Source: Cellulomonas chengniuliangii (GTDB lineage: Bacteria > Actinomycetota > Actinomycetes > Actinomycetales > Cellulomonadaceae). Taken from it: DNA of 64,000 nt. Of this stretch, positions 1 to 64,000 are shown piece after piece. The number at the start of each line of letters is the position of its first letter. Within the stretch, counting starts at the first letter, position 1. The notes under the pieces are model-generated. The model made no database searches and was not told where the DNA came from. It saw nothing but the letters and a program-made list of their open reading frames with translations. Position numbers and translations under genes: made by a program. The stretch spans positions 2,232,001-2,296,000 of the forward strand of contig NZ_CP101988.1 in the NCBI RefSeq assembly GCF_024508335.1, written 5' to 3'.

Positions 1-187
1 CGCCCACCACGATCGCGACCTGGACGCCGCTGCGGACCGCCACGGCGATCTCCGCGGCGACGCGCTGCACCACGTCGGGCGCCAGGCCGATGCCGCCGCC
101 CCCGAACGTCTCCCCCGAGAGCTTGAGCAGCACCCGGCGAGCCGGCTGAGCCGCCTCGTCGCCGCCTGCGGTCGCGTCGTGCGCCAC
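1..187 (-). CDS. pyrH: UMP kinase, N-terminal part (cut by window edge)
   Basis: This is the first 62 codons of uridylate kinase, which phosphorylates UMP to UDP in the cytoplasm; the rest lies beyond the left edge. The visible protein has a short hydrophilic lead of about 17 residues and then [14 protein letters not shown], the phosphate-binding start of the amino-acid-kinase fold, followed by a helix leading to VQVAIVVGG. The start is GTG at 185-187 with a good GGAGG six bases upstream; no ATG is available. It follows tsf in the order rpsB-tsf-pyrH, standard for Actinobacteria, but a strong hairpin separates it from tsf. Confidence 0.93.
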
Positions 188-224
188 GGTTCCTCCAACT
201 TGCCGGTGATGATGGTCCAGATGT

Positions 225-262
225 GCGGGTGGCCCCGACCCCAGCGGGCCGGGGCCACCTGC
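225..262 (-). terminator. GC-rich hairpin after tsf
   Basis: An inverted repeat with arms of about 13 bases (225-237 and 250-262, one mismatch) starts 17 bases after the tsf stop. There is no T-tract, as is usual for actinobacterial terminators. It probably ends or attenuates rpsB-tsf transcription before pyrH. Confidence 0.65.
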
Positions 263-278
263 CTCATGCGTGCGTGGC

Positions 279-1124
279 TCAGGCTCCCACGCGGAAGCGC
301 ACGAACTCCGTCACGGAACCGCCAGCCTCGGTCAGCACCTGGCCGACCGTCTTCTTCGAGTCCTTGGCGAACGGCTGCTCGAGCAGGACGTTCTCCTTGA
401 AGTACCCGTTGACGCGGCCCTCGATGATCTTCGGCAGGGCAGCCTCGGGCTTGCCCTCGTTGCGCGCGGTCTCCTCGGCGATGTGGCGCTCCGAGGCGAC
501 CGTCTCGGCCGGGACGTCCTCACGGGTGAGGTACGTGGGCGAGAACGCCGCGATGTGCGTCGCGATGTCGCGGGCCACCGAGGCGGCGGCGGCGTCGGTG
601 GCGACCAGGACGCCGACCTGCGGGGGCAGGTCCTTGTTGACCTTGTGCAGGTAGAGCTCGACGTGCTCGCCGGCCACGCGGGCCAGACGGCGCACGACGA
701 TCTTCTCGCCGAGCGTCGCGGCGGTCTCGTCGACCACCGTCTGCAGCGGGGAGCCGTCGACGTCGACCGCGAGCAGGGCGTCGGCGTCGCGTGCCCCGGA
801 GGACACTGCGACGTCGATGACCTTGTCGGCCAGCGTGAGGAAGGTGACGTTCTTCGCGACGAAGTCCGTCTCCGAGTTGATCTCGACGATGACGCCCGAG
901 GCGCCCTCGCCGTCCGGCGTCGGGCCGACGTGGGCCGTGACGAGGCCGTCGGATGCCGACCGGCCCTCACGCTTGCCCACGCCCTTGAGGCCCTTGACGC
1001 GGATGATCTCGAGCGCCTTGTCGGGGTCGCCCGCGGCCTCCTCGAGCGCCTTCTTGACATCCATCATGCCCGCGCCGGTCTTCTCCCGGAGGGCCTTGAT
1101 GTCCGCGAGGCTGTAGTTCGCCAT
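279..1124 (-). CDS. tsf: Elongation factor Ts
   Basis: EF-Ts is the nucleotide exchange factor that recycles EF-Tu from GDP to GTP. The 281-residue protein has the N-terminal UBA-like helix bundle (residues 5-50, [20 protein letters not shown]) and the TDFVAKN signature at residues 86-92, which contacts the EF-Tu G domain. The rest is the core/dimerisation region, and the length fits the family. The ATG start at 1122-1124 has AAGGAC about 12 bases upstream. It lies 46 bases after rpsB on the same strand and is almost certainly co-transcribed with it. Confidence 0.97.
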
Positions 1125-1170
1125 CAGTGTGTGTCCGTCCTTCTCGTCAGTGGAAGCGAGGGATCCAGCG

Positions 1171-2058
1171 TCACGCGGACGCGGAGTCGCCCTCGGACTC
1201 GGCGGGAGCGGCCTCGACAGCGGCCTCGGTGGCCTCAGCGGCAGCCTCGACGGCCTCGGCAGCGACCTCGGTGGCGGCAGCGGCCTCGGCGCCGGCGAGG
1301 AGCTCGCGCTCCCACTCGGCGAGCGGCTCGGCGGCGGCAGCGGCGCCCTCGGCGCCGGAGCGGCCGGAGTGACGCTGCGTCAGGCCCTCAGCGGCAGCGT
1401 CGGCGATGACCCGGGTGAGCAGCGCGACGGCGCGGATGGCGTCGTCGTTGCCCGGGATCGGGTAGTCCACGACGTCGGGGTCGCAGTTGGTGTCGAGGAT
1501 CGCGACGATCGGGATGTTGAGCTTGCGCGCCTCGTCGACCGCGAGGTGCTCCTTGTTCGTGTCGACGATCCACACGGCCGAGGGGACCTTCGTCATGTCG
1601 CGGATGCCGCCGAGCGTCTTGGCGAGCTTGTCGCGCTCGCGACGCATGATGAGGAGTTCCTTCTTGGTGAAGGCGCTGCCCGCGACGTCGTCGAAGTCGA
1701 CGAGCTCGAGCTCCTTGAGGCGCTGCAGTCGCTTGTTCACGGTCTGGAAGTTGGTGAGCATGCCACCGAGCCAGCGCTGGTTGACATACGGCATGCCGAC
1801 GCGGGCGGCCTGCTCGGCGACAGGCTCCTGCGCCTGCTTCTTCGTGCCGACGAAGAGGATCGTGCCGCCGTGGGCGACGGTCTCCTTGACGAAGTCGTAC
1901 GCGGAGTCGATGTACGTCAGCGACTGCTGCAGGTCGACGATGTAGATGCCGTTGCGCTCGGTGAAGATGAAGCGCTTCATCTTGGGGTTCCAGCGGCGGG
2001 TCTGGTGTCCGAAGTGGACACCGCTCTCGAGCAGCTGGCGCATGGTCACGACGGCCAT
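1171..2058 (-). CDS. rpsB: 30S ribosomal protein S2
   Basis: S2 is a component of the small ribosomal subunit. The 295-residue protein starts [20 protein letters not shown], the classic S2 N-terminus, at an ATG with GGAAGGAC upstream. A longer reading frame adds 12 residues upstream but lacks family support. The S2 core runs to about residue 235. It is followed by an unusually long acidic/alanine-rich tail of about 60 residues rich in Ala and Glu, a low-complexity extension seen in other high-GC Actinobacteria. The upstream leader is long and structured (see 2059-2315). Confidence 0.97.
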
Positions 2059-2315
2059 GGCACGTCCTTCCGGTGCGCACCTGCGGGTGCGCACGTCTGG
2101 GCGGGCCCCTGTGCGGGGCCCGCATCTCGGTTTGCCGACCCCGGCCTGATGGCCGGCGTCCCTGGCGCCACGTCGTCGCTGGCGCCGGGCTGCACGAGCC
2201 CGGACCGATGCCAGCGCCGACCCCCGTTCCGTGGCCGCCCTGCAGGCAGGGCGCTGGGGACGAGAGAGTGGCGCGCGATGTCGACCGGCGCGGACCGGTC
2301 GCGAGTGTCATCGTA
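2059..2315 (-). promoter_or_regulatory. rpsB structured leader and candidate promoter
   Basis: This covers most of the 371-base gap between rpsB and the divergent M23 gene. Two perfect inverted repeats lie close to the rpsB start: 2073-2094 (an 8-base arm that is itself palindromic, 6-base loop) and 2101-2123 (9-base arms, 5-base loop). A TACGAT hexamer at 2310-2315 could be the minus-strand -10; no good -35 was seen. The hairpins could support autoregulation by S2, which is common for this operon, but that is inference. Nothing further was recognised at 2316-2429. Confidence 0.45.
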
Positions 2316-2429
2316 CCCGACCCGCGGATGCGCCCGGGCTCCACCCCCAAACCGGCAAGGGCATGCGCCCACTCACAGCCGCTGCCGCACCACACACGCG
2401 GCGCGCGCCATGGGCCGCACCGTGGCGTC

Positions 2430-3050
2430 ATGCCGCGCCTCACCACGGGGACCACCTCGACGCTCATCGCCTCAAGCCTCGCGGGCGCCCTCGCATCCGG
2501 AGCCGTCACGACGGCCCCTTCGCCGGCATCGCCGCTCCCAGGCGACGACAGCGCCCACGTGCGCGTCGCGGATGCCCCTGACGGCTCTCCCCCGCCGGCG
2601 GCGGACAGTGGCTCCGCCTACCTGGCGCCCTCCGGCGCGGCCGAGGTGCTGCGGCCTTTCGAACGGCCCACGGCACGGTGGTCGCCCGGTCATCGAGGCG
2701 TCGACCTCGCCACACGCGTCGGCGGGGACGTGGTCGCGCCCGCCGATGGCGTCGTCGCCTTCGCCGGGATCGTCGTGGACCGGCACGTGGTCACCGTCAC
2801 GCACGCCGACGGCAGGCGGTCCAGCCTCGAACCCGTCACCAGCAGCCTGGCCGCCGGCGCGCAGGTGCGGCGCGGCGAGGTCCTGGGCAGGGTCGAGGAC
2901 GCCCCCGGGCACTGCGCCCCAGCGACGTGCCTGCACTGGGGGGTGCGGGAGGGCGAGGACTACATCGACCCCATGTCCCTGATCGCCGGCGCCGGTCCCG
3001 TGGTGCTGCTCCCCCGCCGCACGGGGGTCAGGAGCGCTCCGACTCCGTGA
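2430..3050 (+). CDS. Secreted M23 (LytM-like) peptidase-domain protein
   Basis: This is a 206-residue exported protein with a LytM/M23 fold, probably a cell-wall hydrolase or an activator of one. Residues 1-30 look like a signal peptide, and a Pro/Ala/Ser-rich linker follows. The domain begins at the FERPTARWSPGHRGVDLA segment with the zinc ligands H88 and D92. The C-terminal motif reads C167-L168-H169, whereas the family has H-x-H: the zinc ligand H169 is kept but the catalytic first His is Cys. It may therefore bind peptidoglycan or regulate rather than cleave. The ATG at 2430 was chosen because it gives the shortest signal-peptide-like N-terminus. It converges on the sigma-factor gene and overlaps it by 23 bases. 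Confidence 0.8.
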   Translation: MPRLTTGTTSTLIASSLAGALASGAVTTAPSPASPLPGDDSAHVRVADAPDGSPPPAADSGSAYLAPSGAAEVLRPFERPTARWSPGHRGVDLATRVGGDVVAPADGVVAFAGIVVDRHVVTVTHADGRRSSLEPVTSSLAAGAQVRRGEVLGRVEDAPGHCAPATCLHWGVREGEDYIDPMSLIAGAGPVVLLPRRTGVRSAPTP

Positions 3051-4011
3051 GCTTGGCCCGCAGCCGCAGCATCGCGGCCGTGTGCATCTGCGAGATGCGC
3101 GACTCGGTCACTCCGAGCACCCGGCCGATCTCCGCGAGGGTCATGCCCTCGTAGTAATAGAGCACCAGCACGATCTTCTCCCGCTCGCCCAGCTGCTCGA
3201 TCGCCCGGGCCAGCAGGAACTTCGTCTCCTGCGCCTCGAAGCTGCCCGCCGGGTCCTGCGCGCGGTCGTCGCCCAGCGTGTCGATCAGGCTGAACTTGTC
3301 CGTGCGCTCGTAGCCCGCGCCGAGCAGTTCGTCGAGCGCGGCGACGTTGACGGTCGAGAGCTGGGTGAAGACCGAGCGCAGCTCGCCCACGCCCACCTCG
3401 AGCCGCTGCGCGACCTCGGACTCGGTGGGCGTGCGGTGCAGCTCGCTCTCGAGCTCCGCGTACGCGCGGTCGACCGCGCGCGCCTTGGTCCGAACGGAGC
3501 GTGGGATCCAGTCCATGGCCCGCAGCTCGTCGAGGATCGCTCCCCGGATGCGCGCGCTCGCGTAGGTCTCGAACTTCACCGCGCGGTCCAGCTCGTACTT
3601 CTCGATCGCGTCGATCAGGCCGAACATGCCGTACGAGACCAGGTCCGCCTGCTCCACCGTGCTGGGCAGCCGCATCCCGACCCGCGAGGCCACCGCGGTG
3701 ACGAGCGGGCCGTAGTGCAGGATCAAGCGCTCCCGCACCAGGCGGTCGCCCCCGGCCTTGAACTCGATCCACGCCAGCTCGATCTCGTCGGCGTCGGTCG
3801 CGAGAGACCCGTAGGCGTCGCTGTCGTCGGCGGGGCGCACCACGTCCAGGCGACGCTGGTGCGGGAACGCGCCCGAAGCCTCGACCCCAGCGGCGTGCGG
3901 CTGCGGGACGACCCCCTCGGGCGCCGTCACGGCGGAGCGGGCACGGGTGGCGAGCAGCACGACGGACTCCGCCTGCGCAGTCATCTCGCTCCTCTTCTCG
4001 TCGGGGGTCAT
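3028..4011 (-). CDS. RNA polymerase sigma factor, FliA/WhiG (sigma-28) family
   Basis: A group-3 sigma factor that directs RNA polymerase to flagellar/motility or developmental promoters. Residues 75-175 contain regions 1.2-2.4, including the diagnostic AVKFETYASARIRGAILDEL and DWIPRSVR motifs. Region 3 follows, and region 4 near the C-terminus has the helix-turn-helix MTLAEIGRVLGVTESRISQ. The protein is 327 residues, longer than typical WhiG/FliA because of a 70-residue N-terminal extension. ATG at 4009-4011 overlaps the xer stop (ATGA). An internal ATG at 3984 has a better AGAGGAG Shine-Dalgarno, so the first 9 residues are uncertain. No flagellar genes or anti-sigma gene are in the window. 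WhiG in non-motile and FliA in motile Actinobacteria occupy this same position. Confidence 0.92.
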   Translation of the reverse strand: MTPDEKRSEMTAQAESVVLLATRARSAVTAPEGVVPQPHAAGVEASGAFPHQRRLDVVRPADDSDAYGSLATDADEIELAWIEFKAGGDRLVRERLILHYGPLVTAVASRVGMRLPSTVEQADLVSYGMFGLIDAIEKYELDRAVKFETYASARIRGAILDELRAMDWIPRSVRTKARAVDRAYAELESELHRTPTESEVAQRLEVGVGELRSVFTQLSTVNVAALDELLGAGYERTDKFSLIDTLGDDRAQDPAGSFEAQETKFLLARAIEQLGEREKIVLVLYYYEGMTLAEIGRVLGVTESRISQMHTAAMLRLRAKLTESERS

Positions 4012-4940
4012 GCTCGGGGGTGGGCCTGCTCGAACGACGCGCGCAGCCGTTCAGCGGTGACGTGCGTGTACCTCTGGGTCGTCGCCAGGCTCGCGTGGCC
4101 CAGAACCTCCTGGACGCTGCGCAGGTCCGACCCTCCCTGGAGCAGGTGCGTCGCGGCGCTGTGCCGCAGGGCGTGCGGCGCGATGTCGTCGACGCCCGCG
4201 AGCGCCGCGACCTCGTGGGACGCCGCCCGCAGCTGGCGCTGGTCGACCCTGCCCCCACGGCGGCCCAGGAACAGCGCGGGGCCGGACGCGTCGACCGCGA
4301 GCAACGGCCGCCCGCGGGCCAGCCAGGCGCCGAGCGCCTCCGCGGCCGGGACGCCGAACGGCACTACGCGCTCCTTGTCGCCCTTGCCCAGCACGCGGAG
4401 CGTGCGCTCGTCGAGGTCGAGGTCGTCGACGTCCACACCGCAGATCTCGCCGACCCGGGCGCCGGTGGCGTACAGCAACTCGAGGGCGGCCCAGTCCCGG
4501 AGGTGGATGGGGTCCGCGTCGTCGGCGCGGGTGCGCGCCACGTCCAGCAGCCGGGCGGCGGAGTCGACTCCGAGCACCGTCGGCAGGTGCTTCGCCGCGC
4601 GGGCGCTCGCCAGACGGAGCGCGGGGTCGGCCCCTACCCTGCCGGTGCGGCTTGCCCACTCGAAGAAGGTGCGCGCCGCGGCGCCGCGACGGGCGAGGGT
4701 CGAGCGGCTGCGCTGCGCCGCCGCCATGCTCGCGAGCCATCCGCGGAGGACTCCCAGGTCGATGTCGCACAGCCGGCCATGGCCGTTCCGGACGGCGTAG
4801 TCGAGCAGGTGCTCGAGGTCGCTCAGGTACGCGCGCACCGTGTGATCGGACAGCCCACGCTGCGTGCGCAGGTGGGTGGCGAAGTCGTCGACGGCGCGGA
4901 CGTCGTCCGCCGTCGCCCTGACCTCGCTGATCGCTGTCAT
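4008..4940 (-). CDS. xerC: Tyrosine recombinase, XerC/XerD type
   Basis: A 310-residue site-specific recombinase, probably a chromosome-dimer resolvase. The N-terminal SAM-like core-binding domain spans about residues 15-100. The catalytic domain holds the full set: R162 (GARVGEI), K186 (GKGDKER), H256-xx-R259 (HALRHSAATHLL), H282 (LGHASL) and the nucleophile Y291 (TQRYTHV). MTAISEV at 4940 is the likely start; an upstream extension reads poorly. Its stop overlaps the sigma-factor start by four bases, so the two are translationally coupled. The location next to dprA and the sigma gene is the usual actinobacterial one, so this is a housekeeping Xer and not a phage integrase. Confidence 0.9.
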   Translation of the reverse strand: MTAISEVRATADDVRAVDDFATHLRTQRGLSDHTVRAYLSDLEHLLDYAVRNGHGRLCDIDLGVLRGWLASMAAAQRSRSTLARRGAAARTFFEWASRTGRVGADPALRLASARAAKHLPTVLGVDSAARLLDVARTRADDADPIHLRDWAALELLYATGARVGEICGVDVDDLDLDERTLRVLGKGDKERVVPFGVPAAEALGAWLARGRPLLAVDASGPALFLGRRGGRVDQRQLRAASHEVAALAGVDDIAPHALRHSAATHLLQGGSDLRSVQEVLGHASLATTQRYTHVTAERLRASFEQAHPRA

Positions 4941-5301
4941 GTGCCTACCGTGGCCTGTCACACAGTCGGCCCACAAGCGGCGTGGGTCACAGTTCACCCG
5001 CCGCACAGCCGATACCTGCCGCGATGTCGGAAACGTTCCTTCTGACGCCCGCGGCCGAGACCGAATTGTGATCTTCGACGGTGATCCACCTCACCTCCGC
5101 GGCGTCCACGCGCGACCGCCGGAGCCACTTGACGACGCCGCCCGCTCGCGCGACGGCCACGCCCCGCCGTCGCGAACGGGCGGAGGCGCCACCCCAGCCC
5201 TCCTCGTCCCGCGCGGCAGCGGCACTCGCACCCGCCCCCCAGCCGACCAAGCCAACCCCTGCTATCTTCCCAAAAGGGACAAACGGGATAGGGGGCTGGC
5301 C
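4941..5301 (+). promoter_or_regulatory. Divergent intergenic region upstream of the LPXTG gene
   Basis: A 361-base gap between divergent genes, less GC-rich than its surroundings near the right end. TATCTT at 5263-5268 is a candidate plus-strand -10, followed by an A/G-rich stretch with two similar blocks (AAAGGGAC and AAACGGGAT, about 5273-5290). AGGGGG at 5291-5296 serves as the Shine-Dalgarno for the GTG at 5302. The A/G blocks could be an operator or transcript-start region. No known riboswitch was recognised and nothing else is visible. Confidence 0.4.
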
Positions 5302-8300
5302 GTGATCCAACAAGTCAGAGGGGAACGTCGTCGAGCTGGACGGCGGTCGGTCGCAGCGACAATCGTCGCCTGCGTGGCAGCCGCGATGTTCTGGCTCCCG
5401 ACGGGAGCCAGCCAAGCGGTGGTGCCCACCCCGGGCCCGACGAGCTCGGTCATCAACGTGAGCGTCGGAGGCGTCCGGGACTCCGCCTCCTCCGTGGCCG
5501 GCCTCGCGGGGGTCACGCTGCAGCTCTACGACGGGACCGCCGCGGGGCCGACCACCCCGGTGCCGGACGCCTGGGCCACCTGCACCTCGGACGCCGACGG
5601 CGACTGCAGCTTCGTGGTGCCGGAGACCGAGCTCTTCGGCCTGAACCGCGACCGTCGCTTCTGGGTCGTCCAGAGCGGGGCCGCTCCCAACTACGGCATC
5701 ACCACGAGCCTGGGCACCGGTAATGAGGGCGAGACCTCGACCCCGTACCGGTTCCGCACGGGCGCCACGCTCCGCGCCGGGCAGACGTACACCTCGACGT
5801 CGAACTTCATGATCGGCACCGGTCAGACGAATGCCACCGCCTCGGGCGGCATCTGGGCCTCCACCGAGGCCAACCCCTCCATCCCGGCGCAGTGCGGGCT
5901 GAACGTCGCGCTCGTCCTGGACCTGTCCGGGTCGACCGCCGGCTCCTTCGACGCGCTCAAGACCGCGGCCAAGCAGATGGTCGCGGCCCTCGCCGGGACG
6001 AACTCCCAGATCGCCATCTTCACCTTCGCCACGAACGCGCCGGCGGCCCCGGGCGCCAACCTCCCCGCGACCCCGGTCTCGACCGCGGCCGGCGCCGCCA
6101 CCGTCAATGCCGCGATCGACGCGCTGCCCACGCCCCAGGGGGGCACGAACTGGGACCGCGGCCTCTACCAGGTGGCTGCCAGCGGCACCGACTTCGACAC
6201 CGCGGTCGTCGTCACCGACGGCAACCCCACGTTCTACGGGAACGGCGAGGGCCCGGGGTTCTTCACCCGGTTCCGCGAGGTCGAGAACGGCGTGTTCTCG
6301 GCCAACACGGTCAAGTCCGAGGGCACGAACGTCACGGTCCTCGGCGTCGGCGCCGGCCTCACGGGTCCTCCCGACAACCTCGCCGCGATCTCCGGGCCGA
6401 CGCAGGGGGTCGACTACTTCCGGTCATCCGACTACTCGGAGGCGGCCGCCGCGTTCCGCGCGCTCGCCCAGGCCGGCTGCGCAGGATCGGTGACCGTCGT
6501 CAAGAACGAGGTCCCCGCGACGAACCCCGCCGGGGACGTCAGCGGCGCGACCCCGCTCGGCGGCTGGACGTTCGACGCCACCGTGAGCGCGCCGCCCGGC
6601 GCCGTCTCCCCCGCCAGCGGCGTGACGGCGGACGTGACCGGCGCCCTGTCCTTCGCCGTCGCCGACAACACCGACGCGACCCGGCTGCAGCTGGTGGAGA
6701 CGGTCCAGGCCGGCTACACCCTCGAGCAGGTCAGCGGGGCCAACGCCGTCTGCACCGACCTCACCACCCAGGCGTCGGTGCCCGTGGAGAACGTGGATGA
6801 CGGGTTCACCCTTCCCGTCCCCCCGGACGCGGCCATCACCTGCCAGGTGTACAACCGGGCGCCCGCGGCCGCGGCGACGGTGGCCGTGGACAAGGAGTGG
6901 GTCCTCAACGGTGGTGCGCCCGTGCCCGAGGGCAGCCAGCTCGAGGGGCTGCAGGCGACCCTCGAGCTCGACGGGGCGTCCACGCCCTGGGGCGTCGAGA
7001 TCGGTGGGTTCTCGAGCGGGGACGCGCTGGCGATCGGCGAGAGCACCGAGGTGGCGCCGCCCCTGTGCAGCATCACCTCCAGCACCGTGAGCGGCACCGG
7101 GATCACCGGCTCCGTCCCGCTCGACCCGACCGCGAGCGTCACCCTGGCCGAAGGCGCGAACTCGTACCTGGTGCGCAACACCGTGGAGTGCACGGCGCAG
7201 CTCACCCTCGTCAAGGAGATCAACGCGGGCGACGCGGACGTCACGAGCTGGACGCTCGCGGCGACAGGCCCCGCCGGCTCGCTCCCCGGGCCCTCGGGGA
7301 CGACAGGCACCCCGGCGGCGACCGCACCGGTCAGCCCTGCGGTGTCGTACTCCCTCGCCGAGACGGGGGGCGATCCCCGGTACGTGCAGTTCCGGTCCCC
7401 GGAGGCGACCAGCCCGGCGAGCTGGGACTGCGTGGAGCTCGACGAGGCCGGCGAGGTCGTCCCCGGCTACGCGGACGGCCTGAACGGCGCGGTGACGGTC
7501 CCGTACGGGCAGATCGTCCGCTGCACCGCCACGAACGAGGTCGGGACCCTGATCCTCGTGAAGGAGGTCCAGAACACGTCCGGCGGCACAGCCGAGCCGT
7601 CCGACTGGAACCTGAACGCTGAGCCCGTCACCCCGATCCCCGGGATCGACCCCGTCTCGGCGCCCGGTTCGACAGAGGGGTTCACCACCTATGTGCGGCC
7701 CGACACCGAGTACGTCATCTCCGAGACGGGCAACACCCCTGAGACCGCCGCCTACTCGCTGGAGAGCATCTCCTGCCAGGACGCCGTCGGGAACCCGACG
7801 AACGACGTGTCCCTGGACGGGCAGACGCTCGTCGTCTCCGTGCCCCCCGAAGCGACCACGGTGTGCACCTTCGTCAACGTCGACGACCCGGGCACGTGGC
7901 GCACCGCGAAGACGAGCGACCCCGCCACGGGGTCGACCGTGAGCACGGGCGACCTCGTGACCTACACGGTGCAGGCCGTGCACACCGGCGGCGCCGCGGT
8001 GCTGGCCGCCCGAGTGGTCGACGACCTGGCCGCGCTGCTCCCCTACGCGGAGATCGTCACGGAGCCGGTGGTGACTCAGGGGTCGGTGACCCGGGTCGAC
8101 GACCGGTTCGAATGGCTGATCCCCTCCCTCACCGAGACGGAGACGATGACGTTCACGGTGCGCATCACGACCACCCAGGCAGGCGTGGACATCGTGAACT
8201 CTCTGATCCCCTCGCCTGACGGGCCGTGCGACGACGCGTGCACGAGCGTGGTGCGCACCCCGGGCGCCACCCCGACACCACCGGCGCCGCCGTTCGAGCC

Positions 8301-8439
8301 CGGGGCGGCCGCGGCAGCGACTCCGTCCCTGCCGACGACGGGGAGCTCACTGGTCCCGCAGCTGGCCGTCATGCTCGCGGCGTTGGTCGTCGGCTCGGCC
8401 TTCGTGGTCGAGGCCCGCCGGGCGCGCGACTGGGCCTGA
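5302..8439 (+). CDS. LPXTG-anchored VWA/SpaA-type surface adhesin or pilus-tip protein
   Basis: A 1045-residue cell-wall protein. A GTG start is chosen because AGGGGG precedes it and a clear signal peptide follows (basic start, hydrophobic residues 18-39). A first Ig-like/SpaA domain is at about 45-190. A von Willebrand A domain is at about 195-390 with an intact MIDAS: DLSGS (about 207), the Thr of GGTNWDRGL and the Asp of VVVTDGNPT. Cna_B/SpaA-like modules begin near residues 396 (TVVKNE), 526 (VAVDKEW), 632 (LTLVKEI) and 748 (LILVKEV). A DUF11-like domain starts near 865. The C-terminus has LPTTG at 1010-1014, a hydrophobic segment and a basic tail, a sortase sorting signal. This architecture is that of an adhesive pilus-tip subunit. 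No pilin or sortase gene adjoins it. The gene interrupts the dprA-xer block and its last 93 bases overlap dprA head-on. Confidence 0.9.
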   Translation: MIQQVRGERRRAGRRSVAATIVACVAAAMFWLPTGASQAVVPTPGPTSSVINVSVGGVRDSASSVAGLAGVTLQLYDGTAAGPTTPVPDAWATCTSDADGDCSFVVPETELFGLNRDRRFWVVQSGAAPNYGITTSLGTGNEGETSTPYRFRTGATLRAGQTYTSTSNFMIGTGQTNATASGGIWASTEANPSIPAQCGLNVALVLDLSGSTAGSFDALKTAAKQMVAALAGTNSQIAIFTFATNAPAAPGANLPATPVSTAAGAATVNAAIDALPTPQGGTNWDRGLYQVAASGTDFDTAVVVTDGNPTFYGNGEGPGFFTRFREVENGVFSANTVKSEGTNVTVLGVGAGLTGPPDNLAAISGPTQGVDYFRSSDYSEAAAAFRALAQAGCAGSVTVVKNEVPATNPAGDVSGATPLGGWTFDATVSAPPGAVSPASGVTADVTGALSFAVADNTDATRLQLVETVQAGYTLEQVSGANAVCTDLTTQASVPVENVDDGFTLPVPPDAAITCQVYNRAPAAAATVAVDKEWVLNGGAPVPEGSQLEGLQATLELDGASTPWGVEIGGFSSGDALAIGESTEVAPPLCSITSSTVSGTGITGSVPLDPTASVTLAEGANSYLVRNTVECTAQLTLVKEINAGDADVTSWTLAATGPAGSLPGPSGTTGTPAATAPVSPAVSYSLAETGGDPRYVQFRSPEATSPASWDCVELDEAGEVVPGYADGLNGAVTVPYGQIVRCTATNEVGTLILVKEVQNTSGGTAEPSDWNLNAEPVTPIPGIDPVSAPGSTEGFTTYVRPDTEYVISETGNTPETAAYSLESISCQDAVGNPTNDVSLDGQTLVVSVPPEATTVCTFVNVDDPGTWRTAKTSDPATGSTVSTGDLVTYTVQAVHTGGAAVLAARVVDDLAALLPYAEIVTEPVVTQGSVTRVDDRFEWLIPSLTETETMTFTVRITTTQAGVDIVNSLIPSPDGPCDDACTSVVRTPGATPTPPAPPFEPGAAAAATPSLPTTGSSLVPQLAVMLAALVVGSAFVVEARRARDWA

Positions 8440-9744
8440 CAGGGCGGGCCGCGCCCTGGCCCACCCTGTCGCGGTGCGCTCGGCGATGCCGAGCAGGCCG
8501 AGCACCCCTGCGGCAGAGCGCGCCTCGGCCACCGACAGCCCGGCGCGGCGGGCCAGCTCCTCGTGGCTCGCCGCGCCCCGCCGCGGGAGGACGTCCAGCA
8601 CGTGCCGCGTCCGCTCGTCCAGGCCGTCGCCGGGACGAGCGGACGCGTCGCGCTCAGGGGCGAGGTCCTCGCCTGAGGGTGCGAGGAGCTCGAGCACCTC
8701 GGCGGTGTCCGTGACGCACACCGCCGCCCCCTCGCGCAGCAATCGATGGCAGCCCGCCGAGGCCACCGAGGTCACCGGCCCGGGCACGGCGCCGAGCGGG
8801 CGCAGCAACGCCGCGGCGTGGTGAGCGGTGCTCAACGCTCCGGACCGCCATGCCGCCTCGACGACGACAGTCGCCGAGCCGAGCGCCGCGATCAGGCGGT
8901 TGCGCTGCAGGAACCGGCTGCGCAGCGGCGCGGCGCCGGGCGGCGACTCGCTCACCGCCGCGCCACCCACCTCGAGCGCGCTCTCGACCAGCCGCGCGTT
9001 GCCCTGCGGGTAGGGGCGGTCCACACCACCGGCGAGCAGCACCACGGTGCGGCCGTCCACGGCGAGGGCACCCCGGTGTGCTGCGGCGTCGATGCCGTAC
9101 GCCCCGCCCGAGACGATGCCCACGTCCCGTGACGCGAGGCCCTCCGCCAGGTCCGTCGCGACCCGCTGACCGTACGCGGTGGCCGCCCGTGACCCCACGA
9201 GCGCCACCGACCTGCTGGTCAAGGCGTCGAGGTCGCTGTTCCCACGCACCCACAGGCACAGCGGGGCGGCATGACCCAGATCGGCGAGGGACTCGGGCCA
9301 TGCGTCGCTGCCGGGGTGCAGCAACGTGCCGCCCGACCGCGCGAGCCGCTCGACGTCGCGGCGCGGGTCGAGCGCGGCGAACCGGGGCTCCCACCGCCCG
9401 ACGGCACGCGCCAGGCGGCGCCGCAGCGGCTCCAAGACGTCGGGACGGCTCTCCGGGTCGACCTCGAGGAACGCGGCGTCCACGCCCCGCGACGCGGCGA
9501 GCCGGGCCCAACGCAGCGCTGGCCCTGCCCCGTAGACCCCCACGAGGGCGCCCGCCACGGGGTCGCCCGGCTCGACCAGCGCTGACCACGCAGCCCGCGC
9601 CAGCGTCTCGGCGTCGGCGTCCTGTCCCGGACCGGCGCCGTCCGTGGCCATCCGGCCGTGCACGCCACCAGGCCGCCCGTGCTCCCCCGCCCCCGGCGCG
9701 GCGGCTTCAGCGGGCTCTCGCGCCACCTCCCGCGCCGGGCTCAT
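8347..9744 (-). CDS. dprA: DNA-processing protein DprA
   Basis: DprA loads RecA on incoming single-stranded DNA during transformation. The 465-residue protein has an N-terminal SAM-like region and then the Rossmann-like DprA/Smf core: VALVGSRAATAYGQ, SGGAYGIDAAAHRGAL, LAGGVDRPYP and a PLRSRFLQRNRLIAAL segment. A C-terminal winged helix of the DprA type (HEELARRAGLSVAEARS) follows. The last 30 or so residues are a charged tail lying antisense to the LPXTG gene end. ATG 9742-9744 overlaps the comM stop (ATGA); an internal Met at HGRMATDG is an alternative start. It forms an operon with yraN and comM, the usual actinobacterial order. Confidence 0.93.
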   Translation of the reverse strand: MSPAREVAREPAEAAAPGAGEHGRPGGVHGRMATDGAGPGQDADAETLARAAWSALVEPGDPVAGALVGVYGAGPALRWARLAASRGVDAAFLEVDPESRPDVLEPLRRRLARAVGRWEPRFAALDPRRDVERLARSGGTLLHPGSDAWPESLADLGHAAPLCLWVRGNSDLDALTSRSVALVGSRAATAYGQRVATDLAEGLASRDVGIVSGGAYGIDAAAHRGALAVDGRTVVLLAGGVDRPYPQGNARLVESALEVGGAAVSESPPGAAPLRSRFLQRNRLIAALGSATVVVEAAWRSGALSTAHHAAALLRPLGAVPGPVTSVASAGCHRLLREGAAVCVTDTAEVLELLAPSGEDLAPERDASARPGDGLDERTRHVLDVLPRRGAASHEELARRAGLSVAEARSAAGVLGLLGIAERTATGWARARPALSGPVARPAGLDHEGRADDQRREHDGQLRDQ

Positions 9745-11297
9745 GGGGCGCCGTGACCGCGGGTGCGCAGGGCGAGGGCCTGGCCGACGTCGTCGCGTCC
9801 CGGCGCCGGGCGGCCGGCCAGGTCGGCCAGCGTCCACGCGACGCGCAGCACCCGGTCGACGCCGCGCAGGCTCAGCGCCCCACGGTCGATCGCCCGCTCC
9901 AGGTCCACGCTGAGGCCCCGGTCCGGCCCGAGCCGCTCCCGCAGCCACCGACCGGGCACCTCGGCGTTGGTGCGCCACGGCGTGCCGCGCAGCCTCTCGC
10001 GCTGCGCGTGGCGGGCGGCCCGCACCCGGGCGGCGACCACGGCGGTGGACTCCCCCGCGCCCGAGGAGTGGGCCGATCGCGCCAGCGCTCCGCGGGATAC
10101 GGCGTGCAGCTCGACCTGGAGGTCGACCCGGTCGAGCAGCGGGCCGGACATCTTGGTCAGGTAGCGGCGCCGGCGGTCCGGGGTGCACGTGCAGTCGAGC
10201 CCTTTGCCCACGTACCTGCCGCAGGGGCAGGGGTTGGCGGCGAGCACCAGGACGAACCTCGCCGGGTAGCGCGCCGCTCCCGAGGCCCGGTGGATGACCA
10301 CCTCGCCGTGCTCGAGGGGTTGGCGCAACGTCTGGAGCACCGCGTTGGCGAATTCGGGGGCCTCGTCGAGGAACAGCACGCCGCGGTGGGCCCGCGAGGC
10401 GGCTCCCGGCCGCGGCACACCGCTGCCGCCGCCCACGATGCTCGCCGGGGTCGCGGTGTGATGGGGATCCTCGAACGGCGGCCGCCGCATCAGCCCGGCC
10501 TCGGCGTCGAAGGTCCCCGCGACCGAGTGCACGGCGGTGACCTCGACGGCCTCGGCCTCGGTCAGGTCGGGCAGCAGCCCGGCGAGGCGCGCGGCGAGCA
10601 TCGTCTTGCCGCAGCCCGCCGGCCCGATCATGAGCAGGTGGTGGGCCCCAGCGGCGGCCACCTCGAGCGCCGAGCGGGCGTCCTCCTGGCCCACGACGTC
10701 GGCGAGGTCGGGGACGGCGGCCCCACGAGCGGTGTGCCCGTCGAGGTGGACCGGTCCAACGGGCCTCACGTCCGACGCCTCGATGTCGGCGCCGGCACGG
10801 CGGGCGACCTCGGCGAGGCTGTGGGCCGCGCTGATCTGGGCGCCCGGGACGAGAGCAGCCTCGGCCGCGTTCGCCACGGGCACCACGACGCGAGGGTGTC
10901 CGGCCGCGACGGCCGCGGCCACTGCGGGCAGCACGCCGCGGACCGGGCGCAGCCTGCCGTCGAGGCCGAGCTCCCCGAGGTGGACCACGTCGCGCACAGC
11001 GCCGGGGTCGAGCAGGCCGGCTCCCGCCAGCGTCGCCACCGCGATCGCCAGGTCGAAGCCGGAGCCTGACTTCGGCAGGGTCGCGGGCGTGAGGTTGACG
11101 GTGATGCGGCGGTTCGGCCACGCGAGCCCGCTCGAGGCGACGGCGGCGCGCACCCGGTCCCGGGCCTCGCCCAGGGCGGCATCGGGCAGCCCCACGAGGC
11201 TGAAGGCGGGCAGCGACGGGGCCAGGTGGGCCTCCACCTCGACCACGTGGCCGCTAAGGCCGAGCAACGACACCGCCAGTGTGCGTCCGAGGACCAC
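9741..11297 (-). CDS. comM: YifB/ComM family AAA+ ATPase (Mg-chelatase-like)
   Basis: An AAA+ ATPase of the ComM/YifB family; ComM is a branch-migration helicase in natural transformation. The 518-residue protein has an N-terminal Lon-protease-like domain (residues 1-170, with NLTPATLPKSGSGFDLAIA). Walker A is at residues 225-232 (GPAGCGKT) and Walker B is LFLDEAPEF. A Cys-rich insertion (NPCPCGRYVGKGLDCTC) and a C-terminal Mg_chelatase_C domain complete it. Start is GTG at 11295-11297, directly abutting the yraN stop. It is coupled to dprA downstream, consistent with a DNA-uptake/recombination role. Confidence 0.93.
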   Translation of the reverse strand: MVLGRTLAVSLLGLSGHVVEVEAHLAPSLPAFSLVGLPDAALGEARDRVRAAVASSGLAWPNRRITVNLTPATLPKSGSGFDLAIAVATLAGAGLLDPGAVRDVVHLGELGLDGRLRPVRGVLPAVAAAVAAGHPRVVVPVANAAEAALVPGAQISAAHSLAEVARRAGADIEASDVRPVGPVHLDGHTARGAAVPDLADVVGQEDARSALEVAAAGAHHLLMIGPAGCGKTMLAARLAGLLPDLTEAEAVEVTAVHSVAGTFDAEAGLMRRPPFEDPHHTATPASIVGGGSGVPRPGAASRAHRGVLFLDEAPEFANAVLQTLRQPLEHGEVVIHRASGAARYPARFVLVLAANPCPCGRYVGKGLDCTCTPDRRRRYLTKMSGPLLDRVDLQVELHAVSRGALARSAHSSGAGESTAVVAARVRAARHAQRERLRGTPWRTNAEVPGRWLRERLGPDRGLSVDLERAIDRGALSLRGVDRVLRVAWTLADLAGRPAPGRDDVGQALALRTRGHGAP

Positions 11298-11654
11298 TCA
11301 GACCACCCCCACCAGGTGCTCGAGGCGCGGTGCGCCCCCTGGTGGCAGCGTGATCGCGATGACGTCGACGCGCACCGACGCGGGGCGCGAGTCGTGCGCG
11401 CGCAGCCATTCGACGGTGAGGCCCCGGATGCGGGCGAGCTTGCGGGGCGTCACCGCCTCGGCGGGGTGCCCGTAGGCGGTGCTGCGCCGGGTCTTGACCT
11501 CGACGGCGACGAGCTCCTCGCCGTCGAGCGCGACGAGGTCCAGCTCGCCCCGCGCGCCACGCCAGTTGCGGTCGAGGACCGTCCAGCCGGCCTCCCGCAC
11601 GTAGGCCTCGGCCAGGTCCTCGCCGTGCTGTCCCACTGCTTGCGTCGTCCGCAC
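11298..11654 (-). CDS. yraN: UPF0102 (YraN) family endonuclease-like protein
   Basis: A 118-residue member of the UPF0102/YraN family, a predicted Holliday-junction-resolvase-like nuclease fold of unproven function. GEDLAEAYVREAGW precedes the PD-(D/E)xK-like core: RGELDLVALDGEELVAVEVKTR. GTG at 11652-11654 with GGAGGTGG upstream gives the expected family length; the open frame extends 87 codons further without family similarity. It is first in the yraN-comM-dprA operon. Confidence 0.9.
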   Translation of the reverse strand: MRTTQAVGQHGEDLAEAYVREAGWTVLDRNWRGARGELDLVALDGEELVAVEVKTRRSTAYGHPAEAVTPRKLARIRGLTVEWLRAHDSRPASVRVDVIAITLPPGGAPRLEHLVGVV

Positions 11655-11782
11655 CGGACCACCTCCGCGAGGGAGACTCGCAGTGGCGCGGGCGCGGAGC
11701 GCCGAGCGCTGCCGCAGTGGTGGAGCGCGTGGGCGCGAGAAGGCCTGGGGGTGGCCGGTGGCCGACGAGCGTCGTGCGGCGC

Positions 11783-12106
11783 TCAGCGCCCGAAGCCGGC
11801 CCCTGTGGACAGGTCGAGGTCCGCCTTCGCGAGCTCCTCCACGTTGACGTCCTTGAACGTCACGACACGGACCGACTTCACGAAGCGTGCGGAGCGGTAC
11901 ACGTCCCACACCCACGCGTCCGCGAGGGACAGCTCGAAGTACACCTCTCCCGCCGCGGACCGCACCTGCAGGTCCACCTGGTTGGCCAGGTAGAAGCGGC
12001 GCTCGGTCTCGACGACGTAGGAGAAGAGCCCGACCACATCCCGGTACTCGCGGTAGAGCGCGAGCTCCATGTCGGTCTCGTAGTTCTCCAGGTCCTCGGC
12101 ACTCAC
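11783..12106 (-). CDS. DUF2469 family protein
   Basis: A 107-residue acidic protein of the actinobacteria-wide DUF2469 family, function unknown. It begins SAEDLENYETDMELALYREY and is highly conserved through FSYVVETERRFYLANQVDLQ. It has no signal or membrane segments. The GTG at 12104-12106 matches the usual family start; an ATG six codons upstream (12124) is an alternative and has a G-rich stretch before it. The position between rnhB and yraN is the standard actinobacterial one. Confidence 0.88.
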   Translation of the reverse strand: MSAEDLENYETDMELALYREYRDVVGLFSYVVETERRFYLANQVDLQVRSAAGEVYFELSLADAWVWDVYRSARFVKSVRVVTFKDVNVEELAKADLDLSTGAGFGR

Positions 12107-12179
12107 CCCGCCATCATCCCCCATCGAGGCCGACCGTGTGCGCAGGCTCCACGAGCGGCGCGCGACCTGTCGGGAAGCC

Positions 12180-12938
12180 TCACTCTGTCGCGTCGAGTCC
12201 CAGGGGCAGCCGCCAGCTGCGCCGGTGCAGCGGGCTGGGCCCGTGCTCGCGTAGCGCCCGGATGTGGTCTGCGGAGCTGTAGCCCTTGTTGGACTCCCAC
12301 CCGTACTCGGGGTGGTCCGCGGCCATCGCCGTCATGATGCCGTCGCGCTCGCACTTCGCGAGCACGCTGGCGGCCGCGACAGAGGCGCACGTCATGTCGG
12401 CCTTGACCCGCAGGTGCACGCGCGGGGCGCCGATGACATCGGCGCCGGGCAGTTCCACCGCGCCGAACAGCTCGCCCTGCGCGGGCGGAGTCAGCCAATC
12501 GTGCGACCCGTCCAGCAGCACCGCGTCCACTGGGCCCACCTCGCGGGCCACCGACAGCAGTGCGCGCCGACCGGCCAGCCGCAGAGCGGCGATGATCCCC
12601 ACCTCGTCGATCTCGGCGGCCGTCGCGTGACCCACCGCGCGGGCCGCCCCCCAGCGGCTGAGGGCGGGCAGCAGCGCCGTCCGCGCCGCCGCGGTGAGCA
12701 GCTTGGAGTCGGCGACGCCCCGCGGGCACGCCCGGGTGCGGGCGTCCACCACCACGACGCCCACGGTCACGGGGCCGGCGAGCGATCCCCGTCCCACCTC
12801 GTCCATCCCCGCGAGGAGCCGTGCTCCCTCGCGCAGCAGGGCGCGCTCGTGCCGGAGCTGGGGTGTGCGCCGCACCAGCGCCGGCGCCCGCGGCGCCCGT
12901 GGAGGCGGCTCGGAGATCGGGTGGTCCAGCAGGGTCAT
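12180..12938 (-). CDS. rnhB: Ribonuclease HII
   Basis: RNase HII removes misincorporated ribonucleotides and RNA from RNA-DNA hybrids. In the 252-residue protein the first catalytic pair is D46-E47 in [15 protein letters not shown] second Asp lies in [10 protein letters not shown], and the conserved [18 protein letters not shown] block follows. The N-terminal 35 residues are a Pro/Arg-rich lead. ATG 12936-12938 overlaps the lepB stop (ATGA), supporting this start and co-translation with lepB. Confidence 0.95.
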
Positions 12939-13687
12939 GACGGGTCGGGGACCTCCGCGTAGGCCTCGGACGGGTTGCGGAGCAACCCCATCCGGTCGAG
13001 CGGCCACACCTTGACGAATGTCATGCCGACGACGTTGTCGATCGGCACCGAGCCGCCACCTGGGTCGCCCAGGTGGAACCGGGAGTCGGCGGAGTCCGAG
13101 CGGTTGTCGCCCATCACCCACACCGATCCCGGGGGGACGGTGATGTCGAAGGAGTTGTCGCTGGGCGCGACGCCCTCCGCGAGGTAGGGCTCGTCGATCG
13201 GCTCGCCGTTGACCGTCACCGGCGCGCCGGAGCCCTCCGAGGCGACCTGGTCGCCGGGCAGGCCGACGACCCGCTTGATGAGGTGCTCGCCCGAGTCCTG
13301 CGGGAGCAGCCCGATCCAGGTCAGCGCCTGGTTGACCTTCTCGGCCACGGCGCCCCGCTCGGCGCGGGGCGACGAGGGCAGCCAGCCGCCCGGGTCCTTG
13401 AAGACCACGATGTCGCCGCGGTGCAGCTCGAACGGGCCGGGCGTGAGCTTGGAGACGAGGACGCGGTCGCCCTCGACCAGCGTGTCCTCCATCGACGCGC
13501 TCGGGATGAAGAACGCCTGAACCAGGAACGTCTTGACCAGGAACGAGAGGATGAACGCGCTCACCAGGATGATCGCCGTCTCACGCAGCCACACGGCGCC
13601 GGTGCTGCGGCGCGGCTGCTGCGTCCCGGCCGCCTCGGACTCGGACGGGCCGCGTTCGGGTGCTCGCTGAGAGGTCACCCTGCACAC
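12935..13687 (-). CDS. lepB: Signal peptidase I
   Basis: A membrane protease that removes Sec/Tat signal peptides. In 250 residues it has a cytoplasmic N-terminus, one transmembrane helix (about 37-58), catalytic S65 in [10 protein letters not shown] and catalytic K138 in [13 protein letters not shown]. The box E motif [12 protein letters not shown] follows. Two GTG starts are possible, 13687 and 13678, and neither has a strong Shine-Dalgarno; the longer is given. It begins the lepB-rnhB pair after the rplS terminator. Confidence 0.94.
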
Positions 13688-13765
13688 TGTGCCATGCCCG
13701 GCCGGACGTCACCTATCCCGTCGGACAGGACGAGACGCGTGCCACAACCGCTGTCCGCGAACGCC

Positions 13766-13803
13766 GACGGGCGGCCGCCGGGACACCCCGGCGACCGCCC
13801 GTC
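13766..13803 (-). terminator. Strong hairpin terminator after rplS
   Basis: An inverted repeat with 17-base arms (one mismatch) and a 4-base loop lies about 30 bases after the rplS stop. It is one of the most stable hairpins in the window and should end rplS transcription before lepB. Confidence 0.8.
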
Positions 13804-13833
13804 AGGACGCGATCAACAGCTGTGGACCACCGC

Positions 13834-14193
13834 TCACTTGGGAGCAGGCGTGTCCCGCTTCTCCTTGATCTTGGCCTTCTTGCCGCGCAGCGCGCGCAGG
13901 TAGTACAGCTTCGCGCGACGCACGTCACCGCGGGTGACGACCTCGAGCGAGTCGATCGTCGGGGAGTGCACGGGGAACGTGCGCTCGACGCCGACGCCGA
14001 AGCTGACCTTGCGGATCGTGAACGTCTCGCCGACGCCGCCGCCGTGGCGGCGGATGACGACGCCCTGGAACACCTGGACGCGCGAGCGGGTGCCCTCGAC
14101 GACCTTGACGTTGACCTTCAGCGTGTCCCCGGGGCGGAATGCCGGGATGTCGTTGCGCAGCGACGCCGCGTCGACCTGGTCCAGAGTGTGCAT
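13834..14193 (-). CDS. rplS: 50S ribosomal protein L19
   Basis: L19 sits at the 30S-50S interface. The 119-residue protein contains the family motifs [27 protein letters not shown] and [24 protein letters not shown] 14191-14193 has GAGGAA about 10 bases upstream. It follows trmD but is separated by 213 bases containing its own promoter-like motif (14364-14380) and is closed by a strong terminator, so it is probably also transcribed independently. Confidence 0.97.
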
Positions 14194-14363
14194 GTGATGT
14201 CACTTCCTCGCCCTGCCACAGGTCAGCAGCGTCGTCGAGGGCGTCCCGCGACGAGCGGGCGCCCTGATGGCTCATGGTCTGGTGCGTCCGGGGCTCCCTC
14301 GCGGGACCCGGAGTGGCCGTTGCCCGTCTCCCCTGTGGCAGAGACGCGACCAAGCGCACCGAG

Positions 14364-14380
14364 GGACCAGTCTGCCACAC
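14364..14380 (-). promoter_or_regulatory. Candidate rplS promoter element (TGGCAGACTGG)
   Basis: On the minus strand this reads GTGTGGCAGACTGGTCC, about 170 bases before rplS. A near-identical element (GTCTGGCAGAATG followed by GTCC) precedes rpsP at 16724-16743. Two ribosomal-protein genes sharing it suggests a common promoter core, with CAGACT/CAGAAT acting as the -10. Confidence 0.5.
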
Positions 14381-14406
14381 GCGCCATCCGGCGATGAAAC
14401 CAGCGG

Positions 14407-15204
14407 TCAGGACTTCGGCGGCTGGTCCTGACCGCGCGTGAGCCGGCCGTCCTCGACGGCCCAGCCCAGCTCCGCGAGCACCGCGAGGTCGTGACGGTCC
14501 AGTGTGGCCGGGTCGAGGGCGGCCACCAGGTCCGGCCGCCGGGCCCCGGTGCGCTGCAGGGCCTGGTCGCGACGCCAGCGCTCGATGCGCGCGTGGTGCC
14601 CGGACAGCAGCACCTCCGGCACCTCGTGCCCCTGCCACTGCGGCGGCTTGGTGTACACCGGGTACTCGAGCAGCCCCGCGGCGCCGTGGGACTCCTCGAC
14701 CAGCGACTGGGGGTTGCCGACGACCCCGGGCAGCAGGCGTGCGACGGCCTCGACCAGCACCAGTGCCGCCACCTCTCCCCCGTTGAGCACGTAGTCCCCC
14801 AGCGAGAACTCGCTGACCCGCACGCCCGGGCGCTGGCTGTAGTGCTCCGCGACCCGGGAGTCGATGCCCTCATAGCGGCCGCACGCGATGACGATCTGCT
14901 GCTCGCGGGCGAGCTCCTCGGCGCGCCGCTGGGTCAGCGGCTCGCCGGACGGGGTCGGCACGAGCAGGTGGGCGCCGTCCTGCAGCACGTCGTCGAGCGC
15001 TGTGCCCCACACGTCGGGCCGCATGACCATGCCGGCGCCGCCGCCGAAGGGCGTGTCGTCCACGGTGCGGTGCCGGTCGGTGGTCCAGTCGCGCAGGTCG
15101 TGCACGTTCAGCGACAGGATGCCCGCCGCGCGCGCCTTGCCGACGAGCGACAGGTCCAACGGGGCGAGGTAGTCCGGGAAGATCGAGATGACGTCGATGC
15201 GCAC
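14407..15204 (-). CDS. trmD: tRNA (guanine-N1-)-methyltransferase
   Basis: TrmD methylates G37 of tRNAs, preventing frameshifts. The 265-residue protein has the SPOUT trefoil-knot motifs: [25 protein letters not shown] and [13 protein letters not shown]. The C-terminal DNA-binding-like domain includes [13 protein letters not shown]. The GTG start at 15202-15204 lies one base from the rimM stop. It belongs to the rpsP-khpA-rimM-trmD operon. Confidence 0.96.
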
Positions 15205-15205
15205 G

Positions 15206-15802
15206 TCAGTCCTCGTCCTCCGCGCCGTCGCGGTCCGCGTCCGGGTCCTGGCCGGAGCCGCTCGACGACCCCGTCTCCTCGCTGACGACCAGGTTCTCGG
15301 CGTCGGAGGCCAGCAGCCCGCCCGGCGGGTCGATCACGACGCGGCCGCCGGGGATGTCGACCACTGGGACGATCGCGCGGACGAACGGGACGAGGGTGCG
15401 CACCCCCGACGTCTCGCGCAGCAGCAGGGAGTCGTGGGCCGGGAGGTGCTCGAGCCCGATGATCTCGCCGAGGACCCTGCCGTCGACGTGCTCCGCGCGC
15501 AGGCCGGCGAGCTCGTGCGGGTACCAGGCGTCGTCCTCGTCGCTCTCGTCCTCCTCGACGACGAGCTCGACGCCGCGCAGCGCCTCCGCGGCGTCCCGGT
15601 CGGAGACCTCCGCGAACGTGACGTTCCAGCGGCCGTGCTGCACCCGGGAACGCTCCACGGTGAGCGGCCCGACGCCGGCCGGGACGGTCTGGAGCACCGC
15701 GCCGACCGCCAGGCGCTCCTCCGGGGTGTCGGTCCGGACGTCCAGCGCGACCTCCCCCCGGAGCCCGAGGGCGCGGCCGATGCGGGCGACGATGAGCTGC
15801 AT
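15206..15802 (-). CDS. rimM: Ribosome maturation factor RimM
   Basis: RimM assists 30S head maturation. The 198-residue protein has the N-terminal RimM barrel ([26 protein letters not shown]) and a PRC-barrel domain ([13 protein letters not shown] to [10 protein letters not shown]). A Ser/Gly/Asp-rich acidic tail of about 25 residues ends it. ATG 15800-15802 has AAAGGACC upstream. A 13-bp hairpin lies between khpA and this gene. Confidence 0.95.
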
Positions 15803-15854
15803 GAGGTCCTTTCGCGAGTTCAGGGGGTTCGCCAGCGCACGGGGCGCAGAGCGA

Positions 15855-15886
15855 AGGCCCGGTCCCCAGGGTAGGGGACCGGGCCT
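15855..15886 (-). terminator. Perfect 13-bp hairpin between khpA and rimM
   Basis: Arms 15855-15867 and 15874-15886 are perfectly complementary with a 6-base loop. It lies inside the rpsP-khpA-rimM-trmD gene string, so it probably attenuates: most transcripts would end after rpsP-khpA and fewer continue into rimM-trmD. There is no T-tract. Confidence 0.65.
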
Positions 15887-15929
15887 CGAGTGCTGCTCAG
15901 GCAGCGGCCGGGACGGCTGGCCGTGGAGG

Positions 15930-16169
15930 TCAGCGGCGGTCGACGTCGACGACGTCGACCCGCACCGGGCCATCTGCCGAGAGGGCGCCGACGACGGTGC
16001 GCAGCGCGCGCGCCGTGCGTCCGCCACGCCCGATGACACGCCCGAGGTCCTCCGGGTGGACCCGGACCTCGAGGAGCTCACCGCGACGCAGCGACTTCGT
16101 GCTCACTTGCACGTCATCGGGGTGGTCGACGATGCCCCGCACCAGGTGCTCGAGCGCGTCGTCGAGCAT
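15930..16169 (-). CDS. khpA: KH-domain RNA-binding protein (KhpA/UPF0109)
   Basis: A 79-residue single-KH-domain RNA chaperone. It contains the GxxG loop in LGRVIGRGGRTARAL and the preceding VHPEDLG strand. The whole protein is the KH domain, the normal family length. Its ATG overlaps the rpsP stop by one base (TGATG), so the two are translationally coupled. In other bacteria KhpA pairs with KhpB; that partner is not in this window. Confidence 0.93.
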   Translation of the reverse strand: MLDDALEHLVRGIVDHPDDVQVSTKSLRRGELLEVRVHPEDLGRVIGRGGRTARALRTVVGALSADGPVRVDVVDVDRR

Positions 16170-16600
16170 CAGGCCTGCTCGTCCTCGGACGAGGCGGCGG
16201 CCTCGGCGGCCTTCGCGGCGGCCTTCTTCTCGGAAGCCTTGGCCTTGGCCTTCTCGGCGTCGAGCGCGACAGCCTCGACGGCGGCCTGGACCGAGGACTC
16301 CTCGGGCTTGGCCTTGGTCCGCAGGGTGCCCTCGGCGCCCGGCAGGCCCTTGAACTTCTGCCAGTCACCCGTGATCTTCAGGAGCGCGAGGACCTGCTCC
16401 GACGGCTGCGCGCCGACGCTCAGCCAGTACTGCGCCCGCTCCGACGTGATGTCGATGAGCGAGGGCTCCTCGGTGGGGTGGTACTTGCCGATCTCCTCGA
16501 TGACGCGACCGTCACGCTTGGTGCGCGAGTCCGCGACGACGACGCGGTAGTACGGCGCCCGGATCTTGCCGAGACGCTTCAGACGGATCTTGGTGGCCAC
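16169..16600 (-). CDS. rpsP: 30S ribosomal protein S16
   Basis: S16 is an early-assembling small-subunit protein. It begins [26 protein letters not shown] from a GTG at 16598-16600. The S16 core ends near residue 85. A low-complexity Ala/Lys/Glu-rich C-terminal extension of about 55 residues brings it to 143, as in other high-GC Actinobacteria. The open frame continues upstream without S16 similarity. It leads the rpsP-khpA-rimM-trmD operon from the promoter-like element at 16724-16743. Confidence 0.95.
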
Positions 16601-16723
16601 AGTGTGGTCTCTCCTGGTTTCTGCTGTGGTGGCCGGACGGGTCCTGTGCTCGTGGGGTGAGCGGACGGGTCTGGCCGGAAGGACACGGTTGCGACCGGGT
16701 AGAGGGGCCGGGCGCGCCGAGTA

Positions 16724-16743
16724 CGGACGACATTCTGCCAGAC
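16724..16743 (-). promoter_or_regulatory. Candidate rpsP promoter element (TGGCAGAATG)
   Basis: On the minus strand, GTCTGGCAGAATGTCGTCC lies about 125 bases before the rpsP start. It matches the element before rplS (14364-14380) at most positions. CAGAAT is the probable -10. Confidence 0.5.
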
Positions 16744-16796
16744 GCAGCGCGCGTGCCCAACCGCTTCGCCCATCAGGCTGCGGTGACAAGCGGAGG

Positions 16797-17915
16797 TCAA
16801 CGGACGCGCACGCCTCGCAGCACCACGGCGCTGGGCGCGGCCAACGCGCGGACGTCCTCGCGCGGGTCCGACGGCAGGACCACGAGGTCGGCCGGATCGC
16901 CCTCCCCGAGGCCGGGGAAGCCGAGCCACTCCCGGGTGCGCCAGCTCGCGGCGGCGAGGACCTCGCGGTCCGGCACGCCCGCCGCGGCCAGCTCGGCCGC
17001 CTCGTCCGCGATCCGCCCGTGGCCGATCGTCCCGCCGGCGTCGGTGCCGACGAGCAACTGGACGCCCGCGTCGTGCAGGTCGCGGACGTGCTGGTGGCGA
17101 CGGGCGTGCATCCGGCGCATCCTGGCGGCGAAGCGGGGGTACCGGCCGTCGGCCTGCGCGGCGATGGCCTCGAACTGGGCGACCTGCATCAGGGTGGGAG
17201 TCACGGGGATCCCTGCGGCGGCGATCCGCGCGATCTGCGCGGCGTCGGCCCCGGTCGCGTGCTCGAGGCAGTCCACCCCCGCGTCGAGCAGCGCGTCGAG
17301 GGCCTCGCCGGAGAACGTGTGAGCGGTCACGCGGGCGCCGGCGGCGTGCGCCGCGCCGATGGCCTCGGCGAGGACGTCCGCCGGCCACAACGGCGTGAGG
17401 TCGCCCTCGTCCCCGAGGCCGCGGTCGATCCAGTCCGCGACGACCTTGACCCAGCCGTCGCCCCGCGCCGCCTCCTCCGCGACCGCGCCGGGGAGGTCGG
17501 TGGGCGACGCGAGCTCGCGGCCGTAGTGCCGCAGGTAGCGCTTGGGCCGCGCGAGGTGCCGGCCGGCCCTGACGAGCCGCGGCAGGTCGTCCTCCCCGCC
17601 CACCCACGCGGTGTCGGCCGGAGAGCCGGCGTCGCGCACCAGCAGCACGCCGGAGTCGCGGTCCGCGAGGGCCTGCGCGCGGGCCGCCTGCCGGTCCACC
17701 GGGCCGTTCGGGCCGAGCCCGATGTGGCAGTGCACGTCCACGAGCCCGGGCACGACCCAGCCGTCGATCGCGACCGGGAGCCCTGCTGACGCGTGGGGCC
17801 GCTCGAACGTGATGCGGCCGCCCACCACCCACGCCTCGGCGGCCACGCGCTCGTCGTCGAGCAGGACGGGCCCGCGCAGGCGAAGCACCTGCGCGGGCCC
17901 GTCGGGCGTGGTCAT
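16797..17915 (-). CDS. Amidohydrolase family metal-dependent hydrolase
   Basis: A 372-residue amidohydrolase-superfamily enzyme; substrate unknown. The metal-binding VDVHCHIG (H-x-H) follows a short beta-sandwich. Further ligands are probably VKVVADW (Lys), VTAHTFSG (His), CLEHATG (His) and the Asp of LLVGTDAGG. It ends with the amidohydrolase C-terminal beta strands ([13 protein letters not shown]). Imidazolonepropionase- or prolidase-like activity is possible, but I cannot choose. It starts 3 bases after ffh, so it is co-transcribed with it, a recurring actinobacterial arrangement. Confidence 0.88.
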
Positions 17916-17918
17916 CCC

Positions 17919-19523
17919 TCAGCGTCCGAGGAACTTGCCCAGCGCGCCCAGGTCGACCGCGGACGGGTCCACGGACTCCGGCTCCTTCGCGCCCAGGCCG
18001 AAGGCGGAGCCCTTCGGCGCCGGGGGCGCGATGCCGGCCGCGCGCTCGGCGGCGAGCCGCTCCTGCTCGGCGCGCTTGGCCGGGTTCCCCGACTTGGCCG
18101 CCTTGCCCTTGCGCTTGGGCGGCGCGGCCACCCGGCCACGGGACTTCTTGCCGCCCATGCCCGGCAGGTTCCCCATCCCGGGCATCGGCATGCCCCCGGA
18201 GCGCGCCATCTGCCTCATCATCTTCTGCGCGCCGGCGAACCGCTCGAGCAGGCCGTTGACGTCGCTCGGCGACGTGCCGGACCCCGCCGCGATGCGCGCG
18301 CGGCGCGAGCCGTTGATGATCTTGGGCGTGCGGCGCTCGGCGGGCGTCATCGAGCGGATGATCGCCTCGATCCGGTCGACCTCGCGCTCGTCGAAGTTGT
18401 CCAGGGCCTCGCGCATCTGGCCCATGCCCGGCAGCATGCCCAGCATCTTCTTCATCGAGCCCATGTTCTTCATGGCCTGCATCTGCTGCAGGAAGTCCTC
18501 GAGCGTGAAGTCCTCGCCGCTCGCGATCTTGCCGGCCATCGCCTCGGCCTGGTCGGCGTCGAACGCCTTCTCGGCCTGCTCGATCAGGGTGAGCACGTCG
18601 CCCATGTCGAGGATGCGCGAGGCCATCCGGTCCGGGTGGAACACCTCGAAGTCGGTGAGCTTCTCACCGGTGGAGGCGTACATGATCGGCCGGCCGGTCA
18701 CCGAGGCGACCGACAGGGCCGCGCCGCCGCGCGCGTCGCCGTCGAGCTTGGAGAGCACGACGCCGGTGAAGTCGACGCCGTCGGCGAAGGCCTGCGCGGT
18801 GGCGACCGCGTCCTGGCCGATCATCGCGTCGATGACGAACAGGATCTCGTCCGGCTGCACGGCGTCGCGGATGTCCGCCGCCTGCGCCATGAGCTCGGCG
18901 TCGACGCCCAGGCGGCCGGCGGTGTCGACGATCAGGACGTCGTGCTGGCGGGCCTTCGCCGCGGCGAGGCCCTCGCGGGCGACGCCCACGGGGTCGCCGA
19001 ACCCGGGGTCGACCTCGCCGTGTCCCTGGTTGCCCGGGTGCGGGGCGAAGACGGGCACCCCGGCCCGCTCCCCCACGATCTGCAGCTGGGTGACGGCGTT
19101 GGGGCGCTGCAGGTCGGCGGCGACGAGCAGCGGCGTGTGCCCCTGCTCGCGCAGGTGCAGGGCCAGCTTGCCCGCGAGCGTCGTCTTGCCCGCGCCCTGG
19201 AGGCCCGCGAGCATGATCACGCTCGGCGGGTTCTTCGCGAGGCGCAGCGGGCGGTTCTCGCCGCCGAGGATCGCCACCAGCTCGTCGTTGACGATCTTGA
19301 CGACCTGCTGGGCGGGGTTGAGCGCGCCGGAGACCTCGACGGACAGCGCCCGCTCCCGGACGGCCCCGGTGAAGGCGCGCACGACGGGCACGGCGACATC
19401 GGCGTCGAGCAGCGCACGGCGGATCTCGCGCACGGTGGCGTCGATGTCCGCCTCGGACAGGCGCCCCTTGGTGCGGAGGTTCTTGAAGGTCGACGTCAGT
19501 CGGTCGGACAGGGTGGCGAACAC
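17919..19523 (-). CDS. ffh: Signal recognition particle GTPase Ffh
   Basis: The SRP54 protein that delivers nascent membrane proteins to FtsY. The 534-residue protein has the N-domain (1-90) and the G-domain with P-loop GLQGAGKTT at 108-116. DTAGRLGVDAEL and TKLDG-type (SKLDGDARGG) motifs follow. The Met-rich M-domain contains signal-peptide/4.5S RNA motifs (MKNMGSMKKMLGMLPG, RRARIAAGSG). A C-terminal tail rich in Lys/Pro/Ala follows GMGNLPGMGGKKSRG. The start is GTG at 19521-19523. It lies 27 bases after glnD and is followed by the amidohydrolase. Confidence 0.96.
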   Translation of the reverse strand: MFATLSDRLTSTFKNLRTKGRLSEADIDATVREIRRALLDADVAVPVVRAFTGAVRERALSVEVSGALNPAQQVVKIVNDELVAILGGENRPLRLAKNPPSVIMLAGLQGAGKTTLAGKLALHLREQGHTPLLVAADLQRPNAVTQLQIVGERAGVPVFAPHPGNQGHGEVDPGFGDPVGVAREGLAAAKARQHDVLIVDTAGRLGVDAELMAQAADIRDAVQPDEILFVIDAMIGQDAVATAQAFADGVDFTGVVLSKLDGDARGGAALSVASVTGRPIMYASTGEKLTDFEVFHPDRMASRILDMGDVLTLIEQAEKAFDADQAEAMAGKIASGEDFTLEDFLQQMQAMKNMGSMKKMLGMLPGMGQMREALDNFDEREVDRIEAIIRSMTPAERRTPKIINGSRRARIAAGSGTSPSDVNGLLERFAGAQKMMRQMARSGGMPMPGMGNLPGMGGKKSRGRVAAPPKRKGKAAKSGNPAKRAEQERLAAERAAGIAPPAPKGSAFGLGAKEPESVDPSAVDLGALGKFLGR

Positions 19524-19550
19524 CGCTGGATCCTCACGCTCTTCTCGGGA

Positions 19551-21332
19551 TCACGGACGTCCCAGCGTACCTGCCGCCTGCGCCGTCAGGTCGTCGACGA
19601 GCCGTGCCCGCCACGCCGTCCAGGTGGCCGGGCCCGCCGCGGTCGCGTCCGCCTCCGTGAGCGCCCGCAGCAGCTCGAGCAGGTCCAGCCGCCCGTCGAC
19701 CGCGTCGAGCAGGGCCGCGACAGTCGCAGGATCGTCCGGATCAGCGGTGGTGGCGAGGTCTGCGAGGGTCAGGTGGTGCCGCACCAGGCGCGCCACGTCG
19801 GCGGCGTCCTGGTCCTCGAAGCCCATCCGCGTGACGATCGGCCCCGCGAGCCGGGCGCCCTCGGTCGAGTGGTCCCCAGCGCCGGGGCGCTTGCCGATGT
19901 CGTGCAGCAGCGCCGCGAGCAGCAGCACGTCGCCCCTCGCCACCTGCCGCCGCGCCTTGCCCGCCAGGGCCACCGTCTCGATCAAGTGCCTGTCCACCGT
20001 GTGCCGGTGGATCGGGGAGCGCTGGGGGCGGTTGCGCACGGCCGCCCACTCCGGGATCCACGTCGTCACGACGCCCGACAGGTCGAGCGCCTCCCAGACC
20101 GGCGTCTGCGCGTGCCCCGAGCCGAGCAGTTGGAGCAACGACGTCCGCGCCGCCTTGGGCCAGGGCGCCTCGAGGGCCGGGGTCTGCATGAGGCTCGCCA
20201 CGGTCACGGGAGACAGCGTCAGACCGGTGCGCGCCGCGGTGGCCGCGGCGCGCAGCGAGAGCAGCGGGTCCTCGCTCGGGCGGGCGTCGACCGCGAGCAC
20301 GATCTCCCCGTCGTGCTCGACCAGCCCCTCGCCCACCGGCCGCAGGCGCGGGGGCGTGCGCCGCCCGCGCACGAGCATCGGCTTGCGGGCGGGGCGCTGC
20401 AGCGCCTGCCGGGCGTTGCGCACCGTGGTGTCGAGCGCGTACGAGATGATCCGGCCCGACTCGGCGAGGCTCGCGAGGAGGTCGTCGCGGTCGTCGAAGC
20501 CCGTCAGCGCCGCCACCTCGTCTTGATCGGCGAGCAGCAGCCGGTTGGTGTGCCTGCGGGTCACCACCTGGAGGGCGTCGCGGACGTCCAGCAGGTGGTC
20601 GTAGGCCTTGTCGACCGCTCCGTGCGGCCGGTCCGTGAGCCAGGTCGCCGCGAGAGCAGACAGCACCACGGCGTCCCGGATGCCGCCCCGGGCCTCCTTG
20701 AGGTCCGGCTCGATGAGGTAGGCGAGCTCGCCGTGCCGCTCAGCGCGCTGCCGCGCCGTGGCCAGCAGCTCCGGGAGCCGGCGCCGGGCCGCAGATCGCC
20801 AGTCGGCGAGCAACGCGGACTGCGCGTGGTGCACCACGAGCGGGTCCCCCGCGACCGGCTGCAGGTCCAGCAGGCCCACCGCCGCGGGAAGGTCCCTGGA
20901 GGCGACCTGGCGGCACTGCGCCACCGAGCGCACCGCGTGGTCCAGGTCGAGCCCCGCGTCCCACACCGGGTACCAGAGGCGCTGCGCGAGGTCGGCGACC
21001 TCGTCGGCGCTGTGCCCCCGCCCCTCATGCACGAGCAGCAGGTCCAGGTCGCTCATCGGGCTCGCGTCGCCGCGGCCGATGCTGCCCACGGCGCCCAGCG
21101 CGATGCCCGTCAGCTCCCCGCCCGTCGCGTCCTGCCAGAGCTCGGCGAGTCGGCGGTGGACGAGGTCGACGACGGCACGCCGTCGGGCGGCGCCCTCATG
21201 GCCCGGTCCGGTGAGCTGGGCTGCGAGGTCGAGCCGTTCAGCCTTGAGGTCCCGCACCCCGATCGCGGGGCGCGGGACCTCGGCAGACCCGTCCTCGGCC
21301 GCGCCCCCCGCGGGCGGCCTCACGTGTCTCAT
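19551..21332 (-). CDS. glnD: PII uridylyl/adenylyltransferase GlnD, lacking ACT domains
   Basis: GlnD modifies the PII protein according to nitrogen status. The nucleotidyltransferase motif [19 protein letters not shown] is at about residues 83-101. The GlnD_UR_UTase region ([14 protein letters not shown]) is around 215. An HD phosphohydrolase motif [13 protein letters not shown] with the upstream HTVDRHL lies near 460-480. The protein ends at 593 residues soon after the HD domain, while classic GlnD is about 800-900 with two C-terminal glutamine-sensing ACT domains. None is seen here and no frameshift is evident. It is third in amtB-glnB-glnD, typical for Actinobacteria, where GlnK is adenylylated. 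Confidence 0.92.
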
Positions 21333-21354
21333 CTGATCTGTTGAACCGTCCTGC

Positions 21355-22994
<1,640 letters not shown>

Positions 22995-23076
22995 GTGGAT
23001 CGCTCTCCCCTCGCCAGCCGGACGGCCGGTCGAGTCCCACTGTCGGCGAGCGGCATTTCCAGGAGGAGCGGAGTGT

Positions 23077-23092
23077 GTTACGGCGATGTGAC
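23077..23092 (-). promoter_or_regulatory. Candidate GlnR box upstream of amtB
   Basis: The minus strand reads GTCAC-N6-GTAAC, close to the actinobacterial GlnR consensus GTnAC-N6-GaAAC. A further GAAAC lies about 30 bases upstream. It is about 83 bases before amtB in the expected regulatory position. Confidence 0.6.
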
Positions 23093-23125
23093 AGCGGCCC
23101 CGCGAGGGTAAACGTTGCGTTTCCG

Positions 23126-23161
23126 CCTGGACGGACGCCCAGACTCAAGCGTCCGTCCAGG
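23126..23161 (-). terminator. Hairpin terminator after ftsY
   Basis: Perfect 13-base arms (23126-23138 and 23149-23161) with a 10-base loop begin 16 bases past the ftsY stop. It separates ftsY transcription from the amtB operon. Confidence 0.8.
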
Positions 23162-23176
23162 TGGCGACGGGTGCTG

Positions 23177-24406
23177 TCAGTCGCCGAGGAGCCCGTCGAC
23201 GAACGCCTCGGGGTCGAACGGCGCCAGGTCGTCAGGGCCCTCGCCCAGGCCGACCAGCTTCACCGGCACGCCGAGCTCGCGCTGCACCGCGATCACGATG
23301 CCGCCCTTGGCGGTGCCGTCGAGCTTGGTCAGCACGATGCCGGTCACCCCGGCCACCTCCGCGAAGACGCGCGCCTGGTTGAGGCCGTTCTGCCCGGTGG
23401 TGGCGTCGAGCACCAGCAGGACCTCCGACAGCGGGGCCTCGCGCGTGATGACCCGGGTGATCTTGCCGAGCTCGTCCATGAGCCCGGCCTTGTTCTGGAG
23501 CCGCCCGGCCGTGTCGACGAGCACCACGTCCACGCCCCGGCTCACGCCCGTGCGCACCGCGTCGAACGCGACGGCCGCGGGGTCCGCGCCATCCCGCTCG
23601 GAGCGCACGGTGGGCACCCCCACCCGCGAGCCCCACGTCTCGAGCTGGTCGGCCGCAGCAGCGCGGAACGTGTCGGCGGCGCCCAGCACCACCGTGCGCC
23701 CCTCCGCGACGAGCACCCGCGCGAGCTTGCCGACGGTGGTCGTCTTGCCGGTGCCGTTGACGCCGACGACCAGCACGACGGCGGGCGACGTGGACGGCTC
23801 GCCCTCGGCCGGCGCGGCGCCGTCGGCCGCCGCGCGCGGCGTCGGAGCCGTCGCGAGGGAGCGGTCCAGCGAGGGGTCAACGAGGGCGAGCAGCTGCTCG
23901 CGGAGCATCGCCCGGACGTGTGCCGGCTCGCGGACGCCCTGGACGCGCACCTGGGTGCGGAGCGCGTCGATGAGCTCTCCGGACGGTCCGGCGCCCACGT
24001 CGGCGAGCAGCAGGGTCTCCTCGAGCTCGTCCCAGTCGTCCTCGGTGAGGTGGTCGCGGGAGAGCACGGTGAGCAGCCGGGCGCCCAGCGGCGACCCGGA
24101 CCGGGAGAGCCGGTCGCGCAGCCGGGCCAGCCGGCCCGTGGCCGGGGCGGGCGTCTCGACCGGGGGCGCCTGCGAGAGGTCGGGGAGCTCCTCCACCTCG
24201 GCGCCAGGCGCCTCGGGCTCTGCCTCGGCTGGGCGGGGCTCGACCAGCGTGCCGGTCGAGGAGGACGCGCCCTCGGGGCGGGAGCGAGTCGCCGCCTCAT
24301 GGTCCGAGTCGGTCGAGCGCCGCCGGCCGACGAGCACGGCTGCCGTCGCGATCGCGATGATCGAGGGCACGCCGACGATGAGCGCAGTCAGGATGTCGTT
24401 GTCCAC
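23177..24406 (-). CDS. ftsY: SRP receptor FtsY
   Basis: The membrane-associated GTPase that receives SRP-ribosome complexes. The 409-residue protein has an N-terminal transmembrane anchor (residues 5-28), unlike E. coli FtsY, and an acidic Ala/Pro/Glu-rich linker to about residue 90. The NG domain follows: P-loop VGVNGTGKTTT, VLVDTAGRL and LTKLDGTAKGG. The start is GTG at 24404-24406. It sits between smc and the amtB operon, as in other Actinobacteria. Confidence 0.96.
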   Translation of the reverse strand: MDNDILTALIVGVPSIIAIATAAVLVGRRRSTDSDHEAATRSRPEGASSSTGTLVEPRPAEAEPEAPGAEVEELPDLSQAPPVETPAPATGRLARLRDRLSRSGSPLGARLLTVLSRDHLTEDDWDELEETLLLADVGAGPSGELIDALRTQVRVQGVREPAHVRAMLREQLLALVDPSLDRSLATAPTPRAAADGAAPAEGEPSTSPAVVLVVGVNGTGKTTTVGKLARVLVAEGRTVVLGAADTFRAAAADQLETWGSRVGVPTVRSERDGADPAAVAFDAVRTGVSRGVDVVLVDTAGRLQNKAGLMDELGKITRVITREAPLSEVLLVLDATTGQNGLNQARVFAEVAGVTGIVLTKLDGTAKGGIVIAVQRELGVPVKLVGLGEGPDDLAPFDPEAFVDGLLGD

Positions 24407-24460
24407 GCGGTCAGTCTCTCAGCAATCGTCCAGGACGCGAGGCGCGCCGGACCGGCCCGT

Positions 24461-24817
24461 TCAGGCGGAGCGCTTGCCCAGCCACGGCACCGTGCGCGCC
24501 GCCTTCTCGCGCGCCTTGGCCAAGGTGTCGGTGATGTCGTCCGCGCGGAGGTAGGCGTCCTCGTCGACCGCGGTGGCCTGGAGGAACTCGTCGAGGCGCA
24601 CGTCCACCGGCTCCGCCTGCGTCGGCTGGCCCGCCGAAGCGCCGCGGTCCCCGCGGCGTCCCACGAGGTGCAGCACGCCGTGCCGCAGGTCTTCGAGTCC
24701 TGATCGCAGGCCCCGCTGCTCGGACTCCTCGCCGGGGCGGGGCGCGACGCTGGCCACCAGGATCACCGCGGCCCCGGCGACGAACGCGATGATGGTCCAC
24801 ACCACGACAGCAGTCAT
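24461..24817 (-). CDS. Small single-pass membrane protein of unknown function
   Basis: A 118-residue protein with one N-terminal transmembrane helix (TAVVVWTIIAFVAGAAVILVA, about residues 2-22) and a charged cytoplasmic tail containing DEFLQATAVDEDAYLRADD. I do not recognise the family. The ATG at 24815-24817 lies exactly 6 bases after a GATACT hexamer and has no Shine-Dalgarno, suggesting a leaderless transcript. An upstream-extended frame adds 23 residues without support. It lies between smc and ftsY and could be co-transcribed with ftsY. Confidence 0.75.
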   Translation of the reverse strand: MTAVVVWTIIAFVAGAAVILVASVAPRPGEESEQRGLRSGLEDLRHGVLHLVGRRGDRGASAGQPTQAEPVDVRLDEFLQATAVDEDAYLRADDITDTLAKAREKAARTVPWLGKRSA

Positions 24818-24911
24818 CACCCCAGTATCGGTGGGACCGCCGGAGCCCGGCGCCCAGGGTGCGCATGGGCGGCAACCGCCACACAACTTTCACATCCCGG
24901 CGCCGGGGCGC

Positions 24912-27900
24912 TCAGGACAGCGCGCTGGGCGACTCCTCGCGCATGCGCTGGCTGATCACCGTGGTCACGCCGTCGCCACGCATCGTCACGCCGTAGAGCG
25001 CGTCGGCGATCTCCATCGTGCGCTTCTGGTGGGTGACGACGATGAGCTGCGAGTCCTCCTGCAGCTCACGGAAGAGCCCCAGCAGCCTGCCGAGATTGGC
25101 GTCGTCGAGCGCCGCCTCGACCTCGTCCATGACGTAGAACGGGCTGGGCCTGGCCTTGAAGATCGCGACGAGCAGCGCGACGGCGGTGAGCGAGCGCTCC
25201 CCGCCGGAGAGCAGCGACAGCCTCTTGACCTTCTTGCCGGCCGGCCGGGCCTCGACCTCGATGCCCGTGGTGAGCATGTCGCCCGGGTCGGTCAGCACCA
25301 GGCGGCCCTCCCCGCCGGGGAACAGCCGCGGGAACACGCGGTCGAACTGCTCGGCCGTGTCACGGTAGGCGTCCGCGAAGACCTGCTCGACGCGCTCGTC
25401 GATCTCCCGGACGATCTCGAGGAGGTCGGCGCGGGACCTCTTGAGGTCGCCCAGCTGCTCGACCAGGAACTGGTGCCGCTCCTCGAGCGCGGCGAACTCC
25501 TCGAGGGCCAATGGGTTCACCCGCCCGAGCTGGGCCAGGGCGCGCTCGGCGGCACGGAGCCGCTTCTCCTGCTCGGCGCGGACGTAGGGGACCTCGTGGG
25601 GCTCGTCCTCCCCGGGCTCGGCGCCGGGCGGGCGCACCACGGGCACCGACCGGTGGGGCCCGAACTCGTCGAGCAGCACCTGGGGGTCCAGCCCCAGGTC
25701 CTCGACGGCCCGCGCCTGCAGCTGCTCGACGCGCAGCAGCTGCTGGGCGCGGGCCACCTCGTCGCGGTGCGCCACGTCGGTCAGCTCGGCGAGCTCGCGC
25801 GAGCGCGTCTCGACCACCGCGCGGACCTCGGCCAGCGCGGCGTCGCGCTCGGCGCGCTGCGCCTCGGCGGACTCGCGCTCGGCCGTCGCGCGCCGCAGCG
25901 AGCCCTCCAGCAGCACGAGCGCCCGGTGTGCTCCCTCGCGGACCGCGCCGGCGATCTGGGACTGCCGGGCCCGGGCCCGAGCGCGCTCGGCGGCCCTCTC
26001 CCGGGCCGCACGCTCGGTGCGGGCCGCACGCTCAAGCGACTCGGCCCGCCCGGACAACGCCCGCGACCTCTCCTCGCTAGTCCGCAGCGTCAGCCGCGCC
26101 TCGGTCTCCCGCGCCCGGGCGGCTGCGGCCGCCTCCGCGGCGCGGTCGCGCTCGGCGGTCCCCGCGTCGATCGACGCCTCGCTCTCGGCCGGCTCCTGCT
26201 CGGCCACGGCCAGCCGCTCGGTGAGCTCGGCGAGCTCCGCGGCGTCGGCCGCGAGGGTCGCCGTCGCGGTGTCGAGGGTCGCCTGGACCCGCGCGGCCTC
26301 GGCTCGTGCGGCGCGCGCGGTGGCGCCGAGGTGCCCGAGCTGCTCGGCGACCGCGGCCAGCGCCGCGTCGGACTGGTTCAGGCGCTCGAGCGTCTCCTCG
26401 TAACGCGCGCTCGCCTCCTCCTGGGCGGCACGGGCGCCGACGAGCTCGCCGCGGGCCTTCTCAGCGGCGGCGGTCGCACGGTCGGCGTCCCCGCGAGCCT
26501 GGTCGAGGGCCGCCTGCAGGTGCAGCGCGCTCGGGGCGGTCGCCGATCCGCCGGACGCGTGGCTCCGCGCCAGCAGGTCGCCCCCGCGGGTGGCGACCAC
26601 CAGGTCCGGGTGCTCGGCGACGAGCGCGCGCGCCACGGCGAGGTCGTCGACGACGACGACTCCGGCGAGCAGCCCTTCGACCGTGCTCCGCACCGCGGCC
26701 GGCGCCTGCACCAGGTCGATCGCCCGATCGGCGCCGGGCGGCAGCTCCGGCAGGCCTCGCCCTCCCGCGGAGCCGGCGATCAGGATGGTGGCGCGGCCGG
26801 CGTCCTCCGTGCGCAGCAGGCGGATCGCGTCGACCGCGGAGTCCACCGACTCGACGGCGACCGCGTCGGCGAGGCGCCCGAGAGCCGCCACGATGGCGTC
26901 CTCGTCCCGAGGCGCGACGCTCAGCAGTGCCGCCACGGAGCCGATCGCGCCGTGCAGCACCTCCGAGGCCAGCAGCGAGCCCGCGCCGTCCTTGCGGGTC
27001 AGGCTGAGCTCGAGGGTCTCGATGCGGGACTCGAGCGCCCCGCGCTCCCGCTCGGCCGCCGCGACGGCCTCGGTAAGCTCCGCGACGCGGGCGTTCGTGG
27101 CCTCGACCGCGTCGGCCGCCGCCTCGTGCTCGGCGTCGAGCCCCTCCTCGCCCTCTTCGACTCCCGCGACCTGCGACTCCAGGACGGTGAACTCCGTCGC
27201 CGCCTGCTGCCCGCGGCGCTCGGCCTCCGCGAGGGTGGCCCGCAGTCGCCCGATCTCGGCCTCGGTGGCCTCGAGCCGGCTGCGCCGTGCGCCGACCTGG
27301 CCCGCGAGCCGCGCGAGCCCCTCCCGGCGGTCGGCGGCGCCGCGCAGCGCCGTGGCGAGTGCCTTGTCGGCGGCGCTCGCGGCGGCCTCGGCCTCCTGGC
27401 GGCGTGTGACGGCGGCCTCGAGGGCCGTGCGCGCCACCTCCACCTCGGCGGCCAGCTCAGCCTCGGCAGCCCGCACCCGCTGGGCCTGTGCCGCGAGCTC
27501 GTCGGGGTCGGCGCCCGTGCCGCGCTCGGGGCCAGCGGAGCCCAGCAGGCGGACCCGCTCGCCGGCCAGCGTCTCGACGCCGCGCAGGCGCTCGCGCAGC
27601 GCTGACAGCCGGTACCAAACGTCACTCGCCTCGCTCAACGCGGGCGCGGCCTCCGACGCGGCACGCTCGAGGGCCGCGAGCCTCTCGCGCGCCTCGACGA
27701 GGGACGCCTCGACCTCCGAGCGCCGGGCCCGGAGCGCCGACTCGTCGGCGAGCTCCTGCTCCAGGGTGGCCGTGAGCTGGGCAAGGTCGTCCGCGAGCAG
27801 CCGGGCCCGCGAGTCCCGCAGGTCGACCTGGACCACCTGCGCCTTGCGGGCCACCTCGGCCTGGCGGCCCAGCGGGCCGAGCTGGCGGCGTATCTCGCTG

Positions 27901-28484
27901 GTCAAGTCGCCCAGGCGCACCAGGTTCGCCTGCATCGCGTCGAGCTTGCGGAGCGCCTTCTCCTTGCGCTTGCGGTGCTTGAGGACCCCGGCGGCCTCCT
28001 CGATGAACCCGCGGCGCTCCTCCGGGGTCGCGCGCAGCACCGCGTCGAGCTGGCCCTGGCCCACGATCACGTGCATCTCGCGGCCGAGGCCCGAGTCGGA
28101 CAGCAGGTCCTGGATGTCGAGCAGACGGCAGCCCTGGCCGTTGATGGCGTACTCCGAGCCGCCGTTGCGGAACAGCGTCCGCGAGATCGTGACCTCGGTG
28201 TACTCGATGGGCAGCGCGCCGTCGGTGTTGTCGATCGTCAGGGCCACCTCGGCCCGCCCGAGCGGCGGCCGTCCGGACGTCCCGGCGAAGATGACGTCCT
28301 CCATCTTGCCGCCGCGCAGCGACTTGGCGCCCTGCTCCCCCATGACCCACGCGAGCGCGTCGACCACGTTCGACTTCCCCGAGCCGTTCGGCCCGACGAC
28401 GCAGGTGACGCCCGGCTCGAAGTTCAGCGTCGTCGCCGAGGCGAACGACTTGAACCCCCGCAGGGTGAGGGTCTTGAGGTGCAC
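24912..28484 (-). CDS. smc: Chromosome partition protein SMC
   Basis: The condensin ATPase that organises and segregates chromosomes, working with ScpA/ScpB. The 1190-residue protein has the N-terminal ATPase half with Walker A GPNGSGKSN at residues 31-39. A long coiled coil leads to a hinge at about 490-645 (KDGAGSLLASEVLHGAIG to LLARSHASGG), and a second coiled coil follows. The C-terminal half carries the signature LSGGERSLTAVALL and Walker B FYVMDEVEAALDD. It starts with GTG at 28482-28484, preceded at exactly 6 bases by TAGTCT, so it is probably leaderless. Confidence 0.97.
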   Translation of the reverse strand: MHLKTLTLRGFKSFASATTLNFEPGVTCVVGPNGSGKSNVVDALAWVMGEQGAKSLRGGKMEDVIFAGTSGRPPLGRAEVALTIDNTDGALPIEYTEVTISRTLFRNGGSEYAINGQGCRLLDIQDLLSDSGLGREMHVIVGQGQLDAVLRATPEERRGFIEEAAGVLKHRKRKEKALRKLDAMQANLVRLGDLTSEIRRQLGPLGRQAEVARKAQVVQVDLRDSRARLLADDLAQLTATLEQELADESALRARRSEVEASLVEARERLAALERAASEAAPALSEASDVWYRLSALRERLRGVETLAGERVRLLGSAGPERGTGADPDELAAQAQRVRAAEAELAAEVEVARTALEAAVTRRQEAEAAASAADKALATALRGAADRREGLARLAGQVGARRSRLEATEAEIGRLRATLAEAERRGQQAATEFTVLESQVAGVEEGEEGLDAEHEAAADAVEATNARVAELTEAVAAAERERGALESRIETLELSLTRKDGAGSLLASEVLHGAIGSVAALLSVAPRDEDAIVAALGRLADAVAVESVDSAVDAIRLLRTEDAGRATILIAGSAGGRGLPELPPGADRAIDLVQAPAAVRSTVEGLLAGVVVVDDLAVARALVAEHPDLVVATRGGDLLARSHASGGSATAPSALHLQAALDQARGDADRATAAAEKARGELVGARAAQEEASARYEETLERLNQSDAALAAVAEQLGHLGATARAARAEAARVQATLDTATATLAADAAELAELTERLAVAEQEPAESEASIDAGTAERDRAAEAAAAARARETEARLTLRTSEERSRALSGRAESLERAARTERAARERAAERARARARQSQIAGAVREGAHRALVLLEGSLRRATAERESAEAQRAERDAALAEVRAVVETRSRELAELTDVAHRDEVARAQQLLRVEQLQARAVEDLGLDPQVLLDEFGPHRSVPVVRPPGAEPGEDEPHEVPYVRAEQEKRLRAAERALAQLGRVNPLALEEFAALEERHQFLVEQLGDLKRSRADLLEIVREIDERVEQVFADAYRDTAEQFDRVFPRLFPGGEGRLVLTDPGDMLTTGIEVEARPAGKKVKRLSLLSGGERSLTAVALLVAIFKARPSPFYVMDEVEAALDDANLGRLLGLFRELQEDSQLIVVTHQKRTMEIADALYGVTMRGDGVTTVISQRMREESPSALS

Positions 28485-28490
28485 GCGTAG

Positions 28491-28496
28491 AGACTA
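28491..28496 (-). promoter_or_regulatory. Leaderless smc promoter (-10 TAGTCT)
   Basis: The minus-strand order is TAGTCT, 6 bases, GTG start. There is no Shine-Dalgarno. The spacing places the transcription start at or next to the start codon; the -35 is weak. Confidence 0.55.
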
Positions 28497-28588
28497 GGCG
28501 GTGGACGCCCCGCACAGGCCTGGTGACGACGCGACCCGCCGCCCCGGAGGACAGGCGGGCCGCGTGGCGGGCGAGGGGGCGGAGACGA

Positions 28589-29023
28589 TCAGAGGCCGGG
28601 GAACCAGAGCTTGATCTCGCGCTCGGCCGACTCCGGGGAGTCCGAGCCGTGCACCAGGTTCTGCGTGACGGCCAGGCCCCAGTCGCGGCCGAGGTCGCCG
28701 CGGATCGAGCCGGGGGCGGCGGTCGTCGGGTCCGTGGCGCCGGCGATGACGCGGAAGCCCTCGATCACCCGCTCGCCCTCGGCGACGACCGCGAGGACCG
28801 GGCCCGAGGCCATGAAGTCGACCAGCGGGCGGAAGAACGGCTTGCCCTCGTGCTCGGCGTAGTGCTCGGCGAGCAGCGCCTCGTCGGCGGTGCGCAGCTC
28901 GACGGCCAGCAGGGTGTAGCCCTTGGCCTCGACGCGGCGCAGGACCTCCCCGACGAGCCCGCGGCGGACCCCGTCGGGCTTGACCAGGATGAGAGTGCGC
29001 TCGGTGTGGGGTGCGTCAGTCAT
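28589..29023 (-). CDS. ndk: Nucleoside diphosphate kinase
   Basis: Ndk balances NTP pools by phosphate transfer through a phosphohistidine. The 144-residue protein has the TLILVKPDGVRRG start of the fold and active-site H125 in NLVHGSDSPESA. The length is normal. The ATG at 29021-29023 lies 6 bases after TAGGGT without a Shine-Dalgarno. It is the downstream neighbour of DUF4233, as in most Actinobacteria. Confidence 0.97.
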   Translation of the reverse strand: MTDAPHTERTLILVKPDGVRRGLVGEVLRRVEAKGYTLLAVELRTADEALLAEHYAEHEGKPFFRPLVDFMASGPVLAVVAEGERVIEGFRVIAGATDPTTAAPGSIRGDLGRDWGLAVTQNLVHGSDSPESAEREIKLWFPGL

Positions 29024-29029
29024 GAGCCG

Positions 29030-29035
29030 ACCCTA
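29030..29035 (-). promoter_or_regulatory. Leaderless ndk promoter (-10 TAGGGT)
   Basis: TAGGGT, then CGGCTC, then ATG on the minus strand. The same 12-mer TAGGGTCGGCTC precedes the GTG of the gene at 39425 on the other strand. Confidence 0.55.
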
Positions 29036-29077
29036 TCGGCGTCGACAAGCCCCTGAGCAGGCCCTCGGCCCGCGGCC

Positions 29078-31891
<2,814 letters not shown>

Positions 31892-31897
31892 GGGGCG

Positions 31898-31930
31898 AAA
31901 TATTACACAGACTGCAAATTTCTGCGAGAA
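31898..31930 (-). promoter_or_regulatory. AT-rich promoter/operator of the tetR-MFS operon
   Basis: An AT-rich island in GC-rich DNA between the dhaM stop and tetR. On the minus strand it contains GCAGAAATTTGC (interrupted palindrome), then GCAGTCTGTG and a TAATAT -10-like hexamer 14 bases before the GTG. It is the likely TetR binding site. Confidence 0.5.
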
Positions 31931-31934
31931 GTGC

Positions 31935-32651
31935 TCAGACCTCGCCGAAGCCGCCCTCGATCGCGGCCACCACCGCGTCGAGCGCCGCCCTGCCCTCCGG
32001 CCCGGTCGAGCGGACTGTCAGGCTCTGCCCGCCGGCGGCGCCCAGCTTCATCAGCTCGAGCACGCTCGCGGCGTTGACCCCGTCCACCGTGACGGCGGCG
32101 TCGAAGCCCGCCACCATGCGGGCGAGCACCGCCGCCGGCCTCGCGTGCAGGCCGAGCGGGTTCCGCAGGGCCACGACCGCCTCCCCCTCGGCCGGCTCAC
32201 CCGACGGCACGGCCGCAGCGGGCGTGCCGGGGTCGCCCGTCGGGGCGAACGTCGATCCGGCGTGCTCGGCGGCCGCGAGGACGGCGTCGAGGTCGGCGCC
32301 ACCGTGCGCGGTCACCGCGGCGGCGACCGCGCCCTCGACGAACGGGGCGTCCGCGAGCCGCACCCGGGCCGCGAGCTCCGGGTCGGCCAGGTCGAGCACG
32401 GACTCCGTGGTCAGCACCGCCGAGCCCAGGTCCGTCAGCACCACGGCGGACCGGCCCTCGGCCGTCGCGAGGTCGAGCGCCCTCTCCACCTGCTCGAAGC
32501 TGGTGCCCAGGCCGCCCGTGCCGTCACCGCCGGCGGGAACCAGGAGCACGTTGGGCGCCATCTGCGCCGCGAGCTCCACCGCGCCGCGTGCGAGCTGGTC
32601 CGAGTGCGACACCAGCACCAGGGCCACCCGTGCCGTTGCCGACGCCGTCAT
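31935..32651 (-). CDS. dhaM: Dihydroxyacetone kinase phosphotransfer subunit DhaM (EIIA-HPr)
   Basis: The phosphoryl donor subunit of PTS-dependent dihydroxyacetone kinase. In 238 residues it has an N-terminal EIIA-Man domain with the phosphohistidine H16 (VLVSHSDQLARG), an Ala/Pro linker (about 130-155) and an HPr domain with H169 (NPLGLHARPAA). E. coli DhaM carries a further enzyme I domain, which is absent here; phosphate must come from a separate enzyme I. ATG overlaps the dhaL stop (ATGA). It is the last gene of dhaK-dhaL-dhaM. Confidence 0.93.
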   Translation of the reverse strand: MTASATARVALVLVSHSDQLARGAVELAAQMAPNVLLVPAGGDGTGGLGTSFEQVERALDLATAEGRSAVVLTDLGSAVLTTESVLDLADPELAARVRLADAPFVEGAVAAAVTAHGGADLDAVLAAAEHAGSTFAPTGDPGTPAAAVPSGEPAEGEAVVALRNPLGLHARPAAVLARMVAGFDAAVTVDGVNAASVLELMKLGAAGGQSLTVRSTGPEGRAALDAVVAAIEGGFGEV

Positions 32652-33292
32652 GCCGTGGCCTCAGCCGCCGCCCACGCGGCGGCGCGCAGCACCAACGCGC
32701 TGGACTCCGCCCCCGGGTCGCGGTGGCCGGCCGATCGCTCCCCCAGATAGCTCGCCCGCCCCTTGGAGGCCACCATCGGGATCGTGGCCTCGGCGCCCCG
32801 CTCCGCCGCGTCGGCGGCCGCGGCCAGCACACCGGCGGGGTCGAGCCCCGCGTCGGCGGCCAACACGGCGGCCTCGACCGCCGGCGACCACGCGTCGACC
32901 ATCGTCTTCTCCCCCGTCGTGGACTTGCCGCGCACCACGATGCCCTCCAGGGCGCCCTCGAGGAGCGCCACCACGCCCGCGCTGTCCAGCCGCGGCGCAC
33001 CGGTGGCCTTCGCCGCCCGCAGGTAGGCCGTGCCGTACAGCGGGCCTGCGGCGCCGCCCACGGTCGACATCAGGGTCGTCGCGACGAGCTTGAGCACGTC
33101 GCCGACCTCGGCCGGCGGCTCCTCGAGCGCGTCGAGGCGCTGGATGACCGCGGTGAAGCCACGGGTGAGGTTCTCACCGTGGTCGCCGTCGCCGATCTGC
33201 CGATCGAGCTCGACCAGCTCGTCGCGGTGCTCCGCCACGGTCTGCGCCGTGCCGCGCACCCAGGCGATGGCCCAGCTCACGTCCAGGGTCAT
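32648..33292 (-). CDS. dhaL: Dihydroxyacetone kinase ADP-binding subunit DhaL
   Basis: DhaL carries a bound ADP that is rephosphorylated by DhaM and passes phosphate to dihydroxyacetone on DhaK. The 214-residue protein has the Mg/ADP-binding aspartates D30, D35 and D37 in ELDRQIGDGDHGENL, the STVGGAAGPLYG loop and GKSTTGEKTMVDAW. The length is normal. It is translationally coupled to dhaM and 37 bases after dhaK. Confidence 0.95.
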   Translation of the reverse strand: MTLDVSWAIAWVRGTAQTVAEHRDELVELDRQIGDGDHGENLTRGFTAVIQRLDALEEPPAEVGDVLKLVATTLMSTVGGAAGPLYGTAYLRAAKATGAPRLDSAGVVALLEGALEGIVVRGKSTTGEKTMVDAWSPAVEAAVLAADAGLDPAGVLAAAADAAERGAEATIPMVASKGRASYLGERSAGHRDPGAESSALVLRAAAWAAAEATA

Positions 33293-33329
33293 GCTCCAGC
33301 TCCTCGATCGGTGTCCATCGCAGGGCTCG

Positions 33330-34325
33330 TCACCATCGCAGCGCGGCGGTGTGCACCGGCGCGTCCCACAGCGCGGCCAGCTCCTCGTCCAGACGGAGCA
33401 CCGTCACCGACGCGCCCTGCATCTCGAGCGACGTCACATAGTTGCCGACGAGCGAGCGGGCCACCTCGACCCCGCGCTCCTCGAGCAGCCTGCGAGCCCG
33501 ACCATAGACGACGTAGAGCTCGGACGCGGGCGTGCCGCCCATGCCGTTGACCAGCAGCAGCACCTGGTCGCCGGCCGCCAGCCCGAGGTCGTCTGCCACC
33601 GGGTCCAGCAGCATCGCGGTGATCTCGTCGGCGCTCGTCATCGGCACACGGCGCCGTCCGGGCTCGCCGTGGATGCCGATGCCGACCTCGATCTCGTCCT
33701 CTGGGAGGTCGAAGCTGGGGCGTCCCGCGTGCGGGACGGTGCACGCCGTCAGCGCCACACCCATCGAGCGGACGTTCGCGATGACCCGCTCGGCCACCTC
33801 CGCCACCTGCTCCAGCCCGTCACCGCGCTCGGCCGCCGCCCCGGCGATCTTCTCCACGGCGACCGTGCCCGCCACGCCCCGGCGGCCCGCGGTGTACAGC
33901 GAGTCCTCGACCGCCACGTCGTCGGCCACGACCACGGTGCGCACCCGGAGCCCCTCGGCGTCCGCGAGCTCCGCCGCGGTCTCGAAGTTGAGCACGTCGC
34001 CGGTGTAGTTCTTGACGATCGCCAGGACGCCGGCCCCGGCATCCGCGGCGGCGATCGCGGGGGCGATCTGATCCGGGGTGGGCGAGGTGAACACCGGCCC
34101 GGGCACCGCCGCGTCGAGCATTCCCATGCCCACGAAGCCCGCGTGCAACGGCTCGTGGCCGCTGCCGCCGCCGCTGACCAGCCCGACCTTGCCGGGCACG
34201 GCGCCGCCCACCCGGGTGACGAACAGCGGGTCGGAGTGCACCGCGACCAGGTCGGCGTGCGCGCGCCCGAACCCGGCGACGGACTCCGCGACCACGGTCT
34301 GGGGGTCGTTGATCAGCTTCTTCAT
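33330..34325 (-). CDS. dhaK: Dihydroxyacetone kinase substrate-binding subunit DhaK
   Basis: DhaK binds dihydroxyacetone covalently as a hemiaminal. In 331 residues it contains GLVSGGGSGHEPLHAGFVG and VKNYTGDVLNFE. The substrate-binding histidine is H219 in GIGIHGEPGRRR. The start ATG 34323-34325 has GAAGGGAAG upstream. It leads dhaK-dhaL-dhaM, whose product dihydroxyacetone phosphate enters glycolysis. No glycerol dehydrogenase or dha regulator is adjacent. Confidence 0.96.
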   Translation of the reverse strand: MKKLINDPQTVVAESVAGFGRAHADLVAVHSDPLFVTRVGGAVPGKVGLVSGGGSGHEPLHAGFVGMGMLDAAVPGPVFTSPTPDQIAPAIAAADAGAGVLAIVKNYTGDVLNFETAAELADAEGLRVRTVVVADDVAVEDSLYTAGRRGVAGTVAVEKIAGAAAERGDGLEQVAEVAERVIANVRSMGVALTACTVPHAGRPSFDLPEDEIEVGIGIHGEPGRRRVPMTSADEITAMLLDPVADDLGLAAGDQVLLLVNGMGGTPASELYVVYGRARRLLEERGVEVARSLVGNYVTSLEMQGASVTVLRLDEELAALWDAPVHTAALRW

Positions 34326-34450
34326 CGTGATCTTCCCTTCGGGCCGCGTGGCCACACCGTTGAGGCGCACCGAGGCGCGGACACGGGGCCGGCGCCTCAC
34401 CCTCACACTCGTGCCGCCGCGCCGGGCCGTCAAGCGGTGCCGGATGGTCG

Positions 34451-34480
34451 GGCGGCCGGGCCTCAAGGGGCCCGGCCGCC
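34451..34480 (-). terminator. Hairpin terminator after folC
   Basis: Perfect 12-base arms (34451-34462 and 34469-34480) with a 6-base loop start 5 bases after the folC stop. It separates the ileS-folC unit from the dhaKLM segment. Confidence 0.8.
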
Positions 34481-34484
34481 GCGG

Positions 34485-35867
34485 TCAGGGCCTGCCGAGC
34501 AGCACCCGCGCCTCGGCCACCAGCAGGATCGACCCGGTGATCAGCACGCCGGAGCCGAAGTCCTCGAGCTGCTCCGCGCGGGTGGCCGCCTTGTCGATGG
34601 CCTCGTCGAGCCGGTCCGCGACATGCACCCGGTCCTCGCCGAACACGTCGACCGCCACCTCGGCGAGGTCGGCCACGTCCAGCGCGCGCGACGTCGAGGC
34701 GCGCGTGACCACGACCTCGGCCAGCAGCGGCTCGAGCGCCGCGAGGATGTTCTCCGGGTCCTTGTCGGCCATGACCCCCACCACGCCCACCAGGCTGGTG
34801 AAGTCGAACGCCTCCTCGACCGCGGCGGCCAGCGCCTCCGCGCCCGCCGGGTTGTGCGCCCCGTCGACCAGGATCGTCGGGCTCGTCCGGACCACCTCGA
34901 GTCGCCCGGGCGAGGTCGCCGCGCCGAACGCGGCCTCCACGACGCCCCCGTCGAGGGCCGCGCCGCCGGTCACCAGCGCCTCGACCGCCACCAGGGCGAG
35001 CAACGCGTTGTGCGCCTGGTGCTCGCCGTACAGCGGCACGAACACCTCGGTGTAGACCCCGCCGAGCCCGCGCAGGGTCAGGACCTGGCCGCCGACGGCG
35101 ACCTGCCGGTCCACCACCGCGATGTCGACCCCGTCGCGGACCACCCGGGCGCCGCGCTCGGCGGCTGCCGCCAGCACCACGCCCTCGACGTCCTCGTGCT
35201 GCGGGGCGAGGACCACCGTCGAGCCGTCCTTGATGATGCCGGACTTCTCGCTGGCGATCTCGGTCAGCGTGCTGCCCAGGTAGCGCTCGTGGTCGAGCGC
35301 GACCGGGGTGAGGATCGCCACGTCGCCGTCCACGACGTTCGTGGCGTCCCAGCGGCCGCCGAGGCCGACCTCGATCACGGCCACCTCCACCGGGGCGTCC
35401 GCGAAGGCCGCGAACGCCATGACGGTGAAGACCTCGAAGAAGCTCAGGCGCGGCTTGCCCTCGGCGAGCTGCGCCGTGTCCACCATCTGCACGTACGGCG
35501 CGACGTCCTGCCACACCTCCACGAACCGCTCGTCGGAGATGGGCTCGCCGTCGATCGCGATCCGCTCGTTCACCCGGGTCAGGTGCGGGCTGGTGAAACG
35601 GCCCGTGCGCAGGCCGTGCTCGCGCAGCAGCGCCTCGACCATGCGGGCGGTGGACGTCTTGCCGTTCGTCCCCGTGATGTGCACCGTGCGGAACGAGCGC
35701 TGCGGGTCGCCCAGCAGGTCGCAGACGGCGCGCACCCGGTCGAGCGTGGGGTCGATGTCGTGCTCGGGCGCGCGGTCGAGGATCGCGGCGTACACCTCGT
35801 CGGCCGCGACGCGCGCGGCGTCCTGGCCCTCGCGCCGACGGTGCTCGGCGCCGCTCGAGGCGCTCAT
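34485..35867 (-). CDS. folC: Folylpolyglutamate synthase / dihydrofolate synthase
   Basis: FolC adds glutamate to dihydropteroate and folates. The 460-residue Mur-ligase-family enzyme has the P-loop [15 protein letters not shown] near residue 65. [14 protein letters not shown] and the central [16 protein letters not shown] follow, and the C-terminal domain begins at [15 protein letters not shown] 35865-35867 overlaps the ileS stop (ATGA), so it is translated with ileS. In most Actinobacteria DUF4233 and ndk follow directly; here a 5-kb insert intervenes. Confidence 0.95.
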
Positions 35868-38800
35868 GCCCGCTCCACCCGGACGGCGAGCTCGCCATCG
35901 GCGGACTCCTCGACCACCACGTCGGCCGCGAGCGTCTCCGCGGCGACGAAGTCCTGGTGGCGGCGGACGCCGTCCAGTTCCTCGGCCGGCACCGCGAGGG
36001 TGAGCCGGATCCGGTCGGTCACCTGCAGGCCGGCGGCCTTGCGGGCGTCCTGCACGGCCCGCACCATGTCGCGGGCGTAGCCCTCGGCCCGCAGCTCGTC
36101 GTCGAGGGCCAGGTCGAGGACCACGAAACCGCCACCGGGCAGCACGGCAGCCGCCAGGTCGCCGTCGCCGGCCTCCACCACGGTGCTCGTCTCGTACTCC
36201 CCCGCCTGCAGCGGGACGTCCCCGCCGGCCGTGTGGACCACGACGGCGCCCGACGCGTCGGTCGACCAGTCACCCGCCTTGGCGGCCTTGATGGCGTCCT
36301 GCACGCCCCGGCCGAGTCGCGGCCCGGCCGCCCGGGCGTTGACCACGAGCTGGGTGCGGACGCCCACCGCGCCGGCGGCGGCCTCCTCGAGGGACTGCAG
36401 CTCGACGCCCTTGACGTTGAGCTCGGTGGTGATCAGGTCGACGAAGTCCTCGACCTGCGACGGCTCGGGCAGCACGACGCGCAGCGCCCGCAACGGCTGG
36501 CGCACCCGCAGGCTGTGGGCCTTGCGGAGCCCGAGGGTCACCGAGACGACCTCGCGCACCCGGTCGACGGCGGCGACGAGCGCGTCGTCGGCGGCCAGGG
36601 CCGTGTCGTCCTCGGACCCGAGGGCGAGGCTGGGCCAGTCGGTGAGGTGGACGCTGCGCCCACCGGTGAGCCCGCGCCACACCTCCTCGCTGAGCAGCGG
36701 CGCCAGCGGCGCCATGACCCGGGTGAGCGTCTCGAGGGCGGTCCACAGCGTGTCGAACGCCGCGGCGTCCTCCTGCCAGAACCGGTCGCGCGAGGTGCGC
36801 ACGTACCAGTTGGTCAGCACGTCCAGGTGCTCGCGCACCGTCTCGCAGGCGCCGGGGACGTCGAACGCGTCCAGCTGGGCGCCGACGCGCTCGACCAGCG
36901 TCCGGGTGCGGGCCAGCAGGTACCGGTCCATGGTCGCAAGCGAGCCGTCGGCGTGGTCGGCGGCCGTGACCCGCCGGGCCGTGAGGCCGGCGCCGTCGTG
37001 AGCGGCCCCCGCGTAGAGCGTGAAGAAGTACCAGGTGCTCCACAGCGGAAGCATCACCTGCCGGACGTTCTCCCGGATGCCCTCCTCGGTGACGACGAGG
37101 TTGCCGCCGCGCAGGATGGGGCTGGCCATGAGGAACCAGCGCATCGCGTCCGAGCCGTCACGGTCGAAGACCTCGGCGACGTCCGGGTAGTTGCGCAGCG
37201 ACTTGCTCATCTTGCGCCCGTCGGAGCCCAGCACGATGCCGTGCGAGACGGACGTGTGGAACGCGGGACGGTCGAACAGCGCCGTGGCGAGCACGTGCAG
37301 CGTGTAGAACCAGCCGCGGGTCTGGCCGATGTACTCGGTGATGAAGTCGCCCGGGTAGTGGTGCTCGAACCAGTCGGCGTTCTCGAACGGGTAGTGCACC
37401 TGGGCGAACGGCATCGAGCCCGAGTCGAACCACACGTCGAGCACGTCGGGGATCCGGCGCATCGTCGAGGCGCCGGTCGGGTCGTCGGGGTTCGGGCGGG
37501 TCAGCTCGTCGATGAACGGCCGGTGCAGGTCGGTCACCGCGACCCCGAAGTCCGCCTCGAGCTCGGCCAGCGAGCCGTAGACGTCGATGCGGGGGTAGGC
37601 CGGGTCGTCGCTGACCCACACGGGGATGGGCGTGCCCCAGTACCGGTTGCGGGAGATCGACCAGTCGCGGGCGCCGGCGAGCCACTTGCCGAACTGGCCC
37701 TCCTTGATGTGGTCGGGCACCCAGGTGATCTTCTCGTTGAGCTCGACCATGCGGTCGCGGAACTCGGTGACCCGCACGAACCAGCTCGAGACGGCCTTGT
37801 AGATCAACGGGTTGCGGCACCGCCAGCAGTGCGGGTACGAGTGCTGGTACGTCTCGTGGCGCAGCACGACGGGGCGCAGGTCGACCGGGACGGCCGCGAG
37901 CGCGCCCTCCCCCGACTTCAGGTCGGCGATGACGTGCGGGTTGGCGTCGAAGACCTGCTGGCCGGCGTAGTCGGGCACGGCAGACGTGAAGCGCCCCTTG
38001 GCGTCCACGGGCACCACGGGGACGATGCCGGCGGCGTCGCACACGGCCATGTCGTCCTCGCCGAACGCGGGCGCCAGGTGCACCAGGCCGGTGCCGTCCT
38101 CGGTGGTGACGAAGTCGGCGAGCAGCACGCGGTGGGCGTTCTCGTGGCCGGCGAAGTACGGGAACGGCGGCGCGTAGGCGCGACCGGCCAGCTCGGCGCC
38201 GGGCAGGCGCCCGACGACGCGCGGCTCCTCCCCCAGCTCGCGGGCGTACGACGCGAGGCGGGACGCGGCCAGCACGACGCGCTCGCCGGCCAGCGGCCCC
38301 TCGGCCGGCTCGACCACGAGGTACTCGATCTCCGGCCCGACGGCGACGGCGAGGTTGCTGGGCAGCGTCCACGGGGTGGTCGTCCAGATCAGCGCGAGCT
38401 CGCCGGACTCGAGCCGCACGCCCACGGTCAGCGCGGGGTCCTGGCGCGACTGGTAGACGTCGTCGTCCATCCGCAGCTCGTGGTTGGACAGCGGCGTCTC
38501 GTCACGCCAGCAGTAGGGCAGCACGCGGTAGCCCTCGTACGCCAGGCCCTTGTCGTAGAGCTGCTTGAACGCCCAGATGACCGACTCCATGTAGGGCAGG
38601 TCGAGCGTCTTGTAGTCGTTGTCGAAGTCGACCCAGCGCGCCTGGCGGGTCACGTACTCCTGCCACTCGCGGGTGTACCGGAGGACGGAGGTGCGGCACG
38701 CGTCGTTGAACTGCGCGATGCCCATCTCCTCGATCTGGGACTTGTCGGTGATGCCCAGGACCCGCTCGGCCTCGAGCTCGGCGGGCAGGCCGTGGGTGTC

Positions 38801-39100
38801 CCAGCCGAAGCGGCGCTCGACCCGGCGGCCGCGCTGCGTCTGGTAGCGCCCGACGACGTCCTTCGCGTAGCCCGTCAGCAGGTGGCCGTAGTGCGGCAGG
38901 CCGTTGGCGAACGGGGGGCCGTCGTAGAAGACGAACTCGTTGGAGCCGTGCTCACCGGCCGGCCGCTGGTCGATCGACGCGCGGAAGGTGCCGTCGGCGG
39001 CCCAGTAGGCCAGGACGTCCTTCTCGAGCGCGGGCAGGTCGGGGGACGCGGGGATCCCCGGGCCGGTGCCATCGGTCCGTCGGTGCAGCGGATACGCCAT
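35864..39100 (-). CDS. ileS: Isoleucyl-tRNA synthetase
   Basis: Charges tRNA-Ile. The 1078-residue class-I synthetase has the HIGH-type motif GLPHYGH, the KMSKS loop ([10 protein letters not shown]), an editing domain with the [14 protein letters not shown] segment, and an anticodon-binding C-terminal region. The length fits the larger type of IleRS found in Actinobacteria and many eukaryotes. ATG at 39098-39100 with CAGGAG upstream was chosen; 28 extra in-frame codons upstream fall inside the T-box leader. Confidence 0.97.
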
Positions 39101-39114
39101 GTGGGTGCGGGCTC

Positions 39115-39330
39115 CTGGTCGTCGTCGTGGCTGACGCGAGGACGACGGGCCGCCTCTGAGAGCTGCGGACCACCGCGGTACCACCCCGCTTGCCGGCGGC
39201 GTGCGCGCACGCTGCCGACCACTCGATGTCCAGGCGCTGACGGGCCCACCCGTCCGGTTCTACTGGGCCGCGCCGGGGTGGGCGCCAGCTGTTCTTCCGG
39301 AGGCTCACCGGTGATTGCCGGGTCGAAGCC
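39115..39330 (-). promoter_or_regulatory. T-box riboswitch of ileS (actinobacterial translational type)
   Basis: The minus-strand leader contains the T-box core AGCGGGGTGGTACCGCGG at 39173-39190, matching the universal GGUGGNACCGCG antisequestrator that pairs with uncharged tRNA ends. Upstream, AATCACCGGTGAGCCTCCGG (about 39297-39316) holds the isoleucine specifier ATC (39313-39315) in a very short stem I. The Shine-Dalgarno CAGGAG lies just before ileS, so control is probably at translation. The remaining 39331-39424 holds the promoter of the divergent gene. Confidence 0.88.
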
Positions 39331-39424
39331 AGTCCCGCCAGTCTAGCCACTGCCGGGCGCTGGTCTGCCAGCCTCCCGCGCGAGGTCCCACGTGCCGGCC
39401 TTGCCGGATGGCTAGGGTCGGCTC

Positions 39425-40066
39425 GTGGCCATCGTCGACCTCCTCGGCTGGGCCGGGTCCGCGCTCCTCGTGTACTCGGTGCTCCAGTCCCGCATGCTCC
39501 GCCTGCGCGTGCTGAACCTCGCCGCCTCGTTCGCCCTGCTGGTGTTCAACGCGCTGATCGCGGTGTGGCCGATGGTGGCCATGAACGTGGCGCTGTGCGC
39601 GATCAACGCCTGGTTCATCGTGGCGCTGCTCCGCGCGCGGCATGTGGGGCGCGCGTTCGCGTGGGCGCCGGTGGGCGCGGACGATCCAGTGCTGGCCCAC
39701 TTCCTCGCGCGGCACGGCGCCGACATCGCCCGGTTCTGCCCGCAGGCGGACCTGCCTGGGCCGCCCGAGGCGCTGCGGGCGCTGGTTCTGCACGACGACG
39801 TGGCCGCGGGGCTCGTCGTCGCGACGCCCGAGGGACCGGACGGGTGGCGCCTGCACGTCGACTACGTGACCCCCGAGTACCGCGACTACACCGCCGGGGC
39901 GTTCCTCTACTCCCCGGACGGCCCGTTCGCGGCGTCGGGCGCGCGCCGGGTCGTCGCGGGCCCCGAGCTGGCCGGCCTGCAGCAGTACCTCGGCCGCGCG
40001 GGGTTCGCCCGCACGGCCGAGGGCGCCTGGCAGCGCCTGCTGGAGCCGGCTACCGCGCCGGTCTGA
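39425..40066 (+). CDS. Membrane protein with YgjV-like N-terminus and GNAT-like C-terminus
   Basis: A 213-residue protein. Residues 1-70 form about three transmembrane helices resembling the inner-membrane YgjV family (LLGWAGSALLVYSVLQSRM). Residues 85-205 look like a GNAT acyltransferase fold, with LHVDYVTPEYRDYTAGAFLY and FARTAEGAWQRLL at the end. Function unknown. It starts with GTG 6 bases after TAGGGT and no Shine-Dalgarno, a leaderless start. Its end overlaps the convergent GH9 gene by 17 bases. Confidence 0.78.
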   Translation: MAIVDLLGWAGSALLVYSVLQSRMLRLRVLNLAASFALLVFNALIAVWPMVAMNVALCAINAWFIVALLRARHVGRAFAWAPVGADDPVLAHFLARHGADIARFCPQADLPGPPEALRALVLHDDVAAGLVVATPEGPDGWRLHVDYVTPEYRDYTAGAFLYSPDGPFAASGARRVVAGPELAGLQQYLGRAGFARTAEGAWQRLLEPATAPV

Positions 40067-41810
40067 CCGCCCCCGCGAGCAGGGCTGCCACCTGCACCAA
40101 CGGGGCGTTCCAGTTGACGGTGATCTCGTTGACGCCCCACGCGCCGATGTCGTCGATGAAGCACTGCTGGGCGGGCAGCCCGCCGACCGCGGCGGCGGAC
40201 ACCGGGTCGGGCGTCGCGGAGTTGGGCCCGCCGCTCAACGCCCCGCGCGGGGGGTGCGGCAGCCGCGGGTCCGCCTGGTGGGCGTACCAGCGGCTGTGCT
40301 GGTTGTGGACGGAGCGCGCGCCGTGCCCGGTCACGTAGGACACGCCGAGCGCGTTGCGCCCGAGCACGTAGTCCATGCCCTCGGCCAGCCCGTCGCGGTA
40401 GCGGCTCTCGCCGGTGAGGCTCCAGGCCGCTCCCAGCACCGTGAGCTGGTTGAGGAGCAGGCCGTTCGAGCCCCAGTCGTAGCGGCCGTCGTGCGGCGCG
40501 TACGGGTGCCCGAACGGCTGGCCCGCTTGCGTCGCGAGGATGGCGTCGGCTGCGGCCGTCGCGGAGGCCCGCACCGCGTCGGCCTCCGGGAGGCGGCTCG
40601 GGACGAGCGCGAGGTGCAGCCGGGCGAGCCCGCCCACCCGCTGCCAGTCGATGTCCGCGAACACGTCCACCGGCCCGCCGACGTGGCAGTCGCTGGCCCG
40701 CAGCTCCTCGAGCCGGCGCTCGTCACCGGTCGCGAGGTACAGCTCGACGGCCGCCCAGTACCACTCGTCCCGGAGGTCGGTGTCGTCGTAGGGGCCGCTG
40801 CCGGCGTTGGCCAGGACGTTCGTGTTCGGCGCCAGCAGGTCCGGGTGGCGCAGCGCGGCGGCGTAGGAGGCCTGGGCGGCCTCGAGGAGCGTGGCGGCGA
40901 ACTCGGGGTCCTCGGTGGCGAAGACCCGGGCGCCCTGCGCGGCCGCCGCGACGAGGTTGAGGGTCGCCGCCGTCGAGGGGCGGTGCAGGTAGCGGGGCTG
41001 CGGGTCCTCGTGCGGGAGGGTCGGGATCGGGGTCCAGCGCTCGTCGGACACCTTGTGGTGGGCGAGGCCGGCGTACTGCGCGCCGGACGGGACGCGCATG
41101 CGGAGCAGCCACTCGAGCTCCCACCGGGCCTCGTCGCGCAGGGCCCGCTCCATGCCGTCGGGCAGCGGGACGGTCCCGCCCACCCACTCGCAGGCCCCCA
41201 GGAGCTGCGCGACGGAGATGCCGCCGTTGACCACGTACTTGCCGTGGTCGCCCGCGTCGTACCAGCCCCCGGTCACGTCGAGCCGGTGGCTGCCCGTCCA
41301 TCCCTCGTACAGGTCGACGCCGTCGCCGGTGACCGCGTGCCCGGCCGGCAGGCACGGGACGTCGGCGTCACCCCCGTGCGGGGATCCCGCGACGTGCCCC
41401 GCGGGCCGGGCGTAGGCCTCGCCGGCGACCTCGGGGCCGATCTCCACGCCGCTGCGCTGCAAGTGGAAGAACCGCAGGGCGTCGCGGGCCAGCCCGGCGT
41501 ACAGGTCGGCCCGCACCGCGAAGGGGTCGCTCACGGCGCCGTCGGCGGCGATGGCGAACCCGTCGCCCTCCAGGTCGATGGGGCCGACGTCGATCGTGTG
41601 GACGTCCAGCCCGGCGGACGCGTCGTGCCCGCGCGGGGTGGTGAGGCCGCGGGCGACCTCCCTCCCGTCGAGCATCAGGCTCCAGGGCAGCGGGCCGACG
41701 GCGTCGGTGACGAGCGTGGCGTGCGCCGGGACGCCCGGCAGCCATCCGAGCTGGTTGGCGCGCACGCGGGGCGCGCTGGTCGACGAGCCCGCGGCGGCGG
41801 CCGCCGTCAT
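40050..41810 (-). CDS. Glycoside hydrolase family 9 protein without signal peptide
   Basis: A GH9 (cellulase family E) enzyme of 586 residues. Residues 12-105 form the CelD-like N-terminal Ig domain (RANQLGWLPGVPAHATLV). The (alpha/alpha)6 domain follows, with GGWYDAGDHGKY carrying the catalytic Asp pair at 185-188. A substrate His segment (SVHNQHSRWYAH) and the general acid E562 (GVNEITVNWNAPL) are intact. The N-terminus is only Ala/Ser-rich with no hydrophobic signal core, so the enzyme appears cytoplasmic. That fits cleavage of imported cello-oligomers or beta-glucosides better than attack on cellulose. ATG 41808-41810 overlaps the phosphoribosyltransferase stop (ATGA). There are no carbohydrate-binding modules. 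Confidence 0.9.
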   Translation of the reverse strand: MTAAAAAGSSTSAPRVRANQLGWLPGVPAHATLVTDAVGPLPWSLMLDGREVARGLTTPRGHDASAGLDVHTIDVGPIDLEGDGFAIAADGAVSDPFAVRADLYAGLARDALRFFHLQRSGVEIGPEVAGEAYARPAGHVAGSPHGGDADVPCLPAGHAVTGDGVDLYEGWTGSHRLDVTGGWYDAGDHGKYVVNGGISVAQLLGACEWVGGTVPLPDGMERALRDEARWELEWLLRMRVPSGAQYAGLAHHKVSDERWTPIPTLPHEDPQPRYLHRPSTAATLNLVAAAAQGARVFATEDPEFAATLLEAAQASYAAALRHPDLLAPNTNVLANAGSGPYDDTDLRDEWYWAAVELYLATGDERRLEELRASDCHVGGPVDVFADIDWQRVGGLARLHLALVPSRLPEADAVRASATAAADAILATQAGQPFGHPYAPHDGRYDWGSNGLLLNQLTVLGAAWSLTGESRYRDGLAEGMDYVLGRNALGVSYVTGHGARSVHNQHSRWYAHQADPRLPHPPRGALSGGPNSATPDPVSAAAVGGLPAQQCFIDDIGAWGVNEITVNWNAPLVQVAALLAGAVRPAR

Positions 41811-42325
41811 CGGCCGGCTCGCGCCGTCACCGGCTCCTGCGCCGACCAGGGGAACGTGATCCACCGGTCGGTGCGCCGCCACACGAAGTCCGGGTCCACG
41901 ACGGAGTGCGGCTTGGCGTACAGGACGGCGGTGCGGACCTCCTCGCAGTGCTGCGAGACGAGCCGCTGGACGAGCGCCAGCGTCTCCCCGGTGTCGGCCA
42001 CGTCGTCGACGACGAGCGCGCGCAGCCCGTGCATGGCCGCGGTGTCCAGCAGGGGCGGCAGCACCGTCGGCTCGAGCAGCCGCTCGTCGACGCCCGTGTA
42101 GAACTCGACGTTCAGCGCCCCGCAGACCTTGGTGCCGAGCGCGTAGGAGATGGCCCCGGCCGGCAGCAGCCCGCCGCGGGCCACGGCCACGACGACGTCC
42201 GGGGCGAAGCCGGAGTCCACCACTTGTTGCGCGAGCTCGCGGCTCGCCTCGCCGAAGAGGTCCCAGGTGAGCACCTCGCGCTGCTCGGGGAGTGACTGAC
42301 CGGGTGCCGCTTCCGTGATCGCCAT
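41807..42325 (-). CDS. Phosphoribosyltransferase (Gpt/xanthine-type)
   Basis: A 172-residue type-I phosphoribosyltransferase, probably purine salvage. The PRPP loop LVVDDVADTGETLALV is intact. The upstream VVAVARGGLLPAGAISYALG and the C-terminal hydrophobic ending DRWITFPWSAQEPV resemble Gpt/xanthine phosphoribosyltransferases. The open frame extends upstream but the family begins near MAITEAAPG. The ATG follows TACCCT at exactly 6 bases, suggesting a leaderless transcript. It is coupled to the GH9 gene. Confidence 0.87.
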   Translation of the reverse strand: MAITEAAPGQSLPEQREVLTWDLFGEASRELAQQVVDSGFAPDVVVAVARGGLLPAGAISYALGTKVCGALNVEFYTGVDERLLEPTVLPPLLDTAAMHGLRALVVDDVADTGETLALVQRLVSQHCEEVRTAVLYAKPHSVVDPDFVWRRTDRWITFPWSAQEPVTARAGR

Positions 42326-42437
42326 CCACGCAGGGTAAACGCCCTGGCTGGGCGGTCCGACAAGCCCAAGGTCCCGGCGCGCTGCCGCTCCCGCGTGGTG
42401 GCGTCCGCGGGCCTCGCCGTCGCGAGACAATCCTCGG
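42326..42437. promoter_or_regulatory. Back-to-back leaderless promoters
   Basis: TACCCT (minus strand, 42332-42337) and GACAAT (plus strand, 42426-42431) each lie exactly 6 bases before a start codon, serving the phosphoribosyltransferase and HAD genes respectively. Neither gene has a Shine-Dalgarno. Confidence 0.5.
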
Positions 42438-43121
42438 GTGACCGACCTCCCCGCCCCCCTCGTGCTGCTCGACCTCGACGGCACGCTGACCGACTCCGCG
42501 CCCGGCATCGTCGCCTCCGTCGCCCACGCGTACCGCGCGCTCGGCCTGCCCGTCCCGGACGCGGCGACGCTGCGCTCGTTCGTCGGGCCGCCCATCGCGG
42601 TCTCGTTCGCGGCCCACGGCATCGCCCCCGAGCGGCTGGGCGAGGCGATCGCGGCGTACCGCTCCGCGTTCACCGCCGGCGGCATGTTCGACAACTCGGT
42701 GTTCCCCGGAGTCCTGGTCGCGCTGGAGCGCCTTCGCGCCGCGGGCTGCACGCTCGCCGTGGCCACCTCGAAGCCGGAGGTCTTCGCCGTGCCGATCTGC
42801 GAGCGGTTCGGCATCACCGAGCGGGTGGACGGGGTCTACGGCGCCCCGCTGGACGACGTGCCCTCGACCAAGGCCACCGTCATCGCCCATGCCCTCGCCG
42901 AGCTCGGCGCCCGTGCGCCCGGCGCGGACCGGACCGTCATGGTCGGGGACCGGGAGCACGACGTGCACGGCGCCGCCGAGCACGGCATCGACTGCCTGGG
43001 GGTGACGTGGGGCTACGCCGAGCCGGGAGAGCTCGTCGCCGCCGGCGCCGTGGCCCTGGTCGACGACATGGACGCGCTCGTGACCGCCACGCTGGCCCGG
43101 GTGGGCGCCCGCACCGCCTGA
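42438..43121 (+). CDS. HAD-superfamily phosphatase (phosphoglycolate phosphatase-like)
   Basis: A 227-residue HAD hydrolase. Motif I is LLDLDGTLTDS, motif II is AVATSKPE, and motif III/IV is TVMVGDREHDVHGA. An alpha-helical cap lies between residues 18 and 95. It resembles Gph and 5'-nucleotidases; the substrate is uncertain. The GTG start has no Shine-Dalgarno and follows GACAAT by 6 bases. It is divergent from the phosphoribosyltransferase, so a nucleotide-related role is possible. Confidence 0.9.
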   Translation: MTDLPAPLVLLDLDGTLTDSAPGIVASVAHAYRALGLPVPDAATLRSFVGPPIAVSFAAHGIAPERLGEAIAAYRSAFTAGGMFDNSVFPGVLVALERLRAAGCTLAVATSKPEVFAVPICERFGITERVDGVYGAPLDDVPSTKATVIAHALAELGARAPGADRTVMVGDREHDVHGAAEHGIDCLGVTWGYAEPGELVAAGAVALVDDMDALVTATLARVGARTA

Positions 43122-43145
43122 CGGCCGGCGCCGCGCGGGCGAGGG

Positions 43146-44930
43146 TCAGCGCAACGACCGCTGCCACTCGTCGTGCAGCGCCGCGAACCGGCCGCCCGCG
43201 GACACGAGCTCGGCGGGGCTGCCGTCCTCCACGATGCGGCCGCCGTCCACGACGAGCACGCGGTCCGCGCCCATCACGGTGGACAGGCGGTGCGCGATGA
43301 CCACGGACGTCCGCCCGGCGAGGAGGGTGCCCAAGCCCCGCTGCACCAGCTGCTCGCCGGGCACGTCGAGCGAGCTCGTCGCCTCGTCCAGCACGAGCAG
43401 CGCCGGGTCGGCGAGGAAGGCCCGGGCGAACGAGACGAGCTGGCGCTGCCCGGCCGACAGCCGCACGCCGCGCTTGTCGACCTCGGTGTCGTACCCCGCG
43501 GGCATCTGCTCGACGAGCGGGTGCAGCCCCACCGATCGGGCCGCGTCCTCGATCTGCTCGCGGGTCGCGTCGGGCCGGCCCAGGGCGATGTTCGCGGCGA
43601 TCGAGCCGGAGAACAGGTATGCCTCCTGGGTGACCATGACAAGCGCGCGGCGCAGGTCCTGCGGCGCGATGTCGCGCACGTCCACGTCGTCGATCAGCAC
43701 CGCGCCCGAGCGCACGTCGTAGAACCGCGCGAGCAGCTTGGCCACGGTCGACTTGCCCGCGCCCGTCTCCCCCACCAGCGCCACGCTCTGGCCCGCCGGC
43801 ACGTGCAGGTCCAGGCCCGGCAGCACACTGGGACCGTCGCCGTAGCCGAACTCCACCGCGGCGAGCCGCACGTCGCCGCGCGGGCTCGGCAGCGGGGCCG
43901 GGCGCGCGGGCTCGGGGACAGTGGGCTCCTCGGCGAGCAGCTCGGCGAGCTTCTCCAGGGCGGCGGTGGCGGACTGGAACGAGTTGTAGAACATCCCGAT
44001 CTGGGTCAGCGGCGAGAAGAACCGCTTGGCGTACAGCACCGCGGCGGCGAGCACACCGACCTCGAGCCCGCCGTCGAGCACCCGCAGGCCGCCGACCAGC
44101 ACCACCACGGCGACCGTCACGTTGCCGATCAGCGTGAGGCCCGAGTCGAAGAGCCCGTTGAGCCGGATGCCCTCGGCGCTGGCCACCCGGTACTCCTCGG
44201 ACAGGCGCCCGTAGTCGGCGGCCACGGGCCGCTGCCGCCGGAACGCCTGCACCGCGCGGATGCCGGTCATCGTCTCCACGAAGCGCACGATGAGGCGCGC
44301 GGCCGCCGTGCGCTGCTTGCGGTACTGGGCCTGGGAACGGGCCTGGAACCACCGGGTGAGGAGCACACCGGGGACCACGGCGACGAGCAGCACAACCCCG
44401 CTGGGCCAGTCGAGCAGCAGCAGAGACGCGGCCGTCAGCACCATCGCCAGGGCACTCGACGCGAGCGTGGTGATCCCGCCGTCCAGCAGCTCGCGCACCG
44501 CGTCCAGGTCGGAGGTCTGCCGGGAGATGATCCGGCCCGAGGTGTACCGCTCGTGGAACTCCAGGCTCAGCAGCTGGGTGTGGCGGAAGACCCGCCGGCG
44601 CAGGTCGAGCAGGATCGCCTGGCTGACGCGCGCGGCCGCCCGCACCACGGCGGCGGTGAGCGCACCGCCGAGCACGGCGGTGAGGAGGTACCCGCCCGCC
44701 GTCAGGAGCAAGGGGGCGGGGTCGCCGTCGCGCATCGCGGGGAGGCCGCGGTCGATCGCGACGGCCACGAGCGCGGGCCCTGCGACGTGGGCGACCTGCG
44801 CGCCGACGACGAGCGCGACAGTGGCCCAGGCCGGTCCCGCCACCGGGCGCAGCAGCGAGCGCAGCAGCCGCAGCGACAGCCGCCGGATGCCCGCGTGGTC
44901 AGCCGGGGCCTCCATCAGCGCGGCGCTCAC
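43146..44930 (-). CDS. ABC exporter half-transporter, catalytic-site subunit
   Basis: A 594-residue fused TMD-NBD protein of the MsbA/MdlB type. Six transmembrane helices occupy about 30-320. The NBD at 355-594 has Walker A GETGAGKST and Q-loop VMVTQEAYLF. The signature is LSAGQRQL (consensus LSGGQ), Walker B with catalytic Glu is LLVLDEATSSLD, and the H-switch is VIAHRLST. It starts with GTG overlapping the previous gene's stop (GTGA). It pairs with the upstream gene as a heterodimer, and the altered signature completes the partner's degenerate site. Confidence 0.93.
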   Translation of the reverse strand: MSAALMEAPADHAGIRRLSLRLLRSLLRPVAGPAWATVALVVGAQVAHVAGPALVAVAIDRGLPAMRDGDPAPLLLTAGGYLLTAVLGGALTAAVVRAAARVSQAILLDLRRRVFRHTQLLSLEFHERYTSGRIISRQTSDLDAVRELLDGGITTLASSALAMVLTAASLLLLDWPSGVVLLVAVVPGVLLTRWFQARSQAQYRKQRTAAARLIVRFVETMTGIRAVQAFRRQRPVAADYGRLSEEYRVASAEGIRLNGLFDSGLTLIGNVTVAVVVLVGGLRVLDGGLEVGVLAAAVLYAKRFFSPLTQIGMFYNSFQSATAALEKLAELLAEEPTVPEPARPAPLPSPRGDVRLAAVEFGYGDGPSVLPGLDLHVPAGQSVALVGETGAGKSTVAKLLARFYDVRSGAVLIDDVDVRDIAPQDLRRALVMVTQEAYLFSGSIAANIALGRPDATREQIEDAARSVGLHPLVEQMPAGYDTEVDKRGVRLSAGQRQLVSFARAFLADPALLVLDEATSSLDVPGEQLVQRGLGTLLAGRTSVVIAHRLSTVMGADRVLVVDGGRIVEDGSPAELVSAGGRFAALHDEWQRSLR

Positions 44931-46831
44931 CGGTCGCCCCTCGAGCGCACTGTGCCGTCTCCGACGGGCTCGTCCAGCACCAGCGGCCCGTCCAGCGGCT
45001 CCCCGGGCGCCGGGACCTCCCGCGGGCCGGAGCCGAGCGCGGTGAGCACATACCGGTAGTGCGGGTGTCGCGCGAGGAGGTCGGAGTGCCGTCCCACGCC
45101 GGTGACGCGGCCGTCCTCGAGCACGGCGACGCGGTCGGCGAGCGCGACGGTCGACGGCCGGTGCGCCACGACAAGGGTCGTCGTGCCGGTGAGCGTCGCG
45201 CGCAGGCGGGTGGTCACTGCCGCCTCGGTGGCGACGTCGAGCGCGGAGAGCGGGTCGTCCAGCACCAGCACGCGGGGCCGCGCCGCGACGGCCCGCGCCA
45301 GGGCGATGCGTTGCCGCTGCCCCCCGGACAGGCTCAACCCCTCCTCGCCGATCACGGTGTCCATGCCGTGGGGCAGCGCGTCGACGAACCCGGCGGAGGC
45401 GACGGCCAGCGCCTCGCGCGCCAGCGTGTCGGCGGCCTCCGGCCCGAGGCCTGCCTCGTCGACGCCAAGCAGGACGTTCTCGCGCACGGACGCGGAGAAC
45501 AGGAGGGGGTCCTCGAAGGCGACAGCGACCGCGCGGCGCAGGTCGTCGCGCGCGACCTCGCGCACGTCGACGCCGTCGACGAGCACGGAGCCGCCGGTGA
45601 CGTCGTACAGCCGGGGCACGAGCTGGGCGAGGGTGGACTTGCCGCTCCCGGTGAGGCCCACCAGGGCCATCGTCTCCCCCGGCTCGACGACGAGGTCCAC
45701 GCCGTCGAGCACGTCGCGTGCCCCCGGGGGCGCCGTCGGGTGCCGGAACCGCACGTCGGCGAGCACCAGGCGGCTGCCCCGCCGGCCCGGCTCGGGCAGG
45801 TCCCGTGGTTCCGGCGGGTCGGTCAGGGCGTTGGGCGCGTCGACCACCTCGATGTACCTGTCCAGTGCCGCCCGGGCGTCGAGCGTCATGGCCAGGAGCT
45901 GGCCGAGCCGCTCGACCGGGGCGTTGACCACGGCGGCCGTCGCGAAGAACGCGACCAGCGCCCCGACGCTCACGGCGCCCTCGGCGGCCAGCCACACCCC
46001 GAGCCCGAGCGACACCGCCAGCACCGCCTCGGGCAGGGCGCCCAGCGCGAAGCTCACCCGCGAGAGGGTCCGCGCCTTCTGGATCTCGGTGGCCCGCAGG
46101 TCCTCGGCCTGCCGCGCGAAGCCCTCGAGCGCGTCACCGCCCCGGCCGAAGGCCTTGAGCACGCGGATGCCGTGCACCGACTCCTCGACCGTGGTCGCGA
46201 GGTCTCCCGCCTGGTCGCGCGCCTGCCGGGCGACCGCCTTGTAGTCCTCCCGGAAGCGGAACCCGAGCCACACGACTGGGGCGGCCCCAGCCAGGTAGAC
46301 CAGCCCGAGCTGCCAGGCGGTCGCGATCATCAGCCCCACGCCCACCACGGCCGTGGTCGCGCTGACGACGAGCATGACGAGGCCGAACGCGAGCCACCGG
46401 CGCACCATCCCCAGGTCGGACATCGCGCGGGAGAGCAGTTGGCCGCCCGACCAGCGGTCGTGGAAGGCCATCGGCAGGTCCAGCAGCCGGCCGAACAGGT
46501 CGGTGCGCATCTGCCGCTCGACTGTCGTCCCGGGCGTCAGGATGAACGCCCTGCGGCACCACACCAGGAGGGCCTCCAGCACGCCGAGCACGAGCACCAG
46601 GGCGGCCGCCTGGACCACGGCGCCCCGCGACCCCTCGGTGAGCAGCGGCCCGTTGACGACCTCCCGGAGCACCTGCGGCACCGCGAGCGCCAGCAGGCTC
46701 GCGCCGAGCGACGCCACGCCGCCCGCCGCGATCCGGGGCAGCGCGGGCCGCGCCCACCGGAGCAGGCGCGTCATCGCCCGTGTCGTCGAGAGGCGGGACG
46801 CCGCGGCGTGCGGGATGCGTTCGACGGGCAC
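44927..46831 (-). CDS. ABC exporter half-transporter, degenerate-site subunit
   Basis: A 634-residue TMD-NBD half-transporter, partner of the next gene. The membrane domain spans about 35-330. The NBD has Walker A GLTGSGKST, an Ala-Phe-Glu-Asp at the Q-loop position (Gln replaced), a normal signature LSGGQRQR, and Walker B VLVLDDPLSALD, in which the catalytic Glu is Asp. The H-switch AHRPST is intact. This asymmetry is typical of heterodimeric exporters such as TmrAB or BmrCD. A Pro/Gly-rich tail follows the NBD. The GTG start at 46829-46831 lacks a clear Shine-Dalgarno; TAGGCT is 7 bases upstream. Substrate unknown. Confidence 0.92.
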   Translation of the reverse strand: MPVERIPHAAASRLSTTRAMTRLLRWARPALPRIAAGGVASLGASLLALAVPQVLREVVNGPLLTEGSRGAVVQAAALVLVLGVLEALLVWCRRAFILTPGTTVERQMRTDLFGRLLDLPMAFHDRWSGGQLLSRAMSDLGMVRRWLAFGLVMLVVSATTAVVGVGLMIATAWQLGLVYLAGAAPVVWLGFRFREDYKAVARQARDQAGDLATTVEESVHGIRVLKAFGRGGDALEGFARQAEDLRATEIQKARTLSRVSFALGALPEAVLAVSLGLGVWLAAEGAVSVGALVAFFATAAVVNAPVERLGQLLAMTLDARAALDRYIEVVDAPNALTDPPEPRDLPEPGRRGSRLVLADVRFRHPTAPPGARDVLDGVDLVVEPGETMALVGLTGSGKSTLAQLVPRLYDVTGGSVLVDGVDVREVARDDLRRAVAVAFEDPLLFSASVRENVLLGVDEAGLGPEAADTLAREALAVASAGFVDALPHGMDTVIGEEGLSLSGGQRQRIALARAVAARPRVLVLDDPLSALDVATEAAVTTRLRATLTGTTTLVVAHRPSTVALADRVAVLEDGRVTGVGRHSDLLARHPHYRYVLTALGSGPREVPAPGEPLDGPLVLDEPVGDGTVRSRGDR

Positions 46832-46861
46832 CCTGCGCAGCCTACGGACGCCGCCCCCGCC

Positions 46862-47623
46862 TCACACCCCGGTGCGGGCGGTCTTCGTGTTGCTCGCCTG
46901 GGCGCGTGGGCGCACCACCAGCAGGTCGATGTTCACATGCGGCGGTCGGCTGAGCGCCCACGCGATCGTGTCGGCGACGTCGTCGGCGACCAGTGGCTGG
47001 TACCCCTCGTACACGGCCGCGGCCCGCGCCTCGTCGCCGTCGAAGCGCACCAGGGAGAAGTCGGTGGCGACGGCGCCGGGGGCGATCTCGATGACCCGCA
47101 GCGGCTCCCCCGCCAGCTCCCAGCGCAGCGTCGTGGCGAGCATCCGCTCGGCGTGCTTGGCGCCGGTGTAGCCCGCGCCCCCCTCGTACGGGCCGTGGGC
47201 CGCGGTGGAGGTGAGGACCAGCACGTCGCCCTCGCCGCTGGCCCGCAGCGCGGGCAGGAACGCCTGGGTGACCCGCAGCGTGCCGAGCACGTTGAGCTCG
47301 TACATGCGCCGCCACTGGTCGATGTCGGAGCTCTCGACGGGGTCGAGCCCGAACGCGCCGCCCGCGTTGTTGACCAGCGCGTCCAGGCCACCGGTGGCCT
47401 CGACGTGAGCGGCGAGCCGGGCGACGTCCTCGTCGACGGTGACGTCGGCGACGAACGCCTCCGCCCCGGTCTCCAGGGCGAGCTCGTCGAGCAGGTCGGC
47501 GCGGCGGGCGGTCGCGACCACCTCCCAGCCGTCGGCGCGCAGGCGGCGCACCGTCGCCGCGCCGATGCCGGAGGAGGCCCCGGTGACGACTGCGCGGCGC
47601 GGACGGGACAGGGCGGTGCTCAT
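46862..47623 (-). CDS. Short-chain dehydrogenase, YdfG-like (possible malonate-semialdehyde reductase)
   Basis: A 253-residue classical SDR. The cofactor motif is VVTGASSGIGAATV, with Arg residues just after it (TARRADL) favouring NADP(H). NNAGGAFG and the catalytic S/Y-x3-K (TSTAAHG; Y in GAGYTGAKHAE) are intact. The ending PPHVNIDLLVVRP matches the YdfG group, whose E. coli member reduces malonate semialdehyde to 3-hydroxypropionate. It lies 59 bases downstream of an aminotransferase that would make malonate semialdehyde, which supports that role. GGAGACC precedes the ATG. Confidence 0.85.
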   Translation of the reverse strand: MSTALSRPRRAVVTGASSGIGAATVRRLRADGWEVVATARRADLLDELALETGAEAFVADVTVDEDVARLAAHVEATGGLDALVNNAGGAFGLDPVESSDIDQWRRMYELNVLGTLRVTQAFLPALRASGEGDVLVLTSTAAHGPYEGGAGYTGAKHAERMLATTLRWELAGEPLRVIEIAPGAVATDFSLVRFDGDEARAAAVYEGYQPLVADDVADTIAWALSRPPHVNIDLLVVRPRAQASNTKTARTGV

Positions 47624-47682
47624 GAGGTCTCCTCAGGAAGAGTGTGTGGTGCTCAGGCGTCCAGGTTACGGAGGCGATCGGC

Positions 47683-49032
47683 TCAGGCTCGCGCGGCGGC
47701 GCCTCCGAGGCTGGCCTCGGCGAGCGCCTCCTCGAGCAGGGCCAGCCCTTCGGCGGCCTCGTCGGACGTCACGACGCACGGCGGCACGACGTGCACCCGG
47801 TTGTCGGCGAGGAACGGCAGCAACCCGCGCTCCAGACACGCCGCCTTGACCTTGGCCATCACGTCGGCGCCCACGGGCTCCCTGGTCTCGCGGTCGGCGA
47901 CGAGCTCGACGGCCCAGAACACCCCGAGCCCGCGCACCTCGCCCACCATGGGGCAGCGCTCGGAGAGCCCGGCCAGCCCGGGGCCGATCACGTCCCGGCC
48001 GATCGCCGCGGCGTGCTCGACGATGCGCTCGTCCTCCATCGCCTCGATCGTCGCCACCACGGCGGCCATGGCCAGTGGGTGGCCGGAGTACGTGAGGCCG
48101 CCGGGGAACACGCGCTCGTCGAAGGTCGCGGCGATCTCCTCCGAGATCATCACCCCGCCCGCGGGCACGTACCCGGAGTTGACGCCCTTGGCGAAGGCGA
48201 CCAGGTCGGGACGGACGTCGTAGTGGTCCAGGGCCAGCCAGGCGCCGCTGCGCCCGAACCCGGCCATCACCTCGTCGAGGATGAGCAGCGCTCCGTACTT
48301 GTCGGCGATGTCGCGTGCTCCGGCGAGGTAGCCGGGCGGCGGCACGAGCACGCCGGCGGTGCCCGGGATCGTCTCCAGCAGGATCGCGGCGACCGACTCC
48401 GGGCCCTCGGCCTGGATCACCCGCTCGAGGTGCCGCAGCGCGCGCTCGCACTCCTGCTCGGGGGTGGCGGCCCAGAACTCCGAGCGGTAGAGGTACGGGC
48501 CGAAGACGTGCACGTGCCCGCGGGAGTACTCGTTCGGCACCCGGCGCCAGTCGCCGGTGGCCGCCACCGCCGCCCCGGTGTTGCCGTGGTACGAGCGGTA
48601 CGTCGAGACCACCTTGTCGCGGCCGGTGTGCAGGCGGGCCATGCGGATGGCGTTCTCGATCGCGTCGGCGCCGCCGTTGGTGAAGAACACGTGCGAGAAC
48701 CCGGCGGGGGCGTGCTCCAGCACCTTCTGCGCGGCGCGCCCGCGCACCAGGCTGGCCGTGGACGGCGCGACGGTCGCGAGGGTGGCCGCCTGCTCCTGGA
48801 TCGCCGCGACGACCCGGGGGTGCTGGTGGCCGATGTTGGTGTTGACGAGCTGGGAGGAGAAGTCGAGGTAGCGCCGTCCAGCGTGGTCCCACACGTGCGA
48901 GCCCGCTCCCCCGGCCACCACGAACGGGCTCAGCCGGCCCTGCGCGGACCAGGAGTGGAAGACGTGCGCCCGGTCGAGGCGCAGGGCCGTGGCGTCGTCC
49001 TCGGCGGTGGCGGCGGGCAGGTCGCTGCTCAT
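47683..49032 (-). CDS. Class-III (omega) aminotransferase, probable beta-alanine transaminase
   Basis: A 449-residue PLP enzyme of the acetylornithine/omega-aminotransferase class. It has NTNIGHQHPRV near the N-terminus, TNGGADAIENAIRMAR, and the PLP-anchoring LILDEVMAGFGRSG. The Schiff-base lysine is in AFAKGVNSGYVPAGG, around residue 287. The pathway neighbours (nitrilase-type amidase and dihydropyrimidinase) would produce beta-alanine, so beta-alanine to malonate semialdehyde is the likely reaction. It is separated from the ABC genes by a strong hairpin (49094-49135) and may be expressed at a lower level. GGAGACCCCC precedes the ATG. Confidence 0.88.
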   Translation of the reverse strand: MSSDLPAATAEDDATALRLDRAHVFHSWSAQGRLSPFVVAGGAGSHVWDHAGRRYLDFSSQLVNTNIGHQHPRVVAAIQEQAATLATVAPSTASLVRGRAAQKVLEHAPAGFSHVFFTNGGADAIENAIRMARLHTGRDKVVSTYRSYHGNTGAAVAATGDWRRVPNEYSRGHVHVFGPYLYRSEFWAATPEQECERALRHLERVIQAEGPESVAAILLETIPGTAGVLVPPPGYLAGARDIADKYGALLILDEVMAGFGRSGAWLALDHYDVRPDLVAFAKGVNSGYVPAGGVMISEEIAATFDERVFPGGLTYSGHPLAMAAVVATIEAMEDERIVEHAAAIGRDVIGPGLAGLSERCPMVGEVRGLGVFWAVELVADRETREPVGADVMAKVKAACLERGLLPFLADNRVHVVPPCVVTSDEAAEGLALLEEALAEASLGGAAARA

Positions 49033-49093
49033 GGGGGTCTCCTCGGTGCTCAGGGCAAGAGTGCCCGACGCGACGGGTGCGCGTCAGCGGTCC

Positions 49094-49135
49094 GGCCGGT
49101 GCGGCGCCGGGGGACCTCCCCGACCCGCACCGGCC
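49094..49135 (-). terminator. Hairpin between binding-protein and aminotransferase genes
   Basis: Outer arms of 11 bases (49094-49104 and 49125-49135) enclose a smaller GGGG/CCCC stem. It lies 5 bases after the substrate-binding protein stop and should terminate or attenuate the upstream operon. Confidence 0.7.
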
Positions 49136-49140
49136 GATGC

Positions 49141-50289
49141 TCAGTTGCCGCCCTCCGCGAGGGTCACGGACTCCGGCTTCCAGCTCGCGCCGACCACGTC
49201 CACCCCCTCATCCTCGAGCTCGGCGAGGGCCTTCGTCACGTACTCCGTGGTGTACGCCGACTCGGGCGGCTCCGCCGAGATGATCGACGCCCCGGTCTCG
49301 TTGCGCGTCTGCAGCGCCAGCGCGACGGTGCGCTTCCACGCGGACTCGTCGAGCAGCCCGATCCCGCCGCTCGTGCTCGGCCAGATGAGCTTGTTGACCT
49401 CGTTGGTCATCCACAGCTGGTGGCTCGTGCCGAGCGTGGAGCCCGCCGCGGTGACCGCGTCGGCGGCCGCCTGGGCGTTGTCCCGCGCGTAGACCCAGCC
49501 CTTGAGCGAGGCCTTGAGGAACTTGACGGTCGTCTCCTGGTACTCGGCGTCGTCCGCCAGCCGCTCGCTGTCCGCCCAGATGGCGTCCTGCAGCATCGCC
49601 GTGCCCTCGTCGTTCCAGTCGATGACGGTGAAGTCGTCGGGCGTGTACAGCTCGCCCGTGTCCGGGTCGACGGTCTCCAGGAGCTGCGCGTACTCGTTGT
49701 AGGTCATGGCCTGCGCCGCGTCGATGTCGCCGTTGAGCAGGCCGAGCATGTCGAACGCCTGGGTTACGAGCTGGAAGTCCGTGACCCCCGCCTTGTTCAG
49801 GCCGGCGAACAGCTCCCACTCGTTCCCGTAGCCCCACGAGCCGACGGTCTTCCCGGAGAGGTCCGCGACGGAGTCGATGCCCGAGTCGGCGAACGCGACC
49901 TGCAGCGTCGCGGACCGCTCGAAGACCTGCGCGACGTTCGTGATGCCGGCGCCCTGCTCGATCGATCCGAGGACCTTGGGCACCCAGGCGATCGCGTAGT
50001 CGACCTCACCCTGCGCCAGGGCGTCCTGCGGCACGATGTCGCCGCCGGACGGGAGGATCTCCACGTCTAGGCCCTCGTCCGCGTAGTAACCCTGCTCCTG
50101 GGCCGCGTAGTAGCCGGCGAACTGCGCCTGCGTGAGCCACTGCAGCTGCAGCTTGACCGGCGTGAGCCCGTCCGCCGCTGCCTCCGCGCCCGCGCCGCCC
50201 TCCTCCGCACTGCTCGCGCACGCCGTCAGCAGCAGTCCCGCTGCCAGTCCGGTCGCCACCGCCGCCCCCCAACGCCTCGTGGTCCTCAT
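49141..50289 (-). CDS. ABC substrate-binding lipoprotein, NMT1/THI5-like family
   Basis: A 382-residue lipoprotein with lipobox LLTAC (C24). It belongs to the SsuA/ThiY/NMT1 group: VKLQLQWLTQAQFAGYYAAQEQGYYADEGLDVEI is diagnostic of proteins binding pyrimidines (thiamine-precursor pyrimidines, in ThiY), riboflavin or related heterocycles. ALAQGEVDYAI and WELFAGLNKAG follow. In this catabolic cluster a pyrimidine, hydantoin or related ligand is likely. GAGAGGAG precedes the ATG. It is the last gene of the importer unit. Confidence 0.88.
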   Translation of the reverse strand: MRTTRRWGAAVATGLAAGLLLTACASSAEEGGAGAEAAADGLTPVKLQLQWLTQAQFAGYYAAQEQGYYADEGLDVEILPSGGDIVPQDALAQGEVDYAIAWVPKVLGSIEQGAGITNVAQVFERSATLQVAFADSGIDSVADLSGKTVGSWGYGNEWELFAGLNKAGVTDFQLVTQAFDMLGLLNGDIDAAQAMTYNEYAQLLETVDPDTGELYTPDDFTVIDWNDEGTAMLQDAIWADSERLADDAEYQETTVKFLKASLKGWVYARDNAQAAADAVTAAGSTLGTSHQLWMTNEVNKLIWPSTSGGIGLLDESAWKRTVALALQTRNETGASIISAEPPESAYTTEYVTKALAELEDEGVDVVGASWKPESVTLAEGGN

Positions 50290-50398
50290 GTCATCTCCTC
50301 TCGTCGGTGAAGCTGGGCACCGGCGCGCAGCGGATGCCGCGAGCCCTCGACCGGCCTGGCGACGCCGGCAGGCGGGACGTCGTGCGCCGGCTTGCCGC

Positions 50399-51166
50399 TC
50401 ATGCGGTGCGCCGGCGGGTGACGGCGCGCTCCGCGAGGGAGGTCGCCGTGAAGAAGAGCAGCCCGACCGCGATCGCGCCGAGCACGTAGGCCCAGGCCTG
50501 GGCGTAGTCCGAGCCCGCGGCGGCGGTGGTGATGAATGAGCCGATCCCCGAGCGCGGGCCGCCGAAGTACTCCGCGACCACGGCCGAGATGACGGCGAGC
50601 GAGGACGCGAGTCGTAGCCCGGTGAAGAGGAACGGCACAGCGGTGGGGATCGTCACCACACGAGCGGCCTGCCGGGGCGTGGCGGCCAGCGCGCGCAGCA
50701 GGTCCCGGTGCACGGGCAGCACCTGGCGCAGCCCGCGGAGGGTGTGGACGTACACCGGCACGAACGCCGCGAGCGCCGCGACGACCACCCGGGCGTGCTC
50801 CGACCCCGCGCCGTGCATGGAGTACAGCACCGGCGCGAGCGCCACGACGGGCACCACTGACAGGGCGGTGACGAGCGGCGCCGCGAGCGCGTCGACGAGC
50901 CGCAGCGCCGCGGCGAGCAGCGCGACGAGCATCGCCAGGACGCCACCGGCGAGCAGCCCGACCGCCGCGTTGCGACCGGTGACGACCGCGGCCGAGCCGA
51001 TCGGCCCACGAAAGGCGACGAGCTCCTCCGCGATGGCGGCCGGCCCTGGGAGCACGAACGGCGGGATCTGCGCGAGCACCACGGCGCCCTGCCAGGCGGC
51101 GACCAGGCCCACGAGCAGCACGAGCGGTGGCAGCACCTGCCGCAACGAGGCCGCCACGCGCGTCAT
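50399..51166 (-). CDS. ABC importer permease (SsuC/ThiX type), second
   Basis: A 255-residue BPD-type permease with six predicted helices. The EAA-like loop is ALAATPRQAARVVTIPTAVPFLFTGLRLASS. ATG 51164-51166 overlaps the ATPase stop (ATGA). It pairs with the permease at 51966-52988, so the importer has two different membrane subunits, whereas SsuC/ThiX systems usually use one. Confidence 0.88.
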   Translation of the reverse strand: MTRVAASLRQVLPPLVLLVGLVAAWQGAVVLAQIPPFVLPGPAAIAEELVAFRGPIGSAAVVTGRNAAVGLLAGGVLAMLVALLAAALRLVDALAAPLVTALSVVPVVALAPVLYSMHGAGSEHARVVVAALAAFVPVYVHTLRGLRQVLPVHRDLLRALAATPRQAARVVTIPTAVPFLFTGLRLASSLAVISAVVAEYFGGPRSGIGSFITTAAAGSDYAQAWAYVLGAIAVGLLFFTATSLAERAVTRRRTA

Positions 51167-51969
51167 CCGGCGCCCTCCGCCTGCGCGAGGCTGACGCCCT
51201 CGAGCAGCGCCGCGCGCACCGTGGCGATCTCGTCGAAGAACGTGGCGTCCGTGCGCAGCGCGTCCAGGTCCTCGAGGGAGCCGCTGCGGTCGAGCGTGAC
51301 GGGCGCCACCTCCCGGATGCGCCCAGGGCGCGGGGACATCACCACCACCCGGTCCGAGAGGAACACCGCCTCGGGGATCGAGTGCGTGACGAACACCACG
51401 GCGGCGCGGGTCTCGGCGCAGATCCGCAGCAGCTGGGTCTGCAGGCGCTCCCGGGTCATCTCGTCCAGCGCGCCGAAGGGCTCGTCCATGAGCAGCAGGC
51501 TGGGCTCCTCGGCGAGGGCCCGCGCGATCGCCACCCGCTGCTGCATGCCGCCCGAGAGCTGGTCCGGGAAGTGCTCGGCGAAGTCGGCGAGGCCGACCAG
51601 CGCGAGAAGGTGCTCTGCCCGCTCGCGGCGGCCCGCCCGGCCCATCCCGGCCAACGCGAGCGGCAGCTCGACGTTCGCGCGGACGGTGCGCCACGGCAGC
51701 AGCCCGGCCTGCTGGAAGGCGATCCCGTACTCGTGGGCGAGCCGCGCCTCCCGGGCGGGGCGGCCGAACACCTGCACACTCCCCGCGGTGGGGGCGTCGA
51801 GGTCGGCGATGAGGCGCAGCAGCGTGGACTTGCCGCAGCCCGAGGGTCCGATGAGGGACACGAACTGCCCTGCCGCGACGGTCAGCGAGACGTCGTCGAG
51901 CGCGACGACCCGCCCGGCGCCGCTGCCGAACACCCGCGAGACGCCGTCCACCTGCACGGCGGCGGTCAT
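51163..51969 (-). CDS. ABC importer ATPase (SsuB/TauB type)
   Basis: A 268-residue nitrate/sulfonate/pyrimidine-class ATPase. Walker A is GPSGCGKST, Q-loop FQQAGLLPWRTV, signature LSGGMQQRVAIARAL, Walker B LLLMDEPFGALDEMTR and switch His VTHSIPEA. The length is normal. It sits between the two permease genes with ATGA overlaps on both sides, so all three are co-translated. Confidence 0.92.
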   Translation of the reverse strand: MTAAVQVDGVSRVFGSGAGRVVALDDVSLTVAAGQFVSLIGPSGCGKSTLLRLIADLDAPTAGSVQVFGRPAREARLAHEYGIAFQQAGLLPWRTVRANVELPLALAGMGRAGRRERAEHLLALVGLADFAEHFPDQLSGGMQQRVAIARALAEEPSLLLMDEPFGALDEMTRERLQTQLLRICAETRAAVVFVTHSIPEAVFLSDRVVVMSPRPGRIREVAPVTLDRSGSLEDLDALRTDATFFDEIATVRAALLEGVSLAQAEGAG

Positions 51970-52988
51970 CGGGCGGCCTCCAGCCGGCGGAACCTGCGCA
52001 GCGAGGACCCGAGCGCCGCGACGAGGCCGGCGGCGAGCAGGCCGAGCGCCACCGCCCCGAAGATGGGCGCCCATGGCTTGGCGGGGTCGCTCGCGGAGAA
52101 CGCCGCGAACTCCACGATCATGCGGCCCAGACCGCCGGGGAGGCCGGTGGCGACCTCGGCCACGACGGCCCCGATCACGGCGCCCGCCGCGGCCAGGCGC
52201 AGCGCGGGCAGCAGGTACGGCACCGAGGCCGGCAGTCGCAGCCTCACCAGGGTGGACCACCACCCCGCGCCGTACGCCCGCATCAGCTCCGCGTGGATCG
52301 GGGTGGGCGACTGCAGTCCGCGCAGCATCCCGACTGCCACTGGGCAGAACGCCAGGTACGACGCGATGACCGCCACCGACATCCACGGCGCCCACTGCAC
52401 CGGGCCCACCTCGAGCCGGGACCCCCAGGAGCGCACCAGCGGCGCGAGGGCGATGAGCGGCACCGTCTGGGACAGGACGACGAGCGGGAGCACCGCCGCC
52501 TCGACCAGTCGCACGCGCTGCATGGCCAGCGCGAGCGCCATGCCCACCACCAGGCCGAGCAGCCAGCCCACCGACGCGACGCCGAGGCTCATCGCGCCGG
52601 CCCGCAGCACCGCGGACCACAGCGGCGGCGCGCCGGCGCCGCCCGAGACCGGCTCGAGCAGCCTGGCCGCCATGTCCCACGTGTGCGGCATCGCGAGGTC
52701 GGTGGTGCGGGGCAGCATCCGGGTCGCGCCCAGCAACCACCCGTCGGCCGGGCCGAGCACCTTGTACAGCTCCCAGGCCGCCGCCACGGCGGCCACCGAC
52801 GCCAGGCCGAGCAGCGGACCCGAGCGCACCGCGCGCGCCGTCCAGGCCGGCATGCGCCACGCCCTCCGCACACCCTCGGGCCCGGTCCTCACGCCGGTCG
52901 CCGCCACCCGCGGCGTGACATCCGCCGAGGTCGCGCCGGCCGGCGCGATCGGGGCCGAGGACGCCGCAGTCTCCGGCCGCGTGCTCAT
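51966..52988 (-). CDS. ABC importer permease (SsuC/ThiX type), first
   Basis: A 340-residue permease with an unusual 50-residue Ala/Pro/Arg-rich cytoplasmic N-terminus, then six helices. The EAA-like loop is LMRAYGAGWWSTLVRLRLPASVPYLLPALRLA. It overlaps the upstream oxidoreductase stop by ATGA, linking transport to the catabolic enzymes. It presumably forms a heterodimer with the permease at 50399-51166. Confidence 0.88.
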   Translation of the reverse strand: MSTRPETAASSAPIAPAGATSADVTPRVAATGVRTGPEGVRRAWRMPAWTARAVRSGPLLGLASVAAVAAAWELYKVLGPADGWLLGATRMLPRTTDLAMPHTWDMAARLLEPVSGGAGAPPLWSAVLRAGAMSLGVASVGWLLGLVVGMALALAMQRVRLVEAAVLPLVVLSQTVPLIALAPLVRSWGSRLEVGPVQWAPWMSVAVIASYLAFCPVAVGMLRGLQSPTPIHAELMRAYGAGWWSTLVRLRLPASVPYLLPALRLAAAGAVIGAVVAEVATGLPGGLGRMIVEFAAFSASDPAKPWAPIFGAVALGLLAAGLVAALGSSLRRFRRLEAAR

Positions 52989-54016
52989 GCGCTCGCCACC
53001 ACGGTCCGCGCGAGCGCCGGGATGACCCGCTCGCCGTACACCCGCATCGTCTCCTCCTTGTTGTCGTGCTGGAGGTACGCGGCGAACTGGGTGACGCCCA
53101 GCTCCCGCAGCTCTTCGAGCCGCGCGACGTGCTCGCGTGGGCTGCCCAGCAGGCAGAAGCGCTCGATGATCTCGTCGGGCACGAACGCGGCGTGCGAATT
53201 CCCGGCCCGCCCGTGCTCGTTGTAGTCGTAGCCCTCACGCCCGCGGATGTAGTCGGTGAGCGCCGCCGGAACTGACGAGCCCGCGCCGTACCGGGCGACG
53301 ATGTCGGCCACGTGGTTGCCGACCATGCCGCCGAACCAGCGGCACTGCTCGCGCATGTGCGCCCGCGCACCCGGAGAGTCGCCGTCGCCCACGTACGCCG
53401 GGGCGGCGACGCAGAACGACAGCGAGTCCGGGTCTCGTCCGACGGCCGCGGCGGCGTCGCGCACCGAGCCGATCATCCAGGCCGCGATGTCCGGGTCGGC
53501 GAGCTGCAGGATGAACCCGTCGCCCACCTCGCCGGCCAGGCGCAGCGCCTGCGGGCCGTAGGCGGCGACCCACATCTCGAGCGACGAGCCCTTGGACCAC
53601 GGGAAGCGCAGCGTGCGCCCGTTGACCTCGACGGCGCGGTCGTTCGCCAGCTCGCGGATCACGTGGATCGACTCGCGGAGCGTGGCGAGGTTCGAAGGGC
53701 GGCCGTTGAGGGTGCGGACGGCCGAGTCTCCCCGGCCGATCCCGCACACCGTCCGGTTGCCGTACATCTCGTTGAGGGTCGCGAACAGCGACGCGAGCAC
53801 GGTCCAGTCCCGGGTCGCGGGGTTCGTCACCATCGGGCCGACCGTCACCCGACGGGTCGCGGCGAGGATCGCCGAGTAGATGACGAACGGCTCCTCCCAG
53901 AGCAGATGCGAGTCGAACGTCCACACGTGGTCGAAGCCGTGGCTCTCCGCCTGGCGTGCCAGGTCGACCGCGCGCGCCGCGGGCGGGTTGGTCTGCAGGA
54001 CGACACCGAAGTCCAT
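52985..54016 (-). CDS. Luciferase-like F420/flavin-dependent oxidoreductase
   Basis: A 343-residue TIM-barrel enzyme of the bacterial-luciferase-like (LLM) superfamily, in the subgroup related to F420-dependent methylenetetrahydromethanopterin reductase. It begins MDFGVVLQTNPPAARAVDLARQAE; FDHVWTFDSHLLWEEPFV and GVTQFAAYL occur further along. F420 is the probable cofactor from family and context, but FMN is possible. The gene sits between dihydropyrimidinase and the importer in an ATGA-linked string. In a reductive pyrimidine route the first step, reduction of uracil or thymine, has no other candidate here, so this enzyme is the best candidate. That assignment is inference. Confidence 0.87.
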   Translation of the reverse strand: MDFGVVLQTNPPAARAVDLARQAESHGFDHVWTFDSHLLWEEPFVIYSAILAATRRVTVGPMVTNPATRDWTVLASLFATLNEMYGNRTVCGIGRGDSAVRTLNGRPSNLATLRESIHVIRELANDRAVEVNGRTLRFPWSKGSSLEMWVAAYGPQALRLAGEVGDGFILQLADPDIAAWMIGSVRDAAAAVGRDPDSLSFCVAAPAYVGDGDSPGARAHMREQCRWFGGMVGNHVADIVARYGAGSSVPAALTDYIRGREGYDYNEHGRAGNSHAAFVPDEIIERFCLLGSPREHVARLEELRELGVTQFAAYLQHDNKEETMRVYGERVIPALARTVVASA

Positions 54017-54045
54017 GGGCTCTCCTTGGGTCGGCGGGGCAGGGC

Positions 54046-55461
54046 TCAGACGAGGTACTGCGACAGGCCACGCTTGAGGTACCTGCCATGGCCGGGGCGC
54101 CCGTGGTACGCGCCGCCCTCGACGACCACCCGGCCGCGCGACATGACCAGGTCGATGGCGCCGTCCACCTCGAATCCCTCCCACGCGGAGTGGTCCATGC
54201 TCATGTGGTGCGTGGCGGCGGAGATCGTGGTGCGCCCCGCGGGGTCGTAGACCACGATGTCGGCGTCGGCGCCGGGCGCGATGACGCCCTTGGCCCCGTA
54301 GAGGCCGAACATCCGCGCCGGTGTGGTGGAAGTGAGCTCGACCCACCGCTCGAGCGTGATCTGGCCGGTGACCACCCCCTGGTACAGCAGGTCCATCCGG
54401 TGCTCCACCGACCCGATGCCGTTGGGGATCGCCCGGAAGTCGCCGAGCCCGAGGTCCTTCTGCCCGGTCATGCAGAACGGGCAGTGGTCGGTGGAGACCA
54501 TCTGCAGGTCGTTGGTCCGCAAGGCGCGCCACATGTGGTCCTGGTGCCCCTCGGCCCGCGAGCGCAAAGGCGTCGAGCAGACCCACTTGGCGCCCTCGAA
54601 CCCCGGCGCGCCGAGCTGCTCCTCCAACGAGAGGTACAGGTACTGCGGGCATGTCTCCCCGAACACGTTCTGCCCGGCGTCCCGCGCCGCGGCGAGCTGG
54701 GCCACCGCCTGCTTCGCGCTCACGTGCACCACGTAGAGCGGGGCCCGGGTGAGGTCGGCGAGCATGATCGCCCGGTGCGTGGCCTCCTCCTCGAGCTGCC
54801 ACGCGCGCGCCACGCCGTGGTAGTACGGCGCGGTCTTGCCAGCCTCGACGAGCTGCGCGGCCAGCACGTCGATCGCCGGGCCGTTCTCCGCGTGCATCAT
54901 GGTCAGGAGCCCGAGGTCGGCGGCCTTCTGCATGGCCCGCACGATCTGCGCGTCGTCGGAGTAGAAGACTCCCGGGTAGGCCATGAACAGCTTGTAGCTG
55001 GTGATGCCCTCGTCGACGAGCCCTTCCATGGCCTTGAGCGAGTCGTCGTCGACGCCGCCGATGATCTGGTGGAACGCGTAGTCGATGGCGCAGTTCCCGG
55101 CGGCCTTCGCGTGCCAGGCCGCCAGGCCGTCCTGCACCCGCTCACCGGCACGTTGCACGGCGAAGTCGATGATCGTCGTGGTGCCGCCCCACGCCGCCGC
55201 CCGGGTGCCCGTCTCGAACGTGTCCGAGGCTGCGGTCCCGCCGAACGGCAGCTCCATGTGGGTGTGCGCGTCCACGCCGCCGGGGATGACGTACTTGCCG
55301 GTCGCGTCGATCACCCGGTCGACGCGCGCCGGCAGGTCGACGCCGAGCACGGTCGAGCCGGGCGCCAGGACGGCGGCGACGCGCTCGCCGTCGACCAGCA
55401 CGTCCGCGGCGCCGCGGCCCGTCGCGCTGACCAGCGTGCCGCCGGTGATGAGGGTCGTCAT
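54046..55461 (-). CDS. Dihydropyrimidinase / D-hydantoinase
   Basis: A 471-residue cyclic amidohydrolase that opens dihydropyrimidines to N-carbamoyl-beta-amino acids. Zn ligands H66 and H68 are in GVDAHTHMELPFGG. The carboxylated bridging lysine is K157 in TSYKLFMAYP. Later His residues are in TMMHAEN and VVHVSA, and an Asp is in STDHCPF. All are intact and the length is typical of bacterial dihydropyrimidinases. It lies 29 bases from the LLM oxidoreductase and 25 from the nitrilase-family gene in one operon. Confidence 0.94.
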   Translation of the reverse strand: MTTLITGGTLVSATGRGAADVLVDGERVAAVLAPGSTVLGVDLPARVDRVIDATGKYVIPGGVDAHTHMELPFGGTAASDTFETGTRAAAWGGTTTIIDFAVQRAGERVQDGLAAWHAKAAGNCAIDYAFHQIIGGVDDDSLKAMEGLVDEGITSYKLFMAYPGVFYSDDAQIVRAMQKAADLGLLTMMHAENGPAIDVLAAQLVEAGKTAPYYHGVARAWQLEEEATHRAIMLADLTRAPLYVVHVSAKQAVAQLAAARDAGQNVFGETCPQYLYLSLEEQLGAPGFEGAKWVCSTPLRSRAEGHQDHMWRALRTNDLQMVSTDHCPFCMTGQKDLGLGDFRAIPNGIGSVEHRMDLLYQGVVTGQITLERWVELTSTTPARMFGLYGAKGVIAPGADADIVVYDPAGRTTISAATHHMSMDHSAWEGFEVDGAIDLVMSRGRVVVEGGAYHGRPGHGRYLKRGLSQYLV

Positions 55462-55486
55462 CGGGTGCTCCTCACGGGTCGGCAGG

Positions 55487-56335
55487 TCACGGCGCCACGA
55501 GGGAGCCGTAGGCGTCGGGCCGCCGGTCCCGGAAGAACTGCCACCGTTCGCGCACCTCGCGGATCTGGCCCAGGTCGAGGTCTCGCACGATCAGCTCGTC
55601 CTCGGTGGCGGAGCCGGACTCCCCCACGAGGCTCCCGTCGGGGCCCACCGCGTACGAGCTGCCGTAGAAGGCGACTGCCTCAGCCCCGTACTCGTTGTCC
55701 TCCAGGCCCACCCGGTTGTTCGCCACGACGAAGATCCCGTTGGCGACCGCTGCGGCGGGCTGCTCGATCTCCCAGAGCTTGTTGGAGATCCCGGGCGCGG
55801 TGGCGTTCGGGTTGAAGACGATCTCCGCGCCGGCCAGCGCGAGGGCGCGCCACCCCTCGGGGAAGTGCCGGTCGTAGCAGATGTTGACGCCGATCGTGCC
55901 GACCGCCGTCTCGAAGACCGGGTACCCCAGGTTGCCGGGCCGGAAGTAGAACTTCTCCCAGAACTTGGGCAGGTGCGGGATGTGGTGCTTGCGGTACTTG
56001 CCGAGGTAGGACCCGTCGGCGTCGATCACGGCGGCCGTGTTGTAGAGCACGCCGGGCTGCTCCTCCTCGTAGACCGGCAGCACCATGACGATCCCCAGCT
56101 CGGCTGCCAGGGCGGCGAACCGCTCCGTGGTCGGCCCGGGCACCGACTCCGCGTAGTCGTAGTACGCGGAGTCCTGCGTGATGCCGAAGTACGGCCCGGT
56201 GAACAACTCCTGGAAGGCGATGACCTGGGCGCCCTGGGACGCGGCCTCGCGCGTCCAGGCCTCGTGGAGCGCGATCATCGACTCCTTGTCACCGGTCCAG
56301 GAAGCCTGGGTGAAGGCGACTCGCACGACTGCCAT
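55487..56335 (-). CDS. Nitrilase-superfamily N-carbamoyl amidohydrolase (beta-ureidopropionase-like)
   Basis: A 282-residue carbon-nitrogen hydrolase. The catalytic triad is intact: E43 (FQELFTGPYFG), K116 (GKYRKHHIPH) and C153 (GVNICYDRHFPEGW). LWEIEQPAAAVANG and VVANNRVG are typical of beta-ureidopropionase or N-carbamoyl amino acid amidase. With the adjacent dihydropyrimidinase it would release beta-alanine (or beta-aminoisobutyrate), ammonia and CO2. ATG 56333-56335 is used; upstream frame residues fall in the promoter region. It is the first gene of the operon. Confidence 0.92.
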   Translation of the reverse strand: MAVVRVAFTQASWTGDKESMIALHEAWTREAASQGAQVIAFQELFTGPYFGITQDSAYYDYAESVPGPTTERFAALAAELGIVMVLPVYEEEQPGVLYNTAAVIDADGSYLGKYRKHHIPHLPKFWEKFYFRPGNLGYPVFETAVGTIGVNICYDRHFPEGWRALALAGAEIVFNPNATAPGISNKLWEIEQPAAAVANGIFVVANNRVGLEDNEYGAEAVAFYGSSYAVGPDGSLVGESGSATEDELIVRDLDLGQIREVRERWQFFRDRRPDAYGSLVAP

Positions 56336-56410
56336 GGGTCCTCCGTCTCGGCTGCCGGGGTCCAGCGACGCCCGCTGCGCCGCTCCCTGGCCGCTCCGCC
56401 TGAATGTGAC

Positions 56411-56425
56411 TGTCCGCCTTGGACA
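56411..56425. promoter_or_regulatory. Inverted repeat TGTCC-N5-GGACA in the divergent promoter region
   Basis: A perfect 5-5 inverted repeat inside the 211-base gap between the catabolic operon and the MocR gene. Nearby, GTTTC-N5-GTTTC forms a direct repeat (about 56437-56451). On the plus strand TAAACA at 56479-56484 could be the -10 of the regulator gene. These are plausible MocR operators; such regulators often bind direct repeats. Confidence 0.45.
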
Positions 56426-56546
56426 TTTCTGCGGCGTTTCCGCCGGTTTCACACATGCGTCGCTGGATCACGCGGAGGTAAACATCTCGGCGCCGGCCGT
56501 GCCGACCCCCGCGGCGCCGTGGGCGGCGCGGGCCGTCGGCCGCACG

Positions 56547-57944
56547 ATGGCCCGCATGGAGCTCGGAGCACTGGTCGCTGCGGTCGACGACCGCAGCCCT
56601 CGCGGCATCGCGGCGACCGTCTCCCGCCTGGCCCGGAACGGCGAGCTCCGACCGGGCGACCGGCTCCCCACCGTGCGCGCCACGGCGGCGGCGCTCGGCG
56701 TGAGCCCGGCGACCGTGGGCTCGGCCTGGCGGGCCCTGGCCGCCGTCGGCATGGTGGGCGCCCGGGGCCGGGCAGGGACCTTCCTGCTGCCCGGCCCCAC
56801 AGGGTGGCTCCCACCGCGCTACCGGGACATGGCCCGAGGCGCGGCCGCCGCGCTCGACCTCTCCACCGGCACGCCCGACCCCGCCCTGCTGCCCACCCTG
56901 GGCCCGGCGCTCGCGCGCGTCGGCGCGCGCACTCCCGCGGCGGTGACCGGCACCTACCTGTCCGCGCCGCTGGTCCCCGAGCTCGAGGCGGCCCTGCGCG
57001 CCTCGTGGCCGTTCCCTCCCGACCGGCTCACCGTGGTGGACGGGGCGGTCGACGCGATCGAGCGGACGCTCGGGCAGGTCGCGCGGTTCGGCGACCGGGT
57101 CGCGGTGGAGGACCCGGGGTTCCCGCCCCTGTTCGACCTGCTCGACCAGCTTGGCCTCGAGCGCGTCCCCGTCCCCCTCGACCGTCAGGGGATGCGCCCG
57201 GACGGGCTGGCCGCCGCGCTGGAGGCCGGCGCCAGCACCGTCGTCCTGCAGCCGCGCGCCCACAACCCGACGGGGGTCAGCCTGACCCCCACCCGGGCGC
57301 GCGATCTCGCCGCCGTGATCCGCCGGCACGACCGTCGCGCCGCCGCTGCCGCCGAGGCCGCCGGGACCGGTCGGCGCCCGCGCGAGGTCCACGTCATCGA
57401 GGACGACCACTCGGGCGAGATCGCGTCCTCGCGTGACGTCACCCTCGGCGCGCACCTGCCGCGCCAGGTGGTGCATGTGCGCTCGTACTCCAAATCGCAC
57501 GGCCCCGACCTGCGGATCGCCGCCGTGGGCGGCCCGGGGCCCGTGCTCGACGCGGTCGTCGCCCGGCGCATGCTGGGCCCCGGCTGGACCAGCCGGCTGC
57601 TCCAGCACGTCCTCGCCGACCTGCTGGTGGACGGGGCGGCCGTCGACGCCGTCGCCCACGCCCGCCGCGTCTACTACGCGCGCCAGCGCACGCTGTGCGA
57701 GGCCCTGGCCCGGCACGGGCTGGCGGTGCCCCCCGGCGACGGCATCAACCTGTGGCTGCCGGTGGCCGACGAGGCGACGGCGATGATCCGGCTCGAGGCG
57801 GCGGGCGTCCGGGTCGCCCGCGGAACGCCCTTCGTGGCCTCCGCAGCCGAGCCGGGACCCGGACATGTGCGGGTCACCGTCGCCTCACTCGCCGATGGCG
57901 TCGAGGAGGTCGCGCGGAGGCTGGCGCTGGCGGCGGCCGCCTGA
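56547..57944 (+). CDS. MocR/GabR-type regulator (GntR winged helix plus aminotransferase domain)
   Basis: A 465-residue PLP-dependent transcription regulator. The N-terminal GntR winged helix (residues 10-75) reads LPTVRATAAALGVSPATVGSAWRAL. A fold-type-I aminotransferase domain follows (about 105-465), with HNPTGVSLTP, an Asp in VIEDDHSGEI and the PLP lysine in VRSYSKSHGPDLRIA near residue 315. Such proteins sense amino acids or amines such as GABA, taurine or beta-alanine-like ligands. Divergent placement suggests control of the pyrimidine/beta-amino-acid cluster. Two in-frame ATGs (56547 and 56556) compete. No strong Shine-Dalgarno was seen. Confidence 0.9.
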   Translation: MARMELGALVAAVDDRSPRGIAATVSRLARNGELRPGDRLPTVRATAAALGVSPATVGSAWRALAAVGMVGARGRAGTFLLPGPTGWLPPRYRDMARGAAAALDLSTGTPDPALLPTLGPALARVGARTPAAVTGTYLSAPLVPELEAALRASWPFPPDRLTVVDGAVDAIERTLGQVARFGDRVAVEDPGFPPLFDLLDQLGLERVPVPLDRQGMRPDGLAAALEAGASTVVLQPRAHNPTGVSLTPTRARDLAAVIRRHDRRAAAAAEAAGTGRRPREVHVIEDDHSGEIASSRDVTLGAHLPRQVVHVRSYSKSHGPDLRIAAVGGPGPVLDAVVARRMLGPGWTSRLLQHVLADLLVDGAAVDAVAHARRVYYARQRTLCEALARHGLAVPPGDGINLWLPVADEATAMIRLEAAGVRVARGTPFVASAAEPGPGHVRVTVASLADGVEEVARRLALAAAA

Positions 57945-57954
57945 CGACGCGCAC

Positions 57955-58092
57955 TAGAGTGAGTCCCGGACCTCGGACGGGATTTCGTCCGGCGCGGTCG
58001 CCCTGACGTGGGCGGCGAGTCCAGCGGCGCGACGTGCGCCCTCCCCCGCCCGGCCGTGCGCGCCGGGGGCCACGTCACACCCGGAGCCGTCC
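57955..58092 (+). promoter_or_regulatory. Promoter and structured leader of the F420-0 importer operon
   Basis: TAGAGT at 57955-57960 is a candidate -10. The following leader of about 125 bases contains a small hairpin (57974-57991) and a larger nested one: GACGTG/CACGTC (58031-58036 with 58071-58076) enclosing CCCCCG/CGGGGG (58043-58048 with 58064-58069). The larger hairpin ends 7 bases before the GGAG Shine-Dalgarno. GACGTG also occurs at 58005-58010, which could pair alternatively with 58071-58076. It could be a regulatory RNA; no cobalamin-type box was found. Confidence 0.4.
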
Positions 58093-59148
58093 ATGACCCT
58101 GCCGACCGTCCACCACGCGAACCGCGCCCCCCGGCGCCGAGGCGCCGTCCTGCCCGCCCTGCTGCCCGCCGCGGCGCTGGCCCTCGGGCTCAGCGCCTGC
58201 GCCTCGCCCGCGGCAGAGGCGCCTGCCGAGGGCGCCCCGTCCCCCACGACGTCCGCCACCTCGGGGTTCGCCCCGCTCGCCGTCGACAACTGCGGCACCG
58301 AGGTCGCGTTCGCGGCGCCGCCCGAGCGGGTCGTGACCATCAAGTCGACGGCGACCGAGACGATGCTCGCGCTGGGCCTCGAGGACCGACTCGTCGGCAC
58401 GGCGTTCTCCGACGGCCCCCTGCCCGAGAGCCTCGCGGCCGCCGCCGCTGCCGTCCCGGTGCTCTCGGAGAAGGTCCCCGGCCAGGAGGCGTTGCTGGCC
58501 AGCGAGCCCGACCTGGTCTACGCGGGCTGGGAGTCGAACTTCTCCGCCGAGGGCGCCGGCGAGCGCCCGACGCTGGCCACGCTCGGCATCGCGAGCTATG
58601 TGTCGCCGGCCGCCTGCCTGGGCGAGGGCTACCAGCCCGACCCGCTGACCTTCGACGTGGTCTTCGACGGCATCCGCGAGGTCGGCACGATCTTCGGCGT
58701 CCAGGAGCGCGCGGAGGAGCTGGTTGCGGAGCAGGAGGCGACGCTCGCGGGCGTCGATGCCCCGGCCGGGACGACCACCGCGCTGTGGTTCAGCTCCGGC
58801 TCGGACACCCCGTACGTGGGCGCCGGGATCGGGGCGCCGCAGATGATCATGGACGCCGCGGGGCTGACCAATATCTTCGCCGACGTGCACGAGTCCTGGA
58901 CGTCCGTCGGCTGGGAGCAGGTCGTGGCGGCAGACCCCGACGTCATCGTGCTCGTCGACTCGGCGTGGGGCTCCACCGAGAAGAAGATCGGCGTGCTCGA
59001 GTCCAACCCGGCGACGAGCCAGCTCACGGCCGTGCGCGAGAAGCGCTACCTCGTGGTGCCGTTCCCCGCGTCGGAGGCCGGGGTGCGCAATGCCGACGCC
59101 GTGGCCGACCTCGTCGCCCAGCTCGCGGCGCTGCCCGAGGTGGGCTGA
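58093..59148 (+). CDS. ABC substrate-binding lipoprotein, proposed F420-0 binding type
   Basis: A 351-residue lipoprotein with lipobox LSAC (C36) and a FecB/BtuF-like two-lobed binding fold: PPERVVTIKSTATETMLALGLEDRLVG and WEQVVAADPDVIVLVDSAWGS. It is far from classic siderophore or vitamin B12 binders. The trio with the next two genes, next to cofE and F420-dependent enzymes, matches the actinobacterial cassette proposed by family curators to import the cofactor precursor F420-0 (TIGR03868/03869/03873, recalled from memory). GGAG precedes the ATG. Confidence 0.8.
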   Translation: MTLPTVHHANRAPRRRGAVLPALLPAAALALGLSACASPAAEAPAEGAPSPTTSATSGFAPLAVDNCGTEVAFAAPPERVVTIKSTATETMLALGLEDRLVGTAFSDGPLPESLAAAAAAVPVLSEKVPGQEALLASEPDLVYAGWESNFSAEGAGERPTLATLGIASYVSPAACLGEGYQPDPLTFDVVFDGIREVGTIFGVQERAEELVAEQEATLAGVDAPAGTTTALWFSSGSDTPYVGAGIGAPQMIMDAAGLTNIFADVHESWTSVGWEQVVAADPDVIVLVDSAWGSTEKKIGVLESNPATSQLTAVREKRYLVVPFPASEAGVRNADAVADLVAQLAALPEVG

Positions 59149-59153
59149 CACCC

Positions 59154-60316
59154 GTGCGCCGTCCGACAGCCGCGATGCGGCCGAGCCCTCGGCCCACCGG
59201 GGCGCGCCCGCACCAGGCGCTGGCCGCGCCCGGGCCGAGCCGCCGTGCCGGGCTGCCCGGCGCGCGTCCGGGCCCGGCGCCCCGCCCGGCGCCCTCCGCC
59301 GGCGGCCTGCGGCTCGCCGTGGTGGTCCTGGCGCTGGCCGCGGTGCTGGTGCTCACCGTGCTGGTGAGCGTGACGATCGGCCCGGCGGACATCGCCGTCA
59401 CGGACGTGCTCGGCAGCATCGGCCACCACCTGGGGCTGGTCGGCGACGCCCCGCCCCGCCTCACCGACGCGATCGTCTGGGAGCTGCGGCTGCCGCGCGT
59501 GCTGACCGCGGCGGCTGTGGGCGCCGGGCTGGCCGTCGCGGGCGCCGTGATGCAGAGCCTCACCCGCAACCCCCTGGCCGACCCGTACCTGCTCGGGCTG
59601 TCCTCGGGGGCGTCGTTGGGCGCGGTCGCGGTCCTGCTCCTGGGGGCGGCGGTGGCCCTCCCCGCGGCGGCCTTCGTCGGGGCGCTGGCGGCGCTCGTGG
59701 CGACCATGGCCCTGGCCGGGTCGCTCGGCGCGCTCACGCCCACACGCACGGTGCTGGCCGGGCTGGCCGTGTCCCAACTATGCGCCGCCGCCACCAGCTT
59801 CGTGATCTTCTGGTCGGCGACGGGCGACTCCTACCGCGAGATCCTCGGCTGGCTGCTCGGCTCCCTGGCCGGGTCGACGTGGGCCTCCGTGACGATCGCG
59901 GGCACGGCCGTCCTCGTCCTCGGCTCCGCGCTCGTGGGCGCCGGGCGCACGCTCGACGCCTTCGCGTTCGGCGACACGGCGGCCGCGGCGCTGGGCGTGC
60001 ACGTCGCCCGGACCCGCTGGGTGCTGCTGACGCTGGTGGCCCTGCTGACTGGCGCCCTGGTGTCCGTGAGCGGCTCGATCGGGTTCCTCGGACTGGTGCT
60101 CCCGCACGCCGTGCGGTTCGTGGTGGGCGCCCGGCACCGGCTCCTTCTGCCGGTCTCGGCTCTCGTGGGCGCGAGCTTCCTGGTGTGGGCGGACACCGCC
60201 GCGCGCACGATCTTCGAGCCACGCGAGCTGCCGGTGGGGATCCTCACCGCGTTCCTCGGGGCGCCGGTCTTCGCGTGGCTGCTGTTCCGGTCCCGTCGCG
60301 GCGCCGAGGGGGCGTC

Positions 60317-60320
<4 letters not shown>
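59154..60320 (+). CDS. ABC permease, FecCD/BtuC family, proposed F420-0 importer
   Basis: A 388-residue permease with about 10 membrane helices after a 50-residue Pro/Arg-rich N-terminus. FecCD motifs include LPRVLTAAAVGAGLAVAGAVMQSLTRNPLADPYLLG and SGSIGFLGLVLPHAVRF. GTG at 59154 is the first start after the binding-protein gene (5-base gap). ATG at 59175 is an alternative start and neither has a strong Shine-Dalgarno. It is translationally coupled to the ATPase (GTGA). Confidence 0.87.
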
Positions 60321-61090
<770 letters not shown>

Positions 61091-61142
61091 GGCGCTCGCG
61101 CTGGTCAGAACGCCGGGCTCGCACCAGGATGTGCGTGGCCGA

Positions 61143-61164
61143 GCCGCACGCGACCGCGTGCGGC
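61143..61164 (+). terminator. Palindromic hairpin after the F420-0 importer genes
   Basis: A 22-base near-perfect palindrome with 10-base arms and a 2-base centre lies 52 bases past the ATPase stop and 27 bases before the RDD gene. It may be a terminator or an operator. Confidence 0.45.
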
Positions 61165-61191
61165 CGCGCGTCCGAGACTCCGGGAGCCCAG

Positions 61192-61740
61192 ATGACCGTG
61201 CCGCCCCTCCCCACTCCGGCGACCACCGCACCGCCGAGCGCGGGACCTGTCGTCCCGGCGCCGCTGCCCTACGGGACGGCGGGCGCCGCCTGGTCGCCCT
61301 ACGCGTCGTGGCCGCGCAGGGTCGGCGCGCGCGTCATCGACCAACTGCTCTTGGCGGCGGTGTGGATTGCCGCGATGCCGATCGCCGTGGCGGTGGGCGA
61401 GCCGGGCGTCGAGGCCGCGGGACGGCCTGTGCGGGACTCGACCCCCGCGAGCGCCGTGGTCATCTGCGTCGCGCTAGCCGCTGTCGCCGGCCTGTGGGTG
61501 TGGAACCGCGGAGTGCTCGAGGGGCGCTCGGGGTCGTCGCTCGGCAAGCGCGCGGTCGGGACCCGCCTGGTGCGGGCGTCGACGGGCGAGCCCTTGGGCC
61601 TCGGCGCCACGCTGCTGCGCGACGTCTGCCACATCGCCGACGGCCCCCTGCTGCTGGGCTTCCTGTGGCCCTTGTGGGACGCCCGCCGGCAGACCTTCGC
61701 CGACAAGATCCTCGACACGGTCGTCATCCGGCGGGGCTGA
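61192..61740 (+). CDS. RDD family membrane protein
   Basis: A 182-residue membrane protein of the RDD family, with the motif at WPRRVGARVIDQLLLAAVW and the second signature GSSLGKRAVGTRLV. Three or four membrane helices are predicted after a 40-residue Pro/Ala-rich cytoplasmic lead. Function is unknown; RDD proteins have been linked to ion transport. The ATG at 61192 has GGGAG upstream; a longer frame exists. It follows the F420-0 importer genes on the same strand and converges on cofE. Confidence 0.82.
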   Translation: MTVPPLPTPATTAPPSAGPVVPAPLPYGTAGAAWSPYASWPRRVGARVIDQLLLAAVWIAAMPIAVAVGEPGVEAAGRPVRDSTPASAVVICVALAAVAGLWVWNRGVLEGRSGSSLGKRAVGTRLVRASTGEPLGLGATLLRDVCHIADGPLLLGFLWPLWDARRQTFADKILDTVVIRRG

Positions 61741-61771
61741 CCCGCACGGTCCGCGGCAGAGCCGGGAACTC

Positions 61772-62554
61772 TCAGCGCCGGTCGTGGGCGGTGGCGTCCT
61801 TCCACCCGTCGGCGTACGCCTCGGCGCTGCCCCGGGCGAACATGTCGTCCGGGCCGGTGCGCACCAGAGTGCGCGCCCCGGGACCGTCATCCCGCGTGAC
61901 GTGGCGGCCCAGCCCTCGCACGATCGCGACCGGCCGGCCCGCGGCCTTTCCCTTGACGAGCTCGGCGGCGGCGGCGATCTCGTCGGCCACCGCGGCCTGG
62001 CTGACCTGCAGCGCCCGGCCGTGGGAGTCGAGCGTGCCGCGGAGGTCCTCGAGCACGGCCACGCCCGCGGCGCCGATCGCCATGTCCGTCTGCCCCAGCC
62101 GCCAGGGGCGGCCGGCGGTGTCGCTGAGGATCACGCCCAGCCGCACACCGTGGCGCTGCTGCAGCCCGTGCCGCAGAGCGCGGGCAGAGGCGTCAGGATC
62201 GAGCGGGAGCAGCAGAACGGTGCCCTCCGCGGTGTTGCTGGAGTCGACGCCCGCGGCGGCCATGACCAGGCCGAGCCGGTTCTCGACGATGCGCGTCACG
62301 CCGCCGGCGTGCTCGCGGGTGGCCACGACCCGCACGGTCTCGTCGGTGATCGCCTGCTCGCGGTCGGCGGCCTGGACCACACGTCCCTCGGCCTTCGACA
62401 CGATCTTGCTCGTCACCACGAGGATGTCGCCGTCGAGCGGGCGCTGCTCGGGCGGCGCGGCGTCGAGGGCCGCCCCGACGAGGGCGACCAGGTCGTCGCC
62501 GGGCCGCACCTCGGGGATGCCCGCCAGCGCCCAGACGCGCATCCCCTCGCTCAT
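61772..62554 (-). CDS. cofE: Coenzyme F420-0:L-glutamate ligase
   Basis: CofE adds gamma-linked glutamates to F420-0 with GTP, the last step in making the working cofactor. The 260-residue protein has the family motifs [31 protein letters not shown] and [21 protein letters not shown]. It is the stand-alone form: the nitroreductase-like domain of mycobacterial FbiB is absent. ATG 62552-62554 overlaps the stop of the F420 oxidoreductase gene (ATGA). No F420-0 synthesis genes (cofC, cofD, fbiC) are in the window. Confidence 0.93.
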
Positions 62555-63558
62555 CGGACCAGTGCGGGCAGCACGTCGCGGCCGAACACGTCGATCCACT
62601 CGCGCTGGTTGCGCCCGACGTTGTGCAGGTACACGCGGTCGAAGCCCAGGTCGACGTACTTCTGGATCGCGGCCCGGTGCACGTCGGGGTCGGCCGAGAC
62701 GACCATCCGACCGTCGAAGTCCTCGGGGCGCACCAGCTTGGCCATCTGCTCGAAGTCGAACGGCGAGCGGATGTCGGCCTTGGGGAACTTCATGCCGCCG
62801 TTGGGCCACTCGGTCATCGCGTTGGCCATCGCCTGCTCGTCGGTCTCCGCCCACGACAGGTGCACCTGCAGCACCTTGGGCATCGTCTCCGGGTCGCGGC
62901 CCGACTCGCGGGCGCCCTCGGCGAACTTGCCGAAGAGGCCGGAGATCTTCTCGAGTGGCGCTCCGACGGTGATGAGCCCGTCCGCGTGGCGGCCGGCCCG
63001 CTTGGCCGTCACCGGTCCGGCGGTGGCCACGAGGATCTCGGGCGCGACCTCCGGCATGGTCCACAGACGGGTGGACTCGTGCTTGTAGAACGTGCCCGAG
63101 TGCTTCGTGTCCTTGCCCGCGATCGAGGCGGCGAACAGCTTCTTGATGATGTCGATGGCCTCGAACATGCGGTTGATCCGCTCGGGGGCCTCGGGCCAGT
63201 ACTGCGCCGTGACGTGCTCGTTGAGGGCCTCGCCTGAGCCGAGCCCGAGCCAGTGCCGGCCGGGGTACATCGCGGCGAGCGTCGCCGACGCCTGCGCGAC
63301 CATCGCCGGGTGCCAGCGGAAGGTCGGGGCCGTCACTCCGGGGCCGATGTCCCCCGTGGTGCGCTCGCCCAGCGCGGTGAGCACGTTCCACACGAAAGCG
63401 GCCTGCCCCTGCGAGGGGAGCCAGGGCTGGTAGTGGTCGGCCGCCATCACGCCGGAGAACCCCCGGGACTCGGCGTAGGCCGAGAGCTCGACCACCTCGG
63501 TGGGGTGGAACTGCTCCAGCGCTGCCGCGTACCCGACCGTCAACCCGCTCGCCGTCAC
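62551..63558 (-). CDS. F420-dependent oxidoreductase, G6PDH-like (Fgd) family
   Basis: A 335-residue LLM-superfamily enzyme related to F420-dependent glucose-6-phosphate dehydrogenase. The Fgd catalytic residues align: H42 and W46 in ADHYQPWLP and E110 in [12 protein letters not shown] and PTFRWHP also match. The sugar-phosphate-binding Lys/Arg residues of Fgd1 were not clearly matched, so substrate is uncertain. If it is Fgd-like it would make F420H2 for other reductases. The start is GTG at 63556-63558 with GAGAGGTG upstream. It is translationally coupled to cofE. Confidence 0.9.
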
Positions 63559-63777
63559 GTGCGTGCACCTCTCGTCGTCCTGCCGCGCGCGACGGCCGCC
63601 GCACGTCTCGGCAGACTAACCCCGCCGCAGCAGGCCTCGCAGCGTGCTGCCTCGGGCCACGACCAGATGTGGTCTGCCTCTCGCCCGATAGTAGAACTTT
63701 CACGTACTCTCGGTCGTTGACACAGTGGCCGCGTCGAGGCGGCGCCTGGGAGCCCGCGCGGCTGGCCAGACCACACC

Positions 63778-63797
63778 GCCCGCGGCAGGCCGCGGGC
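63778..63797 (+). promoter_or_regulatory. Hairpin in the leader of the gene at 63815; divergent promoter region
   Basis: Arms 63778-63785 and 63790-63797 form a perfect 8-base stem with a CAGG loop just before the Shine-Dalgarno of the plus-strand gene. The 256-base gap (63559-63814) also holds TACTAT on the minus strand (63688-63693), a possible -10 for the oxidoreductase-cofE operon, and TTGACA on the plus strand (63717-63722) without a partner -10. Confidence 0.4.
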
Positions 63798-63814
63798 CTT
63801 GAGAGGGATGACTG

Positions 63815-64000
63815 ATGAGCGCTGGCAAGAGCACGGGCAAGGCCGCCGCGGCCGAGCGGCAGGCGGCGCTGGCCGCGATCCGCTCGACGCAGAAGAAGCA
63901 GGAGCGTCGCCGCACCCTGCTGATCTCCTCGATCGCGGGCATCGTCGTGGTCGGCCTCGTGGGCGCCACGGGCTTCGTGCTGGTGAACGAGAACCGGAAG
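63815..64000 (+). CDS. N-terminal part of a membrane-anchored protein (cut by window edge)
   Basis: The first 62 codons of a protein that continues past the right edge. A basic, Ala/Lys-rich cytoplasmic segment ([20 protein letters not shown], then KKQERRR) is followed by one transmembrane helix (about residues 37-57). Such N-termini are common in actinobacterial DUF3105 and DsbA-like proteins, but the visible part is not enough to decide. The ATG at 63815 has GAGAGGG 7 bases upstream. Confidence 0.75.

Follow-up and report, generated by a model that had tools for sequence, protein, structure and literature searches.

Which enzyme takes the first, reductive step in a pyrimidine degradation cluster that lacks the usual dehydrogenase? 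The question is raised by a consecutive row of genes in Cellulomonas chengniuliangii, located at 46862-56335 on the minus strand of the window, the 64,000-nt stretch of DNA analysed here. The row encodes an amidase, a dihydropyrimidinase, an LLM oxidoreductase, an NMT1-type ABC importer, a class-III aminotransferase and an SDR. A preliminary description had placed these genes in a row on one strand with the first six tightly linked, and this is the arrangement found. From the nitrilase gene to permease 2 the intergenic gaps are 25, 29, -4, -4 and -4 bp, followed by 109 bp to the gene of the NMT1 protein, 108 bp from there to the aminotransferase and 59 bp to the SDR. The LLM gene (52985-54016) lies, as described, between enzyme and transport genes, flanked by the dihydropyrimidinase and permease 1. 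Judging from sequence comparisons, we consider it likely that this TIGR03842 protein is an F420H2-dependent uracil/thymine reductase that replaces PydA/PreAT in reductive pyrimidine degradation, and that F420 is salvaged in this host.

The enzymes predicted for the later steps differ in how closely they fit their families. The dihydropyrimidinase (54046-55461; PydB-like step) reaches 543 bits with TIGR02033 (cut-off 393), which admits it to the pathway, and its nearest solved protein is the dihydropyrimidinase 3sfw (460.5 bits). It was said to have all catalytic residues, and the motifs holding H66, H68, K157, H190, H246, D325 and Y162, which we take to be the ligand and catalytic residues, are indeed retained. 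The amidase (55487-56335; PF00795, 226 bits) is a predicted beta-ureidopropionase (PydC-like step). It belongs to the nitrilase superfamily and keeps the motifs that hold Glu43, Lys116 and Cys153, presumably the catalytic triad, but it reaches no equivalog cut-off (AguB model 252 bits, cut-off 410). Its nearest solved proteins are N-carbamoylputrescine amidohydrolase (196 bits) and beta-ureidopropionase (181.5 bits). The class-III aminotransferase (47683-49032), a predicted beta-alanine aminotransferase, scores 750 bits with NF004718 (cut-off 472), a model that names no function. Its nearest solved protein is a taurine:2-oxoglutarate aminotransferase (342 bits), and the motif of K282, which we assume to be the catalytic residue, is kept. 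The SDR (46862-47623), a predicted malonate-semialdehyde reductase, had been called YdfG-like. The likeness is there (NF007829, 165 bits), but membership of that family is not (cut-off 411). Since the SDR and the amidase score below family cut-offs, we infer both product names, and the cut-offs do not settle the name of the aminotransferase either. A MocR-type regulator with GntR and aminotransferase domains (PF00392, PF00155) is encoded divergently on the plus strand (56412-57944, exact start uncertain); a relative adjoins the cluster in 14 of the 32 actinobacterial loci that we read through all open frames.

The LLM protein itself (343 aa) scores 583.7 bits with TIGR03842 (F420_CPS_4043; cut-off 295.45), which NCBIfam lists as a hypothetical equivalog without assigned function. 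In the fold ranking the F420-dependent Mer is nearest, above FMN monooxygenases including RutA. The cis-peptide loop (VTNP) is kept, as is Asp97, the equivalent of Asp96 in Mer. A Mer function is nevertheless rejected. The protein fails the Mer cut-offs (TIGR03555, 121.2 versus 348.7 bits; PRK02271, 130.6 versus 276 bits), and it has Val6 in place of Glu6, a residue that the available part of one source gives as catalytic in Mer (PMC11094777). RutA offers no better fit. TIGR03612 (RutA, cut-off 498 bits) does not appear among the best 25 of 27 family matches of the LLM protein, the last of which scores 19.6 bits. The host genome has 11 matches to the TIGR03842 model, and eight were scanned (the TIGR03842 protein, an Fgd-like gene and six others). 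RutA is absent above the shown limits in seven of these eight, and the Fgd-like gene matches it weakly (31.9 bits, cut-off 498).

The usual first enzyme had been reported missing from the cluster, with the caveat that a canonical dihydropyrimidine dehydrogenase elsewhere in the genome, if essential for uracil use, would speak against the reading. Genome-wide searches with PF01180 and NF006183 lead us to reject a hidden PreA in the host. The PreA model NF006183 has no match at E <= 1e-60, and PF01180 (DHO_dh) yields a single match over cut-off, the quinone-type biosynthetic PyrD, and another at 20.5 bits, below cut-off. One might still argue that the LLM gene is accessory and that an unrecognised dihydropyrimidine dehydrogenase takes the first step. 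PreA and TIGR03842 do occur together in 7 of 50 genomes tested, and thus TIGR03842 is not always a replacement for PreA. However, the other 43 have no PreA over cut-off, and a survey of 248 genomes from the host's order, 59 of them with TIGR03842, gave no PreA match at E <= 1e-60. The order of Halomonas organivorans (n=194) points the same way, with TIGR03842 in 10 genomes, PreA in 13 and both in none, although these numbers are too few for significance. We regard an accessory role as very improbable.

A reductase working with F420H2 needs a source of F420, and cofD and cofH were not found in the host genome. The host thus seems unable to make F420, which on its own would undermine an F420-dependent reaction. 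This objection is answered by a block of genes at 58093-63558, which belongs to the system and which the range first given (46862-56335) left out, although the cluster within that range stands. The block encodes a putative F420-0 ABC importer on the plus strand, with a substrate-binding protein (58093-59148; TIGR03868, 463 bits, cut-off 392), a permease (59247-60320, start uncertain; TIGR03869, 515 bits, cut-off 437) and an ATPase (60317-61090; TIGR03873, 390 bits, cut-off 372); NCBIfam itself labels the three models putative. The host, which seems to lack F420 synthesis, thus has a likely F420 importer next to the cluster. On the minus strand follow CofE, the coenzyme F420-0:L-glutamate ligase (61772-62554; TIGR01916, 232.9 bits, cut-off 180.65; PRK13294, 317.5 bits, cut-off 304), and an Fgd-like dehydrogenase of the F420 family (62551-63558; TIGR03557, 279 bits, cut-off 210). 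The latter scores higher, 301 bits, with TIGR03885, which is named FMN-dependent, though below that cut-off (399), and this counts against the reading; with TIGR03554 it reaches 216 bits (cut-off 420). The host has further LLM proteins from F420-labelled families, and hence imported F420 need not serve the pyrimidine pathway only.

In three phyla, the genes around TIGR03842 link it with the supply of F420 as well as with dihydropyrimidine hydrolysis. In Proteobacteria, TIGR03842 is the last gene of cofG-H-D-C-E-npdG-LLM operons, often beside a dihydropyrimidinase. An NCS1 permease, a dihydropyrimidinase and a Zn-amidase adjoin the operon in Leisingera and in Paracoccus denitrificans, and no PreA over cut-off was found in the P. 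denitrificans genome. In Chloroflexota, 8 of 12 loci have the LLM gene flanked by the amidase on one side and the dihydropyrimidinase on the other, and at least one of the two is adjacent in all 12. Dihydropyrimidinase and amidase are both absent within the flank read at 30 of 64 proteobacterial-type loci, the Devosia-type loci among them, which speaks against the reading. Among 80 TIGR03842 loci, a cof gene is close by at 45; a further 25 lie in genomes with cofD at another site, nine are Devosia-type and one, from a MAG, has none of these. Within the host's order, 49 of the 59 genomes that have TIGR03842 also have cofD, as against 48 of the 189 that lack TIGR03842. Neither these nor the other counts are corrected for relatedness. 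The Devosia-type genomes have a cofD match in none of nine cases and carry importer and/or CofE genes near TIGR03842; gene calls missed or merged some genes at these loci, and absences there mean little. Ten TIGR03842 genomes of the host's order lack cofD, and the importer was not found in five of them (four were read about 9 kb on either side, one was left out). A candidate F420-reducing enzyme is often nearby, namely npdG at 47 of 64 proteobacterial-type loci and an Fgd-like protein at 13 of 32 actinobacterial and 5 of 9 Devosia-type loci, which places TIGR03842 on the F420H2-consuming side. A quick tree, in which 23 of 71 inner branches have less than 80% support, served for grouping only. 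The cof operons, together with the fold ranking, lead us to reject an FMN-dependent monooxygenase analogous to RutA and unrelated to F420, to which we give hardly any credence.

Another reading accepts F420H2 as donor and differs in the ring that is reduced, which might be a thiamine-type pyrimidine, a 5-substituted uracil or a hydantoin-like compound, opened afterwards by a hydantoinase-type enzyme. The substrate-binding protein of the importer (49141-50289; PF09084, 119 bits), predicted to serve pyrimidine import, is NMT1/THI5-like and weakly matches a formyl-aminopyrimidine-binding protein in the PDB (50.9 bits), and the single model TIGR02033 is common to dihydropyrimidinases and D-hydantoinases. 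However, the NCS1-type permease present at many proteobacterial loci, the AptA omega-aminotransferase of the Leisingera locus and the RutG-like permease beside the LLM gene in two actinobacterial loci fit uracil and beta-alanine better, and we consider a different ring unlikely.

For uracil or thymine reduction, the following route can be proposed. The NMT1-type importer, with permease 1 (51966-52988; PF00528, 75 bits), a taurine/nitrate-type ATPase (51163-51969; PF00005, 121 bits) and permease 2 (50399-51166; PF00528, 71 bits), would bring in the pyrimidine. The TIGR03842 enzyme would reduce uracil or thymine to its dihydro derivative with F420H2 as donor, the dihydropyrimidinase would open the ring, and the nitrilase-type amidase would then free ammonia and CO2. 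Aminotransferase and SDR may carry beta-alanine through malonate semialdehyde to 3-hydroxypropionate. F420-0, or a related form, would be taken up through the TIGR03868/69/73 importer, receive its glutamate tail from CofE and be reduced by the neighbouring F420-family dehydrogenase. The initial suggestion that F420H2 may drive uracil reduction gains support as a hypothesis from the absence of PreA and the gene context in three phyla; we infer uracil as substrate, catalysis itself, the direction of each reaction and the form in which F420 is imported.

Among the literature matches listed, with subscription papers mostly outside the scope and sources available in part, there is no report of F420-dependent uracil reduction, and TIGR03842 has no match by name. 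The available part of a 2021 review calls the role of F420 in Alphaproteobacteria minor or niche-specific (PMC8498797). Our proposal would supply a widespread family of F420 enzymes, listed with no function, with a candidate one, and it could explain why Alphaproteobacteria, Paracoccus among them, produce F420. More tentatively, F420 could be a vitamin-like cofactor that is traded, and many bacteria would use it chiefly for uracil degradation. Those Proteobacteria that make F420 would keep an operon dedicated to this one enzyme, this host and Devosia would import F420-0, and cofD-positive, cofH-negative relatives would bring in FO through transporters of the same family and complete the cofactor themselves. 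The same enzyme, found with synthesis or with import genes, offers a concrete system for F420 exchange between microbes in the tractable Paracoccus denitrificans and Devosia.

The cluster shares with the Pyd pathway (PydA/PreAT, PydB, PydC, PydD, PydE) a dihydropyrimidinase, a carbamoyl amidase, an aminotransferase and an SDR in one place. In contrast to that pathway, no FMN/Fe-S dihydropyrimidine dehydrogenase was detected in the host, and F420H2 is the predicted donor. Known first-step donors, according to the available part of one source, are NADPH, NADH (PreAT) or ferredoxin (PMC7332683); F420H2 would join NAD(P)H and ferredoxin as a further electron-donor variant. A parallel comes from Chloroflexota, where a putative F420-dependent yanthine reductase of the luciferase family is predicted to stand in for a different reductase of nucleobase metabolism (PMC12507026, available in part). 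That enzyme belongs to a purine pathway with SsnA clusters. Compared with Mer, the host protein has the nearest fold, the VTNP loop and the aspartate in common, but differs at position 6 and in scores far below the Mer cut-offs. It lies far above the cut-off of TIGR03842, for which a function is now proposed. With the putative F420-0 ABC importer the host shares all three subunits over cut-offs and CofE nearby; it is possible that cofD-positive, cofH-negative relatives import FO instead of F420-0. What differs is that the importer is tied here to a specific candidate F420-consuming pathway.

The degradation cluster (46862..56335, minus strand) is read from 56335 to 46862 as amidase, dihydropyrimidinase, LLM oxidoreductase (52985..54016, 343 residues), permease, ATPase, permease, NMT1 binding protein, class-III aminotransferase and SDR, with intergenic gaps of 25, 29, -4, -4 and -4 bp among the first six genes. 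The LLM protein scores 583.7 bits against TIGR03842 (cut-off 295.45), which NCBIfam lists as a hypothetical equivalog without function. Adjoining the cluster on the same strand (43146-46831) is a pair of ABC half-transporter-like genes, of the exporter type by eye. The preliminary description had held that a canonical dihydropyrimidine dehydrogenase is missing, and our searches of the host genome (one contig, 3.57 Mb, 99.99% complete) bear this out: the sole PF01180 match over the cut-off is a quinone-type PyrD, a second match of 20.5 bits lies under it, and PreA (NF006183) gives no match at E <= 1e-60. At this threshold, PreA was found in 0 of the 248 genomes of the host's order; the positive controls, E. 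coli and Deinobacterium, both matched. TIGR03842 is over the cut-off in 59 of these 248 genomes.

Can the host obtain F420? CofH (TIGR03551) has no match in the genome and CofD (TIGR01819) only one of 19 bits, and thus, judged from these searches, F420 biosynthesis seems to be absent. However, a putative salvage block (58093-63558) lies inside the window, 1.8 to 7.2 kb past the cluster end, separated from the degradation genes by a divergent MocR-type regulator (56412..57944, plus strand). It contains a three-gene ABC importer whose subunits are all over the cut-offs of TIGR03868, TIGR03869 and TIGR03873, families that NCBIfam already labels 'putative F420-0 ABC transporter'. CofE is over its cut-off, and so is a TIGR03557-family (Fgd-like) protein, although the latter scores higher with TIGR03885 (labelled FMN-dependent), yet under the cut-off of that family. 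Three further host loci (L005, L007, L008) encode LLM proteins over the cut-offs of the F420-labelled TIGR03559 and TIGR03560 and, in addition, one that exceeds the cut-off of TIGR03557 as well as that of the FMN-labelled TIGR03885. Imported F420 may therefore serve other host enzymes too.

Within the host's order, cofD is present in 49 of 59 genomes with TIGR03842 versus 48 of 189 without (Fisher p 3e-15, relatedness ignored). Of the 49, 18 have cofD no more than 25 kb away from the LLM gene, and in 17 of these CofH gave no match at E <= 1e-30. At this threshold, CofH is likewise without a match in 47 of the 97 cofD-bearing genomes of the order; such genomes may take up FO or contain a divergent FO synthase. 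Of the 59 TIGR03842 genomes, 32 were inspected at one locus each; they were picked so as to include cases in which cofD is close to the LLM gene, which biases the counts toward this arrangement. The recurring order, with gaps, is Fgd-like, cofE, (cofD), putative F420-0 importer, MocR, amidase, dihydropyrimidinase, LLM, NMT1-type importer and aminotransferase. Importer genes occur near the LLM gene in 13/16 cofD+ cofH- loci (L164 with two of three subunits) and 4/8 cofD- loci, hence in 17/24 loci lacking cofH or cofD versus 0/8 cofH+ loci (p 6e-4). If real, the cofD+ cofH- state would require external FO instead of F420-0. Two actinobacterial clusters (L145, L169) have a RutG-like permease in the usual place of the NMT1-type ABC importer, and L145 shows no dihydropyrimidinase match at the locus.

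For other phyla, a contig scan used an alignment in which the Paracoccus alcaliphilus homologue came first, and the best 80 of at least 588 confirmed stretches were kept (64 proteobacterial-type, 12 Chloroflexota, 4 other). Neighbouring genes were identified by comparing them with reference genes in phmmer, at score thresholds that we set, in flanks of at most 10 kb, many shorter. Among the 64 proteobacterial-type loci, 45 have at least one cof gene, 24 a dihydropyrimidinase, 29 an amidase and 34 either hydrolase; in 30 neither hydrolase was found within the flank examined, and preA/preT and rutA were found in none of the flanks. All 12 Chloroflexota loci have a dihydropyrimidinase or amidase near the LLM gene, and in 8 the two flank it; among the 4 other loci, one has a dihydropyrimidinase. 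Annotated plasmids agree with these neighbourhoods. That of Leisingera caerulea carries an NCS1 permease, hydA, a Zn hydrolase, an aminotransferase (AptA, over cut-off) and a transhydrogenase, then cofG-H-D-C-E-npdG-LLM. The Paracoccus alcaliphilus plasmid has the cof operon, the LLM gene and an ABC importer; a dihydropyrimidinase was not in the stretch examined. On a haloarchaeal plasmid (Natrinema, L018:4254-9002), the gene of a distantly related LLM protein (31% identity) comes directly after hydantoinase/oxoprolinase genes; this may be a further ring-opening pathway linked to F420.

All 35 loci without nearby cof genes, and two controls, were searched for cofD genome-wide. It was found elsewhere in 25 of the 35 and in both controls, and not in an Acidobacteriota MAG (L082) or in the nine Devosia-type genomes, some of them drafts or MAGs (seven Devosia, one Hyphomicrobiales MAG, one Pelagibacterium). 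All nine Devosia-type loci have a CofE match and eight an importer binding-protein match, the ninth (L072) having the ATPase only. Thus, 79 of the 80 loci come with cof genes in the neighbourhood, with cofD at another place in the genome, or with genes for the importer or CofE. In the tree, the Devosia-type enzymes fall among the proteobacterial ones, and a single branch sets the Actinobacteria apart; hence the tie to salvage genes occurs in two lineages.

PreA and TIGR03842 systems do coexist in some genomes. PreA is over the cut-off in 7 of 50 TIGR03842 genomes tested, which represent 50 of the 80 cross-phylum loci: three Leisingera, a contig set labelled Nocardioides marinus, Aquamicrobium, Limimaricola and a Geminicoccaceae MAG. 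A Motiliproteus match (219 bits) is under the cut-off of 335. The N. marinus-labelled contig L022 carries a Leisingera-type cof operon and an LLM gene with 82% identity to the Paracoccus query; the contig set resembles Leisingera and is likely mislabelled or contaminated. In the order of Halomonas organivorans (194 genomes), TIGR03842 occurs in 10, PreA in 13 and both in 0, which is not significant, since 0.7 would be expected by chance.

By analogy with PydA, F420H2 would reduce uracil or thymine by hydride transfer to the C5-C6 double bond, and the steps after ring reduction would be those of the known reductive pathway. Candidate F420-reducing enzymes are frequent neighbours of the LLM gene: npdG in 47 of the 64 proteobacterial-type loci, and an Fgd-like protein in this host, in 13 of the 32 actinobacterial loci, which lean toward cofD-near cases, and in 5 of the 9 Devosia-type loci. 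This places TIGR03842 on the predicted F420H2-consuming side.

NADPH, NADH and ferredoxin variants of reductive pyrimidine degradation are known (PMC7332683), and an F420 enzyme of the luciferase family has been proposed for a Chloroflexota purine pathway (PMC12507026). The literature searched yielded no assignment of TIGR03842 to pyrimidine reduction and no tie between F420 salvage and this family. The predicted F420-dependent pyrimidine reduction by TIGR03842, together with F420 salvage, is well supported by gene context.
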